From Podochytrium sp. JEL0797 (lineage: Eukaryota > Chytridiomycota > Chytridiomycetes > Chytridiales > Chytriomycetaceae), in NCBI GenBank assembly GCA_027596195.1, contig JADGJG010000024.1, positions 18,536-82,535 on the forward strand: 64,000 nt of DNA, read 5' to 3'. Of this stretch, positions 1 to 64,000 are shown in pieces. Numbering within the stretch: the stretch's first letter is position 1; each line of letters begins with the position of its first letter. The notes under the pieces are model-generated. The model ran no database searches. It was not told the DNA's origin and was given only the letters and a program-made list of their open reading frames with translations. The position numbers and the translations under genes are program-made.

Positions 1-1
1 G

Positions 2-918
2 TAACTGAAAAGAATCAAAACACAGACCGAAACCAAAGCCGCCGCCAACTGCGCACGCCTCGTCGATGCGGTCGTCAACTTCGTCTCGGACGAGTCCAAG
101 TCACACTCCGACAATGTCTTGGACTTCGCGGAAAAAGTCACTGTCGCCCGCAGCGTCTGTGGCAAGATGCCAATCTACGCGGAACAACTGAAGCCCAAGA
201 ATATCTACGTCCTGTTCTGGAACACGCGTGGCAAGGACCTCGACTCGATCGTCGAGATACACAAGGCTCAGCCCTACCACGAGAAAACCAACAACCTCAC
301 CCACGCCTACGCCAAAGTGATGGAAGTCGCCGAGAAGTGGGACGCGAAGAAAATGGTGAAGTCTGCCGATGCTGCCCCACCCCAGCAGGTCGCCGCAACC
401 GCATTTGGTAAACAACACCCCACCCCAACACCGCAAACCCGCGAAACAAACCTAACCACCAACCCCACTCCAGACCCCAATTACCCCCATGACCCCCACG
501 CAGACCACCACCCCAGTTCCCGATCCCAAAGTATCTCGGCAAATTCCTTGCCGATGGAAGACCCAACCCCTTCGCTGCATCCCCAGCCACCAACCCCGCT
601 CCCCACCAAGGCGGAGGCCCATCGAGAAACCCGCAACAAGGAGCCCCACACACCCACCCATATGAGCCCATCGTCTGTTACATGTGTGGAAAGAGCGGCC
701 ACATTGCGAGGAACTGCCCCAACAAGGCTGCCAACCTTGCCAACAGCCTCGAATCCACCGACGTCCCCGATTACGAGTGGAACCACGAGACCCATTCGTG
801 GATCCCCAAAGCCAACAACGCGTATGAAACCGAGCCAATGGAGAGCACGGACCCCACCAACGGCCAACCTAGCTGGATGCAGTATGATGCCCAGCAGAAC
901 CCGGAGGATTTTCAGTGA
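2..918 (+). pseudogene. copia Gag, copy A (5' partial)
   Basis: The frame is open from the window edge through a Gag-like helical region (residues around DFAEKVTVARSV and RGKDLDSIVEIHKA). It then needs a frame change between about 400 and 530, either an intron-like segment or a frameshift, to reach the zinc knuckle. The knuckle at 676-717 reads CYMCGKSGHIARNC, a standard CCHC nucleic-acid-binding motif. Gag ends with a TGA at 916-918. Pol is read in the -1 frame from about 915, so expression of pol would need a frameshift or splice here. Gag would form the cytoplasmic particle and package element RNA. The product as written is probably not functional. Confidence 0.75.
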
Positions 919-3900
919 GCCAGACACCTGCGCTGGCGAATCAAGACCCTCCCCCACCCAATCACCACCACCACGCCACCGCCGACCTGGACTCCCCAGA
1001 TATCGATGGCATCACCAAGCTAGTCGCCACCATGACCACTGACGCAACCAAAACCGAGTCCAAGGCCGTCCTCATCGACACTGGAGCCAACCTCGCGATT
1101 GTCAACGACCGCCGTTACTTCGTAGGTAAGCAGGGCCTGGCCCACCCCCCATCCGACTGGATGGGAGCCTTCCCGCCATGGCAGTACCAGTGCGACAGAG
1201 AACTGAAGGCAATGATGAACAACGGCAGCTTTGTCGAAATATTCGACCACACCATCGGCTTCTACTACGACGACATGGTCATCTTCCGCACCAGCGTCGA
1301 ACGCAATGGGCACCGCAGATCTGGCATCGTGCGCAAAACACTCGACTACGACATCCGCCGCGCCTATCTCGACGCCACACTCGAAACCGCAGACAACCTC
1401 TCCCGCTGAACAACACCCCCCCTCACTCCTTTTTCCTCCACCTTACTTTCCTTAAAAAGAAAATAAACGACGAGGTTTTTATCGCACACCTTTTCCTTTT
1501 CTAAATCTCTCGGAACCAACCAACAGAATTACGCGAACACCCACCAACACCCATCGGCAAAGCCGCCAACAGCTCACCAATTCTGTCACACGGCGAAGGC
1601 CACGCCATCATCCCTGGAAGAGGAACCAACGGCGAAATCGTGAACGTGCACCTGTGGAACGCATACCTGTCCCCCTCCTCACCAGCCACACTCATCCCCA
1701 TGGCGACCCTGCACAAGCAAAACCTCTATTTCTACGGATTCGATGAAAAGGAAACCATGATTGGCACCCATCGCGAAGGAATCTCACCATGTCGCGACGA
1801 CATGATTATCAAAATCGATGTCAAATTCAACCTGCCATTCATGCCAACCATGAACTCCCCACCACAAACAACCCAGTTCTACGGCGACACGTACTCCAAA
1901 TTCATCAAAATCCGCCCATCGGCCAGCACCACCTTGTCCACCAAGTTCTTTGAGAACCTGAAAGAAGGAATGCTCGCCAACTCGCGACACCTCCACAAAA
2001 CAATGGGCCACGCGCCTGTTGAGATGTTGAGATTCATGCAGCGCCACCGCACCACTGCGGACATGCCAATGTCGACCATCTTGGAGATCGACTGCACGGA
2101 TTGCACGCGAGGTAAAACAAAAATTTCAATGAACACGACGGTGTCTCGGAATCCCACATCAAAACGGTCTGCAGAATCATGCGCACACTCATTGCCGGTG
2201 CCCCCAACCTATGCGCCAAAGACTGGGACCTCGCACTCCCACACGCGAACGCAACCAAGAACACGCACCCAGGTACAAACAACCAACGAAAACAAAACAA
2301 CCCCCAACTCACACAAAAACGCAACACAGTCGCCTCCCGGTCATTCCTCTCCCCCAAAGAAGAATTCTCTGGCGTCGCGCCACACGTCATGCAGCTACAA
2401 GTGTTCGGTGCTGGCGTCGAGTACCAACTAGAAAAGACGGACAACACCAAATTCAACGCGATCACTGGGAAAGCCTCCACACGCACGAAACTTGACGCAA
2501 AAACGGCGACCACCATATACATCGGCCACACTTCCCGCTCCACTGTCAAACTGATCGACGTTGCCTCCGGGAAAATAATCCTCCGGCGAGAAGCCGACTG
2601 CACGCACCTGCCCACCAAGTTCTACAAAATCCCCTCACGACCAGTCGACACTGACGAAGCAACGAACCTCAACATCCTACCCGAGATTGAAGGAAACCAG
2701 TTTGAAGGATTCACGGCGGAAGACTTCGACGCGTGCAACGAGGAAATCACGAGATACCTCAAACGGAAAGACAGCTTCTCGCGTGGCCCAATGAGCGCCC
2801 AAACTCTCACAGACATGGGTTCCTCACCCCTCATGCCCCAACCATCCCGGTCAACCACCAAACGCAAAAACCCGGCCCAACCAAAATGTGCCCCCAAGAG
2901 AACCAAGAATACCCCCACCACCACCATCAGCCCACCACCACCCCCACCAACTATCTCCGCGATATCCTCTACGATCAGAATCGACCTCAACGAGCCCAGC
3001 ACCGACCTAACGGACGTGTCCGATCCGGAAACCTCGGAAAACGAATCAGACGACGACTGGACACCCGGAATGGCGAATGCAGCGACCCAAATCAGGTACC
3101 AAACCCAACACACATCAAACAAACACTCAACGCAAAAACCCAGCATCATCAACCCCGAGAAACGCTTCTCCCAGTCATCAACATTCGCCGACGACCCCAA
3201 CAACGACGACACCGCCGAATTCGCAATCAAACGCATCCTCGGCCTCAGTGTCTTCAACCCGTTCACCCAACTCCCCAGCTTGAACCCTCTCGACGACGCA
3301 CTACCAAAATACGTCCCCCCCGAACACGCCAACCCCAAAAACCTCGCCGAAGCCATGGCCGGCCCATATGCGAAATTCTGGATACGAGCCATGAACAAAG
3401 AATACGAATCACTCACGGAAATGGGCACATGGCGTCCCCGCGCAATCAACACCCTCCCGTACGGAACCAACATTACGGGATGCAAGGAAGTGTTCAAAGT
3501 GAGACTGAACATCGACGGCACCGTGGAACGATTCAAAGTGCGATGCGTCGCACAGGTATGACAAATGAAATGGAAATGAATTGAAAATTGAAACAAACAA
3601 AAACCAGGGATTCACTCAAAAGCATGGCATCGACTACTTCGAGACGTACTCCCCAGTGATCAGTCGCGCAACTCTCCGGCTCTTCCTCTCCCTCACTGCT
3701 CAGCACGGCTGGTGCACGAAGCAAATCGACATCTCGAGCGCGTACCTCAACGGCACCCTGGAAGAAGAGATCTACATGCGACCACCGAAAGGACTCAACC
3801 TCGCCCCAGGGACCGTTCTCCAACTAGTAAAGGGACTCTACGGATTGAAGGTGATTTTATTCCCATCCCCAACAACCCCGCTGAAACACCCCACACCAAA

Positions 3901-5289
3901 CAATCCCGCTGAAACACCCCCACAAACAACAGCAAGCCGGCAGAGTCTGGTACAACACACTCGTCTCCCACCTCAAGTCCACAGGATACACGCAATCCCG
4001 CGCAGACCCCTGCATCTTCTTCCGCAGACACAACGGCAAGGTCATATTCCTCAACATCTACGTCGACGATATCTGCTTCTTCGGCAACGCAACCATGATC
4101 GACCAAGCCATCATCGACATCCAAGCCAAATCGGCTTCCAGCCCTGATGGATTCAAAATCCGTGACCTCGGAAAGATTTCACTCTGCCTCGGAATCGAAG
4201 TCGAACGCGATGCCTCCGGAATCTGGATCCACCAGTCCAAATACATCCATACGATGATGGACCGCGTCAAAGATTACATCCGAACCCCCCCAAATCCCAA
4301 CCATGCCCTCAACCACAACCCCAACCACGTCCCCAACCACAAACGATCCAACCCACTCCGCGTGAGCAAATCCCACCGCTTCCGAAACGCACCCCGCCCC
4401 AACGTTCAAATCCGGCATCCCAATGCATGTCTCAACGAAAATGAGCCCGCGTTACGATCCCAACCATGAGCTGTATGACCCCACCCAGGATGCACACATC
4501 GATAAGGAACTATTCCAGGAGCTGTTGGGTACATTCAACTACCTCACAATCTGCACGCGACCAGACATTGCCCTCGCACTCTCAATGCTCGCCACATTCA
4601 CAAACGACCCAGCCCACAAACATTGGACAGCTCTACTCCACAGATACCGATACGTTGAATCCACAAAGTATTACGCGATCTTCTACTCTGCAAACCACCC
4701 GACCGCCGACCCGGAAGGATGTGCCGATGCCTCCTTCGCCCTCCACCACGACAAACGATCCCAAATCGGATACCTGACCACCAACGCAGGAGGAGCCATA
4801 TCTTGGAAGTCTACGAAGCCGAGCGCCACCATCCTATCATCGACAGAAGCCGAATACATCGCAGTTTCCGAACTCGGACGCGAAATCCAATCCCTAGTGA
4901 ACATCTACGTGTCTTGCGAACTGAAACTGACAGGTCCGATTCGAGTGAAGGAAGACAACCGCGGAGTTTTGAGCATGTGCGTCAGCGATACCTACACCAA
5001 CCGCTCCAAGCACATCAGCATGTACTACCACCACATTCGCGATTCGGTCCAACATCGCATCGTGCAAGCCATTGACACGCATTCTGCGGACCAGACGGCC
5101 GACGCACTCACCAAGCCCACTGGACTCAACAAGTTCCCCAGGTTCCGATATGAGATGGGCGTACGGGAACTGCCAGAGGAATACCGGATTCGTATTGGAA
5201 AGGCGATGGAGAACATGAGCATTGGGGAGATGGCTCAGGTGCTTTGCGGATTGAGACTGGGGGTTGAGATGGGTACGTTCCAAGCTTGA
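915..5289 (+). pseudogene. copia Pol (PR-IN-RT-RH), copy A, broken
   Basis: The protease signature LIDTGA lies near 1072-1089. The GAG-pre-integrase HHCC motif (LHKTMGH, then CTDCTRGK) lies at about 1990-2120. The integrase core is nearly absent: only the tail with NEHDGVSESH and the following helix remain from about 2128, so both catalytic Asp residues are gone. RT carries GFTQKHGIDYFETYSPV (from 3608), IDISSAYLNGTL, and the catalytic YVDD at 4059-4070. RNase H and the C-terminal STEAEYIA and ADALTKP motifs follow at 4840-5120. Intron-like GT-AG segments interrupt the frame at 1126-1526, 2273-2329, 3556-3607 and 3851-3932. One extra base near 4378, compared with copy B, shifts the frame between RT and RNase H. 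Confidence 0.85.
1126..1526 (+). other. 401-bp intron-like insert in the copia protease
   Basis: The insert begins GTAAGC after ...RRYF of the protease and ends CAACAG. Removing it restores a plausible reading frame (F-V-E-L-R-E-H). Inside it, an open frame contains YYDDMVIF and ends ...TADNLSR-stop, followed by a T-rich tract and an AATAAA-like signal (about 1460). The YxDD-like and ADxLSR-like strings resemble pieces of a Ty3/gypsy RT and RNase H end. That resemblance is by eye only. The same insert is at about 6382-6783 in copy B, so it pre-dates the duplication. Confidence 0.5.
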
Positions 5290-5322
5290 GAGGGTGCACC
5301 ACGTCTAGGATTTGAGAGGGTG

Positions 5323-5374
5323 TGTTGAGATGACAAATCCTGTTTTGCTATTTTGGGCACTTTGTGTCGGAGAA
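5323..5374. repeat. truncated copia 3' LTR between the two copies
   Basis: It starts TGTTGAGATG immediately after a purine-rich tract (TTTGAGAGGGTG), the usual polypurine tract and LTR junction. The 52 bp match the start of the fuller LTR at 10578. It stops at 5374, where copy B gag sequence begins in mid-codon. One shared T is the only microhomology at the junction. Confidence 0.65.
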
Positions 5375-6174
5375 TTGGACTTCGCGGAAAAAGTCACTGT
5401 CGCCCGCAGCGTCTGTGGCAAGATGCCGATCTACGCGGAACAACTGAAGCCCAAGAATATCTACGTCCTGTTCTGGAACACGCGTGGCAAGGACCTCGAC
5501 TCGATCGTCGAGATACACAAGGCTCAGCCCTACCACGAGAAAACCAACAACCTCACCCACGCCTACGCCAAAGTGATGGAAGTCGCCGAGAAGTGGGACG
5601 CGAAGAAAAAGGTGAAGTCTGCCGATGCTGCCCCACCCCAGCAGGTCGCCGCAACCGCATTTGGTAAACAACACCCCACCCCAACACCGCAAACCCGCGA
5701 AACAAACCTAACCACCAACCCCACTCCAGACCCCAATTACCCCCAGGACCCCCACGCAGACCACCACCCCAGTTCCCGATCCCAACGTATCTCGGCAAAT
5801 TCCTTGCCGATGGAAGACCCAACCCCTTCGCTGCATCCCCAGCCACCAACCCCGCTCCCCACCAAGGCGGAGGCCCATCGAGAAACCCGCAACAAGGAGC
5901 CCCACACACCCACCCATACGAGCCCATCGTCTGTTACACGTGTGGAAAGAGCGGCCACATTGCGAGGAACTGCCCCAACAAGGCTGCCAACCTTGCCAAC
6001 AGCCTCGAATCCACCGACGTCCCCGATTACGAGTGGAACCACGAGACCCATTCGTGGATCCCCAAAGCCAACAACGCGTATGAAACCGAGCCAATGGAGA
6101 GCACGGACCCCACCAACGGCCAACCTAGCTGGATGCAGTATGATGCCCAGCAGAACCCGGAGGATTTTCAGTGA
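5375..6174 (+). pseudogene. copia Gag, copy B (5' truncated)
   Basis: Same Gag as copy A from DFAEKVTV onward. The open frame runs in from the truncated LTR of copy A, so any start would be an accidental fusion. The CCHC knuckle at 5932-5973 reads CYTCGKSGHIARNC, with Thr where copy A has Met. As in copy A, the region between the helical part and the knuckle changes frame, and Gag ends at a TGA with pol in the -1 frame. Confidence 0.7.
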
Positions 6175-9100
6175 GCCAGACACCTGCGCTGGCGAATCAA
6201 GACCCTCCCCCACCCAATCACCACCACCACGCCACCGCCGACCTGGACTCCCCAGATATCGATGGCATCACCAACCTAGTCGCCACCATGACCACTGACG
6301 CAACCAAAACCGAGTCCAAGGCCGTCCTCATCGACACTGGAGCCAACCTCGCGATTGTCAACGACCGCCGTTACTTCGTAGGTAAGCAGGGCCTGGCCCA
6401 CCCCCCATCCGACTGGATGGGAGCCTTCCCGCCATGGCAGTACCAGTGCGACAGAGAACTGAAGGCAATGATGAACAACGGCAGCTTTGTCGAAATATTC
6501 GACCACACCATCGGCTTCTACTACGACGACATGGTCATCTCCCGCACCAGCATCGAACGCAACGGGCACCGCAGATCTGGCATCGTGCGCAAAACACTCG
6601 ACTACGACATCCGCCGCGCCTATCTCGACGCCACACTCGAAACCGCAGACAACCTCTCCCGCTGAACAACACCCCCCCCCACTCCTTTTTCCTCTACCTT
6701 ACTTTCCTTAAAAAGAAAATAAAACGACGAGGTTTTTATTGCACACCTTTTCCTTTTCTAAATCTCTCGGAACCAACCAACAGAATTACGCGAACACCCA
6801 CCAACACCCATCGGCAAAGCCGCCAACAGCTCACCAATTCTGTCACACGGCGAAGGCCACGCCATCATCCCTGGAAGAGGAACCAACGGCGAAATCGTGA
6901 ACGTGCACCTGTGGAACGCATACCTGTCCCCCTCCTCACCAGCCACACTCATCCCCATGGCAACCCTGTACAAGCAAAACCTCTACTTCTACGGATTCGA
7001 TGAAAAGGAAACCATGATTGGCACCCATCGCGAAGGAATCTCACCATGTCGCGACGACATGATTATCAAAATCGATGTCAAATTCAACCTGCCATTCATG
7101 CCAACCATGAACTCCCCACCACAAACAACCCAGTTCTACGGCGACACGTACTCCAAATTCATCAAAATCCGCCCATCGGCCAGCACCACCTTGTCCACCA
7201 AGTTCTTTGAGAACCTGAAAGAAGGAATGCTCGCCAACTTGCGACACCTCCACAAAACAATGGGCCACGTGCCTGTTGAGATGTTGAGATTCATGCAGCG
7301 CCACCGCACCACTGCGGACATGCCAATGTCGACCATCTTGGAGATCGACTGCACGGATTGCACGCGAGGTAAAACAAAAATTTCAATGAACACGACGGTG
7401 TCTCGGAATCCCACATCAAAACGGTCTGCAGAATCATGCGCACACTCATTGCCGGTGCCCCCAACCTATGCGCCAAAGACTGGGACCTCGCACTCCCACA
7501 CGCGAACGCAACCAAGAACACGCACCCAGGTACAAACAACCAACGAAAACAAAACAACCCCCAACTCACACAAAAACGCAACACAGTCGCCTCCCGGTCA
7601 TTCCTCTCCCCCAAAGAAGAATTCTCTGGCGTCGCGCCACACGTCATGCAGCTACAAGTGTTCGGTGCTGGCGTCGAGTACCAACTAGAAAAGACGGACA
7701 ACACCAAATTCAACGCGATCACTGGGAAAGCCTCCACACGCACGAAACTTGACGCAAAAACGGCGACCACCATATACATCGGCCACACTTCCCGCTCCAC
7801 TGTCAAACTGATCGACGTTGCCTCCGGGAAAATAATCCTCCGGCGAGAAGCCGACTGCACGCACCTGCCCACCAAGTTCTACAAAATCCCCTCACGACCA
7901 GTCGACACTGACGAAGCAACGAACCTCAACATCCTACCCGAGATTGAAGGAAACCAGTTTGAAGGATTCACGGCGGAAGACTTCGACGCGTGCAACGAGG
8001 AAATCACGAGATACCTCAAACGGAAAGACAGCTTCTCGCGTGGCCCAATGAGCGCCCAAACTCTCACAGACATGGGTTCCTCACCCCTCATGCCCCAACC
8101 ATCCCGGTCAACCACCAAACGCAAAAACCCGGCCCAACCAAAATGTGCCCCCAAGAGAACCAAGAATACCCCCACCACCACCATCAGCCCACCACCACCC
8201 CCACCAACTATCTCCGCGATATCCTCTACGATCAGAATCGACCTCAACGAGCCCAGCACCGACCTAACGGACGTGTCCGATCCGGAAACCTCGGAAAACG
8301 AATCAGACGACGACTGGACACCCGGAATGGCGAATGCAGCGACCCAAACCAGGTACCAAACCCAACACACATCAAACAAACACTCAACGCAAAAACCCAG
8401 CATCATCAACCCCGAGAAACGCTTCTCCCAGTCATCAACATTCGCCGACGACCCCAACAACGACGACACCGCCGAATTCGCAATCAAACGCATCCTCGGC
8501 CTCAGTGTCTTCAACCCGTTCACCCAACTCCCCAGCTTGAACCCTCTCGACGACGTACTACCAAAATACGTCCCCCCGAACACACCAACCCCAAAAACCT
8601 CGCCGAAGCCATGGCCGGCCCATATGCGAAATTCTGGATACGAGCCATGAACAAAGAATACGAATCACTCACGGAAATGGGCACATGGCGTCCCCGCGCA
8701 ATCAACACCCTCCCGTACGGAACCAACATTACGGGATGCAAGGAAGTGTTCAAAGTGAAACTGAACATCGACGGCACCGTGGAACGATTCAAAGTGCGAT
8801 GCGTCGCGCAGGTATGACAAATGAAATGGAAATGAATTGAAAATTGAAACAAACAAAAACCAGGGATTCACTCAAAAGCATGGCATCGACTACTTCGAGA
8901 CGTACTCCCCAGTGATCAGTCGCGCAACTCTCCGGCTCTTCCTCTCCCTCACTGCTCAGCACGGCTGGTGTACGAAGCAAATCGACATCTCGAGCGCGTA
9001 CCTCAACGGAACCCTGGAAGAAGAGATCTACATGCGACCACCGAAAGGACTCAACCTCGCCCCAGGGACCGTTCTCCAACTAGTAAAGGGACTCTACGGA

Positions 9101-10544
9101 TTGAAGGTGATTTTATTCCCATCCCCAACAACCCCGCTGAAACACCCCACACCAAACAATCCCGCTGAAACACCCCCACAAACAACAGCAAGCCGGCAGA
9201 GTCTGGTACAACACACTCGTCTCCCACCTCAAGTCCACAGGATACACGCAATCCCGCGCAGACCCCTGCATCTTCTTCCGCAGACACAACGGCAAAGTCG
9301 TATTCCTCAACATCTACGTCGACGATATCTGCTTCTTCGGCGACGCAACCATGATCGACCAAGCCATCATCGACATCCAAGCCAAATCGGCTTCCAGCCC
9401 TGACGGATTCAAAATCCGTGACCTCGGAAAGATTTCACTCTGCCTCGGAATCGAAGTCGAACGCGACGCCTCCGGAATCTGGATCCACCAGTCCAAATAC
9501 ATCCATACGATGATGGACCGCGTCAAAGATTACATCCGAACCCCCCCAAATCCCAACCACGCCCTCAACCACAACCCCAACCACGTCCCCAACCACAAAC
9601 GATCCAACCCACTCCGCGTGAACAAACCCCACCCTTCCGAAACGCACCCCGCCCCAATGTTCAAATCCGGCATCCCGATGCAAGTCTCAACGAAAATGAG
9701 CCCGCGTTACGATCCCAACCACGAGCTGTATGACCCCACCCAGGATGCACATGTCGATAAGGAACTATTCCAGGAGCTGTTGGGTACATTCAACTACCTC
9801 ACAATCTGCACGCGACCAGACATTGCCCTCGCACTCTCAATGCTCGCCACATTCACAAACGACCCGGCCCACAAACATTGGACAGCTCTACTCCACGGAT
9901 ACCGATACGTTGAATCCACAAAGTATTACGCGATCTTCTACTCTGCAAACCACCCGACCGCCGACCCGGAAGGATGTGCCGATGCCTCCTTCGCCCTCCA
10001 CCACGACAAACGATCCCAAATCGGATACCTGACCACCAACGCAGGAGGAGCCATATCTTGGAAGTCTACGAAGCCGAGCGCCACCATCCTATCATCGACA
10101 GAAGCCGAATACATCGCAGTTTCCGAACTCGGACGCGAAATCCAATCCCTAGTGAACATCTACGTGTCTTGCGAACTGAAACTGACAGGTCCGATTCGAG
10201 TGAAGGAAGACAACCGCGGAGTTTTGAGCATGTGCGTCAGCGATACCTACACCAACCGCTCCAAGCACATCAGCATGTACTACCACCACATTCGCGATTT
10301 GGTCCAACATCGCATCGTGCAAGCCATTGACACGCGTTCTGCGGACCAGACGGCCGACGCACTCACCAAGCCCACTGGACTCAACAAGTTCCCCAGGTTC
10401 CGATATGAGATGGGCGTACGGGAACTGCCAGAGGAATACCGGATTCGTATTGGAAAGGCGATGGAGAACATGAGCATTGGGGAGATGGCTCAGGTGCTTT
10501 GCGGATTGAGACTGGGGGTTGAGATGGGTACGTTCCAAGCTTGA
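6171..10544 (+). pseudogene. copia Pol, copy B, broken
   Basis: Same domain order as copy A: protease DTGA near 6330-6345, HHCC zinc motif at about 7250-7376, integrase tail without the two catalytic Asp residues, RT and RNase H. The intron-like segments are at about 6382-6783, 7530-7586, 8812-8863 and 9107-9188. The 3' part from 9351 to 10544 is one continuous frame covering the RT end, the connection and RNase H; copy A is broken in this part. The lesion here is a one-base loss in the C run near 8575, just before the RT N-terminal helix (LAEAMAGPYAKFW). Each copy is therefore intact where the other is broken. Confidence 0.82.
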
Positions 10545-10577
10545 GAGGGTGCACCACGTCTAGGATTTGAGAGGGTG

Positions 10578-10789
10578 TGTTGAGATGACAAATCCTGTTT
10601 TGCTATTTTGGGCACTTTGTGTCGGAGAATAAAGACTTACCGATTTCATCCAAGAAACATCGCCACACAATTTCAAAAGATAAGACGAGAGAATGTGTTC
10701 TAATAATAAAGAGGGATTCTAGACCAAAATCACGATTCCCATCGCATACCTCCAAGAGACTTCAGAACCCGTTATCGTAGGGTTCAACA
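10578..10789. repeat. putative copia 3' LTR
   Basis: It starts TGTTGAGATG after the polypurine tract and is proposed to end GGTTCAACA, giving short inverted termini (TGTTGA / TCAACA). It contains an AATAAAG polyadenylation-like signal at about 10629. The 3' boundary is inferred from the inverted termini only, because no 5' LTR is available for comparison. Confidence 0.5.
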
Positions 10790-11474
10790 ATTTCCCTTCT
10801 TTGCAAGTGCTATTGCAATTTCCTTTAGCTCCCAAGCGATTCTGACACAAGCTGGAAATGTTTTCAAATTGAAAGTCGAATTTCGACACTTGGGATCACA
10901 AGAATCAGAATACACCTCCTTACGCCCTCTTTTGCAGCCTTTCTCACTCTCGTTTCGTAAGTTTCAAATTGAAATTCGACTTTCGACACACTTTTGAGGG
11001 TCGACAGAAAAAGGTGAGGTTAGTCGCTCTCAAAGATCCATCCTACCTGGAACAATGGGAGAACAACGTTGAGACGACGCGAAAATTTTTTCCTCACCTC
11101 ACCTTTTTCTGTGGCCCCCACTTTTGATACGTGAGATCAAAACAAACTGACGACACCTCGTTTCACCACCATCTCTTTCCCAATCTAGTTATTTTGTCGC
11201 ATGGAACTTTTTGCAAACTCCCCCGCAATTCTGATCCGGGTTTGAAAAGTTTTCGAATGAAATTTCGACCTTGCTTGCAATTATCGTCTCACGGGCGCCA
11301 GCCTATTTGAAAATATGCTACACTTCATTAACTGGTTTATTACATCATTGAAGTTCAGGCGGACACTTGTTTCGGAAAAGCAATTCGGGGAATTATGTCA
11401 ATTAGCGATGAATTCATCCGCAAACATGCGCGGTAATTCATAATTGTTGTCGTTTCATCTTGGATAAGGATTCG
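10790..11474. other. non-coding region between copia copy B and the secreted-protein gene
   Basis: No open frame with support. It holds two related tracts (about 10862-10890 and 10959-10988) built on TCAAATTGAAA next to TCGA-rich sequence, and the inverted repeat listed separately. It may include decayed LTR or other repeat remains. I see no RNA gene. Confidence 0.5.
11004..11112. repeat. 17-bp perfect inverted repeat with a 75-bp spacer
   Basis: ACAGAAAAAGGTGAGGT at 11004-11020 is the exact reverse complement of 11096-11112. It could fold as a hairpin or be the ends of a small non-autonomous element. No target-site duplication is evident. Confidence 0.55.
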
Positions 11475-11483
11475 TATAAATAG
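11475..11483 (+). promoter_or_regulatory. TATA box of the secreted-protein gene
   Basis: TATAAATAG lies 135 bp upstream of the ATG at 11618, a normal distance for a fungal core promoter with a short 5' leader. Confidence 0.55.
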
Positions 11484-11617
11484 CAGCTTTTTTAGCCTGA
11501 ACAATTTATTTTAAACTCTTACAGCGCAAATTACGATCCTGCACCTCCTCTATTCCTTTTATCAGCCTCCTGCAACTCACCTCTAACAGCCAGACTATTC
11601 TCAAAACCATCGCATCC

Positions 11618-12037
11618 ATGCATTCGACTTCATTTTTCGCTGCCATCTTGGCCAGTGCCTTCTTGCACCAAGCCTCTTCTGCTCCAATCTTTGCCAGCGA
11701 TCCAATGGACAGCGTTATTCGTCGTGCGCCCTCCGCAAACGTGTTCTTCCCGAATGGCAATGTTGGTGCTCCGAAAAAGGAAGGAAACGTTTTCTTCCCT
11801 GATCAAGTGGAGGGTGCCGCGGCTGGATTCACAGCTCAACCGCCCACCGAAAAAGTTTTCTTCCTAGATCAAGTGGAGGGTGCCGCGGCTGGATTCACAG
11901 CTCGACCGCTCAACGAAAATGTTTTCTTACCAGATCAAGTGGAGGGTGCCGCGGCTGGTTTCACAGCTCAACCGGCCAACGAAAATGTTTTCTTCCCCGA
12001 TCAAGTGGAGGCTGTCGAAGGTGGTTTTGCCAGATAA
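11618..12037 (+). CDS. small secreted protein with 22-residue tandem repeats
   Basis: A 139-aa single-exon protein. Residues 1-22 form a signal peptide (hydrophobic FFAAILASAFL, Ala-X-Ala type cleavage near SSA-P). A dibasic RR at 35-36 could be a Kex2-type processing site. Residues 57-122 are three tandem 22-residue units of the form NVFFPDQVEGAAAGFTAQP plus three residues, with a fourth partial unit to the end and a degenerate one at 41-45. The DNA repeat is 66 bp. The protein has no cysteines. Fungal repeat proteins of this shape include pheromone precursors, Kex2-processed peptides and effectors, but no basic sites separate the repeats, so individual release is not supported. Function unknown. 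A TATA box and an A/T-rich 3' end frame the gene. Confidence 0.75.
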   Translation: MHSTSFFAAILASAFLHQASSAPIFASDPMDSVIRRAPSANVFFPNGNVGAPKKEGNVFFPDQVEGAAAGFTAQPPTEKVFFLDQVEGAAAGFTARPLNENVFLPDQVEGAAAGFTAQPANENVFFPDQVEAVEGGFAR

Positions 12038-12364
12038 GCAGTGTTTCTGAGACCTTGTTTTTCTTTTCTTTCCTTCATTGAAAATTCAAAAATATATTTT
12101 TGTGGCTTCAAACAAAGAATCCGTGTATTCATATATTTATATCCACAATTTATTATTTAAATGACTCGAAAGAGGGCATAAAAAAAGGGGGAAGGCATCA
12201 AATCGGATTTTGACAATGGCATTCCATTGAAGCGTCCGTTTTCTTCAAACTTAATCACTTCTTAATTCGCTACTATTCTTTCACCGAAAGAGGAGAAGAA
12301 AGAAATAAACAAGAGATTGCCAACGAAAGATTGGCACAACAGATTTTCTCGCCAACACGAACAA
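12038..12364. other. intergenic: 3' end of the secreted gene and 5' leader of the MATH gene
   Basis: A/T-rich sequence with possible polyadenylation signals around 12088-12150, then the presumed promoter and leader of the next gene. No gene is seen. Confidence 0.5.
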
Positions 12365-15300
12365 ATGACTCCACCGCCGCCGCCGCCTCCCAAGGCCGCA
12401 GCCAAAGCGCCGCCTGGCCCCGCGTCCCCGGGAACTACAACCGCACCGCCGGCACCTGTTCAGGAATCGTTTGACGCCGAGGGCGGATTTGCGATGGATT
12501 TTGGCGACGATCTCGACTTTGGCGACTCGCAGCCCAACAACGGCGAGGGTGTGTCTGGGCAGTATGGCGAAAGTGTGCCTGGGCAGTATGCCGGGGGTGA
12601 TCCGTGGTTTGCAAACAACCCGGACGTGTACGCGACGGACTCGTATAACGAACAGTACGAGAACGGCCTGGCGACCAGCCCCAACATCAACAACCCTAAC
12701 CCTGCGGATATGCCACCAACTCCCTCCGCCGAGTCTTCAAAACCGCCGCCCGTGGTGACCGCAAGGGGTGCGTGTTGTGCATTGTGACTGGAACTGGCAC
12801 TAACCAAAGACGTGTTTTTTTTCGCCAGCCGCTACTGGTGCCCCGCTCTCAGGAACCGTGGGTCATCCACTCTATGGCTCAAATGTCGCAATCCCAGACC
12901 AGCCAAACGACCCAACCAACCCGAATAACGAACAATTCAACATTGGGTACCCGTCCGGCGGCGCGTACAACTCGGATCTCGCTGCTGCCATGCCCAATGG
13001 CAACACTGATACTACCACCTCGACCACCGCCACGTCTATAGTCGAGACAAATCTGGTTGCCTCGTATAAATGGAACATTTCGGGTGAGTTTGCCGGCGAG
13101 GGCGAGTTTAATTGAGTCAACCTGTGAGAGCGAGCTGGAATCGAATCGAACAGCGAGCGCGAGTACATGTCGTGTGGAAGTATTCGTATGGTGCGAATTG
13201 GGGCAGAATTGACCAGTATGGGCGGAATCGACCGAATCGAAATTGACACGTCACAACTCGAGTTTTCTCAATCAACGAAACAAAGAGTGAATATTTGTTG
13301 GGCTAGCTGGATATTTCTGTTGGAGGTGCAGGATTCGAAGTCCCAAACAGCTGGCACCCATTTTTCGCGCCAACCCCTTTATTTTCCAAGTGCCAAATCT
13401 AACCATCTCCTCTCCCCTTCCCCCCAGACTTCTCTACTTTGTCGGACGAAAAGATTGTGTCCCCACCATTTGGATCCGCTGATCACCCGTGGCAAATGGT
13501 CGTGTATCCGAACGGCGCGGCCGGCAGCGACGGCATGTACCTCAGCGCGTTCCTGCGGCCCCTCAAAACCACCAAAGAGATTGAAATGGGTGAAGACTGG
13601 TTCCGCCCCGTCGTACGGTTCACGATCCGAATCCACAAACCCCTCGCCCCACCCAGCGAATCGCGAGGATATGGATACTCTGAAGACGACGACACCCCAC
13701 CCCAAGAAGAAACCTACTCATACACCATCGGCCCAACCCACCCAACCGCCACAACCCCAGACGACATTCTCATCCAAGACTTTTCCGTCATGTCCGAATT
13801 CAACGGCTTCACCGACCTCGTTCCAGGATGGGGCTTCACCGCCCTCCTCGAACTCACCAACCTTTCCACAGCCCTCGGCCTCTCCAACTGCCTCACCCTC
13901 AGCGCCAGCATCGAGAGCATCACCTCCGTTGACTGGATCACCCAATCCTTCACCTGGGACCTCCACAACGCGCCCCACCTCATTTCCCAAGGCACCAAAA
14001 TCCAAAGCCCCTCATTCGGCCCCGCCCCAGACTGCTGGACAATCTCACTCGTCCCCAACGCATCAGAAGGATACCTCGGCGGATTCCTCGAACCCTCCCC
14101 ACTCACCGCAACCAACCCGCCACGCCGCATCAGTTCCTTCACAATCAAGATCCAATCGCCACAAACCGAGTACGGATACACACACTCTCCGTCACATGTT
14201 GCCTCGAAAACACTCACGGGCGGGTTCACGTTCCGCGAGGGGGGTATGAACACGGGATGGGAGAAGCTTGTGCAGATGGATCAGGTGGAAGGGTGTTTGG
14301 ACTCGACGGGGGTGTTGAGGGTGGAGGTGGAGGTGACGTGGATCGCGGGGGGTGGGGATGTGGTGGGTGGGGTTGTGACGACTGGTGGTGGAGAAGTGGG
14401 GTATGGCGGTGAAGTTGGTGGTGGTGGTGGAGTGGAGGAAACTCAGGTTGTTGCTCGAATCGAGGAAGCTGTGAGTGAGTGGAGTGGAAAAGTGGAGGCA
14501 TTGGAACGCGACAAAGCGGCCGCATTGACGAAAGTGAGCGAGTTGGAAACGTGTTTGACGGAAACGATTGATCTTGTGGGTCAGGAAACGGCCAAATCGG
14601 AGGACCTCAAAGTCGAGTTGGACGCAGCCAGGGAGCGGAACGCTGCTTGTGCCGTGTGGCAGGAAAAATTGGCTGTTGCGAAGGCGCGGATTGCGGCGTT
14701 GAGGGCAGGATTTGAGGAAGGTGTGGAAACGGCGTGGGATGAGTCCAAGGTGGGACTCGCCGTATATACTGCGGAGGAGCAGCAAGACAACTTTTTCGTG
14801 CTCAAGGCCAAGATGTTGGCTTATGCGGCGGACTTGACGGTGGCTCGAGAGCGGATTCACGAGTTGCATGACGAGTTGACGGATGCGAAACTGTTTGGAC
14901 AGGGAAACAAATCGCCTGCGCTGCACCGTCAAAAGTCTTTTATCAATGAGTCGTCTGAGGTGCCGATTTCGGTTCAGGAAGCGATGGAGCAGGCGCAAGC
15001 TGAAATTGAGGACTCTCGAAACGTCATGAACGACTTTTACCAACGCGGGCCGTTTTCGAACGATTGGAACCAGGAAGTGTTGGAAAAGAGCGCTTCGTTG
15101 GCGGATCTTACGAGTTGAGTGTTTTTTTTCCTGCGCGCATTCTTTTAGCTAATTTCCAAACAACAAAACACAGTGGCTTTTGCACAACTCTCCTTCAACA
15201 AAGCCGCAGTCCTCGACTCATGCCTGCACCACGAACCCGAGAGCTTCCCCAACCAAAACCCAAACTCGCACGTAGCGTACCAACTCTCCGAAATCGACCA

Positions 15301-17910
15301 ACTCCTCGCCCAAGTCGAATCCCAAATCGCATACCTACGATCCCCCACCACCCAACAACAACAACAATACACAGGCTACTCTTCCCCTTCCTTCAACCCC
15401 ACCAACACAGCCATGAGCCCCACCTCAGGAGCCTACGCAATGCCCACCCTCCCCTCCTCCTTCGCAACGCCCGACCAACAATCCCGCATCCACGAGCTCG
15501 AAGTGCAACTCGAACATTTCAAAACGCAAACCGAAATGATGTCCCAAGAAATCGCCAAAAAGGACCGCGTCGAAGAGATCCGCGCAGCCACATTGGAGAG
15601 CGCGAGTATGGCGAGTCCGTCGAGTCCGTGGCCTGCGGGCGGGGTGATGCGTATGGGTGGTGGCGGGAGTGTTGTTGGGTCGACGGGTGTGATGGCAGCG
15701 AGAGGGAGAGGGAATGAACCACCTGGAGTGTGGACTCCAGTGGAGAAGGATGGTGGACCTGTTTCCGCAGCCGAGTTGACGGTAAAGAAAAACCACCCCC
15801 CCTTTTTCGTGTATCCGTTCCTCCCCACATCTCTCATCCACCAAACCCACCCACATCGCAAAAACAGAAACTCCTCTCCACCCTCCAAAAAACAACTCAC
15901 TCCTCCACCCTCCGCACAACCCTCTCCCTCATCACCCTCCTCCTCGCCACATTCCTCTCGTACGCAACCCTCCACATCCACTGCGCCCACCCCCAAAACG
16001 AATCCACGACCCTCTGCCTCACCGCTGTGCCCATCTACACATCCCTCTCGTCCGCATGGCACACGGCGGCGCAGAAATTCGTCCTCGAAGTCGTCCCGTA
16101 CACAACCGATTCTCTGCACCACGCGACCGTAGAAGTCGCACACGTCATTGACCGTGTAGACAAGAAAGTAAAATCGGACTGGGACCGTGCAGAACGCGAG
16201 CGGCTCGAAAAATCCGCTCGAGAGAAGGAACGTTGGGCGTTGGAGAAGGCGGAGAAGCTCGGCCAAGAGCGCGTGAAGGCGATGGAAGCGGAACTTATCG
16301 CGCGGGAGAAGGCGATGGTGGAGAAGTGGGAGGCGGAGGGGAAGCTTCGTGAGGCGGAGAGGCTGGGGAAAGAGGAGGAGGCGCGGAAGGCGCTGGAGGT
16401 TTGGGTTGAGGGGGAGAGGCGGAAGAGGGTGGAGGAGATGGAGAGAGCGGCGCAGAAGGTTCGGGTGGAGAGTGCGGAGAGTAAGAATGTTGAGGCGGTT
16501 CCGTCGGGTTCGCAGGATCAAGTGGTGCCGTCGTCATTGACGGTAGCATCTGTGTCTTCTGCTGCGTCGGTTGTTTCGGAGGCTGCGAAAGTGGTTGAGA
16601 AGCGGGACACGAATGTGGCGTTTAGCAGTGAATCCAGCAGCGCGAGTGCGACGCCAAAGTCGTCTCCAGTCGTCTCGGGTTCTGCTGGTAAGTGATGTTT
16701 GTGTGTGATTTCTAGTACTATTTGCTAAACAGACCAACGCACGCCAGCTTCCTCTGCAGCGCCTTCGTCTTCGGCGCCCGTATCATCGTCTACAAGCGCG
16801 ACAGCATCAGCAACCACCGCAACAATAGCGACATCCATAGCCTCGCCACCCGTGGTTGCCGCGTCCGCCTCCAAACGCCCCTCGATTGTTGATGGCGGGT
16901 CGGCCACCCCACTAGCACCACCCACCGCGCCCAAAATGACGGGCGCCCCACCTCCACCGAGTGTGCCGAAAGCGCAACGACCGCCTGCACCCCCCGTGGC
17001 AGGAGCAGCAGCATCATCGGCGGTGTCGTTGTCGAAAGAAAGTAGTCCGGCGGGAGCTTCCTCGAGTGTTGTTGAACCTGCGGTGGAGTCTGTGTCGGAG
17101 TATATCGCCTCGACGGCGGTCTCGTCGCCATTGTCCGAGTCTGAAACTCGAGCTCAACCCGGTGGTCCAGCCACCACTGCAGTTTCAATCGCGTCGGTTT
17201 CTATCACTGAGTCTACTACAAGCGCAAGCACAAAGATTGTATCAGCACAGACGAGCAGTGCAACAACGGAAACAAATGCGTCCGATTCATCCGCCGCGAC
17301 TTTAACCACCACGGCGTCTCCCGACACAAAATTGGCGAGTGGAACCTCATCAGTTTCTTCATCCCCGTCAATTTCGTCACCACCATCCACAACTTCGACT
17401 TCTACTTCGACTACGGCGTCATCGACCACGGCCATTTCGTTGCCAACGGGGGGATCCGAAACACTCACGACGGATGAAAACGTGAGTGATTTCACGGCCA
17501 TCAAGGCAGTATCAGCTGGAGTCTCTGCCTCCGCTGGCGCAGTGACGAGTGTATCTGCGTCACCATCGTTGTCAGGGCCAACAGCCCCGGTGTATACTGG
17601 ATCCATCGTTGGCGGAGACGCGGTGACGAGTGAATCCGAAGTGGAGGAAGGGTATGAAGGCACGCTTTCGGTGGCGGTTGCAACGCCTGTAGTGGTGGCA
17701 GGAGTTTCGGGAGAGGAGAGCGAAGTTTTGGAAGAGACGGAAGAGGGTGGAGATTGGCATGACCAGAGTGGGACTGAAACGGGAGTGTCTGTTGCAACGG
17801 CAACATCAACAGCATCTGCTGATGCTGAGGTGGATACGGAGACGGAGACGGAGACGGGTGTGGGAGGAACGGAGGAGGAAGATGAGGGTGGAGTGAGAAA
17901 TGAACTGTGA
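12365..17910 (+). CDS. MATH-domain, coiled-coil, single-TM, Ser/Thr-rich protein (six exons)
   Basis: Six frames join with consistent phase: exons 12365-12767, 12829-13083, 13428-15113, 15174-15781, 15868-16687, 16733-17910, giving 1,649 aa. Residues 1-210 are Pro/Asn/Gly-rich. The exon 2/3 junction creates a MATH start (KWNISDFSTLSDEKIVSP, about 215-360), and a second MATH-like unit (FTWDLHNAPHLISQGTKIQS) follows at about 385-530. Coiled coil lies at about 570-760. One hydrophobic helix (LSLITLLLATFLSYATL) is at about 1000-1020. A very charged coiled coil follows, then about 450 residues of Ser/Thr/Ala with an acidic end. MATH domains bind partner peptides; here one TM would anchor the protein with a mucin-like or disordered tail. 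No signal peptide, BTB or protease domain is seen. The ATG is the first after upstream stops. The intron 3 donor is a weaker GTTGAG. Confidence 0.75.
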
Positions 17911-18120
17911 ATGTGTGCGAACCGCGAGAAAGAGAAAAACGAACGTGAAGGATAATACTGCTGGCTGGGCTACTTTATTTTTTTTCTTTTTTCTTTACAA
18001 GTAAATGAATTAAGGTTAATCAAGAGAAGGGGGAGAACGTCTTCCTTTCTTGGGTGTAGGTGAGATTGCTGCGAGAATTTGCGGAAATCAATTTCATCGG
18101 CGATCTCCATCCAGATCTTC

Positions 18121-21100
18121 ATGAACGAGCAGCGGATCAGCGGCGACAAGGGGCTTGGCGATGGTGAGAGCTATTCCCCTAGAGCTCCTAGCTAAGACTT
18201 GTCCTAGACACGCCACGCACTCTTCTGCCCTCACGCTGTGTTGCCCTTGTGCTGCGCCATGCGCTGCGCCAATCGAACGAAAGCACCGAGCTTCTCCTTG
18301 TGTGCCGAAAGTGGCTGCGTCTCGGCGCCGCGCAACTCTACCGCGCACTGCACTTTGACGCTGCCTTTGGTGCGCGGCGCCTCGCGCGCCTGACAACCAC
18401 GCTGCTCGACAAGGACGCACTGCTGCCCTATGCCCTGTTTGTGCGCAGTGTCGCTGTTGTGTCTTCTAGGGACGCTTCCCTAGTGTCTTCCATAGTGTCT
18501 CCTAGCGACGCCTCTCTAGAGGTTTCTCTCGAGTCCCCTAGCAGCCCACTCCAGTCCCCTAGTCAGACACTCGATGAATCCATCCTCATTGGCGACATCG
18601 ACACGCTTCTACAGCTCACACCGCATCTCGCCTCATTTGCCTGGACCGCAGACCCCGCCGCCACGTCCGTGGTGCTCCACTCTCTGGCCGACCACGCAAA
18701 GCGCCTCACGCGGCTGTCGCTCAGAGAGTGTCCGCTGGCTTCGGATGCCCTGGCTGTGGCCCTGTGCCATTCGTGCGTGCGTTTGACCCACGTCGATCTG
18801 TCCTTCACCCTGCTGTCGCCCAGAGCCGCCGTTTCCATTATTGCCCTGCTGCCACATTTGGTGACGCTGAACATGGAGGGCCTGGAGGCCCACGAGATCG
18901 ATTTCTGCAATGACTATCTGGACAGTTCCCCCTCCTCCCCGCGGCCCTTGCGTCTCCTGAACCTCAGAAACTGCGTTGCTCTCAGCGATTCCCACATCCG
19001 CTCCATAGTTCAAATCTGTCCGCTCCTCGACGCTATTCTGATTGACGGCTGCTCCTCCCTGTCCAACGACGCCGTCGTCGCCATTTCCCAGGCTTGTCCG
19101 AATCTGCATTCTCTGGACATGAGTTTCATCCCGGCCCTCTCGGATCTGGCCATGTATTCCATTGCTCTCTGTCTGTCCGATTCGATTCGATATCTGGCCC
19201 TGTCGGGCTGCGCGAAAGTCGGACCCGCCGGCGTCCAGATGCTGATTGACAGGGCCTACGCACTCAAAAGGACAACCGGTGCCTTGAAGCAGCTCGTTCT
19301 GCACGGATGCTTGCTCATTCTCGACAGCTATTTATGTGCCTTCGACGATTCGAGGACCGGCGAGTTGGAGTGCATGTTGGAGGAGGCCGAAATCATGAAA
19401 GCCGTGGGCGCCTCTGCTGCAACTATTTCTCCCCCTCGAACCGTTGCAATTTCCCCACCGCGGCCCCATGCACTATTCGATTCAGAAATGGACGCGTTCG
19501 CTACCCCCTCTGCGGTTCATGCGTCCTCAAGATCCTTCGCAACAAATCCCCCCAAATCCCCCGAAGACTATAACCTCGACTCGACCGAACTCTGGATGCT
19601 GGCGTCCTACAACATGCGTGCCCAAATCAACCCCACGAGTTTCGAACCCACTCTATTTACAAACACGGCCGATTCTGTTTCAAGCGGGAGCAGCACTCGC
19701 TCAAGCGTGCTTTCCATGGAAACAATTCACGAACCCCCGCCGCCTTCTCCCTCTCCCGCTGCCAAAGAGCTCAAACGCATGAGTTCGCATTCGAGTTCGA
19801 GCACAGTGACCCTTTCAAACAGCGGAACCTCGAAAGGAACGAGGCTCCCAACCCCGGGCGTTTCCGCACCCACCACCACGTCCAAACTACCTGCGACTTC
19901 GAAACTGCGTGAATCCGTGCTCGCCAAAACCCACCGCAGCACCGCTCCCAACTCTGCCCTTGCCCCAAAATCATCTTTCCTCCCGTCTCCGCGACCCTCT
20001 CGAACCTCCACCCCAACCCCTTCCACCTCTTTCAAAGCTCCCTCCAAAATCAACTTCAACGCCTCCACCAACAAACCAAACTCGATCCGAACCCCACTCG
20101 CAAAATCCGGATCCCGCATCTCCGCCATCACCCTCTCGTCCTACAGCCAGCCGCCTCCCTCCAAAGACCCCGCTTCCTCTTTCTCCACCCGCTCCGCCAC
20201 ACCCACGACCACGACTACTACCGCAAGTTCCGGATACAAACCACGCACGTTCAAGAAATTCAACAACGACACGGCCACAGAATACGTGCCCTCAAAACCT
20301 CCCCCATCCCGTTCTACCGTAACAAGCACCCCATCTCGCCTCGGAACCCCGCAACCCACCAGCACCGCCGCCCCTCGCAGCACCCCGTCTGCCTCGTTCA
20401 AGCCAGGCTCCTCGTTAGCCCGACTCGGTGGCGGACCTAGGAAACCACTGTCCTCCTCAACGTCCTCCCCGGCATTCACACCCTCACGCACCCTCCCCGT
20501 CCCCTCTTCCTCCTCCCTCGCCTCCACAACCACCACAACACCAGCCCCAAAACCACGTGGCCTCGGAAGCGCACTCAAACCCCCACCCAGCTCCACATTC
20601 ACCCAACCCCAACCCCCCACCCCTCACTCCACCACCTCCGCCCAACTCATTCAAGGAGACCTCGACGCCTCCTTCCTCGTCACAAGCCCCACCTCCCTCG
20701 ACTCCCCTACCACCCTCCAAGAACCCGACACAGACCCCGACTCCGGGTTCGACCGATGGCGACGACGAAGCATGAGTCTCGGAAACCTCTCTACAACAGG
20801 TCTCCCCGTCTCTGCAGCGGCATCATCAACCCCCACCAACAAGACCCCAGGCCGCGCGACCCCCACCGCCACCACAACTCCATCCTCAGGCCTGGACCGA
20901 TGGCGCCGCACCGTCCACACCACCGCATCACCAGCACCCCCCAGCACCGGGTTGGACAAATGGAGGAAATCAGTGTCAAGCGAAGACTTGGGTGTATCCG
21001 CCGCGAGTCCTACGGGAGGGTTGGATCGGTGGAGGAAGAGTGTTGGAGCGGGTGGGAGTGGGATTCCTGGGCCTGGTGCGAGTGGTGGGAGTACTGGTGT

Positions 21101-21149
21101 TGGAGGTGGGAATCTTGGGAGTCGGTTGAGACCGACGCGGTTGCGATGA
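18121..21149 (+). CDS. F-box / leucine-rich-repeat protein with C-terminal DRWRR motifs
   Basis: Two exons, 18121-18163 and 18208-21149 (44-nt GTGAGA...CTAG intron), giving 994 aa. The intron removes an in-frame TAG and restores an F-box that begins LPSRCVALVLRHAL and includes ELLLVCRKWLRL (about residues 20-65). LRRs of the AMN1/FBXL cysteine-containing type follow at about 130-345 (LTRLSLRECPL, LRLLNLRNCVALSD, LDAILIDGCSSLSN). F-box/LRR proteins recruit substrates to SCF ubiquitin ligases through Skp1. The remaining about 600 residues are Ser/Pro/Thr-rich and disordered. Near the C-terminus a short motif recurs four times: FDRWRR, LDRWRR, LDKWRK, LDRWRK (about 20746, 20889, 20949, 21018). 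A decayed copy of the 3' end lies at 42912-43341. Confidence 0.82.
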
Positions 21150-21427
21150 AGAAGGAGGAATGATTGGGCTGTTTTTTGTTAATTGTTTTTTTTTGTCTGT
21201 TTTGCATTTTAAGTAGTACCCATGAAGAATAGAGGTGGTTTTATTTTTACTGGGAGCGCGTGTTTCTGTTTTGAGCCACGGTGCAATCAATATCTAGATT
21301 TGGCAAAAAAAGAGGTATGTATATCTTAAATTTTGTTTTGATTTCACTGTGCGTCTTGCTGGAGAAGCAACTTCGCTGACCTTCAGTTTCGAACCTTGAT
21401 TTGAAATCGACGAAAAAACCTAGTTTA
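21150..21427. other. 3' flank of the F-box gene up to the Fanzor element
   Basis: 3' UTR-like T-rich sequence. The part up to about 21240 is shared with the fragment at 43260-43341. The stretch ends CCTAGTTTA directly before the GTAC that opens the Fanzor element. Confidence 0.5.
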
Positions 21428-21431
21428 GTAC

Positions 21432-21857
21432 TGTCCCATATTATTGAACGGAGTGCGTCGTTTTCCCATCTTTTTTTTGTATTTTCAGTATCGCACAATG
21501 GGGGTTTGGAGAAGGAAATTATGAGACAATGGATTGTGAAAATAAGTTGGACCCCATCAGATCAAGACTATCAGAGCTGTTTCTTCTCATCTCTGCGAAT
21601 CTCCGCCATACACGGGCTGGCAAGTCTGGAAGAGTCGAGACTGGCACAAGAAACCTGTGGCAAAATAAGATTGCCTCAACAGCAGGCCTAAACAGCCTCG
21701 CTGCTTAGGGTCTATTGTGCCGCCTCTTCTTTGATGGACTTGCCAACGCGTTGATTTGCGAATCTGTTAACCCTTAAAATGGGGGTTTTCATTTTCGAAG
21801 CTTCCCACGACACAGCATATCGTGTGAATTTTAAAAATATTCCTCGTCAAAGCCAAC
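21432..21857 (+). other. 5' non-coding region of Fanzor element copy 1
   Basis: About 426 bp between the element start and the first ATG, conserved in copy 2 (30965-31390). It presumably holds the promoter and 5' leader. No TATA box is convincing. Short open frames here have no support. Confidence 0.45.
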
Positions 21858-24800
21858 ATGTTCCCATTCACTGGTGGTGCCAACAAGGACAAGGGCAAGG
21901 GAAGAGCAACCGCGACTCTTCAGAATGATTACATGGACGTTGATCGTGAAAACGAGATTGTATGACTTGGCGTTTACATTCTTTTGGTGATTGTGAATTG
22001 ACTTGTTTTTGTTTTGATTCGAAACAGGAAAACGCGAATGCTTCCGCACTGGCTCTTGGGATTCATTTTTCTCGAAATCCTGATTCTCAGGAACCTGGGT
22101 TCCCGTATGGTTCCAGCTCTGGGTCCGGGTCCGTGTCGGCTTCCGCGGCATCTAATTCCGTCATCCCACCTCAAAAGAAGCGCAAAGTCGCCACAGTAAT
22201 CCTTGACCAGTTCACGAAGCCGAACCAGAAAGCAAACGTTATCAACAACGTGAGTTTACACATTCCCAAGAAACCCCCTGTTTAACTCCGTACTCGTTGA
22301 CCAGTTCAAGAAGCCAAACCCGAAAGCCAACGCGAGCAACAATGTATGCCAAGCACCTTCCACCCCCCTATTAAAATTGTACCAGTACATTGTTTCAGAA
22401 CCAAAGGAATCAACGCGATCGTATTCTTGTACTTTCGACGGCTGTGGGAAAGTGCTCACGTCTGCGAGTGGGATGAAGAGTCATATGAAGAGCCATCCAG
22501 AATTCAACGGCCCGCCTACGGTGAGAAGACTTGATTGCTGTGCTTTATCTTTTGTTGATCACATGTTTCCAGGTGACTGTCGTGGCAGCTTCAGGCGAGA
22601 CGATCAAGTTTTGTTGCTCTGCATGTGACCAATGTCTCGCGACCGCAGCCAACCGTTGGACTCACTTCCAGAAGATGCATGGTGATGATGGTGTAGAGCC
22701 CCTCTTTGTGAGTTGTTTATTTCTTTGTGGTTACAAATGTTCACCCCCCCCCCTTTCAACATTCGACACAGACATTCACGGAAGCTGCCAAGAAAGAGAC
22801 AAAGACTTTTCCTTGTCCCCATTCGACGTGCCCAGAGAAATTCACGTCTGCTAACCAACTCAAGAAGCACCGCCAAAACCGCCACAAGGAGTTTTTTGGA
22901 CCAGCCATCAAGCCACCAGCCGTCCCCAAGAAGCCTCTTTTGATCTTGGAAAGCGTCCATAACTGGATTCACGCTGCTGACAAGGATGAGTTCAAGCCGT
23001 CCGTTCGAGATTTCTACCATTTCTACTTCTCAGCGACTGCCCTCACGGATTCTCGCGCTCTTGCCGCCGAAGGAAAAGCGGCGACACTCAATGTGAGTTA
23101 TTTCATTGAGCAAGGGAGCCAATGAATACGATCAGTTTCTCATTATTGCCCACTGTTTCGCAGGTTACTGCCAAATTGAGCCACGAACAATGCGTCATGA
23201 GGATGAACGACCGTTATCGCGAAATTGTCAAAAAGCAGCCGTACCAAGCCGAGATTTATGTCATCCTCGCGCGACTTGTTGATGAATTCGGTGACTCTGT
23301 CGAGTTTGTCTTGACGTTGGTCCACGCGCTCTGCGACATCAACGGTTTTCGTGGGCCAAAGGCACAACACGGTCTCTTCTGCGACAGTGTCGCTCGTCCT
23401 TCGGCGTCGATTGTGGAGGAATCGAAGGTCCCAGTTTTTGATTTCACTCGCGACAAAATCGAAGTCATCCTCGAAACTTTGCGGGGCTTGGTGGCTGAAC
23501 GTATGCAGCGGTTTACGAACACTGGCGAAGTAGAGCCCAAGATTGAGTGTTTGGTATTGCTGGGGATGGAGCACATTCAAGAATGGTGAGGACTTGGCTT
23601 TTTTTTTGAGAAATTTTTTTTGATTTCGATTTCTCACACCTGCTTTGTTTTCAAGTCCAGGAAACCTTGTTGAAAACATCCAACGCGACTCCATCCAAAA
23701 TATCTGCAAGTCTCGTCCTCCTCTGGCCCTTGGCTCTGGCTCTGCAGCAAGCTGCTCCACTGTGCCCCAGTGCATCCTTGGTTCCGGGTCAGATTCCCAA
23801 AACCCAGTGTCCTCTGGTTCTGCCGCAAGTTGCTCTACTGCACCCCAGTGCAGCCTTGGTCCCACCTCTGCCGCCGCAGCTGACGCGTCTGGGCCCCGCC
23901 AAAAGATTTGCCAAATCAACGGTGATAAATTCATGGGTTCTTGCGTTGTCGGATTTTTCGACGCCACCAAACCAGACGAGGTCTTCACGGTCGTCACTTG
24001 GTCTGATGCTTCCATCCCCACTGCCTCCTGCATCAAGTTGGTCAACGACGTGGCCCAATGTCTCTGTGGCATGCAACCCCCTCCAGAAGATGTGACACTC
24101 GCAATCGGCGAAATCAAGCAGATGTGTGGCTTGGATTTTTCCGCCCCATTCCTCGGTCACCTCACCCCCCAGTTACGCGAAATCAACGACTGCCTCTTTT
24201 CCTACAACTTGTACACGCTGCTGTGCGCTGGTTGCAAATTGGAAGGTGTTGCTGCCATTGGGAGAGACGCGCAGGACTTCTGGGGTGTTGGAGGGCAATT
24301 CTCCGCGAAGGAGGACCAAGGGTGGTTTGGGAGGATGCAAGAGTTCCAAGTGCATGTGTCATCGTACCTCCACAACGCCACGCTGAGCTACACCCCGGAC
24401 TTGAAGGACTCGCTCGCTGGGAAGCAGGGTTTCACACCGTCGATGAAGCGAGTCGTCGCTCGAATTCTTCTCGATGAAATTGCCTCGAACCCTGTGCTGT
24501 TCAAGTTGTTCTCCGAACACGACCGTCCAAGCGCGATGCGTCGCGTGTTTTCCCACATGAAGGAGGACATTGTGGGGAATTCTGTGGGCAGTGCGAAATG
24601 GGCGCGGTGCCTCGGGCTCTTCTCGGACTTTGATGATCTTCAAATGCACCGCGCCTCGGACAAGATGGTCGTTGGTTGCATGTGGGGTGGCATGGGGTGG
24701 AACGAGCCCGTCAAATTCGACAAGAAGGAGATGCAAGATATGATCAAGAGTCGAGCTGCTGATGGGATTCGTCTTGGGTTTGGATTCGAGAAAGTTTCGG

Positions 24801-27800
24801 ACAAGAAGCCGGAGAGGAGACACCCCAAGGTGGAGGAGGAGAATGGTTCGGATGAGATTGGGTTGTTTGTTGGTGGTTCTCTGGTCCCGTACGACGAGTT
24901 TTGCAAGATCCACGCGGCAGCTCGAATGCTGGTCGAGTCTGGTGTTGTCCTACATCAAGGGCTCATCAAGGGACTCCAGCGTTTGGACAAGACCCTACAG
25001 TCGTTCCCGAACCTCAAGTTCCTGCATTGCTTGACGAGGACACTGGCTCGGATTCCCAACTGTTTTGCTGTTCCTTGTGCCATAGTTTTTCAGGGCCGGA
25101 CCCAGTCCGGCGTGAGCACCTTGAGCACCATGCTGGATTCTCTCGAGGCGAAAACCAAGTCCATCCCCCAAGAAGCGAAGCTCGAGGCTGTCAAGTTGAA
25201 GCTCGGTGTTTCCAACTTGGAGGATTGGCAAGCAGTCTTGGTTATCCACGAGGACCCCGCAACACGCGTTCGTCAACTCATCAAAAGCTACTTTGTCGTT
25301 CCACGCTCGAGAAATCAGGGCTCCATGACCACGACCCAATTTGATGCAGCATCTGTCGAGCGTATGGTGGGGGCAGGGGTGTTGTTCGAAGGAGGAGGGG
25401 TGATGATTTCTTATTTGGTCGCAGGTGTGAAGTACGTTGGAGTTGTGAAATTGGGCGAGAAGCAGATGGGGAAGCTTCGAGAGGCTGCGGACAAGTATCG
25501 GACAACTTTGGGACCTATCAGTGCGTTTGATTTGAAGTCGAAGGATCCACCAAAGCACTCCAAGGGAGCGGAGGTGTCGGTTGCGATGGATGGTGGTTGG
25601 GAAGATGTGGGAGCTGGTGGGTGGAAGACGGTCGCGCCCGACGCGGGTGCCAAGGTTCGCACAAACTGGCTCGAGTCCGAAGTATCCTTCGAATCCAGCT
25701 CCCCTGTCATTCACATCGGCAAGTCGGTGCACACGTCGTTTCACGACCTCACTGACTTGATCGGCAAGCTGGTCCACTCCGATGTCATCAAATCTCCCTA
25801 CTTTCAACCCAACTGCTCTACTACCACTTTGGCCCTCAACTGCTTTCTGTCCTTGTACAGTCCATACAAACGCATGGATACCAAGACAGTCGATGTCGCA
25901 CCAGTTCGTCGCACGAAAGCGGAGATGGAGGAGTTGTGTGTTGCCGTGAGATCGTTCAAGTCATTTCAGCGATCGGGCGCACTCCCGCAGTCACTCGCGA
26001 GTGTCAAGAATCCATCAGTGACCTTCATGGTGGATCTCAACCACGCGTCCAAGGCAGATGCTGCTCTCACGAGGGTCCACGGAACGGAGGTTGCTGCTTA
26101 CATTCGTGTTCCAGACACCATTAGCGACTTTTTCACGCTCAAAACAAACCGCGACACTCCTGACGACAACTGCAAGCAGACCACCTACCGCAGAGCCACT
26201 CTTGTTGCCGCGTCACCCAAAACGCAGCCGGAAACGTCTCCGAAAACGCCACCCGAAACCAACAAGGTCCGCTTCCACCCCAAGGACCGTCACTCTTTGT
26301 CGATCGGAAAGATTGTCTTGGGAGCGGCGCAACTCATGTTCAAAGCGCTCAAGGTGATCCAGCCTCCACACCTACGACTGCTACCTGTGAAGAAGAATGC
26401 GAAGGAGAAGGAGAAGGAAAAGGCGAAGGAGAATTCGAACAGTTTCTCTCTTCTTGGTTTGTGTAATTTTATTCGGATTCTTTTGTTGCAACACTGTCTG
26501 ATGATGAATATCTGGCTCTTTTTTGCAGCCGATGACGACGTTATGCCCACAGATCAGGCCCATTCCACCGACAGGTCAAACGAGAACCGTTGCTCTCTTC
26601 TTGGTTTGTGTGATTTTTATTCGGATTCTTTTGCTGCAACACTTTCTGATGTCACGAATTCCTTGTTCTTTTTGCAGTCGATGACAACGCCATGTCCACG
26701 GATCTGGCTGATTCCACTGACAAGCCAACCAAGAAGCTTGGAACTCCGATTCCTAAGGCGCCACATGGTTTGTCTTGTTGATTCTTTTTGATTTGGTTTC
26801 GTTGACTCAATGCTAATTCTGTTTTTTCCCAGCGCCACCTTCCGTGCCTCTCGCTGAGCCCGCTGATACCAGCGCTGAACGTTCAACGACGCTCGAGGAC
26901 ATGCATACGCATTACGTGATGCCCGGGAATCACGAGGCGAATACGGTGTTGGGGATCTCTGGGGGTCTCATTTTCACGGGTGCGTGCGTTTTTGACATGT
27001 CATTTTTTTATTTACAAACAAACGGTCTGATGCAAACTCCCTTTCCACAGTGTCAGCCAACAACTTTACGTTGCTGAATTCTGAGGCCCATGTCGACAAG
27101 AAAAAGAACAAGAAAAAGAAAGCGAACATGATGGACGTTGATGTGAACGAGGCGGAGGCTCATGTTGAGGCAATTGATGCTGTCGATGCCGCTTTGGCAA
27201 ATGCGCCCGTGATGCCTGTGAACGCGGGTTCCGAGTCGAATCCGGTGTGCACGAAGATTGTCAAACTGGAGGAAACGTATGGAGCGAGTCTCGCCATCGC
27301 CGGGTCCGTGACGGACCTCCGCGAGTTCAACGACCGGATCGTTCGGAAGGTTCTGTTGATGGGAGATGCCGCGAACGGAGAAACGATTTCCGTTAACTGC
27401 AGCACCGGTGTCGTGGAGGTCGAGCAAGTCGGTGCAGCAGCTCCAGTGGAACACGAATTCGTGCGGGTCTTAAAGGACTTTGTCGGGAAGAGGGGGGTTC
27501 TTGCGAGTTTGAAACCATTGGACAAGTTGGCGTTCGAAACTCTCGCGAGTGCCTCCGTTGACGCGAATGAGTTACTTGGGATTCTGAGGATATCTGTCAG
27601 AGACTCTCGTCTGCTTGCCTTTGTCCAGTTTGTGTACAGCTTGGAGGACATTGACCATGCCGACAGCAGCACGCTCAGCCTCGTCTCCATGATTGCCCTC
27701 TTGACCAGCACCAGCAACACTCTGATCAAGTCCATCTCCGTGTCCAACAACTCTCCATCTGTTCACGAAGCCACGATCCGCGATCTGTTGGCCTCTGGAG

Positions 27801-30800
27801 TTCCATTCCTTGTCGTGCCGTCCCACAACGGAGTTTCTGTCGTCTTCAAGTACCTATGTGGTGACATGAAACCCGTCGAGTTGGCGTGCCGTTTGATTCG
27901 GGAGGCTGTTTCCCAGATGCAAATCATTTGCGGGTTGACGGTCGCGGAAGTTGCTGCGGTGGAGAGTGTTTTACGCGCGTCAAGCGGGCCAGCATTGGAT
28001 CCCTTGAGTTTGAGAGGCTCGCAGTTGAAGGAGTTTGCGAAAGCGCTGGATTTGAAGCTGTTGGGGGGGGAATCTGCAGAGAGGATGACGACAAGGGTGT
28101 TCCGATTCTTTGACAAGGAGATGTTGAGGCTGCAGGGCGAAGGCATCAATGTCGAAACTCATCGCGAGGCTGCCGTGAAGGAGGCTGTTGATTTGTTGGT
28201 CTCCAAGACGCATGAGCCGTTGTTCCAAGCCACTTTGGACGTTACGGTGCATGTCACGGAACCCGGCGAGTTTGATCCTCTCCTCTCCTTCCACGTCAAG
28301 TACTCCAACATGTCTGAAGTCATGGCCAAAAGCACTTCCATGCTGCTCACCCGCGAGCCTTTGGATGAGATTGCAAAACTCAACTTTGTCTCCAAACCAC
28401 CCCAGTATGAGTGCCGCTACCCCACTTGCTGCAAAGACTCTGCTGGGAAGGAAAAGAAACCGCCAAGCTTTACCACCTTGTCAAACTGCAAACAACATAT
28501 CATGAGACATCGGGAAAGGGAGGAACCTGGCTCTGTGCGCCCGAATCCGGAGTATGTGAAATTGGACCCCCCAGCACCGAATACGCCGCCTGCTGTTGGA
28601 GGAGATGCGATGGACGTGGATGGAGTCGAAGTCGGGGGTGGTGCTAGTGCGGGTGGTCCAGTTGCCAAGGATGCCAAGCCTCTTCAAACGACTCTCAACG
28701 TCCTTGTGTCCAAGTCTGGGTCTGACGCCATGTTTGGAATCTTGAACACTGCCGCCTCGTTTGACGTCAAGCCTTCCGACATTCCCGACAAGGTGGCCCA
28801 GTTTGCGTCTCGCACAAACCACCATTGGAATCTCTCTGTGCTCAACCGTAGCAACAACAACAAGTCTGAAGCACCCGCCATTTCCGCTGAAGAAGTCAAG
28901 CTCAACAGGCCGTACAGGATGTCTGCTTTGGAGGCGGACAAGATTTTCGACTTTGCCAGATTTGGGGAGTGGACATTGAACCATTTGTTGTCGGCAAAGC
29001 ACGGGTTTACGAATCTTTTGGCCGACGGGGAGAACAAGAGAGAGACGGATTTGTTCTCCGCCATTCATCGCAACAACATCAAGTCGGACTTTGGGAACTT
29101 CAAGGACAAGCTGCTGAAGGCGAAAGGTATTTTGATTCTGTATTCGTTGCGTTTTATTGGACTCTCTTCTTACACTTAATCCACACGCAGACAACAAACC
29201 CGTGATCGAAAAACTCCGCAGTTTCCATCGCTCGAACTACATCAACGGTCGACGGATTTTCGGACTTCCACCGCAACAGTTCCACCTCACGCCTGTCAAC
29301 AACATTTCGGTCGAGTTCAAGGGCCACGATGGATTCCACGAGCTCAAGAGCACGAAAGCGCGCGACGTCTGCTACACTGACTCCTGGGCTGGTGGAAAGA
29401 AACTGCGGTCCAAAATCGAGGCGCAAAAAGTCCGCGTCACGCTTGCCGTTCCTTTGTCCAAACCCCGAATCACGATTGAGATGAATGTCGATGGACATCA
29501 GCAGCCAAAGAACCTCGAGACAGTGGTGGACCAGTATCTGAATCTGGTGCGAGGAGAGAATCAGGACTTTGATTTCGCCTCGGCGCAAGTCATGTTCTGC
29601 CCAGAGACCAACCAACTGCGGTTTCACGTTCCCATGAAGCCCAACGACTCGAAACGCGCTCTGCCGAATCCAGTGGAAGTGAAGCCTCTCGCTAAGCACA
29701 CGTGCAGTGGCAACTGCCTGGACTGCATCAAGATTCGGACGGACTTCAAGGAGCGGACGGTGAAGGAAGGCTCGTTCGAACCGTTCCGATTCGAGAAGCA
29801 TGGTGAGTTTGTGCATCCTGGTCTCAAGGGGTTCAATGGGATGGGGATGTTGCGGGTGAAGCTGAGCGGGAACCAGTGGAACGCCTCGGACAAGAGTGCA
29901 GTGGGTGCGGACATTGGGCACCACACGCCATACCTGATGTGCGACACGGCGCTCAACTTTTTTGAATTCGGACGTGAGGGTGCGCAGCAGTTGCCGTACT
30001 TGTTGCAGTGTCGCTCGGCGTGCCAGTCGTTGCTGGACAAGGGTATCAACACGACGGCGGCTGTGGTGGAGGCGACTCGGAAGGCTGCTGAAGCGCGGCT
30101 GAAGCGGGACAACGGCAAGGCTTTACCTGCGGAGGATCGCGCGAAGCTCGAGACGGCAGTGGTGAAGGCGGCGGAGGACTTGGCCAAGGAGCGAAAGACG
30201 GCCAAGGAGCGCATCGACAAGGACGCCGAGGACGAGCAGCGCAAGAACCAGGTCGCCTACGACGAGCTGCGCAAGGCCAAGTTCGCTCAGCACTATCGCG
30301 CGCGCGTGGGTCACAACGGGCGCGAGCCGCCCACGCACGTGCACATCGGACCCTTCGTGCCGCGCTCGTTGTCGGCCCGCATTGCCTTGTACGACAAGAA
30401 GATTGACGCGTTTGCTGCCAGGCTGAAGGACGTGGTTGTGCGCTTCACAAGTGTGTTTGACGTGGTGGCGTTTCCGGACTACAAAGTATTTTTATTTTCT
30501 GTTTTTTCTGATTAGTGGATCCGTGTAATCTACCCTGATACTTTCCATACTCACTTTCTACTACACACAGACAAACACTGCGTTCAAGCGACTCGGCTTC
30601 GCGAGTATTCGTGACGCCGTCAAGCGCGAGAAGGACAAGCGCGGAGGGCTGTTTGTTCTGATCAACGAGGCCTTCACGACGTGTCTGTGTCCCCTCTGCG
30701 GCAGCGACTCGAATCCGGGCCGAAGCCGGTATTTCATATGCACCGATCCCGCCTGTGGCTTCCGCTGCGACCGTGACTCCAAGTCCGCCCTGCTCATCCT

Positions 30801-30888
30801 CCTGATGTTGCTCCTCGTTCCAAAGACGAAAAGTTTAGCCAGTTCCCCAGTTGACGTCTTCGAAAGGCAGGGTTCCAATCGATTTTAA
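21858..30888 (+). CDS. giant Fanzor (eukaryotic TnpB-like RNA-guided nuclease) fused to C2H2 fingers, copy 1
   Basis: Exons: 21858-21959, 22028-22249, 22305-22343, 22386-22520, 22573-22707, 22772-23092, 23164-23585, 23656-26456, 26529-26603, 26678-26767, 26833-26979, 27051-29126, 29191-30485, 30571-30888. All phases agree, giving 2,725 codons. C2H2 fingers lie near residues 136-158, 181-202 and 226-248, with another C..C..H..H near 28411-28512. The middle is unrecognised. The C-terminus is Fanzor: RuvC-I GADIG (Asp 29910-29912), the alternative Glu in NEAFTT (30667-30669), a zinc ribbon CPLC...CTDPAC, and RuvC-III CDRDSKSA (Asp 30775-30777). Fanzors are RNA-guided DNA nucleases related to TnpB. 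A bipartite PKKKRKV-like basic string near 22167 suggests nuclear entry. Usual Fanzors are several times smaller. Two adjacent genes remain an alternative model, but no stop separates them. Confidence 0.8.
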
Positions 30889-30960
30889 TCGTGAGTTGAA
30901 CTTTTTTTTCGTTTCTCGAAGCCAAAAAATAATGTTCTTCCCCCCCATCTTGCACAGTCA
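30889..30960 (+). ncRNA. candidate Fanzor guide-RNA scaffold at the right end of copy 1
   Basis: Only 72 bp separate the Fanzor stop from the element end. In Fanzor and TnpB systems the guide RNA is commonly transcribed across the right end, overlapping the 3' part of the gene, with the guide taken from flanking DNA. This segment is the only non-coding DNA at that end and is identical in copy 2. No transcript evidence is available, and the upstream limit of any RNA is unknown. Confidence 0.3.
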
Positions 30961-31390
30961 GTACTGTCCCATATTATTGAACGGAGTGCGTCGTTTTCCC
31001 ATCTTTTTTTTGTATTTTCAGTATCGCACAATGGGGGTTTGGAGAAGGAAATTATGAGACAATGGATTGTGAAAATAAGTTGGACCCCATCAGATCAAGA
31101 CCATCAGAGCTGTTTCTTCTCATCTCTGCGAATCTCCGCCATACACGGGCTGGCAAGTCTGGAAGAGTCGAGACCGGCACAAGAAACCTGTGGCAAAATA
31201 AGATTGCCTCAACAGCAGGCCTAAACAGCCTCGCTGCTTAGGGTCTATTGTGCCGCCTCTTCTTTGATGGACTTGCCAACGCGTTGATTTGCGAATCTGT
31301 TAACCCTTAAAATGGGGGTTTTCATTTTCGAAGCTTCCCACGACACAGCATATCGTGTGAATTTTAAAAATATTCCTCGTCAAAGCCAAC

Positions 31391-34300
31391 ATGTTCCCAT
31401 TCACTGGTGGTGCCAACAAGGACAAGGGCAAGGGAAGAGCAACCGCGACTCTTCAGAATGATTACATGGACGTTGATCGTGAAAACGAGATTGTATGACT
31501 TGGCGTTTACATTCTTTTGGTGATTGTGAATTGACTTGTTTTTGTTTTGATTCGAAACAGGAAAACGCGAATGCTTCCGCACTGGCTCTTGGGATTCATT
31601 TTTCTCGAAATCCTGATTCTCAGGAACCTGGGTTCCCGTATGGTTCCAGCTCTGGGTCCGGGTCCGTGTCGGCTTCCGCGGCATCTAATTCCGTCATCCC
31701 ACCTCAAAAGAAGCGCAAAGTCGCCACAGTAATCCTTGACCAGTTCACGAAGCCGAACCAGAAAGCAAACGTTATCAACAACGTGAGTTTACACATTCCC
31801 AAGACCCCCCCCCCTCCATGCCCCTGTTTAACTCCGTACTCGTTGACCAGTTCAAGAAGCCAAACCCGAAAGCCAACGCGAGCAACAATGTATGCCAAGC
31901 ACCTTCCACCCCCCACTTAAAAATGTACCAGTACATTGTTTCAGAACCAAAGGAATCAACGCGATCGTATTCTTGTACTTTCGACGGCTGTGGGAAAGTG
32001 CTCACGTCTGCGAGTGGGATGAAGAGTCATATGAAGAGCCATCCAGAATTCAACGGCCCGCCTACGGTGAGAAGACTTGATTGCTGTGCTTTATCTTTTG
32101 TTGATCACATGTTTCCAGGTGACTGTCGTGGCAGCTTCAGGCGAGACGATCAAGTTTTGTTGCTCTGCATGTGACCAATGTCTCGCGACCGCAGCCAACC
32201 GTTGGACTCACTTCCAGAAGATGCATGGTGATGATGGTGTAGAGCCCCTCTTTGTGAGTTGTTTATTTCTTTGTGGTTACAAATGTTCACCCCCCCCCCT
32301 TTCAACATTCGACACAGACATTCACGGAAGCTGCCAAGAAAGAGACAAAGACTTTTCCTTGTCCCCATTCGACGTGCCCAGAGAAATTCACGTCTGCTAA
32401 CCAACTCAAGAAGCACCGCCAAAACCGCCACAAGGAGTTTTTTGGACCAGCCATCAAGCCACCAGCCGTCCCCAAGAAGCCTCTTTTGATCTTGGAAAGC
32501 GTCCATAACTGGATTCACGCTGCTGACAAGGATGAGTTCAAGCCGTCCGTTCGAGATTTCTACCATTTCTACTTCTCAGCGACTGCCCTCACGGATTCTC
32601 GCGCTCTTGCCGCCGAAGGAAAAGCGGCGACACTCAATGTGAGTTATTTCATTGAGCAAGGGAGCCAATGAATACGATCAGTTTCTCATTATTGCCCACT
32701 GTTTCGCAGGTTACTGCCAAATTGAGCCACGAACAATGCGTCATGAGGATGAACGACCGTTATCGCGAAATTGTCAAAAAGCAGCCGTACCAAGCCGAGA
32801 TTTATGTCATCCTCGCGCGACTTGTTGATGAATTCGGTGACTCTGTCGAGTTTGTCTTGACGTTGGTCCACGCGCTCTGCGACATCAACGGTTTTCGTGG
32901 GCCAAAGGCACAACACGGTCTCTTCTGCGACAGTGTCGCTCGTCCTTCGGCGTCGATTGTGGAGGAATCGAAGGTCCCAGTTTTTGATTTCACTCGCGAC
33001 AAAATCGAAGTCATCCTCGAAACTTTGCGGGGCTTGGTGGCTGAACGTATGCAGCGGTTTACGAACACTGGCGAAGTAGAGCCCAAGATTGAGTGTTTGG
33101 TATTGCTGGGGATGGAGCACATTCAAGAATGGTGAGGACTTGGCTTTTTTTTTGAGAAATTTTTTTTGATTTCGATTTCTCACACCTGCTTTGTTTTCAA
33201 GTCCAGGAAACCTTGTTGAAAACATCCAACGCGACTCCATCCAAAATATCTGCAAGTCTCGTCCTCCTCTGGCCCTTGGCTCTGGCTCTGCAGCAAGCTG
33301 CTCCACTGTGCCCCAGTGCATCCTTGGTTCCGGGTCAGATTCCCAAAACCCAGTGTCCTCTGGTTCTGCCGCAAGTTGCTCTACTGCACCCCAGTGCAGC
33401 CTTGGTCCCACCTCTGCCGCCGCAGCTGACGCGTCTGGGCCCCGCCAAAAGATTTGCCAAATCAACGGTGATAAATTCATGGGTTCTTGCGTTGTCGGAT
33501 TTTTCGACGCCACCAAACCAGACGAGGTCTTCACGGTCGTCACTTGGTCTGATGCTTCCATCCCCACTGCCTCCTGCATCAAGTTGGTCAACGACGTGGC
33601 CCAATGTCTCTGTGGCATGCAACCCCCTCCAGAAGATGTGACACTCGCAATCGGCGAAATCAAGCAGATGTGTGGCTTGGATTTTTCCGCCCCATTCCTC
33701 GGTCACCTCACCCCCCAGTTACGCGAAATCAACGACTGCCTCTTTTCCTACAACTTGTACACGCTGCTGTGCGCTGGTTGCAAATTGGAAGGTGTTGCTG
33801 CCATTGGGAGAGACGCGCAGGACTTCTGGGGTGTTGGAGGGCAATTCTCCGCGAAGGAGGACCAAGGGTGGTTTGGGAGGATGCAAGAGTTCCAAGTGCA
33901 TGTGTCATCGTACCTCCACAACGCCACGCTGAGCTACACCCCGGACTTGAAGGACTCGCTCGCTGGGAAGCAGGGTTTCACACCGTCGATGAAGCGAGTC
34001 GTCGCTCGAATTCTTCTCGATGAAATTGCCTCGAACCCTGTGCTGTTCAAGTTGTTCTCCGAACACGACCGTCCAAGCGCGATGCGTCGCGTGTTTTCCC
34101 ACATGAAGGAGGACATTGTGGGGAATTCTGTGGGCAGTGCGAAATGGGCGCGGTGCCTCGGGCTCTTCTCGGACTTTGATGATCTTCAAATGCACCGCGC
34201 CTCGGACAAGATGGTCGTTGGTTGCATGTGGGGTGGCATGGGGTGGAACGAGCCCGTCAAATTCGACAAGAAGGAGATGCAAGATATGATCAAGAGTCGA

Positions 34301-37300
34301 GCTGCTGATGGGATTCGTCTTGGGTTTGGATTCGAGAAAGTTTCGGACAAGAAGCCGGAGAGGAGACACCCCAAGGTGGAGGAGGAGAATGGTTCGGATG
34401 AGATTGGGTTGTTTGTTGGTGGTTCTCTGGTCCCGTACGACGAGTTTTGCAAGATCCACGCGGCAGCTCGAATGCTGGTCGAGTCTGGTGTTGTCCTACA
34501 TCAAGGGCTCATCAAGGGACTCCAGCGTTTGGACAAGACCCTACAGTCGTTCCCGAACCTCAAGTTCCTGCATTGCTTGACGAGGACACTGGCTCGGATT
34601 CCCAACTGTTTTGCTGTTCCTTGTGCCATAGTTTTTCAGGGCCGGACCCAGTCCGGCGTGAGCACCTTGAGCACCATGCTGGATTCTCTCGAGGCGAAAA
34701 CCAAGTCCATCCCCCAAGAAGCGAAGCTCGAGGCTGTCAAGTTGAAGCTCGGTGTTTCCAACTTGGAGGATTGGCAAGCAGTCTTGGTTATCCACGAGGA
34801 CCCCGCAACACGCGTTCGTCAACTCATCAAAAGCTACTTTGTCGTTCCACGCTCGAGAAATCAGGGCTCCATGACCACGACCCAATTTGATGCAGCATCT
34901 GTCGAGCGTATGGTGGGGGCAGGGGTGTTGTTCGAAGGAGGAGGGGTGATGATTTCTTATTTGGTCGCAGGTGTGAAGTACGTTGGAGTTGTGAAATTGG
35001 GCGAGAAGCAGATGGGGAAGCTTCGAGAGGCTGCGGACAAGTATCGGACAACTTTGGGACCTATCAGTGCGTTTGATTTGAAGTCGAAGGATCCACCAAA
35101 GCACTCCAAGGGAGCGGAGGTGTCGGTTGCGATGGATGGTGGTTGGGAAGATGTGGGAGCTGGTGGGTGGAAGACGGTCGCGCCCGACGCGGGTGCCAAG
35201 GTTCGCACAAACTGGCTCGAGTCCGAAGTATCCTTCGAATCCAGCTCCCCTGTCATTCACATCGGCAAGTCGGTGCACACGTCGTTTCACGACCTCACTG
35301 ACTTGATCGGCAAGCTGGTCCACTCCGATGTCATCAAATCTCCCTACTTTCAACCCAACTGCTCTACTACCACTTTGGCCCTCAACTGCTTTCTGTCCTT
35401 GTACAGTCCATACAAACGCATGGATACCAAGACAGTCGATGTCGCACCAGTTCGTCGCACGAAAGCGGAGATGGAGGAGTTGTGTGTTGCCGTGAGATCG
35501 TTCAAGTCATTTCAGCGATCGGGCGCACTCCCGCAGTCACTCGCGAGTGTCAAGAATCCATCAGTGACCTTCATGGTGGATCTCAACCACGCGTCCAAGG
35601 CAGATGCTGCTCTCACGAGGGTCCACGGAACGGAGGTTGCTGCTTACATTCGTGTTCCAGACACCATTAGCGACTTTTTCACGCTCAAAACAAACCGCGA
35701 CACTCCTGACGACAACTGCAAGCAGACCACCTACCGCAGAGCCACTCTTGTTGCCGCGTCACCCAAAACGCAGCCGGAAACGTCTCCGAAAACGCCACCC
35801 GAAACCAACAAGGTCCGCTTCCACCCCAAGGACCGTCACTCTTTGTCGATCGGAAAGATTGTCTTGGGAGCGGCGCAACTCATGTTCAAAGCGCTCAAGG
35901 TGATCCAGCCTCCACACCTACGACTGCTACCTGTGAAGAAGAATGCGAAGGAGAAGGAGAAGGAAAAGGCGAAGGAGAATTCGAACAGTTTCTCTCTTCT
36001 TGGTTTGTGTAATTTTATTCGGATTCTTTTGTTGCAACACTGTCTGATGATGAATATCTGGCTCTTTTTTGCAGCCGATGACGACGTTATGCCCACAGAT
36101 CAGGCCCATTCCACCGACAGGTCAAACGAGAACCGTTGCTCTCTTCTTGGTTTGTGTGATTTTTATTCGGATTCTTTTGCTGCAACACTTTCTGATGTCA
36201 CGAATTCCTTGTTCTTTTTGCAGTCGATGACAACGCCATGTCCACGGATCTGGCTGATTCCACTGACAAGCCAACCAAGAAGCTTGGAACTCCGATTCCT
36301 AAGGCGCCACATGGTTTGTCTTGTTGATTCTTTTTGATTTGGTTTCGTTGACTCAATGCTAATTCTGTTTTTTCCCAGCGCCACCTTCCGTGCCTCTCGC
36401 TGAGCCCGCTGATACCAGCGCTGAACGTTCAACGACGCTCGAGGACATGCATACGCATTACGTGATGCCCGGGAATCACGAGGCGAATACGGTGTTGGGG
36501 ATCTCTGGGGGTCTCATTTTCACGGGTGCGTGCGTTTTTGACATGTCATTTTTTTATTTACAAACAAACGGTCTGATGCAAACTCCCTTTCCACAGTGTC
36601 AGCCAACAACTTTACGTTGCTGAATTCTGAGGCCCATGTCGACAAGAAAAAGAACAAGAAAAAGAAAGCGAACATGATGGACGTTGATGTGAACGAGGCG
36701 GAGGCTCATGTTGAGGCAATTGATGCTGTCGATGCCGCTTTGGCAAATGCGCCCGTGATGCCTGTGAACGCGGGTTCCGAGTCGAATCCGGTGTGCACGA
36801 AGATTGTCAAACTGGAGGAAACGTATGGAGCGAGTCTCGCCATCGCCGGGTCCGTGACGGACCTCCGCGAGTTCAACGACCGGATCGTTCGGAAGGTTCT
36901 GTTGATGGGAGATGCCGCGAACGGAGAAACGATTTCCGTTAACTGCAGCACCGGTGTCGTGGAGGTCGAGCAAGTCGGTGCAGCAGCTCCAGTGGAACAC
37001 GAATTCGTGCGGGTCTTAAAGGACTTTGTCGGGAAGAGGGGGGTTCTTGCGAGTTTGAAACCATTGGACAAGTTGGCGTTCGAAACTCTCGCGAGTGCCT
37101 CCGTTGACGCGAATGAGTTACTTGGGATTCTGAGGATATCTGTCAGAGACTCTCGTCTGCTTGCCTTTGTCCAGTTTGTGTACAGCTTGGAGGACATTGA
37201 CCATGCCGACAGCAGCACGCTCAGCCTCGTCTCCATGATTGCCCTCTTGACCAGCACCAGCAACACTCTGATCAAGTCCATCTCCGTGTCCAACAACTCT

Positions 37301-40300
37301 CCATCTGTTCACGAAGCCACGATCCGCGATCTGTTGGCCTCTGGAGTTCCATTCCTTGTCGTGCCGTCCCACAACGGAGTTTCTGTCGTCTTCAAGTACC
37401 TATGTGGTGACATGAAACCCGTCGAGTTGGCGTGCCGTTTGATTCGGGAGGCTGTTTCCCAGATGCAAATCATTTGCGGGTTGACGGTCGCGGAAGTTGC
37501 TGCGGTGGAGAGTGTTTTACGCGCGTCAAGCGGGCCAGCATTGGATCCCTTGAGTTTGAGAGGCTCGCAGTTGAAGGAGTTTGCGAAAGCGCTGGATTTG
37601 AAGCTGTTGGGGGGGGAATCTGCAGAGAGGATGACGACAAGGGTGTTCCGATTCTTTGACAAGGAGATGTTGAGGCTGCAGGGCGAAGGCATCAATGTCG
37701 AAACTCATCGCGAGGCTGCCGTGAAGGAGGCTGTTGATTTGTTGGTCTCCAAGACGCATGAGCCGTTGTTCCAAGCCACTTTGGACGTTACGGTGCATGT
37801 CACGGAACCCGGCGAGTTTGATCCTCTCCTCTCCTTCCACGTCAAGTACTCCAACATGTCTGAAGTCATGGCCAAAAGCACTTCCATGCTGCTCACCCGC
37901 GAGCCTTTGGATGAGATTGCAAAACTCAACTTTGTCTCCAAACCACCCCAGTATGAGTGCCGCTACCCCACTTGCTGCAAAGACTCTGCTGGGAAGGAAA
38001 AGAAACCGCCAAGCTTTACCACCTTGTCAAACTGCAAACAACATATCATGAGACATCGGGAAAGGGAGGAACCTGGCTCTGTGCGCCCGAATCCGGAGTA
38101 TGTGAAATTGGACCCCCCAGCACCGAATACGCCGCCTGCTGTTGGAGGAGATGCGATGGACGTGGATGGAGTCGAAGTCGGGGGTGGTGCTAGTGCGGGT
38201 GGTCCAGTTGCCAAGGATGCCAAGCCTCTTCAAACGACTCTCAACGTCCTTGTGTCCAAGTCTGGGTCTGACGCCATGTTTGGAATCTTGAACACTGCCG
38301 CCTCGTTTGACGTCAAGCCTTCCGACATTCCCGACAAGGTGGCCCAGTTTGCGTCTCGCACAAACCACCATTGGAATCTCTCTGTGCTCAACCGTAGCAA
38401 CAACAACAAGTCTGAAGCACCCGCCATTTCCGCTGAAGAAGTCAAGCTCAACAGGCCGTACAGGATGTCTGCTTTGGAGGCGGACAAGATTTTCGACTTT
38501 GCCAGATTTGGGGAGTGGACATTGAACCATTTGTTGTCGGCAAAGCACGGGTTTACGAATCTTTTGGCCGACGGGGAGAACAAGAGAGAGACGGATTTGT
38601 TCTCCGCCATTCATCGCAACAACATCAAGTCGGACTTTGGGAACTTCAAGGACAAGCTGCTGAAGGCGAAAGGTATTTTGATTCTGTATTCGTTGCGTTT
38701 TATTGGACTCTCTTCTTACACTTAATCCACACGCAGACAACAAACCCGTGATCGAAAAACTCCGCAGTTTCCATCGCTCGAACTACATCAACGGTCGACG
38801 GATTTTCGGACTTCCACCGCAACAGTTCCACCTCACGCCTGTCAACAACATTTCGGTCGAGTTCAAGGGCCACGATGGATTCCACGAGCTCAAGAGCACG
38901 AAAGCGCGCGACGTCTGCTACACTGACTCCTGGGCTGGTGGAAAGAAACTGCGGTCCAAAATCGAGGCGCAAAAAGTCCGCGTCACGCTTGCCGTTCCTT
39001 TGTCCAAACCCCGAATCACGATTGAGATGAATGTCGATGGACATCAGCAGCCAAAGAACCTCGAGACAGTGGTGGACCAGTATCTGAATCTGGTGCGAGG
39101 AGAGAATCAGGACTTTGATTTCGCCTCGGCGCAAGTCATGTTCTGCCCAGAGACCAACCAACTGCGGTTTCACGTTCCCATGAAGCCCAACGACTCGAAA
39201 CGCGCTCTGCCGAATCCAGTGGAAGTGAAGCCTCTCGCCAAGCACACGTGCAGTGGCAACTGCCCGGACTGCATCAAGATTCGGACGGACTTCAAGGAGC
39301 GGACGGTGAAGGAAGGCTCGTTCGAACCGTTCCGATTCGAGAAGCATGGTGAGTTTGTGCATCCTGGTCTCAAGGGGTTCAATGGGATGGGGATGTTGCG
39401 GGTGAAGCTGAGCGGGAACCAGTGGAACGCCTCGGACAAGAGTGCAGTGGGTGCGGACATTGGGCACCACACGCCATACCTGATGTGCGACACGGCGCTC
39501 AACTTTTTTGAATTCGGACGTGAGGGTGCGCAGCAGTTGCCGTACTTGTTGCAGTGTCGCTCGGCGTGCCAGTCGTTGCTGGACAAGGGTATCAACACGA
39601 CGGCGGCTGTGGTGGAGGCGACTCGGAAGGCTGCTGAAGCGCGGCTGAAGCGGGACAACGGCAAGGCTTTACCTGCGGAGGATCGCGCGAAGCTCGAGAC
39701 GGCAGTGGTGAAGGCGGCGGAGGACTTGGCCAAGGAGCGAAAGACGGCCAAGGAGCGCATCGACAAGGACGCCGAGGACGAGCAGCGCAAGAACCAGGTC
39801 GCCTACGACGAGCTGCGCAAGGCCAAGTTCGCTCAGCACTATCGCGCGCGTGTGGGTCACAACGGGCGCGAGCCGCCCACGCACGTGCACATCGGACCCT
39901 TCGTGCCGCGCTCGTTGTCGGCCCGCATTGCCTTGTACGACAAGAAGATTGACGCGTTTGCTGCCAGGCTGAAGGACGTGGTTGTGCGCTTCACAAGTGT
40001 GTTTGACGTGGTGGCGTTTCCGGACTACAAAGTATTTTTATTTTCTGTTTTTTCTGATTAGTGGATCCGTGTAATCTACCCTGATACTTTCCATACTCAC
40101 TTTCTACTACACACAGACAAACACTGCGTTCAAGCGACTCGGCTTCGCGAGTATTCGTGACGCCGTCAAGCGCGAGAAGGACAAGCGCGGAGGGCTGTTT
40201 GCTCTGATCAACGAGGCCTTCACGACGTGTCTGTGTCCCCTCTGCGGCAGCGACTCGAATCCGGGCCGAAGCCGGTATTTCATATGCACCGATCCCGCCT

Positions 40301-40434
40301 GTGGCTTCCGCTGCGACCGTGACTCCAAGTCCGCCCTGCTCATCCTCCTGATGTTGCTCCTCGTTCCAAAGACGAAAAGTTTAGCCAGTTCCCCAGTTGA
40401 CGTCTTCGAAAGGCAGGGTTCCAATCGATTTTAA
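31391..40434 (+). CDS. giant Fanzor nuclease fusion, copy 2
   Basis: Same 14-exon structure as copy 1, shifted by 9,533 nt for exons 1-2 and 9,546 nt from exon 3 on: exons 31391-31492, 31561-31782, 31851-31889, then onward to the last exon at 40117-40434. All frames are open and all splice sites kept, so both copies look intact. The catalytic Asp, Glu and Asp codons are at about 39456, 40213 and 40321. The Cys cluster upstream of RuvC-I reads CSGNCPDC where copy 1 has CSGNCLDC. The last exon has FALINEAF where copy 1 has FVLINEAF. Role and caveats are as for copy 1. Which copy is ancestral cannot be told from the window. Confidence 0.8.
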
Positions 40435-40506
40435 TCGTGAGTTGAACTTTTTTTTCGTTTCTCGAAGCCAAAAAATAATGTTCTTCCCCCCCATCTTGCA
40501 CAGTCA
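40435..40506 (+). ncRNA. candidate Fanzor guide-RNA scaffold at the right end of copy 2
   Basis: Identical to the 72 bp at the right end of copy 1 but followed by host DNA (CGTACCTATTTTCCC) rather than by another element. If an RNA is transcribed across this end, its guide would match this host flank. Confidence 0.3.
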
Positions 40507-40630
40507 CGTACCTATTTTCCCTTTTTTGAATATGAAATATTTTCGAATTCTTTCGCAGAGAGTGGTTGCAGTAAAGTTTATTCCTCTTTCTTGATTAACT
40601 CCCTCCCACGATATCGCGCATCCTACAATT

Positions 40631-41896
40631 TCACTGCAACAACATATTTGCCAAAAGCTCACTTCGTTCTTTCAACCACCCAACATCCCTGAGCCCTTCC
40701 ACCCACTCCTTCGGCAAATTCTTTTCACCAACAAAAGCCCCCATCAACGCGCCTGCAACCGCGCCATTCGTATCCGCATCACCGCCCTCCAAAATCAACT
40801 CCAACAATATGCGCCGAAACTCTCGTCCCACAGCCACTCTCGAACTTCCATCCAACCCGATTCCACCGTCGTCCAAAACCATGGACATCCGCATCAAACA
40901 GAACACACCACTCCCCAAGCATTTGTACGTGAATCCGATGCTGGATCCTTCATCCAACTCAAAGTCCGCGAGGGTGGAAGTCGGGTCAATGGCCATCGAA
41001 ATGTACCTGTCCAAGGCTGCGGGGTCGCGCAGGTGGGTGCGGCATCTGGCCGTCACCGCGAGGATCGTTTCCATGAGGAAGCGGGTGCGCCCCACGACGA
41101 AATCACAACCCGCCAGAAAGATGGCAATCAAGCGACAAACAATGCGACACGACGCAATGCACCGGTCATCGGCATGGGTGACTGTGCAGACACGGTCCGC
41201 ATTGCCCTCGACCACAGCTTCGTCCCAAAAAAAGGGAACAGCACATACAGCCGTCCGCATGATGGCCCCGTTCGAGGCCATGTTGTTTGCGTAATGGTGT
41301 TGGATGTCGGTGGCGGCTTGCGCTGGATTCTCTAAAAACCGGGGATGACTCAAAACGGACCCAACCGTGAGTCCAATTCCGTAAGCTGGTTTCGAGAGTT
41401 CCTGGATACCGTGGAAGGACCACGCGTAGAGTCTGGAGGCGAACAATTTCGGGTCCACCGTCTTGGTTCCGGGTCGGGATGCGTACGACACGAGGATGGT
41501 ATCCAGGATGAGCAAAGCTTGGTCCGTGTCATCGGTCCACGAGCCCTCCTTGAATTTGGACCGATGTCTGTCTTGCAGAAATGGATGCGATTGCGCTTCG
41601 TCGTCGTCGTCCTCGTCGTTGGATTGTTTTCCGAATCGAATTTTCGAAGACGGGTAAACGTGGGCAATCTGCTTCTTGTTCAAGAACTCTGTGGAGAGGC
41701 CGAATGCGTCGCCCAGCGCAGTGCCGACGAGCAGCCCAGCGATCCTGGTGCGAAGTTGGTCGTTCGAGAGTCGCGTGGCGCCTTGGGGCAGACGGCACTG
41801 GCTGAGTGTGATTTGCTCCGCCTCGGTGAAGGTTTCTTTGATGGGGATCACGTCCGGGATGGGACGAAAGGGCTGAATGGGAGGTTGATTTCCCAT
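40631..41896 (-). CDS. ADP-ribosylglycohydrolase (DraG/ARH family)
   Basis: A 421-aa, single-exon protein. Family motifs in order: GLLVGTALGDAFG (about 54-66), the metal-binding SWTDDTDQ (119-126), SNGAIMRTA (about 208-216), THADDRC, and the C-terminal GGDADTNGAVAGALMGA (about residue 375), which supplies the second pair of Asp ligands of the dinuclear Mg centre. Enzymes of this fold remove ADP-ribose from arginine, serine or small-molecule adducts; the exact substrate is not readable here. The length and the full set of acidic ligands suggest an active enzyme. An acidic insert (NDEDDDDEA, about 93-101) sits between the first two motifs. The gene ends 124 bp from Fanzor copy 2. Confidence 0.93.
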   Translation of the reverse strand: MGNQPPIQPFRPIPDVIPIKETFTEAEQITLSQCRLPQGATRLSNDQLRTRIAGLLVGTALGDAFGLSTEFLNKKQIAHVYPSSKIRFGKQSNDEDDDDEAQSHPFLQDRHRSKFKEGSWTDDTDQALLILDTILVSYASRPGTKTVDPKLFASRLYAWSFHGIQELSKPAYGIGLTVGSVLSHPRFLENPAQAATDIQHHYANNMASNGAIMRTAVCAVPFFWDEAVVEGNADRVCTVTHADDRCIASCRIVCRLIAIFLAGCDFVVGRTRFLMETILAVTARCRTHLRDPAALDRYISMAIDPTSTLADFELDEGSSIGFTYKCLGSGVFCLMRMSMVLDDGGIGLDGSSRVAVGREFRRILLELILEGGDADTNGAVAGALMGAFVGEKNLPKEWVEGLRDVGWLKERSELLANMLLQ

Positions 41897-41976
41897 TTGA
41901 TTGATAAAAATTTCAAAAAAAAATTTTTTTTCTCATGATTTGGGAGCAAAAAAGAAGAGTGAGCAGCGCAAAGCAC

Positions 41977-42231
41977 TCAAAGAAGGAGGCGATAAGCGGA
42001 GACAGCGGTGAAGATGGCAGTGATTGTGAGAAGTGACTTGGCCTTGATCCGTCGCGAACGGTTGCCAGCTTGGACTGGGAATCGAATGGCCCGGCAAGTG
42101 GGAGACAACGTGGTTGGCTTGGAGGCCAAGGGTCGGCCGGTAGTAAAGAAACAATGGGAAGACGTGGACCTATGTGCCCGAAGATGGGAGTGACCGCACG
42201 AGGAAAATCCTGGAAAATCCCACGAGCCCAT
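41977..42231 (-). CDS. possible small membrane protein, 84 aa
   Basis: An ATG-initiated frame upstream of, and on the same strand as, the ADP-ribosylglycohydrolase gene. The N-terminal part is rich in Ser, His, Arg and Cys. The C-terminus is hydrophobic (LLTITAIFTAVSAYRLLL) and could be a tail anchor. A basic N-terminus would also suit a mitochondrial leader. No family is recognised. A chance frame, or one exon of a spliced gene, is also possible. Confidence 0.35.
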   Translation of the reverse strand: MGSWDFPGFSSCGHSHLRAHRSTSSHCFFTTGRPLASKPTTLSPTCRAIRFPVQAGNRSRRIKAKSLLTITAIFTAVSAYRLLL

Positions 42232-42449
42232 TTTGTGTATTGACCGACTCTAAAGCAAGTTTTAGACTATGAGTGTTACGTGTCGGTTACGTGTCAAAAC
42301 CAATTATAGTGGGTTGATTCCCTCTGATTCCCACAAACTTGAGAGGGGAAACGCGTCATTCAATTGCTTTTGCGCCGGTGAATTTCACAACGGGGCTGCT
42401 TACCGTTATTTGAAAGTTAAGATATACAGCTCCGCTACCTCCGCGCGAA

Positions 42450-42911
42450 AGCAGGCAAGCCGAGGTAATGGAGGTGCTCACAATGAAAACGCGACTCGCG
42501 GCGTTGCGGACCGGGAATGTGAGCGTGATGTGGGCAGGTGGAGGTTTGGGGGAGTCAGTAAGGTACGCAATTGTAGTCGAAGTGACGTTGAGTAGGTGGT
42601 GTCCCGGAAAGAGCTGCAATTCTAAGGGAAAAGGGGGGGGGATTAGTACGTCCATCCGCCCCATGCCAAGCAAAATCAAATCAAACACAACATCCTTGTC
42701 CCCAAACACACTCTTCAATTGAGAAATGTAGTCTTGCGCAAAGCTGGCAGTTTCGGATTCAGATCACGCGCCGTTTTCGGAAGTAAGCAGGGCATCGTTG
42801 ATGGGGTGGATTTGGTTTGATGGAATGGAAACCTTATAGAGGAGTTCCTTGCGCAAAAAGCAGATGTTGGAGTCTGGGTGGTTGTTTAGTACACATCTGG
42901 ATGAAATCATG
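42450..42911 (-). pseudogene. 6-phosphogluconolactonase fragment
   Basis: Reading leftward, the frames give RCVLNNHPDSN, then KVSIPSNQIHPIN, DYISQLKSVFG, FDLILLGMG, LFPGHHLL and DSPKPPPAHITLTFPV. These are the successive conserved blocks of the pentose-phosphate enzyme 6-phosphogluconolactonase. The first third is missing. The frame shifts near 42750, and the catalytic stretch after LLGMG, normally PDGHT, is replaced by unrelated residues. It is a decayed, non-functional piece. Its truncated 5' side abuts, head to head, the F-box gene fragment at 42912. Confidence 0.72.
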
Positions 42912-43341
42912 AAAACGAAGAGTCTCGGAAACCTCTCGACAACAGGTCTCCCAATCTCTGCAGCGGGATCATCAACCCCCACCATGACCCCTGACCGCGC
43001 GACCACTCCCACCAACAAGACCCCAGGCCGCGCGACCCCCACCGCCACCACAACTCCATCCTCAGGTCTCGACCGATGGCGCCGCACTGTTCACATCACT
43101 GCGTCACCAGCACCCCCCCACTGACGGAGGGTTAATAGATCGGTGGAGGAAAAGTGTTGGGGCGGGTTGGAGTGAGATTCCTGGGCCTGCTGCGAGTGGT
43201 GGGAGTACTGGTGTTGGAGGTGGGAATCTTGGGAGTTGGTTGAGGCCGACGCGGTTGCGGTGATGGGGGGGGGGTGGGAATTGTTTTTTTGTTTGTTTTG
43301 CATTTTACATAAGTAGTACCCATGAAGAATAGAGGTGGTTT
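42912..43341 (+). pseudogene. duplicated 3' end of the F-box/LRR gene
   Basis: It matches 20770-21240: the SLGNLSTTGLP, NKTPGRATPTATTTP and SGLDRWRRTVH stretches, the Gly-rich end, the RPTRLR-type terminus and about 90 bp of 3' UTR. A stop after ASPAPPH (about 43122) and small indels break the frame. One internal segment is expanded (an extra TPDRATTPTNKTPGRAT-like unit). With no promoter or F-box it is a dead fragment. Confidence 0.8.
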
Positions 43342-43538
43342 GTTAGTGGTTTGTTTTGCTCAATTTTAAGTTTGTTAGTGGATGTTTCCATTTCTCGAAT
43401 TCTCCTTCAATTTTTGCCCTTCACTGAACTGCACCCCCCTCCCCTTCACTGCCATCTTCTCTTTTTAAAATGCCATTCCTCTGATTATTACTGATATTTG
43501 CAAAAAACAAAACAGAAAAAACTGGAATCAAAAAAAAA

Positions 43539-44390
43539 TCACATGCAAACATGCCCCGAAATCCGTTCATGCCTCCTCAACTCCTGCGCCCTGCGATACT
43601 TTGCGTCACACCCCTCCACCAAACACACAAACGGCTTCTCCCCTGAATGACTCACTAAATGACTTTGCAGGTGGTGTTTCCTTCTGAACCGCTTGACACA
43701 CCCGGGGACTGTGCAGAGATATTTGCCAGGAAGCGGTTGCGGTGTATTGAGTTGCGCCACGCTGGTGATTCCCGCGTTTTGTCCCCGCTGGAGGACCGGA
43801 GAAGCGACGAGTGGGGGTGGTGGTGGCGCAGCGGTGGCAGCATCAAAGTGGGACGGAGTGGTGTTGGCGTATGGGTGAGTTGGGAGGGAAAGAGAGGACA
43901 GAGAAGAGGAAGGAGGATTTGATTCCGACTTGTTATATTCTTGGTGTGAAGCAAAGTAGTTCGGGTGGTACACAGGCCAGCTGTGGCTCTTGACGGTGGA
44001 ATAACTGGTGGGGTGTGGAAACGAGTAACTCGAATTCGGAAATAGATGGGGGTAGTTGCTGTGGTTGTGTTGAGTTGCAGTGATAAGGCCGAGGTGGGCC
44101 TTTAGGTGAATCGAGATTTTGGGGGTTGCTGGAGGAGTCTGGTAAATGAGGTGGGAGATTCCAGGGAGAGGTGTAATGGTGCGTGCTGGTAGAAGAGGTG
44201 GTTGTTTGAGTGGTAACTCAGGAGGCTGCAAAGGAGAGGTCTTGTCGCAAGAAACAAAGGACAACTGTCCGTCAGACGGGATAGCTTCTGCTTCGGAATC
44301 GGATGCGATGGGAAGCAGAAGGCTTTGGATGTTCATCATGTCGGGCTCTTTGGTGTAGTGAAATTTCGAATTGACTTTTTGAATCGACAT
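43539..44390 (-). CDS. C2H2 zinc-finger transcription factor, two C-terminal fingers
   Basis: A 283-aa single-exon protein. The last 60 residues hold two TFIIIA-type fingers: CTVPGCVKRFRRKHHLQSHL (about 226-248), joined by an SGEKPF linker to CLVEGCDAKYRRAQELRRH (about 256-280). The two-finger C-terminal layout resembles fungal stress and developmental regulators, but orthology is not claimed. The N-terminal 220 residues are Pro/Ser/His-rich and disordered, with a short acidic patch near 30-40. It probably binds DNA in the nucleus. ATG at 44388-44390 follows an A/T-rich upstream region. Target genes unknown. Confidence 0.85.
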   Translation of the reverse strand: MSIQKVNSKFHYTKEPDMMNIQSLLLPIASDSEAEAIPSDGQLSFVSCDKTSPLQPPELPLKQPPLLPARTITPLPGISHLIYQTPPATPKISIHLKAHLGLITATQHNHSNYPHLFPNSSYSFPHPTSYSTVKSHSWPVYHPNYFASHQEYNKSESNPPSSSLSSLSLPTHPYANTTPSHFDAATAAPPPPPLVASPVLQRGQNAGITSVAQLNTPQPLPGKYLCTVPGCVKRFRRKHHLQSHLVSHSGEKPFVCLVEGCDAKYRRAQELRRHERISGHVCM

Positions 44391-44516
44391 GCAAAAAATT
44401 CATAATTAATTTTTTGATCGCGAGTTTGACATGTTCGGATCACGTTCGGAATAAATTCAAACGAAATTATTTTTTAAATTCCAGAGAAACAAACAAAACA
44501 GAGACAAAATTTATCT

Positions 44517-46769
44517 TCATTTTTTTCCCTCTTCCTCTTTCTCATTCGCGGCAACAACCGCAGGTTTCCCCCCAAACATCCACCCAATCCAAGTCGCCTT
44601 CCCCTCCTTTTTGACACCTTCGTTTTCCAAATCCTTTTGATAAAATCCAAGAATATCATCTTGAACTAGAAAATCATCATCCGTGAGCGCCGCCGCGGAA
44701 TCCGGCGCAGGAACGACAACAGAACCACCAAGAGCACCAACAACCGATGGAAGAGCATCAACAGAACCACCCACAACACCACCAACAGATGGAGGAGCAA
44801 CAACAACCGCAGGATTCGGACTCGACCTCGAAGGACCAACAGAAGAAACGCGCGTTTTTTCCACAGTCGAAACACCACCATAAGACACAGACTCAACCGC
44901 TGCGATTGGGCTCTTTTTGGATCGACTCAGAGAAGTCCAAATAGACGTAGCGACGACAGGTGATGGAGGAGTATCGCGTTGGAGTTGTGGGACGGGCGGG
45001 AGTGGCTCTGAGGGGGTTGCCAAGGGTTTGGGAGACGCAGAAAGCCCCGTTGAAACGAGACTGCGAGCGCGTGGGGGTCGCACACGTGGGGCTACTTTTG
45101 AAGTTGGAGATGCGTGGGCAGGTTGATTCATGTGAAGAAGAGCCGGCACAACAGGGGGTCGAGGATGAGTGGTTGCAACTGGAGAAGGGTGAGGGGAGAA
45201 TTGCGGAGGCTTGGATCCGTCGGAACCTTGTCGGATTGGCGGGGGAGCTGGCTGACCCGGAACAAAGCCAGCTGGGATCGCAGATGGCGACGGCAGAGAA
45301 TGTACTGGTTGGACTTGGACCATCGGGAATTCGTTCGTCAACGGAACGGGAGGAGTTGCTGGCTTTCCGGCGTTCTTGAATTCGGGGAACATCTCGTCCA
45401 GAGAATTTGCATACAAATCCAAAATCGCGTCGCCGTTGGATGCTGGAGTCGGGTCCACAACTTCTTGAGGTTTGACTTCCAACTTTGAAGTCCCGATGGC
45501 ACCACTCCCACCAGCCCCACCACCACCAGCAACAGAACCAGCAAATAACGCCTTGACCGTTGATTTCGCCTTGCCCGTGAGAAGACCCAACTGCTTGGTA
45601 GCGTCCGAATTCGCAGCCAACAATTTCGCTTTCTGGAGCTCGAGTTTCTGCAACATGCGATCTTTCAACAGCGGTTTGATGACTTTGACGGACGTTGGAA
45701 GTGGTTGACGAATGACGGGGGTTTTGGAACGACCGTTTCCGCTGCCACCGCGGGATGAGGGGGGCCGACGACGCGAATTGGAAGAAGAGAGTTGATCGAC
45801 TTCGGGTTCATCGAATTCCCAGTCGCTGTCCATAGCCGACTGCTCTGGTTTGGGTGGAACGATAGGAGCAGAATTTGTGGGCGTAACCGACGTAGCAGGG
45901 GAAGCAGCGGGTTCGGGGTCTGGAATAATCGTCAACGAAATCATTTTGCTGCTGGCCGCCTTTGAGAGCGCCAAGTTCTTGACAGGCTGGAGACTCGACT
46001 TTGTTTGAGAAAGAAGAGGCGTCGCGTCTGCGTTGGCAAGGGCAACCTCGTATGCATAATTCGAGTGGAAACGAGAAACGCCAGCCAGTCTTTTGCGGTC
46101 GCGGATGGTATTTGCGAGAGGGTGGGGGCGAGAAATGACAGGAATCGCAGAAGGCGAAGACAGCTGGTCGTTCTCTGGCGAGGAAGGTTCGTGCTGTGAA
46201 TGAGTGTGCGAGGACGCGCGTTTCGGGCGAGGACGGCGCGACGCGTTTTCGCCAAGTGCGTCGTGGAGGAAGCGGACCGACTTTTTTGGGCGATTCGCAA
46301 TGGGCTTCTTTTGCGGGATCAGAGCTGCAGCCGATGCCTCGCTCTAAAAAACAACACGTGACATGTCAATTAGACACCCAGAGATTAAAACGTGATCGGT
46401 GATGACTGGTCTCACCATCCTTCCCACGACAATGTTCTTCTGCGTATTCAGCAGCACCTCGTGCGACACTATAGGGATATCTGACAACGGCAGCAGCGGA
46501 TTCCCCGCCATGATCAGCTTTCCGGTGGCAATCTCGTGCTCGCTCGTGTGCCAAATGTCGGCACCCTCTGTCTTGGCTTTTGCCCATCGGAACTTGCGCG
46601 CCACTGCGTTGGCATCCTCCCAGTCCGAGTCCCCCGCCGCCAAAGCCTCAATTGCGCCAGTGGGCGATCCGAGGTTTCCGAGGCGCCGCCGCCGTCGCCC
46701 TGTGCCGACTGAGGCAGTGCGAGGCGGTGCGGAGGCTTGGATGGCGTCGGGATCGGGATCGGCGGTCAT
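44517..46769 (-). CDS. low-complexity protein of unknown function (two exons)
   Basis: Exon 1 46416-46769, exon 2 44517-46343; the intron is 72 nt (GTGAGA...TTTTAG) in phase 0. The product is 726 aa. The N-terminus is acidic and then basic (TGRRRRRLG), with a conserved-looking block around DWEDANAVARKFRWAKAKTE to NIVVGRM (about 50-118). The rest is Pro/Ser/Ala-rich with Lys/Leu helices (KDRMLQKLELQKAKLLAA) and an acidic, Lys-rich C-terminus. There is no signal peptide, membrane helix or recognised domain. The splice is supported because frame and composition continue across it. Confidence 0.65.
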
Positions 46770-47074
46770 TATGGGTTGCGGTGCGACGCCGAGAAGCGAA
46801 GAGGCAAAATGAAATTTTTTTGGCGCCGCGCTGGCGCCCTCCCTTCCAACTCCGGCTACCTCAAAGAAAGGTAACAAGAAAGGCTTTTTAAAAAGGGTTG
46901 AAATAATAAGAACGCAAACGTTGCGGATCACGAATACTCCTGATTTCAATTATATATTCGAACATGGAGATTCTCAATGAAGCTGTTTTGACAAGTTCAA
47001 CAAAACAACATTATAAATCTCATAACAACGAAGTGATAGGATACAACAAGCGCAAAAAGAAAAAAACCGTCGAA
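46770..47074. other. divergent promoter region
   Basis: About 300 bp between the leftward low-complexity gene and the rightward Cys-rich gene. It is A/T-rich around 46900-47060 and probably contains both promoters. An in-frame extension upstream of the 47075 ATG is open back to 46964 but is Lys-rich and unlike a signal peptide. Confidence 0.45.
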
Positions 47075-47711
47075 ATGAGCGCCGTTGCAACTGGAAACCC
47101 GTTTGGAGCTGAATGCGGAAACGCTTTGCAGGCGACCTTTGACACCTGCGTCCGTTCTGGGTTGTTGTAAGTCTTTGATTCTCAAAATGATCGACGACCC
47201 GTTTCGTTGACTTTCGGCAGCAACCCGTTCACCATGCAATTCGCCGATGATATTCCCTCTTTCTGCGCCCCGCAGAAACTCAACGGCGACTATGCGCTTT
47301 ACACCTGCATGTGCCAGCAAGCCACCATGGTTGTTCGCTGGTAAGAACAGTAGTTCCGGCATCTGATTTTTAACAATCCGCCTTGACGATCCTGAATTCA
47401 ACATCTGATTTGTAACAATCCGCTTTGTATCCAGCTATCAGGTGAACTGCCCGGGCGAAGTGATTGGATCCCAAAACGCGACAAAATACGAAACCGAGCA
47501 ATGTAACGAGATGGCCAAACACGCCCCCACATCTGCCACAACGAAAAGCTTGATGCCGCTCCCAACGGGAGGTCCCGTGTTGCCACCACCCGGCGCTTCC
47601 ATCACCGCTGCCCCGTCTTCGAAACCAAGCACGACTGCTGACAACGCGTCTGGTGCGATGGAATTGGTTGGTGGAGCTGTCGCGGGTATTCTTGCGTTGT
47701 TGTTGGCATAA
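47075..47711 (+). CDS. small Cys-rich protein with GPI-type C-terminus (three exons)
   Basis: Exons 47075-47166, 47221-47340, 47435-47711, phases consistent, 162 aa. Seven or eight Cys are spread through the first 100 residues (ECGN, FDTC, SFCAP, YTCMC, CYQVNC, EQC). The C-terminus ends in small residues, NASGAMELVGG, then a hydrophobic tail AVAGILALLLA with nothing after it, the form of a GPI-attachment signal. No clear N-terminal signal peptide is present at the chosen ATG, which is odd for a GPI protein. The true start may lie in an unseen upstream exon. Likely a cell-wall or surface protein; function unknown. Confidence 0.65.
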
Positions 47712-47961
47712 ATATGGCTTCAATGAACAGCCAATGAGAATAAATACTGTCCATATTGGATTAAATTGATTTATTTTTCCGCGGCATTTCGTAGAGAAAG
47801 GGAGATATTTTCGCACTGACAATTATTTTGCATTTTATTCATTTCTGCGATTCTGCGATCCCAAAGATGGTTACGCGCATGTGTTTAAGTTAGTTTTCTA
47901 TCCCATTCTCCATCTTCCTTTGTCTGTCCATCCTTTTATTCCTCCATTTACCCCAGAATCC

Positions 47962-49264
47962 ATGACGATGGCGGAAATGCAACACCTCTCTGGCTGTGCC
48001 TTATGCGGGTTGAATCACGATCTCAAGCGCTGTTCGGGGTGTCATTCCGTATTCTATTGCTCGCCCGATCATCAGAAAACTCACTGGAAGACCCACAAGA
48101 AGGAATGTGCGACAATGAAAGAGTCCAAAAAGCAATTGAACGTGGTGGGTGACATGGATGAGAAGCGGTGCAGGCTGATGGCAGAGGAAGGTGAGGAGGG
48201 AAGAGTGTTACGTGGTTTGTTGCATGTCCACGCGTGTTGACGACCCTCAACGCCTTGTAGCTGGTCGCCTAAGGAACAGTCTCCTCGCTCCAAACATTAC
48301 GGGCCGTCAGAAACTGGCCAAGGCGGAGCGATTGAAGCAACTCTGCGAAGAAATGCAAAGGTGGCCCGGTCACGCGAAAGATCCCTTGGCGATCGCCCGC
48401 ATCTTTGATTCATTTGGCGACTATGCGAATGCCTACGTGTATTCCCGATCGGGAGAAGACCTCCCAGGCTGTCGTAAAGTCGTGCAACAAATGGAACGCG
48501 AGGAAAAGGCGTTTACTGCTCAAATTTACGGTGTGGGCGCTCGTGGGACTTCCGCAACCTTGAAGGGTCTAATGGGCTCCGTAGAATCGCGTGCTGGAGA
48601 TCACGCTGCCGCATTGATTCATTTTCAAGCCTCGTTGGATACGCATAAACAGTTGTGCCAAGACGCGCTCCGGCTCGGCGATCGACTCACTCATTCCACC
48701 CACCTTGAGCTTCAAGGCTGCATACTGCGTGACATGATGCTCTCGGGACATTTGCTCTTCAAACCCCACCTCACGGACCAATGTTTCAAATCGGCCGTCG
48801 AATGCTTCGTCGACGGAACACTCGTCCTCCGTTTGCGCATGGAGTACTTGAAGATTCTGATGTCTCGTTGTCAGAAGCACGACAGAGATAGATCCTCTGC
48901 AATCACAATGAGCCGCGACGAAGCCCTTCTTGCCGACCACCTGTCCCTCGCCATCCAAGAGGCCAAAACGGCCAACGAGTTTGCGCATTGGTCACAAGCC
49001 ATGCAATATAAGACCCAGCTTGCAATTGAGAAGCGAGTGAATTTCGCTGCCGCGTTTGAGACTGCACGATTGGTGGTTCGCATGCACCCTTGTTGTGGCG
49101 GTGGCGGGGCTGGGACCATCAGGGTGTGTGAGAATGCTGTGCCGGCGAAAGCGCTTGTTGCGGCTTTAATCGGTGAGGGAGGGGAGAAAGCGATGGGATC
49201 GATCTCATCGAGCAAGTGTGAGACGCCTGTTGCGAGAGAGTGGGACATTTATCGCCGGAGCTAA
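47962..49264 (+). CDS. MYND zinc-finger protein with helical (TPR-like) C-terminus
   Basis: Exons 47962-48190 and 48261-49264 (70-nt intron, phase 1), 410 aa. Residues 11-50 form a MYND finger: CALCG, CSGCHSVFYCS, HQKTHWKTHKKEC, with all Cys/His ligands present. MYND fingers mediate protein-protein contacts. The remaining about 330 residues are predicted helical with repeat-like pairs (DYANAYVYSRSGED, HAAALIHFQASLDTH), suggesting TPR-type packing. No SET domain is seen. The start is the first ATG before the finger; an upstream GTG frame is ignored. Confidence 0.82.
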
Positions 49265-49371
49265 GTTTTGTGTAATAAATTGAAGTCTCGTTTCCTTTCT
49301 CTCTTCTAATCTTTTTATAATTGTTACAAATTGAAAAAGCTAACATTTTTTTTTGCCCCCAACCAAACCAC

Positions 49372-50647
49372 ATGAATCCAGCGAGCACCAGCGATGCTGG
49401 TTTGGCTACGCCCCCCTCCGCCACGGCACCCCGCGAACTCCCCGAATCCCCGGAGGTGCACGCTGTACCCAACACGGGCAGCCCAGCGCCAAATCTCATG
49501 GCGTGCGCATTCGAGAAGTGCGACCGACTGTTCAAGAACAAGAGCTGTGCAGACAGCCATCGCTGGTCGCGCCATTCGCCACTGGTGCGGATGAAGTTTG
49601 CTGGGCAGGGCGAGGCAGTGGGTAAATAGATAGTTGTTAATCGGCGATGTGAAATAGAAAATAACAATCCCGCAGAATTCACGCGCGATGAGGCCTCGGA
49701 CCGCTTCTTCTGTCCCTGTACGGCCTTCTCGACCCAATATGCCACTCATCTGCACAAACACACAAAGTTGTGCTCGGGCTTGCCCATTGCCCCAAGCACC
49801 GACCCAACCCCAAAGAAACAACGCAAACCCAAAGTCCCTTCGGCCCCCAAGACCCCTTCCATCCCCAAACAACAAGCACCGAAACAAGCACCGACCCCAA
49901 AACTCCCCACATCATCCTCCCCGCCGAGTCCAAAACGTGCCGCAATCCTCCCCATTCTCGCGTGGTTCCCACTCCTGTGCAAAAATCTCCCCGAGCTTGT
50001 GAAATTGTCATCTGCCACTCTGAGGCCGTTGCTGCACCGAAGCTGCGTCGATTTCCTGACCCTCCACAATCTCTCACTTCCTCCAAAAGGCGGCCACATC
50101 AAAATTCCTCCCAACTTGCAGACTGAATTTGTGGATTTCATGCGTCCTGTGGTCCAATCAAAGTTGGGATATGCTCCATCCGATTTCGACGAGCCTGATG
50201 AGTCCGATTCGCCCAAACCTTCCTTAAAGAGATTGTCGTCGCAGGAATTCGATGCGGATGAACTGCCCAGCAAAAAGACTCGATTGAGTGAGATTGGGGA
50301 GTCAAAGAATGAACCCCTTGATTCGCTTGAGGTGACGAAAAGTGAAGTCTTGGATTCTGATGCGTGAGTTATAGTTTTTTTCTTGTTTGGTCGTTTGTCT
50401 TACCACAAGTCCCCCCTCCAGAATCCTGCGCGAAATCATGCCAACCTATGACGACTTGCCAGAAGACCACAAACACGCCATCCACTTTGGGATTTGCGAG
50501 CTGTTTGCCGAACACGACCTTCCGTTGGTGCAAACCTCTGACTCGCCCGACGCGTCCGTTTTGATTCCTTCGGAGTTTGAGCAGAAATTTAGGGAGTGGT
50601 TGCCGATCCAGTTGCGTGCGTTTGATGCTGAGTTGAAGGATGTGTGA
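49372..50647 (+). CDS. C2H2 zinc-finger family protein, local paralogue 1
   Basis: Exons 49372-49621, 49676-50363, 50422-50647; phases agree; 387 aa. Finger 1 is CAFEKCDRLFKNKSCADSHRWSRH; finger 2 is FFCPCTAFSTQYATHLHKHTKLC. A Pro/Lys-rich linker precedes a conserved helical block (ILAWFPLLCKNLPELV, then PPKGGHIKIPPNLQTEF), an acidic segment, and a last exon starting AILREIMPTYDDLP and ending QLRAFDAELKDV. The same architecture and intron positions occur in the genes at 51620 and 53005, so this is a locally expanded family. Nucleic-acid binding is likely; the conserved last-exon domain is not one I recognise. Confidence 0.8.
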
Positions 50648-50844
50648 AGGAGTGGGGTGGTTGCCGATTTTGCTTGCGTGCGCGTGATGTTGAGTTTGAA
50701 GGATGCTTCAAGGAAAAGAAGGGAGATGGAAGAAGTGCTGTCTTAATTGCTGAATATACCAATAATTGCTTTTGAAGCTCGAACGTCCAAAGTTCCTGAG
50801 CACTTGCATCGCGTGTTCAATGAGAGCCCCAAAAAAGCTCCAAA

Positions 50845-51558
50845 ATGGCGAAGCACCACGGCGGCAAGAAAAACAACCAGCAGCACCGCCGGGCCGAGAT
50901 TGGCCGTGACGCGCTGATCCGCATGAACTTCATGTACCAGGCTGCGAGTCTCTATGCCGCAGTGGCTGCAGTGCCGGGAACCAACACCCCCTCGCGTGCC
51001 ACGGGATCCCTGGCGCGGTTCTACAGCAGATGCATGAAGCAAGTAGCCTCGCGGATGGTGCTGCGGATGTATGTGTATACCCTTGGATCCCATGGCTTTC
51101 TTCATCATGCGTGCGAATCCAACACCTCATATTGACAACCGACCCCTAGGGACCCCGCCGTCAAACGCTCCATATGCAAACAATGCGACTCGATCCTCAT
51201 TCCCGGTCTGACAGCGGCCGTCGAAATCGCAGGCACGTTGCCGCACCCAATCTCAATCCCCCCCAAACTGACACTCGAAGAAAAAAAAAATCCAGAACCC
51301 GCCGCATCATCAACTAGTACAACGACCACCGCAATCACCACCTGCAATCTCTGTGGACGTTCGAAAACATTGTTATGTACCCCGGGATTTGTGCCCTTCA
51401 CGGAGCGCGAGGGCGTTGTTGTTCTGCCCGAGGCGGCGGATCTGCCGGATGTCGAGGTTCGGAAGAGGGATACGGCTGCCAGCGTTGTTGAAAAGCAGGA
51501 AAGGAGGCAGGAAGATAAGGGGGGTGATGTGGACATCGCGATGATGGAGACGCAATAA
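50845..51558 (+). CDS. RPP21: RNase P/MRP protein subunit, Rpp21/Rpr2 family
   Basis: Exons 50845-51068 and 51150-51558, phase 2, 210 aa. The family pattern is clear: a basic N-terminus, an RMNFMYQAA helix, SRCMKQVASRMVLRMDPAVKRSICKQC, the LIPGLTAAV strand, and a second Cys pair TCNLCGR. The four Cys (CKQC and CNLC) form the zinc site. The subunit belongs to the nuclear ribonucleoprotein that trims 5' leaders from pre-tRNA. A Ser/Thr-rich insert separates the Cys pairs, and the C-terminus carries a Glu/Lys-rich extension. The splice falls exactly before the conserved DPAVKR block. The gene converges with the one at 51620-52884, with 61 bp between stops. Confidence 0.9.
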
Positions 51559-51619
51559 AACCATCTGAGAATACTTGGAATATTGCAAATTACTGTGGAT
51601 TCCTTCTCCAAAGAGAGTG

Positions 51620-52884
51620 TCATTTTGTATTCTGCAGAGTTAAATTTAACTCAGCGTCCGGAAAACACGCACGCAACTGGACATGCAACCACTCCCTCAA
51701 CTTTTCCTCAAACTCAAACGGAATCCACACAGACGAGTCGAACGCGTCGCTGGTCTGCACGATGGGAAGATCAAATTCAGCAAGGACTTCTCGAACCGCT
51801 TTGTGAATTGCGGCCTTGTAGTCATTTGGCAATGCGTCGAAACTTGGCATGATTTCGCGCACGATTCTGGAGGGCGTGAAACACAAAAAAGATTTAAAGA
51901 AAATAGGTACACGATATAAAACTCACGCGTCGGAATCCAAATCGACCTCGCTTGTCTCCCCCATGACCATATCGTCGGTAAGATCGTTCTCGGTAATTTC
52001 GATCGCATTCTCTTCATTCATTTCGATGCCATTCTCGTGATCGTTCTCGTGATTCATTTCAACGACATCCTCTTGCTCCATTTCAACCACATTCTCTTGA
52101 TCCATTTTAGGAGAATACAACTGCTCATCTACCCCAAAATCCTGCGACATAACCATTCCCTTTGCAGTCACCCGCTGTAGAGAGCTCCGCATCTTCGGGA
52201 CTCTCTCCATCAACACCGGATGCATATACTCAAAAAACTCGCGATGAAGGTACTCTGGAACTTTGAGATGTCCCCGTTTCGGCGGAATCGGGCACCCATG
52301 TGTTGCCAAAAACCGCTCCACTTTTGCACGCAGAATGGCGCGGGGCCTACTGTGCGATTGGTTGGGAACAAGGTCTGGGAATTTGAGCGAGAGGAGTCGG
52401 AACCACAGGAGGCTGCGCGAGGTGATGGCGGGTTTCGAAGGCAAGGGTGTTTTCGAATTGAGTTTTGTGGGGGACTTCTTGTGAGGCGGAAGGCGGGGCT
52501 TTCCGGTAGAAGCGGGTTTGCCGGAACATGATTTCACGTGCTTATGAAGTTGTTGGGAAGTGCGACACGAGAATTTGCCACAGAGGCAGGAAAGGTGGCC
52601 GTTGGTTGGGTTTGGCCGGATTTCTGTGCCGACCCAAAAAACAACCTGTCAGATGTTTGAAATATCCCAAAAGAAAGATTGAGCAACCAACCAAACTGCT
52701 CAGAGCTCTTTGTCTTGAACCGAACGCGCACAACGTCAAAATGATAGGCATAATTGTGGTTGCGCAAAGATTTGTTGGAGGTGCACACCTTGCCGCAGCC
52801 TTCAACCTCACAGCGGAACGTTGGTGCGAGGTCCTTGGAGGAGGCAGTTGTTTTCCGATCTTGTCTCTTCGCGTGGCGAGCCAT
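51620..52884 (-). CDS. C2H2 zinc-finger family protein, local paralogue 2
   Basis: Exons 52692-52884, 51927-52623, 51620-51866; phases 1 and 2 match; 378 aa. It starts MARHAKRQDRK. Finger 1 is CEVEGCGKVCTSNKSLRNHNYAYH; finger 2, rebuilt by the first splice, is CLCGKFSCRTSQQLHKHVKSC. The conserved block SLLWFRLLSLKFPDLV and IPPKRGHLKVPEYL follows, then an acidic repeat of EQEDVVEMNHEN type (about 52000-52110) and a last exon RIVREIMPSFDALP. It has the same intron positions as paralogue 1. The acidic repeat is specific to this copy. Confidence 0.8.
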
Positions 52885-53004
52885 CAGAGGTGAACAATGG
52901 CGCGAGAAGGGAAAAACTTGAAATATTTTCGTGATAGATATTCATATTCTTACATAACTGACAATTCGCAACGCGCTTCCTTCTGAAAACATACAGTAGC
53001 CAAC

Positions 53005-54116
53005 TCAGACCGGGAAAAAAAATCCGCAACTGATCACACAACCATCCCTTGAACCCGACCACAAAATGGGACGGAACGCGACCCGACGAATTGGGCGCGT
53101 CGGTTGCTGGAACGATGGGGATTTGGAATTCCTCCAACAGCTCCCGAATTCCTTTGTGGATTGCATCCTTGTATTCATTTGGCAATGTATCGAAGCTTGG
53201 TAGGATTTCACGCAGAATTAAAAGAGGAGTTGTTTTTTCGCGTCAAATCATCAACGCGAGGATGCAAAGAATACTACACTTACGAATAAGAATCCAAGCC
53301 TGCTTCATCCGGTTCCCCAATCGTGTCGCCCTCAAGAGTCTCAATCTCGCCCAAACGCAACTTCTTGAGGACCAATGCTCATGCTCATTCAATTCCAAAT
53401 CATCCGGAGATGATCGTTTCAGCGACGAATCTCTGGCTCCAGCGTGCAAAGGATCGACAGAATCGTGAGGGGACACAATCGCGTCTTTGTAATCAACACG
53501 GGACCCTTGCAAAATTCCAACACTTTGCGTCTTCGAAATTTCACTCACGACATCAGATCGTTCCGTTAAAAACCGAGGCGGTGCGAGGAAGAAAACTACA
53601 CTTGCGAATTGGAATCCACGCCAGCTTCATCTGCTTCCCCAATTTCGCCGTCCTCCAGAGGATCAATCTCTCCGTCTTCGGAATCAACACGGGTCCCTGC
53701 CAAAATTCCAGCAGGAATTTGAGCGAGAGCATTTGGAACCACGTGAGGTTTCCCGCAGAGCTGCCGCTGGAGGGTTTCGAGGGCATCTTGGAGGAAGCCG
53801 GATTCGGAGGCGGAGGGTGGGGTTTTTTCGCATGCGCAGAAAGATGAGAGGAATCGCGATACGAGAATTGGCCGCAAATACAGTGCAGACGGCCATCGGC
53901 CGGGTTTCGCCGGATGGGAAACCAACCAGTCAGCACCGTGCTTCTCTGGAACCGAACGCGCACCACGACCACGTGGTATGCATAATTGTGACTTTGAAGC
54001 CTTTGAAGGGTGTTGGACACCTTGCCGCAGCCTTCAATCTTACAGTGGAACGTTGCTGCGAGCTTCTTGTAAGGGACAGTTGTTTTCGGACCATTTCTCT
54101 TCGTATGGGGAGCCAT
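53005..54116 (-). pseudogene. C2H2 zinc-finger family protein, local paralogue 3, degenerate
   Basis: It starts MAPHTKRNGPK like paralogue 2. Finger 1 is intact (CKIEGCGKVSNTLQRLQSHNYAYH), and finger 2 reads CICGQFSYRDSSHLSAHAKK, its last ligand altered. The intron between them is absent and the frame runs through. After LTWFQMLSLKF the frame breaks. A block of about 60 bp (LEFWQGPVLIPKT / ...GSRVDYKDA) occurs twice, and the acidic part needs a second frame change. The last-exon homology (ILREILPSFDTLPNEYK) is followed by QLRIFFPG without the family's usual end, and its frame runs on into paralogue 2. It is probably a pseudogene; alternative splicing could rescue part of it. Confidence 0.6.
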
Positions 54117-54809
54117 CGCAGGTGAACAATGGTGCAAGCAAAATAACTCTGAGTGATACCACCACCGCCGCCGCCACGCTTGCGGATTGCACTGAAACGC
54201 TCAGATATCTTTGATATTAATATAATCTACGAATTAGCGTGCCGTGAGGGAAGGGGGGACGCTTCCTTCTCCCAATTCCCCTCGCTGAAGCAATGTCATA
54301 AATAAGTGATTGCAAGCAAAACCAGAGTTCAGAACCGGCTCGCGTGCAACCTATGACGTCTTTGGTGTATCTTAACTACCTTCAAGTCGGTTCTGGCTTG
54401 CGGTAGCGACACAGCTCGTGAATGTCGACCACTGCTTGTCCAAATGCGCTACATAAATTGCAGCAGACGCGCTCAACAAGCGATTCTGCACGGTTAGTGA
54501 TCTTAAAAATGTTAAATTGATGATGATGGCTTCGCGGAGTTTCCCTGCAATTTAGAATCAAAGAAGGAAAATTCGCCGATTGCAGAGATGCCATCCATTC
54601 ACATATGACACTTCCAAGCGGAAGTAAAATATACATAAAGTGTGAATTTTGATACAGGCGTGTGTTCTGGCGACGTGTTGGCTGAATTTTGACGACTTTG
54701 CTTTCATTTTCTCTATATCGCCGAATTCTTCCCTTTCTTCCTCTTTTTTGACCTTGATTTCACCGGGTCTTTCCGGGTCCAGGGATCGACAATCCGAAAA
54801 AATAAAAAA
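54117..54809. other. intergenic region left of the KDZ transposon
   Basis: No supported gene. A GCC/CCA-rich patch lies at about 54155-54185, then A/T-rich DNA, ending in an A-rich stretch right before the terminal inverted repeat at 54810. No target-site duplication can be tested, because the right flank of the element is occupied by a duplication. Confidence 0.5.
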
Positions 54810-54864
54810 GATCAGAGGATCGGCATCCGGCCCATCTCATGAAATTCATGGCTTTTTTTTGAGA
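54810..54864. repeat. KDZ left terminal inverted repeat
   Basis: It begins GATCAGAGGATCGGCATCC and ends in eight T plus GAGA. It is the exact reverse complement of 61934-61988, including the homopolymer length. Confidence 0.9.
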
Positions 54865-54920
54865 TGGCACCATCAATTAGAAATCGGAATTGCCAACGAA
54901 AAATTGCAAACAAAAACATC

Positions 54921-56513
54921 ATGACAGACACCCCCCCAACTTCCGCCACGAACGCAACGAGAAATCTTGACCTCGAAGACAAGACTCTGCTCACGGAGAG
55001 AATTCAGGCTCGCGTCGTTGACCGCAGCTCCAATATGTTGGCCCTCGCAGTGGAATTTAATGTTTCGGCGACCAAAGTGAAAGTATGATCCCCTCTTGCC
55101 CTTCCCGCTTCCCACTCTCACCCTAACCCCTGTTTCTTTAGAACTTTGTTAGTAATACAATGAACCGCCTGAAAATCACTGCGCGCTCGTCATCGATCGG
55201 AACCGAATCCCTTCCAACAGTCACCAACTTCTCTTCAGGGACCTCTCTAACCGGTTCGCCCTTAGATCAGACGCCCTTTCCCACGCCGGCTTTGAATCCT
55301 GAGATACAACCCCCTGTTGCCGCTCCGTCCATCATGCCAGTTCGCGCGTTTGCCGCTGTTGTCGCGGTTCCGAGGAAGACTGCGTATCATTTCTATTTGG
55401 CTGAGATTGGCCAAGAGGTACACGACGCTCGAATTCGGAGCGGCGCGTCTTTCCGTGACGGAAGCTCAAAAGAGTCGTTTGGGGTTTCGCAAATTGTGAG
55501 GGCGCGAACTGTGGATGGGGAGTCTGAGTGGTCTCGAATCAGTAAGGAGGAGACACTCGAAGATGCGGAGAGGATGGCCAAATATCGGGAGGCAGCAGCA
55601 TCGGAGAATCAAAATGCGAGGGTTGCAGGCGTTTCTGGGCGCCAATTATTGCACATGGAGGCACAGGCGTTGAAGAACCTGGATCTTGCGATAGATCAAT
55701 TAGGTTTTTTCTCTTCCTTTACATTTGTTTCAGTCTTCTAACACCCCGGTTGCAGCACAATTTGGGTGGCATTCTGTGGCGATGCGGTACAAGAGCAGTG
55801 ATGGAAGTTACGTGTTGCATTCATCAGGTAAGTGGGGCTTTGTTTAACTGAAAGATGTGTATTTTAATTTCGTTTTCAGAGGGTTTGGGCAGGCAAGTCG
55901 CTAAAGAAGTCGAAAAATTCCAAGAGCACCACTGGACCAATCATTTCGACCTCCTCAACCAGAGAGCGCACCAAAGAACTCTCAAGAAGAAAGCCCCGTC
56001 CATTGAAGTCCGCAGGTCCAACTTTTCGAAGGACGTTATGAGATTGTATTCGGCCAAATTATGCGAGAAAGGTAATGTGTTACAAATCCTGCCCTCAAAG
56101 CCTGATTGTTGTCGTGCACAGGATTGACCTGCCCAGAAAACCCGCCATTGACTGGGCTGTTCAAAAACGAGATACCAGGCATTTCAATGACTGGTCACGG
56201 AATCACTTTCACAGGATTGAGCTTCGATAAACGCCAACTGCGTTTGTTGGAGCGGAACATGAGGGATGGAAACGTTACGTTCGAAATTGACGAGACCAAG
56301 TATGTGTGGCCCCTCCCAAAGAAGCGCCGACGTGAAAACAACATGGAGAGTGGTGAGGATAATGAGAATGATGATGGGAGTGGTTGTGCTGAGAGTGGTG
56401 GTGCTGGGAGTGTTGGGGTTGGGAGTGGTGCTGTTGGGAGTGGTGGGACTGGGAGTTTTAGTAGTGGCGGAGGAGGAAGTGGAAGCGGGAGCGTCGACGA
56501 TGAGACAAATTAA
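54921..56513 (+). CDS. KDZ cargo protein 1, unknown function
   Basis: Exons 54921-55082, 55142-55703, 55756-55827, 55880-56071, 56122-56513; phases 0,1,1,1; 459 aa. Residues 10-60 form a small helical region (LLTERIQARVVDRSSNML). A segment at about 125-200 (AYHFYLAEIGQEV, then SEWSRISKEETLEDAERM) has the spacing of an HMG-box but is only a weak match. A C-terminal KPLPKKRRRE-like basic stretch suggests nuclear import, and the tail is Gly/Ser-rich and acidic. The start 57 bp inside the left inverted repeat argues that it is part of the element. A DNA-binding accessory role in transposition is a reasonable guess, not shown. Confidence 0.7.
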
Positions 56514-57275
56514 TTAATTAAAATCAAACGAGTGTACAGAAGAAGAAAGTGAAGGAAGTCGGTTTTATTTTTCACTTTGCCTCCTCGCTTATCAAGGCTC
56601 GCATGTGGTTTACTCTCGCTCAAGCCCTTCCACACTCCCAGTTCGCAAGACTCCCCTCTATTCCGTCCTTGTCATGTGCGTGTTCGATTCCTCCTCGCCT
56701 CTCGCGCCAAAGAAAATTCGCTCGCTCGCTCGAATTCGGCGTGTCCGGATCCGCGGGTGAGATCCTACAAGAAGAATGAATAGCTGGCGGGTCTTTGATG
56801 TTGCGCGTCCTGAGGATGACAAAAGTTTGGGGAACGGGGGCATTTGGTTTTACAGGAACGCAAAGCCCAATTCTCAAGGTGTTGGTGGCAATAGTATGGG
56901 GTTGAAGGGGAGGTGTAGAATGTAGAAGATGATGCGGTCATGGGGGGGGGGGGGGAGACCAAAACACGGGGCATTTGGTTTACGTATATGGAACGGGCCA
57001 GCGGAGCTCCATCAGTGACGGTACTGCTAGCGGGTTGAAGCTGGACTGTGGTGCGCTTTGCGGAGACCCCATGGGGTTGATGATTTGATTTGGATTAGTT
57101 TTGTTTTGATGGGGTTCGTTTGCTTAGTTTGCTTACGTGGCCTTGTGCTTGGAGACACGGGAGGGCTCGCTGAGGATCTCCCCGCTGGAGTCGATGGTCT
57201 CCTGTCCGGGTTGTGCTTGTGCGAGGAGCGCAGTTTTGGATTCATGCTCGTTTTTCGCAACTTTTTTTTTGACCC
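56514..57275. other. non-coding region inside the KDZ element
   Basis: It contains a G tract (about 56943-56955) and a 16-bp direct repeat GGGGCATTTGGTTTTAC-like at about 56838 and 56971. Frames on both strands lack support. Confidence 0.45.
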
Positions 57276-57841
57276 ATGAATTACCACCGCTACGAATGCC
57301 CCATGGGGTGTCCTCGCGAAGGCACCGCTGTGGCAAACAGCTCCTCCGATATGAAGACGCATCTTTCCGAGGACCACAACATCTCGAATCTCGACGTCCT
57401 GCTTGGTCTCGTGGATCTCGCCGACCGCGATTGCAGGTCGCCTGACATCATTCTGTACCAACGCGAGCGCATCAGAACACCCGAGATTGCCCTGATGGAA
57501 ACTCCCAAGGAGAGAGATGCCTGGGGGCTTCATGCCAAGACCAACATGGCGTTGAAAATGTAACCCGCTCTGAAGCCTTGCCACCTCGCTGATGCTCCAT
57601 CAACAGCGTGCGAACCACTGCATTCAACCTCAATATCGACGGCCAACGCTTCCTGACGGACCTGCAACCCACTTTCGAGATCAAAGAACCTTTGGAATTC
57701 TACAAAATCGCCGTGGCGTATTCGTACGCTTGGAGAAAACGGTATCGCGACCCGAGCCGTATTCTTAAGAAGCACATCAAAGTCACTGAGCAGGAGGTGT
57801 TGGAGTGTTATGATGAATTTGTTATTGCTTTGAATAAATAG
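57276..57841 (+). CDS. KDZ cargo protein 2, small Cys/His-containing protein
   Basis: Exons 57276-57559 and 57607-57841 (47-nt intron, phase 2), 172 aa. The N-terminus has YECPMGCPREG and then MKTHLSEDH, a Cys2-His2 arrangement like a short zinc finger. The rest is helical and charged (RERIRTPEIALME, YSYAWRKRYRDPSRILKKHIK). No family is recognised. Inside the transposon boundaries, so probably cargo; a captured host gene is possible. Confidence 0.6.
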
Positions 57842-59026
57842 TCCTGCTTTTTGATCATCCTCTGTGTAGCTTCAAGGAGCATTATAAAGTGCTTTTTAGA
57901 AGCTAGTATTCACGTATTTAGCAGTGTGCCATAGTTGTGCTTCCGTCTGGGTGAAGACGCGACGTGATTTCCGTTTCTGGCATGGCAGCCAGATGCAGGT
58001 TCTATCATTCACGCACTCTGTGATGTCATTTATAGTGATATAATATGAAATAGTGGGCTCTTTGCGATTGGCTTTGTCTTTGGGTCACTTTGGAGTGTCC
58101 GGGAAGTCTACAGGGTTTCACAGGACTTTGATAAATCTGCTTAAATCTGCTTTCACACCACGGATAATAAATATTTTGGCGCCAAACCTTGCCAAGCTAC
58201 TTATCGGATATATATACATTGTATGATGTGAAATCTCCGAGCATTGATTGCGTGTGGTTCCTTCTGTGAGTCATTGAACTTTAAGACTGACAGAGAAATT
58301 GTGAAAAGTCGCGTCCAATTTAATGGAATCATGCTATATTCGCTCTCATGCACAAGTCAATCGTGTATTGCACCAATATAAAGAGGTTATGAAGCGTTCT
58401 TCAATGTGGAATATGATTTGGTTGCAGGGTAACAGTTGCGCACAACACAAGGCAACATAGTCTGTTTTTGAAAACGAACGCGACGGTTTTGTTTACACTT
58501 CTCTCAAAATCAAGGGAAAGGGTAAACAAAGCATGCTGAATCGACTGGGGGTAGTCCCGAGTCGACCAGACAAAAATTTCTGGCACTCAAACAATCGGAC
58601 CTCTCTCGTTCTTCACCCAGAAGTCATACAGACTCCCCAACCATAAAAACTTGCTCTTAATACTTAAAATATCCAATAATGAAGTGTTTTTCAAAATTGG
58701 AATTTTGTGAGTGGTGGGTGAGCAGTCTGACGCCATTAGCAACCACAACCACCCCACACGCGTTCCTGATGCTCTGAGTCCAAAACAGAGCCCTGTAAGT
58801 CAAATATATTAGTGTATTTAGTCTTTCTCGATTGTATTTCATATTGAAGGGGTAAATTTGGAGATGTTGAAAGGAGAAGCGTGACCAAGGGGCTGGAGCG
58901 CTACAATGGAAGAGAGTGTCGAGCATCTGACATCCTGCAAAGCTACCCAGGCAATGTTTATTATGAGTCCTTTGACCAACATTTTGTTTTCGAATTGGTC
59001 AAAAATAAACAGAAGACTTTATTTTC
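57842..59026. other. non-coding region inside the KDZ element, 1.2 kb
   Basis: A/T-rich with no open frame of substance and no RNA gene seen. It lies between the convergent ends of cargo gene 2 and the transposase. Confidence 0.5.
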
Positions 59027-61923
59027 TCATAACAACAAATGCTGCTTTCCCAAAGCACCCAATTCCCCCTTGTCGAACTCATCCTGGATCTCCTTCAGAT
59101 GCTCCCAGCAAAAAGGGAGAGACCCCCCCTCCCTGACAGTGGTAAACTTGACATACAAATCATGTGCTTGCTTCAGGAAAAAGGCATCAGTATCTTCTGC
59201 TTTCTGCAGCAGGCATTTTGCAGCGTTCCGATGCCGTGGATTTTCCAACCGCTCAATATGATTACGAACAACTGGCCAATACTCCAACTGTCTCTCAACG
59301 TAGTAATCACGTGTGTTGGTGAGGTGTCCCAGTTGCCAAAACAGTTCCTCCATCAACCTCCAGTACACTGTTTCAGCATCATCCTGCCATCCTCCTGTCG
59401 ACGCATCTTTCTTGACATCCGTAAAAGTCAAGGGCTCCCCATGTGGCATTTCTTGGAAAAAAAAGTGGTGCATCAGTGAAAAGAAAAAGGGTATTGAACT
59501 TCTTACCATTGTATTCCCTCAACAGCTTATTCACAGATTTGTGAGCAGCCGCAAGCGCCGCCTTCATCCTTGTTGTAGCTTCCGTTCCTTGGCGCTGGTT
59601 CAACATGCGCTCCAGTGAGATGATGGTTCTCGCAAAATCGTACACTTTCAAGCGCAAGGTGCTCGATTCCACTGCTTGATCTCCACCGGAAGTCCGAGAA
59701 GCGTCACGTGCAATCAAACGGCGCTTTTTGCGATTTTCGTGGACAACAGAAGCGTAGCTCGAACGATTCTCCTTGGAAACAGGGCCAAGCTCATTCTCAA
59801 GGTCTGACAATCGAACAAATACTCCAGTCAAAACTTGGCATGTCCAAGCAGCAAAGGTCCTCAGCTTGCCACGTGCAATGTCATCCATTCTCAATGCAAG
59901 TGCAAGCAAGCGATTTCCCAATGTTTCCTTTTGACTCAACCCAATGGATCTTGAAAGGGCAGAGTTGGTGCGCTCGTGGACCTCCCCGTCCATTTTGGTG
60001 CCAGTACCCATCAGCTCGTAGGAGCTAAAGCGACACCTACACCCTTTCCCATGCGCATAACAATGCAGAGCCGGGAGAATCATGATGAAAGGAAGGACAA
60101 GTCCGAAAAACTGGGAGTTGTGGCAGACAGGGGTTGGGGGTTAGTCCAGCAAAAGAAGTCATTGACACATACCAGCATGTGTGAAAGAAGTTTGCAGACT
60201 ACGTCATAACAGAACACAAGCTTTCGATTCGGAAACCGTCGTTGGAGATTCGCAATAGCTGTGTCAGCATACACGTGTCTCTCGGTGTCAGCATCTGTAA
60301 GGGGAATGAGAACAACAACAAGCGAAATCATTAAATTTGCAAACCATAAAACTCCAAAATAGTCCCATGACGACACACAGATATGATAATCATGCCGATG
60401 TCAGTAATCTTGGTTGCCTTCTTTTCCTCCTCAGACCCCGCAATGAAGTTGCTACATTCCTTTGAGTTTGGAGGAATAGGTCTTTTTGCTGCGCGAGCAT
60501 TTGCGACATGATCTGTGCCAGGTTGTGATTTGTACTCCAGAGTCCAATCATAGAAACCATGACTTCCACCACCACCAAATGCAGGGCTAATATGCTTTCC
60601 TGAACAGAAGCCATCGAGAGACTAAAGCAAAAGATTTATGAGAGAAAGTTGAAATCAGAACCTTCAAAACGGTTTTTACCGTTGACACAGGAGTTTGGGA
60701 GTCCTTTCCCCCCTCACAACCAGGGCAACCAGTTTTGCGGCACCCAAAACAGGTCTTGGTTTCTTCCGTCAGAACCCCTTGGTGGATGCGATGAAAATAT
60801 CCTGCTGACTGCCGAACTGAATTCATGAGCGGCTCGTAAAGGCACTGCTGGCGAGCGTCTTCCGTGTCGGTCCCCAAAAACACATTCGCAATTGTTTGAT
60901 ACGCGACCCCTTTCTCCCGCATCTTAACACCAAGCTCCACAACTGACAGTTCAAACGCATGCTCTTACCACGGGGTAAAAGTATAAGTACAAACAGCCAA
61001 TTCGAACGAACAGAACGTCAAAACTCACTGGGCTTTTTGTGAGAGGAAGCCATATACCCATGGCGCATCAAAATCACTGGCGCTTCATCAGCATGGACAT
61101 CGCACAAGTAAACTTTGGCTTTGTGCTCACAGTGGCGAGGGATGAAGGAGTGAAGAGTAACAACAAACTGGGGATCACTCGTTCTGGATTTACCGCAACA
61201 AACGATTTCGGATGCAGTAGATCTTTTTATTTGGACTCCATCAGAGTTTTCTAAAAGGTGTGAAGGGTGGCTGTCGGCATGGGTATGTGCGTGGGTGCTG
61301 CAGAAGGCGGAATCGAGGCGAACGGAACGACAGGTGAAACAACGACCAAATGCTTCAGCAGTGCATTTATCTTGTGTACATTTCAGATTGTGGAGGTCGG
61401 GAGTCAGATGGAGGGAGCATTCGGCGAGGATTTTGGATTCTAGAGCTTGGAAGACATGCATCATTTCGCTTTGATTCCGAACGTATTTGGATGGATTCGA
61501 GGTATGCGGCAGAGTGCCGTCTTCGTCAGCGCTATCGTCGCCGACCCAAGCCGCTGCATCGTCGACATCAGCGTCAGAAAGAGACGCGTCAGAGTCGGCG
61601 TCGTTGTGTTGGTGTGGCGGGCTCATGTCGTTGAAGTCGCCGCCGCCATCGTCGTCGAAATGATTTGACCTCGCATCATCCTCGTCGGCTTCCACGAGGA
61701 ATGCTGCCTCGGCTTCGCGACGTCGTTGGGCGTTTTCGGCAAAGCGTACAAGATAAGCTGCGTTGGCGGCTTGCTCGTTGGCAGTTGGAATGCGGTAGAG
61801 GTCGATTCTGTTGCCGTCGGCCCCAATGGCGATTCTGCGCCTTTTGCCTTTCAAATGACGGCTCATGTGTTTGTTTGTTGGTTTTTTTTGTTTCGTTGCC
61901 TGTACCTGCCTGTGACCTGTCAT
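59027..61923 (-). CDS. KDZ-family transposase with N-terminal CxC zinc cluster
   Basis: Exons 61029-61923, 60680-60942, 60345-60621, 60173-60294, 59507-60110, 59027-59451; all phases agree; 861 aa (842 from the second ATG at 61866). Residues 1-30 are basic, then acidic. A Cys/His cluster (KCTQDKC, GRCFTCRS, AFCSTHAHTH) is the CxC domain typical of KDZ proteins, and CFGCRKTGCPGC follows. The DDE-type core reads SLDGFCSG (first Asp), CRHG, FCYDVVCKLL (second Asp) and ILPALHCYAH...MDGEVHERTNS (Glu). The C-terminal helical region is Lys/Glu-rich. It would cut and join at the 55-bp inverted repeats. It looks intact. The first ATG is only 10 bp from the inverted repeat. Confidence 0.88.
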
Positions 61924-61933
61924 GTCAATGCCG

Positions 61934-61988
61934 TCTCAAAAAAAAGCCATGAATTTCATGAGATGGGCCGGATGCCGATCCTCTGATC
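61934..61988. repeat. KDZ right terminal inverted repeat
   Basis: Exact reverse complement of 54810-54864. The base after it (61989) is internal transposase sequence of a second partial copy rather than host DNA. Confidence 0.9.
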
Positions 61989-63935
61989 TGGACCTCCCCG
62001 TCCATTTTGGTGCCAGTACCCATCAGCTCGTAGGAGCTAAAGCGACACCTACACCCTTTCCCATGCGCATAACAATGCAGAGCCGGGAGAATCATGATGA
62101 AAGGAAGGACAAGTCCGAAAAACTGGGAGTTGTGGCAGACAGGGGTTGGGGGTTAGTCCAGCAAAAGAAGTCATTGACACATACCAGCATGTGTGAAAGA
62201 AGTTTGCAGACTACGTCATAACAGAACACAAGCTTTCGATTCGGAAACCGTCGTTGGAGATTCGCAATAGCTGTGTCAGCATACACGTGTCTCTCGGTGT
62301 CAGCATCTGTAAGGGGAATGAGAACAACAACAAGCGAAATCATTAAATTTGCAAACCATAAAACTCCAAAATAGTCCCATGACGACACACAGATATGATA
62401 ATCATGCCGATGTCAGTAATCTTGGTTGCCTTCTTTTCCTCCTCAGACCCCGCAATGAAGTTGCTACATTCCTTTGAGTTTGGAGGAATAGGTCTTTTTG
62501 CTGCGCGAGCATTTGCGACATGATCTGTGCCAGGTTGTGATTTGTACTCCAGAGTCCAATCATAGAAACCATGACTTCCACCACCACCAAATGCAGGGCT
62601 AATATGCTTTCCTGAACAGAAGCCATCGAGAGACTAAAGCAAAAGATTTATGAGAGAAAGTTGAAATCAGAACCTTCAAAACGGTTTTTACCGTTGACAC
62701 AGGAGTTTGGGAGTCCTTTCCCCCCTCACAACCAGGGCAACCAGTTTTGCGGCACCCAAAACAGGTCTTGGTTTCTTCCGTCAGAACCCCTTGGTGGATG
62801 CGATGAAAATATCCTGCTGACTGCCGAACTGAATTCATGAGCGGCTCGTAAAGGCACTGCTGGCGAGCGTCTTCCGTGTCGGTCCCCAAAAACACATTCG
62901 CAATTGTTTGATACGCGACCCCTTTCTCCCGCATCTTAACACCAAGCTCCACAACTGACAGTTCAAACGCATGCTCTTACCACGGGGTAAAAGTATAAGT
63001 ACAAACAGCCAATTCGAACGAACAGAACGTCAAAACTCACTGGGCTTTTTGTGAGAGGAAGCCATATACCCATGGCGCATCAAAATCACTGGCGCTTCAT
63101 CAGCATGGACATCGCACAAGTAAACTTTGGCTTTGTGCTCACAGTGGCGAGGGATGAAGGAGTGAAGAGTAACAACAAACTGGGGATCACTCGTTCTGGA
63201 TTTACCGCAACAAACGATTTCGGATGCAGTAGATCTTTTTATTTGGACTCCATCAGAGTTTTCTAAAAGGTGTGAAGGGTGGCTGTCGGCATGGGTATGT
63301 GCGTGGGTGCTGCAGAAGGCGGAATCGAGGCGAACGGAACGACAGGTGAAACAACGACCAAATGCTTCAGCAGTGCATTTATCTTGTGTACATTTCAGAT
63401 TGTGGAGGTCGGGAGTCAGATGGAGGGAGCATTCGGCGAGGATTTTGGATTCTAGAGCTTGGAAGACATGCATCATTTCGCTTTGATTCCGAACGTATTT
63501 GGATGGATTCGAGGTATGCGGCAGAGTGCCGTCTTCGTCAGCGCTATCGTCGCCGACCCAAGCCGCTGCATCGTCGACATCAGCGTCAGAAAGAGACGCG
63601 TCAGAGTCGGCGTCGTTGTGTTGGTGTGGCGGGCTCATGTCGTTGAAGTCGCCGCCGCCATCGTCGTCGAAATGATTTGACCTCGCATCATCCTCGTCGG
63701 CTTCCACGAGGAATGCTGCCTCGGCTTCGCGACGTCGTTGGGCGTTTTCGGCAAAGCGTACAAGATAAGCTGCGTTGGCGGCTTGCTCGTTGGCAGTTGG
63801 AATGCGGTAGAGGTCGATTCTGTTGCCGTCGGCCCCAATGGCGATTCTGCGCCTTTTGCCTTTCAAATGACGGCTCATGTGTTTGTTTGTTGGTTTTTTT
63901 TGTTTCGTTGCCTGTACCTGCCTGTGACCTGTCAT
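61989..63935 (-). pseudogene. 3'-truncated KDZ transposase copy
   Basis: It contains exons 1-4 (63041-63935, 62692-62954, 62357-62633, 62185-62306) and the first 134 nt of exon 5 (61989-62122), then runs into the inverted repeat of the first copy. It keeps the CxC cluster and the first two catalytic Asp but lacks the catalytic Glu and the C-terminus, so it cannot be active. Confidence 0.85.
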
Positions 63936-63945
63936 GTCAATGCCG

Positions 63946-64000
63946 TCTCAAAAAAAAGCCATGAATTTCATGAGATGGGCCGGATGCCGATCCTCTGATC
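63946..64000. repeat. second copy of the KDZ right terminal inverted repeat
   Basis: Identical to 61934-61988 and ends at the window edge. Confidence 0.88.

Follow-up and report, generated by a model that had tools for sequence, protein, structure and literature searches.

Fanzors have been studied as compact genome editors; proteins of this family are loaded with RNA copied from the right end of their element and cut DNA that matches the flank. In the passages of PMC11423790 on protein size, most Fanzor1 proteins have 600–700 residues, PpFz1 being an exception with an insertion of around 100 residues, and section 7 of PMC3627910 describes mariner elements, some with a transposase and some lacking one, that carry Fanzor1 (PUl-4, PUl-1 and PGv-1). 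Section 6 of the same paper gives the Fanzor/TnpB signature as D-X(125,275)-[TS][TS]-XX-C4-X(5,50)-RD, and PMC10711439 describes the Fanzor catalytic Glu as relocated to six residues ahead of the zinc finger (section 23) and a RuvC-I DPG as near exclusive for Fanzors.

We analysed a 64,000-nucleotide stretch of Podochytrium sp. JEL0797 DNA (the window) carrying a gene that seems to encode a protein of around four times the usual Fanzor size (Table 1). The original prediction had joined 14 exons with consistent phases into one protein of 2,725 residues; the rebuilt frame is likewise one long protein from 14 exons, in phase and with a terminal stop only, but has 2,718 codons, seven fewer than predicted. 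All 13 introns run from GT to AG and measure 52–85 nt; GC content is 0.543 in exons versus 0.38 in introns, and in 12 of the 13 cases the intron is poorer in GC than the 60 nt on either side. Which splice sites intron 3 uses is uncertain; because introns 3 and 8 are stop-free and divisible by three in length, retention of either is possible. The gene model is established at the DNA level, and we infer a single transcript. As had been proposed, no further gene was seen within the tandem unit beside the giant Fanzor.

Table 1 Features of the giant Fanzor locus (positions in the window)
Feature	Position	Strand	Remarks
Candidate target-site duplication TCA, left	21344–21346	.	pairs with TCA at 40504–40506
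Left-end segment, pogo/Tigger-like family	21342–21411	+	followed by no transposase; 15 bp outside the tandem unit
Left terminal inverted repeat	21347–21370	+	CTGTG...GAAG at positions 18–21; matrix score 36.5, this same end being one of the seven used to build the matrix
Tandem unit 1	21427–30960	+	9,533 bp from start codon to start codon
Giant Fanzor gene, copy 1	21858–30888	+	14 exons, 2,718 aa
Exons 1–7	21858–21959, 22028–22249, 22305–22343, 22407–22520, 22573–22707, 22772–23092, 23164–23585	+	
Exons 8–14	23656–26456, 26529–26603, 26678–26767, 26833–26979, 27051–29126, 29191–30485, 30571–30888	+	
PPQKKRKV, residues 81–88	22166–22189	+	resembles a nuclear localisation signal, by eye
Three C2H2-like fingers, residues 127–151, 172–195, 217–242	22422–22885	+	exons 4–6; PF00096 29.1 bits
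Exon 8, residues 452–1385, without recognised family	23656–26456	+	part of 600–820 resembles relic C660; 560–960 resembles C335
Tandem-duplicated exon–intron module, 82%	26437–26735	+	from self-comparison; coincides with the junction about which the model is least certain
Exon 12, residues 1490–2181	27051–29126	+	fourth C2H2-like finger 1942–1976 by eye; 1858–2181 kept in C277
Probable Fanzor module, approximately residues 2033–2718	28679–30888	+	start estimated from the distance to the RuvC aspartate and from typical Fanzor1 length as given in the source passages
Conserved right end (CDS end and 3' non-coding tail)	30823–30960	+	possible guide-RNA region
Right terminal inverted repeat, unit 1	30934–30957	-	
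Tandem unit 2	30960–40511	+	gene exons map to 31391–40434; 2,718 aa, open, 2 amino-acid differences
Right terminal inverted repeat, composite element	40480–40503	-	top of 277 positions with the left-end matrix
TCA, right flank	40504–40506	.	

The C terminus was claimed to be a Fanzor/TnpB nuclease, and the analysis bears this out. The motifs GADIG (D2422), NEAFTT (E2646), CPLC...CTDPAC and RDSKSA (D2682) are all present, and the last exon matches PF07282 (zinc-ribbon TNB domain) at 37.7 bits against a cut-off of 26.3; relatives on two other contigs, C277 and C335, score 40.8 and 40.5 bits. NCBIfam guided_TnpB reached 27.6 bits only, with a cut-off of 100. The signature in section 6 of PMC3627910 is present as D2422, 226 residues, T2649–T2650, CL, C2653/C2656/C2670/C2675, five residues and R2681–D2682, and E2646, followed by AFTTCL and then CPLC, sits where section 23 of PMC10711439 defines the relocated Glu, as originally predicted. 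In the window the RuvC-I motif reads DIG; in C277 it is DPG and in C335 DLG. Because the window has DIG rather than DPG, we prefer the term Fanzor-type lineage to standard Fanzor. A profile of these three sequences matched 15 PDB chains, none named Fanzor, and the best solved match was 9b0l (TnpB-like protein L79, which we take to be from mimivirus; E 7e-8), in the zinc-ribbon region only (profile 433–510).

The gene stands in a tandem pair, whose complete second copy was absent from the original prediction. Self-comparison of 21427–30964 with 30960–40511 revealed 99.74% identity; between the copies there are 11 substitutions, one indel of 13 bases and, at the outer edge, a gap of one base. 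The junction of the units shows a clean right end and one-base or GTAC-like microhomology, as in tandem duplication, suggesting that the second copy arose in this manner. A circular intermediate of Crypton or IS607 style was considered for the pair and set aside because the left end of the element was found outside the unit, which was duplicated without it. That the pair is an assembly product, from a fusion of two haplotypes or the joining of a repeat loop, is possible but rather doubtful; the gene would then still be real, and our main reading of the locus would be compatible with it. Such an origin is favoured by other tandems in the window, namely a copia-like element at 119–10630 (99.1%) and, right at the end of the contig, a 2-kb tandem of identical copies, whereas the differences between the copies and the clean right end at their junction count against it.

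Ahead of the nuclease lies a very long extension, around 2,000 residues without a recognised family and carrying C2H2 fingers, in agreement with the predicted fusion. PF00096 exceeded its cut-off over two stretches in residues 1–451; of the 'at least three' fingers claimed, the middle one is recognisable by eye. Relatives elsewhere in the genome, which the prediction lacked, indicate how much of this extension is shared. C277, which is ended by a contig edge, aligns over residues 1858–2694 (1858–2181 at 29% and 2186–2694 at 34%), has an apparent intron in the same place as the window gene and carries a C2H2 finger of 21.3 bits, under the cut-off of 25.2. For C335, a distant relative, an initial test of all region-by-frame pairs returned two expected matches (1860–2186, z 6.8; 2186–2718, z 34.9) and one off-diagonal pair (930–1400 with frame D, z 4.3), 460–930 with frame B not exceeding z 4. 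With block limits chosen after inspection of that test, residues 560–960 and 1860–2718 matched C335 significantly and 1500–1900 did so in two of three matrices; the match was weak at 240–455 and 960–1400. Three further contigs, C660, C318 and C136, hold relics. Because parts of the extension are common to C277 (1858–2181) and C335 (560–960, 1860–2376 and probably 1500–1900), it represents an old architecture rather than a one-locus freak, and the conserved extension of around 2,000 residues on a Fanzor-type nuclease appears, from these comparisons, to be the novel aspect of the locus. Homologues outside this genome were sought at E ≤ 0.001 for the full length, E ≤ 10 for exon 8 and E ≤ 1 for an alignment, in each case among the 7,999–8,000 candidates sharing most words, and none was found; the viral contigs scanned contained no relative either.

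These comparisons also bear on whether the frame is one gene. The repeats of 26.4–27.0 kb might have led to the misjoining of two adjacent genes, one for a zinc-finger protein covering exons 1–8 and perhaps as far as 10, the other for a Fanzor whose extension is shorter and which begins at exon 11 or 12 and ends with exon 14. Exon 8, if unspliced, reads on to a stop at 26791, intron 8 is a stop-free multiple of three, the tandem-duplicated module falls in the join region and C277 backs the join only from residue 1858 onward. We nevertheless consider this arrangement unlikely, since C335 has blocks resembling both halves in the same order and on the same strand, and both tandem copies are in phase at every junction, an argument that counts once because the copies are near-identical. 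The C335 frame at 47452–49431 should span the doubtful join, and its match to residues 960–1400 is non-significant (14 to 41 of 300 shuffles reached the score in three matrices).

The pogo-type left end just outside the unit, which the original prediction did not include, is that of a multi-copy pogo/Tigger-like transposon with a DDE_1 transposase. The left-end segment has whole or partial matches of 30–70 bases (88–100%) at six other places in the genome, four of which then run into the start of a transposase. The window left end resembles that of C335 strongly (z 14; 0 of 2,000 shuffles). With the left-end matrix, the right end ranks first in the window (1/277), C277 (1/277) and C762 (1/237), and the right end proposed for C335 ranks fourth of 277. 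Right-end positions had been set by inspection to within around 3 bp ahead of the ranking and the elements of the window and C762 are closely related, so these first ranks are not independent of one another; four other window sites outscore the right ends with this matrix. GAAG occurs at positions 18–21 in all 11 ends listed. Other comparisons gave weaker similarity: 23 of 2,000 shuffles reached the score of the C335 left end with its right end, 95 of 2,000 that of the window and C335 right ends, and 530 of 2,000 that of the window's own two ends, which are alike in local alignment only in CTGTGC. Long terminal inverted repeats of the tandem unit were not found, as 21427–22000 and 30501–30965 share no exact inverted match of at least 9 nt. 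TA, the target-site duplication expected for pogo, precedes the left end of C335 and of four of the six other copies, whereas the window element is flanked by TCA on both sides.

No DDE_1 transposase was found inside the window element (the 37 matches listed include none on C157), making it at most a non-autonomous relative of Tc1/mariner-pogo elements. On C335, a DDE_1 transposase (43598–45262, E 4e-25) closely precedes the giant Fanzor, whose ATG at 45756 has the same orientation; because the C335 right end is weak, the link between the two is one of adjacency only. Inverted repeats around C335 included no pair enclosing both genes, and the search for a complete pogo copy found none, the stretches taken from C349 and C141 having no matching right end. 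The one clear inverted pair on C335, of 32 nt, lies downstream in a distinct 0.9-kb stretch.

A host-domesticated Fanzor gene, locally duplicated and lying beside a pogo end by chance, would fit two observations: the 5' part of the gene has only two copies in the genome, in tandem, which gives no sign of recent mobility, and the differences between the copies are depleted in exons (4 of 8,157 exonic versus 7 of 1,376 remaining positions are substituted; p 0.0002, rising to 0.005 when neighbouring changes are counted as one). We regard domestication as improbable, as relics of coding sequence or right end occur on C318, C136, C660, C214 and C762 and the right ends show conservation and resemble the left ends of transposons. 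In the C318 relic, mismatches number 10, 7 and 11 at codon positions 1–3 over 281 aligned bases, without a clear excess at the third position, a pattern that speaks neither for nor against past selection.

The original prediction had suggested that the extension may supply transposition, and a diverged or new transposase or recombinase, by which one protein would both move the element and guard it by RNA-guided cutting, might be suspected from the lack of another apparent gene in the unit, the DNA-binding fingers and the parts conserved in relatives, but on sequence evidence it is very improbable: DDE, tyrosine-recombinase and HUH families were absent from Pfam matches to the window's extension and the scanned C277 and C335 frames, from NCBIfam and PHROGs matches to the window's large exons and C277, and from PDB matches by sequence profile, C335 keeps parts of the extension despite its separate adjoining DDE_1 transposase, and the element ends resemble the DDE_1 family. 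In our view, the extension most likely serves in tethering the protein to chromatin or transposon ends, or in assembling a larger complex.

On balance, we think it somewhat probable that the locus is a transposase-less transposon of the Tc1/mariner-pogo kind whose one gene, the giant Fanzor, is cargo and which is mobilised in trans. Such an element would either have shed its transposase or have lacked one from the start, and its excision and insertion would fall to DDE_1 transposases from the pogo-like family with which it has its ends in common. Residues ~2033–2718 would form a TnpB-type nuclease that takes RNA from the right end and cleaves flank-matching DNA, which would help to keep or regain copies of the element, and the extension with its C2H2 fingers would have belonged to this Fanzor lineage for a long time and would not be a transposase. 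The right end is conserved (z 6.0 versus 0.8 for an intron), and two more copies of it were found. By analogy with known Fanzors, it may encode a candidate omega RNA for guidance; its predicted fold showed no excess stability (z 0.48 and 0.89 in the window, -0.30 to -0.54 in relatives), and the consensus fold of -8.09 kcal/mol had a covariation term of only -0.19, with 3 of 24 pairs changed on both sides. More tentatively, the protein could represent an ancient class of its own among RNA-guided nucleases, giant in size, in which a Fanzor core is joined to a 2,000-residue scaffold while cutting and pasting falls to a pogo-type transposase. The scaffold might then add DNA recognition read by C2H2 protein fingers, or handling of transposon ends, with DNA chosen by protein and RNA together.

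A Fanzor lineage four times longer than usual, with an extension kept across deeply diverged relatives, would mean that a eukaryote had built a multi-domain, RNA-guided enzyme around a TnpB core. As the ends suggest a transposase family of this genome, it is measurable whether mobilisation occurs in cis or trans and how the nuclease affects copy number, making the locus a concrete test of how Fanzors travel. Among the titles and abstract openings listed in a literature search, none concerned a giant or zinc-finger Fanzor. Among known systems, the pogo/Tigger-like DDE_1 transposons share the left-end segment, 88–100% identical to copies in this genome, but differ in having the transposase that the window element lacks. 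TnpB-like protein L79 (9b0l) resembles the window protein in the zinc-ribbon region, and has 520 residues without the extension. PUl-4, PUl-1 and PGv-1, as presented in section 7 of PMC3627910, have a Fanzor, with or without a transposase, within Tc1/mariner-type ends, an arrangement that the locus appears to share; unlike in them, its relatives are of pogo/DDE_1 type, TCA rather than TA stands at its edges and its protein is giant. With Fanzor1 (SpuFz1, GtFz1 and PpFz1) it shares the TnpB-type RuvC and zinc ribbon, the relocated Glu and, probably, the habit of a passenger in eukaryotic DNA transposons, but, compared with the sizes given in those passages of PMC11423790, the window protein stands apart in its 2,718 residues, C2H2 fingers and around 2,000 extra residues.

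The giant Fanzor locus is real on DNA and unusual. The assembly comprises 995 contigs and 24.4 Mb in total, of which the window covers C157:18536-82535. Its short introns, its copia-like elements and the genes nearby suggest a fungal host. Rebuilding the claimed long frame on the DNA joined 14 exons in phase, as the original prediction held; the protein has 2,718 residues, and all 13 AT-rich introns of the model run GT...AG. A second copy of the unit follows in tandem (99.74% identity across 9.55 kb), with boundaries immediately inside the left end and directly past the TCA of the right end. Its frame is likewise open over 2,718 codons and differs by two amino acids, L2358P and V2642A; the substitutions separating the copies avoid exons. 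We read the pair as having arisen through tandem duplication, and an assembly error is possible because the same window holds two further near-perfect tandems. Separately, the 2,012-bp repeat at the contig end is probably an assembly edge effect.

Coordinates of the giant Fanzor and other features (window positions unless a contig is named)
Feature	Position	Strand	Details
Giant Fanzor, copy 1	21858-30888	+	14 exons
Giant Fanzor unit, copy 2	begins 30,960
Left flank	21342-21411
Right-end block	30,823 to 30,910
Tandem pair	119-10630		5.26 kb each, 99.1% identical; copia-type retroelement by eye; strong strand skew
Tandem repeat	59977-64000		perfect, 2,012 bp, terminus exactly at contig end; frame resembles KDZ/CxC transposase piece (by eye)
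F-box/LRR-like gene end and 3' region (by eye)	20774-21241 and 42920-43341		repeated at 85-93%; second site lies past the two Fanzor units and is not part of the transposon
DDE_1 transposase frame	C335:43598-45262
Giant Fanzor relative, ATG	C335:45756	same as DDE_1 frame
Giant Fanzor relative, open frames	C335, 46.0 to 53.4 kb
Frame with Cys-Ser/Asn-Pro repeat	C335:46442-47566
Inverted-repeat pair	C335:53468-54368		32 nt, 97% complementary, 837 nt apart, ~100 bp downstream of C335 Fanzor
DDE_1 fragment	C322:3-998	-	99% identical to C335 transposase
Ordinary-size Fanzor/TnpB	C106:20829-21026		579-aa frame; DPG and, by eye, relocated Glu
Decayed piece	C660		residues 624-800, 34%
Decayed piece	C318		residues 1498-1614, 66%
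Decayed piece	C136		parts of residues 2276-2508

The predicted Fanzor/TnpB nuclease C terminus was borne out by a Pfam match of the last exon to PF07282 and by D2422, E2646 and D2682, whose positions agree with Fanzors. NCBIfam guided_TnpB scored 27.6 bits on that exon, below its curated cut-off of 100, and a profile including the relatives on C277 and C335 had TnpB-like protein L79 as its top solved match (E 7e-8, zinc-ribbon part only). The RuvC-I motif reads DIG in the window protein, DPG in C277 and DLG in C335. Section 23 of PMC10711439 gives a relocated Glu and a RuvC-I DPG as Fanzor criteria; because the window protein has the first and lacks the second, we call it a Fanzor-type lineage, which may belong to either Fanzor1 or Fanzor2. 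The Fanzor module probably starts near residue 2033, ~390 residues ahead of the RuvC aspartate. The C106 protein offers a useful internal comparison. A second Fanzor-like family (C322 and C459, plus shorter pieces at three more loci) has about 231-239 residues, partly acidic, apparently inserted inside the zinc ribbon.

The ~2,000-residue N-terminal extension is old. The C277 relative, cut by the contig start, aligns with residues 1858-2181 and then, past what looks like an intron in the matching position, with 2186-2694; a finger-like match (21.3 bits, below cut-off) lies where the window protein has its fourth finger. The C335 frames keep the order of the window protein. Hand-trimmed C335 pieces were aligned locally against 300 shuffles with BLOSUM62, BLOSUM45 and PAM250, in that order. 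Residues 2377-2718 (z 30.8, 26.2, 21.2) and 1860-2376 (z 12.0, 11.2, 10.2) were matched by 0/300 shuffles with each matrix. Residues 1500-1900 gave z 2.0, 4.3 and 6.5 (13, 0 and 0 shuffles as good) and 560-960 gave z 5.1, 4.3 and 2.6 (0, 2 and 4), among which values near 4 are not strong, since one off-diagonal pair reached z 4.3 in a previous run. Matches to residues 240-455 (z 1.6, 3.1, 1.4; 26, 2, 30 shuffles) and 960-1400 (z 2.0, 1.1, 2.1; 14, 41, 14) were unconvincing, and no N-terminal fingers were seen in the C335 frames. Decayed pieces occur on three further contigs. By eye, both giant proteins carry a low-complexity Cys-Ser/Asn-Pro repeat (CSTVPQC / PCNANAPCNAS) in roughly corresponding places, about residues 486-520 in the window.

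The extension had been proposed to supply transposition, which sequence searches did not support. Pfam found only C2H2, a TNB domain and sub-threshold noise in the window exons and the C277 and C335 frames (one C335 frame in part), no family at E <= 1 in spliced residues 453-1900, and no transposase family in two of three block alignments. NCBIfam and PHROGs gave no transposase for the window's large exons and C277, nor did single-sequence PDB searches with exons 8, 12 and 13; three block profiles returned 0, 4 and 2 PDB matches, every E above 1. At the sequence level no transposase was recognised in the extension, and the proposed self-transposing Fanzor fusion is unlikely.

A TnpB-type guide RNA would originate from the right-end region. 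The 71-nt post-stop tail shares 52 identities with the 72 nt of C277 (z 6.0, 0/1,000 shuffles; control intron 12, z 0.8). Of the block columns, right-end pieces keep 83 of 99 in C214, where 12 columns are gaps that come mostly from a single insert; in C762 they keep 82 of 88. The coding stretch just ahead keeps 39/59 and 38/59, respectively. Because folding revealed no excess stability, these blocks may be no more than sequences of the transposon ends.

The left flank recurs, whole or in part, at six other places (30-70 bases, 88-100%). Four have a transposase start (MARTLPSLT) within the next 120 bases, one diverges and one sequence stretch stops 28 bases on. The C335 transposase of this type matches PF03184 DDE_1 (E 4e-25), and the left ends of C335 and the window align (z 14). 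A position matrix built on seven such ends, these two included, ranked the right end first in the window (of 277), C277 (of 277) and C762 (of 237), and the one proposed for C335 fourth of 277. Across both strands of the window, seven sites reached at least 10.9 bits: the left end, two right ends and four others. All 11 ends listed have GAAG at positions 18-21. Other tests count against a pogo-type reading: direct alignment of the window's left and right ends was no better than shuffles (530/2,000 reach it), and was weak between the C335 ends (23/2,000) and between the window and C335 right ends (95/2,000); the window element's edges carry TCA, not TA; and no complete pogo copy was seen in the genome stretches examined. 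The C322 fragment is a sign of recent movement of the DDE_1 family; the C335 inverted-repeat pair is perhaps a small non-autonomous element.

We prefer a reading in which the giant Fanzor element would be mobilised in trans, because there is a known precedent in Fanzor1 elements that have mariner ends but lack a transposase (PMC3627910, section 7). As far as the literature and databases searched show, the giant Fanzor lineage is new; its carrier is most likely of a known kind.
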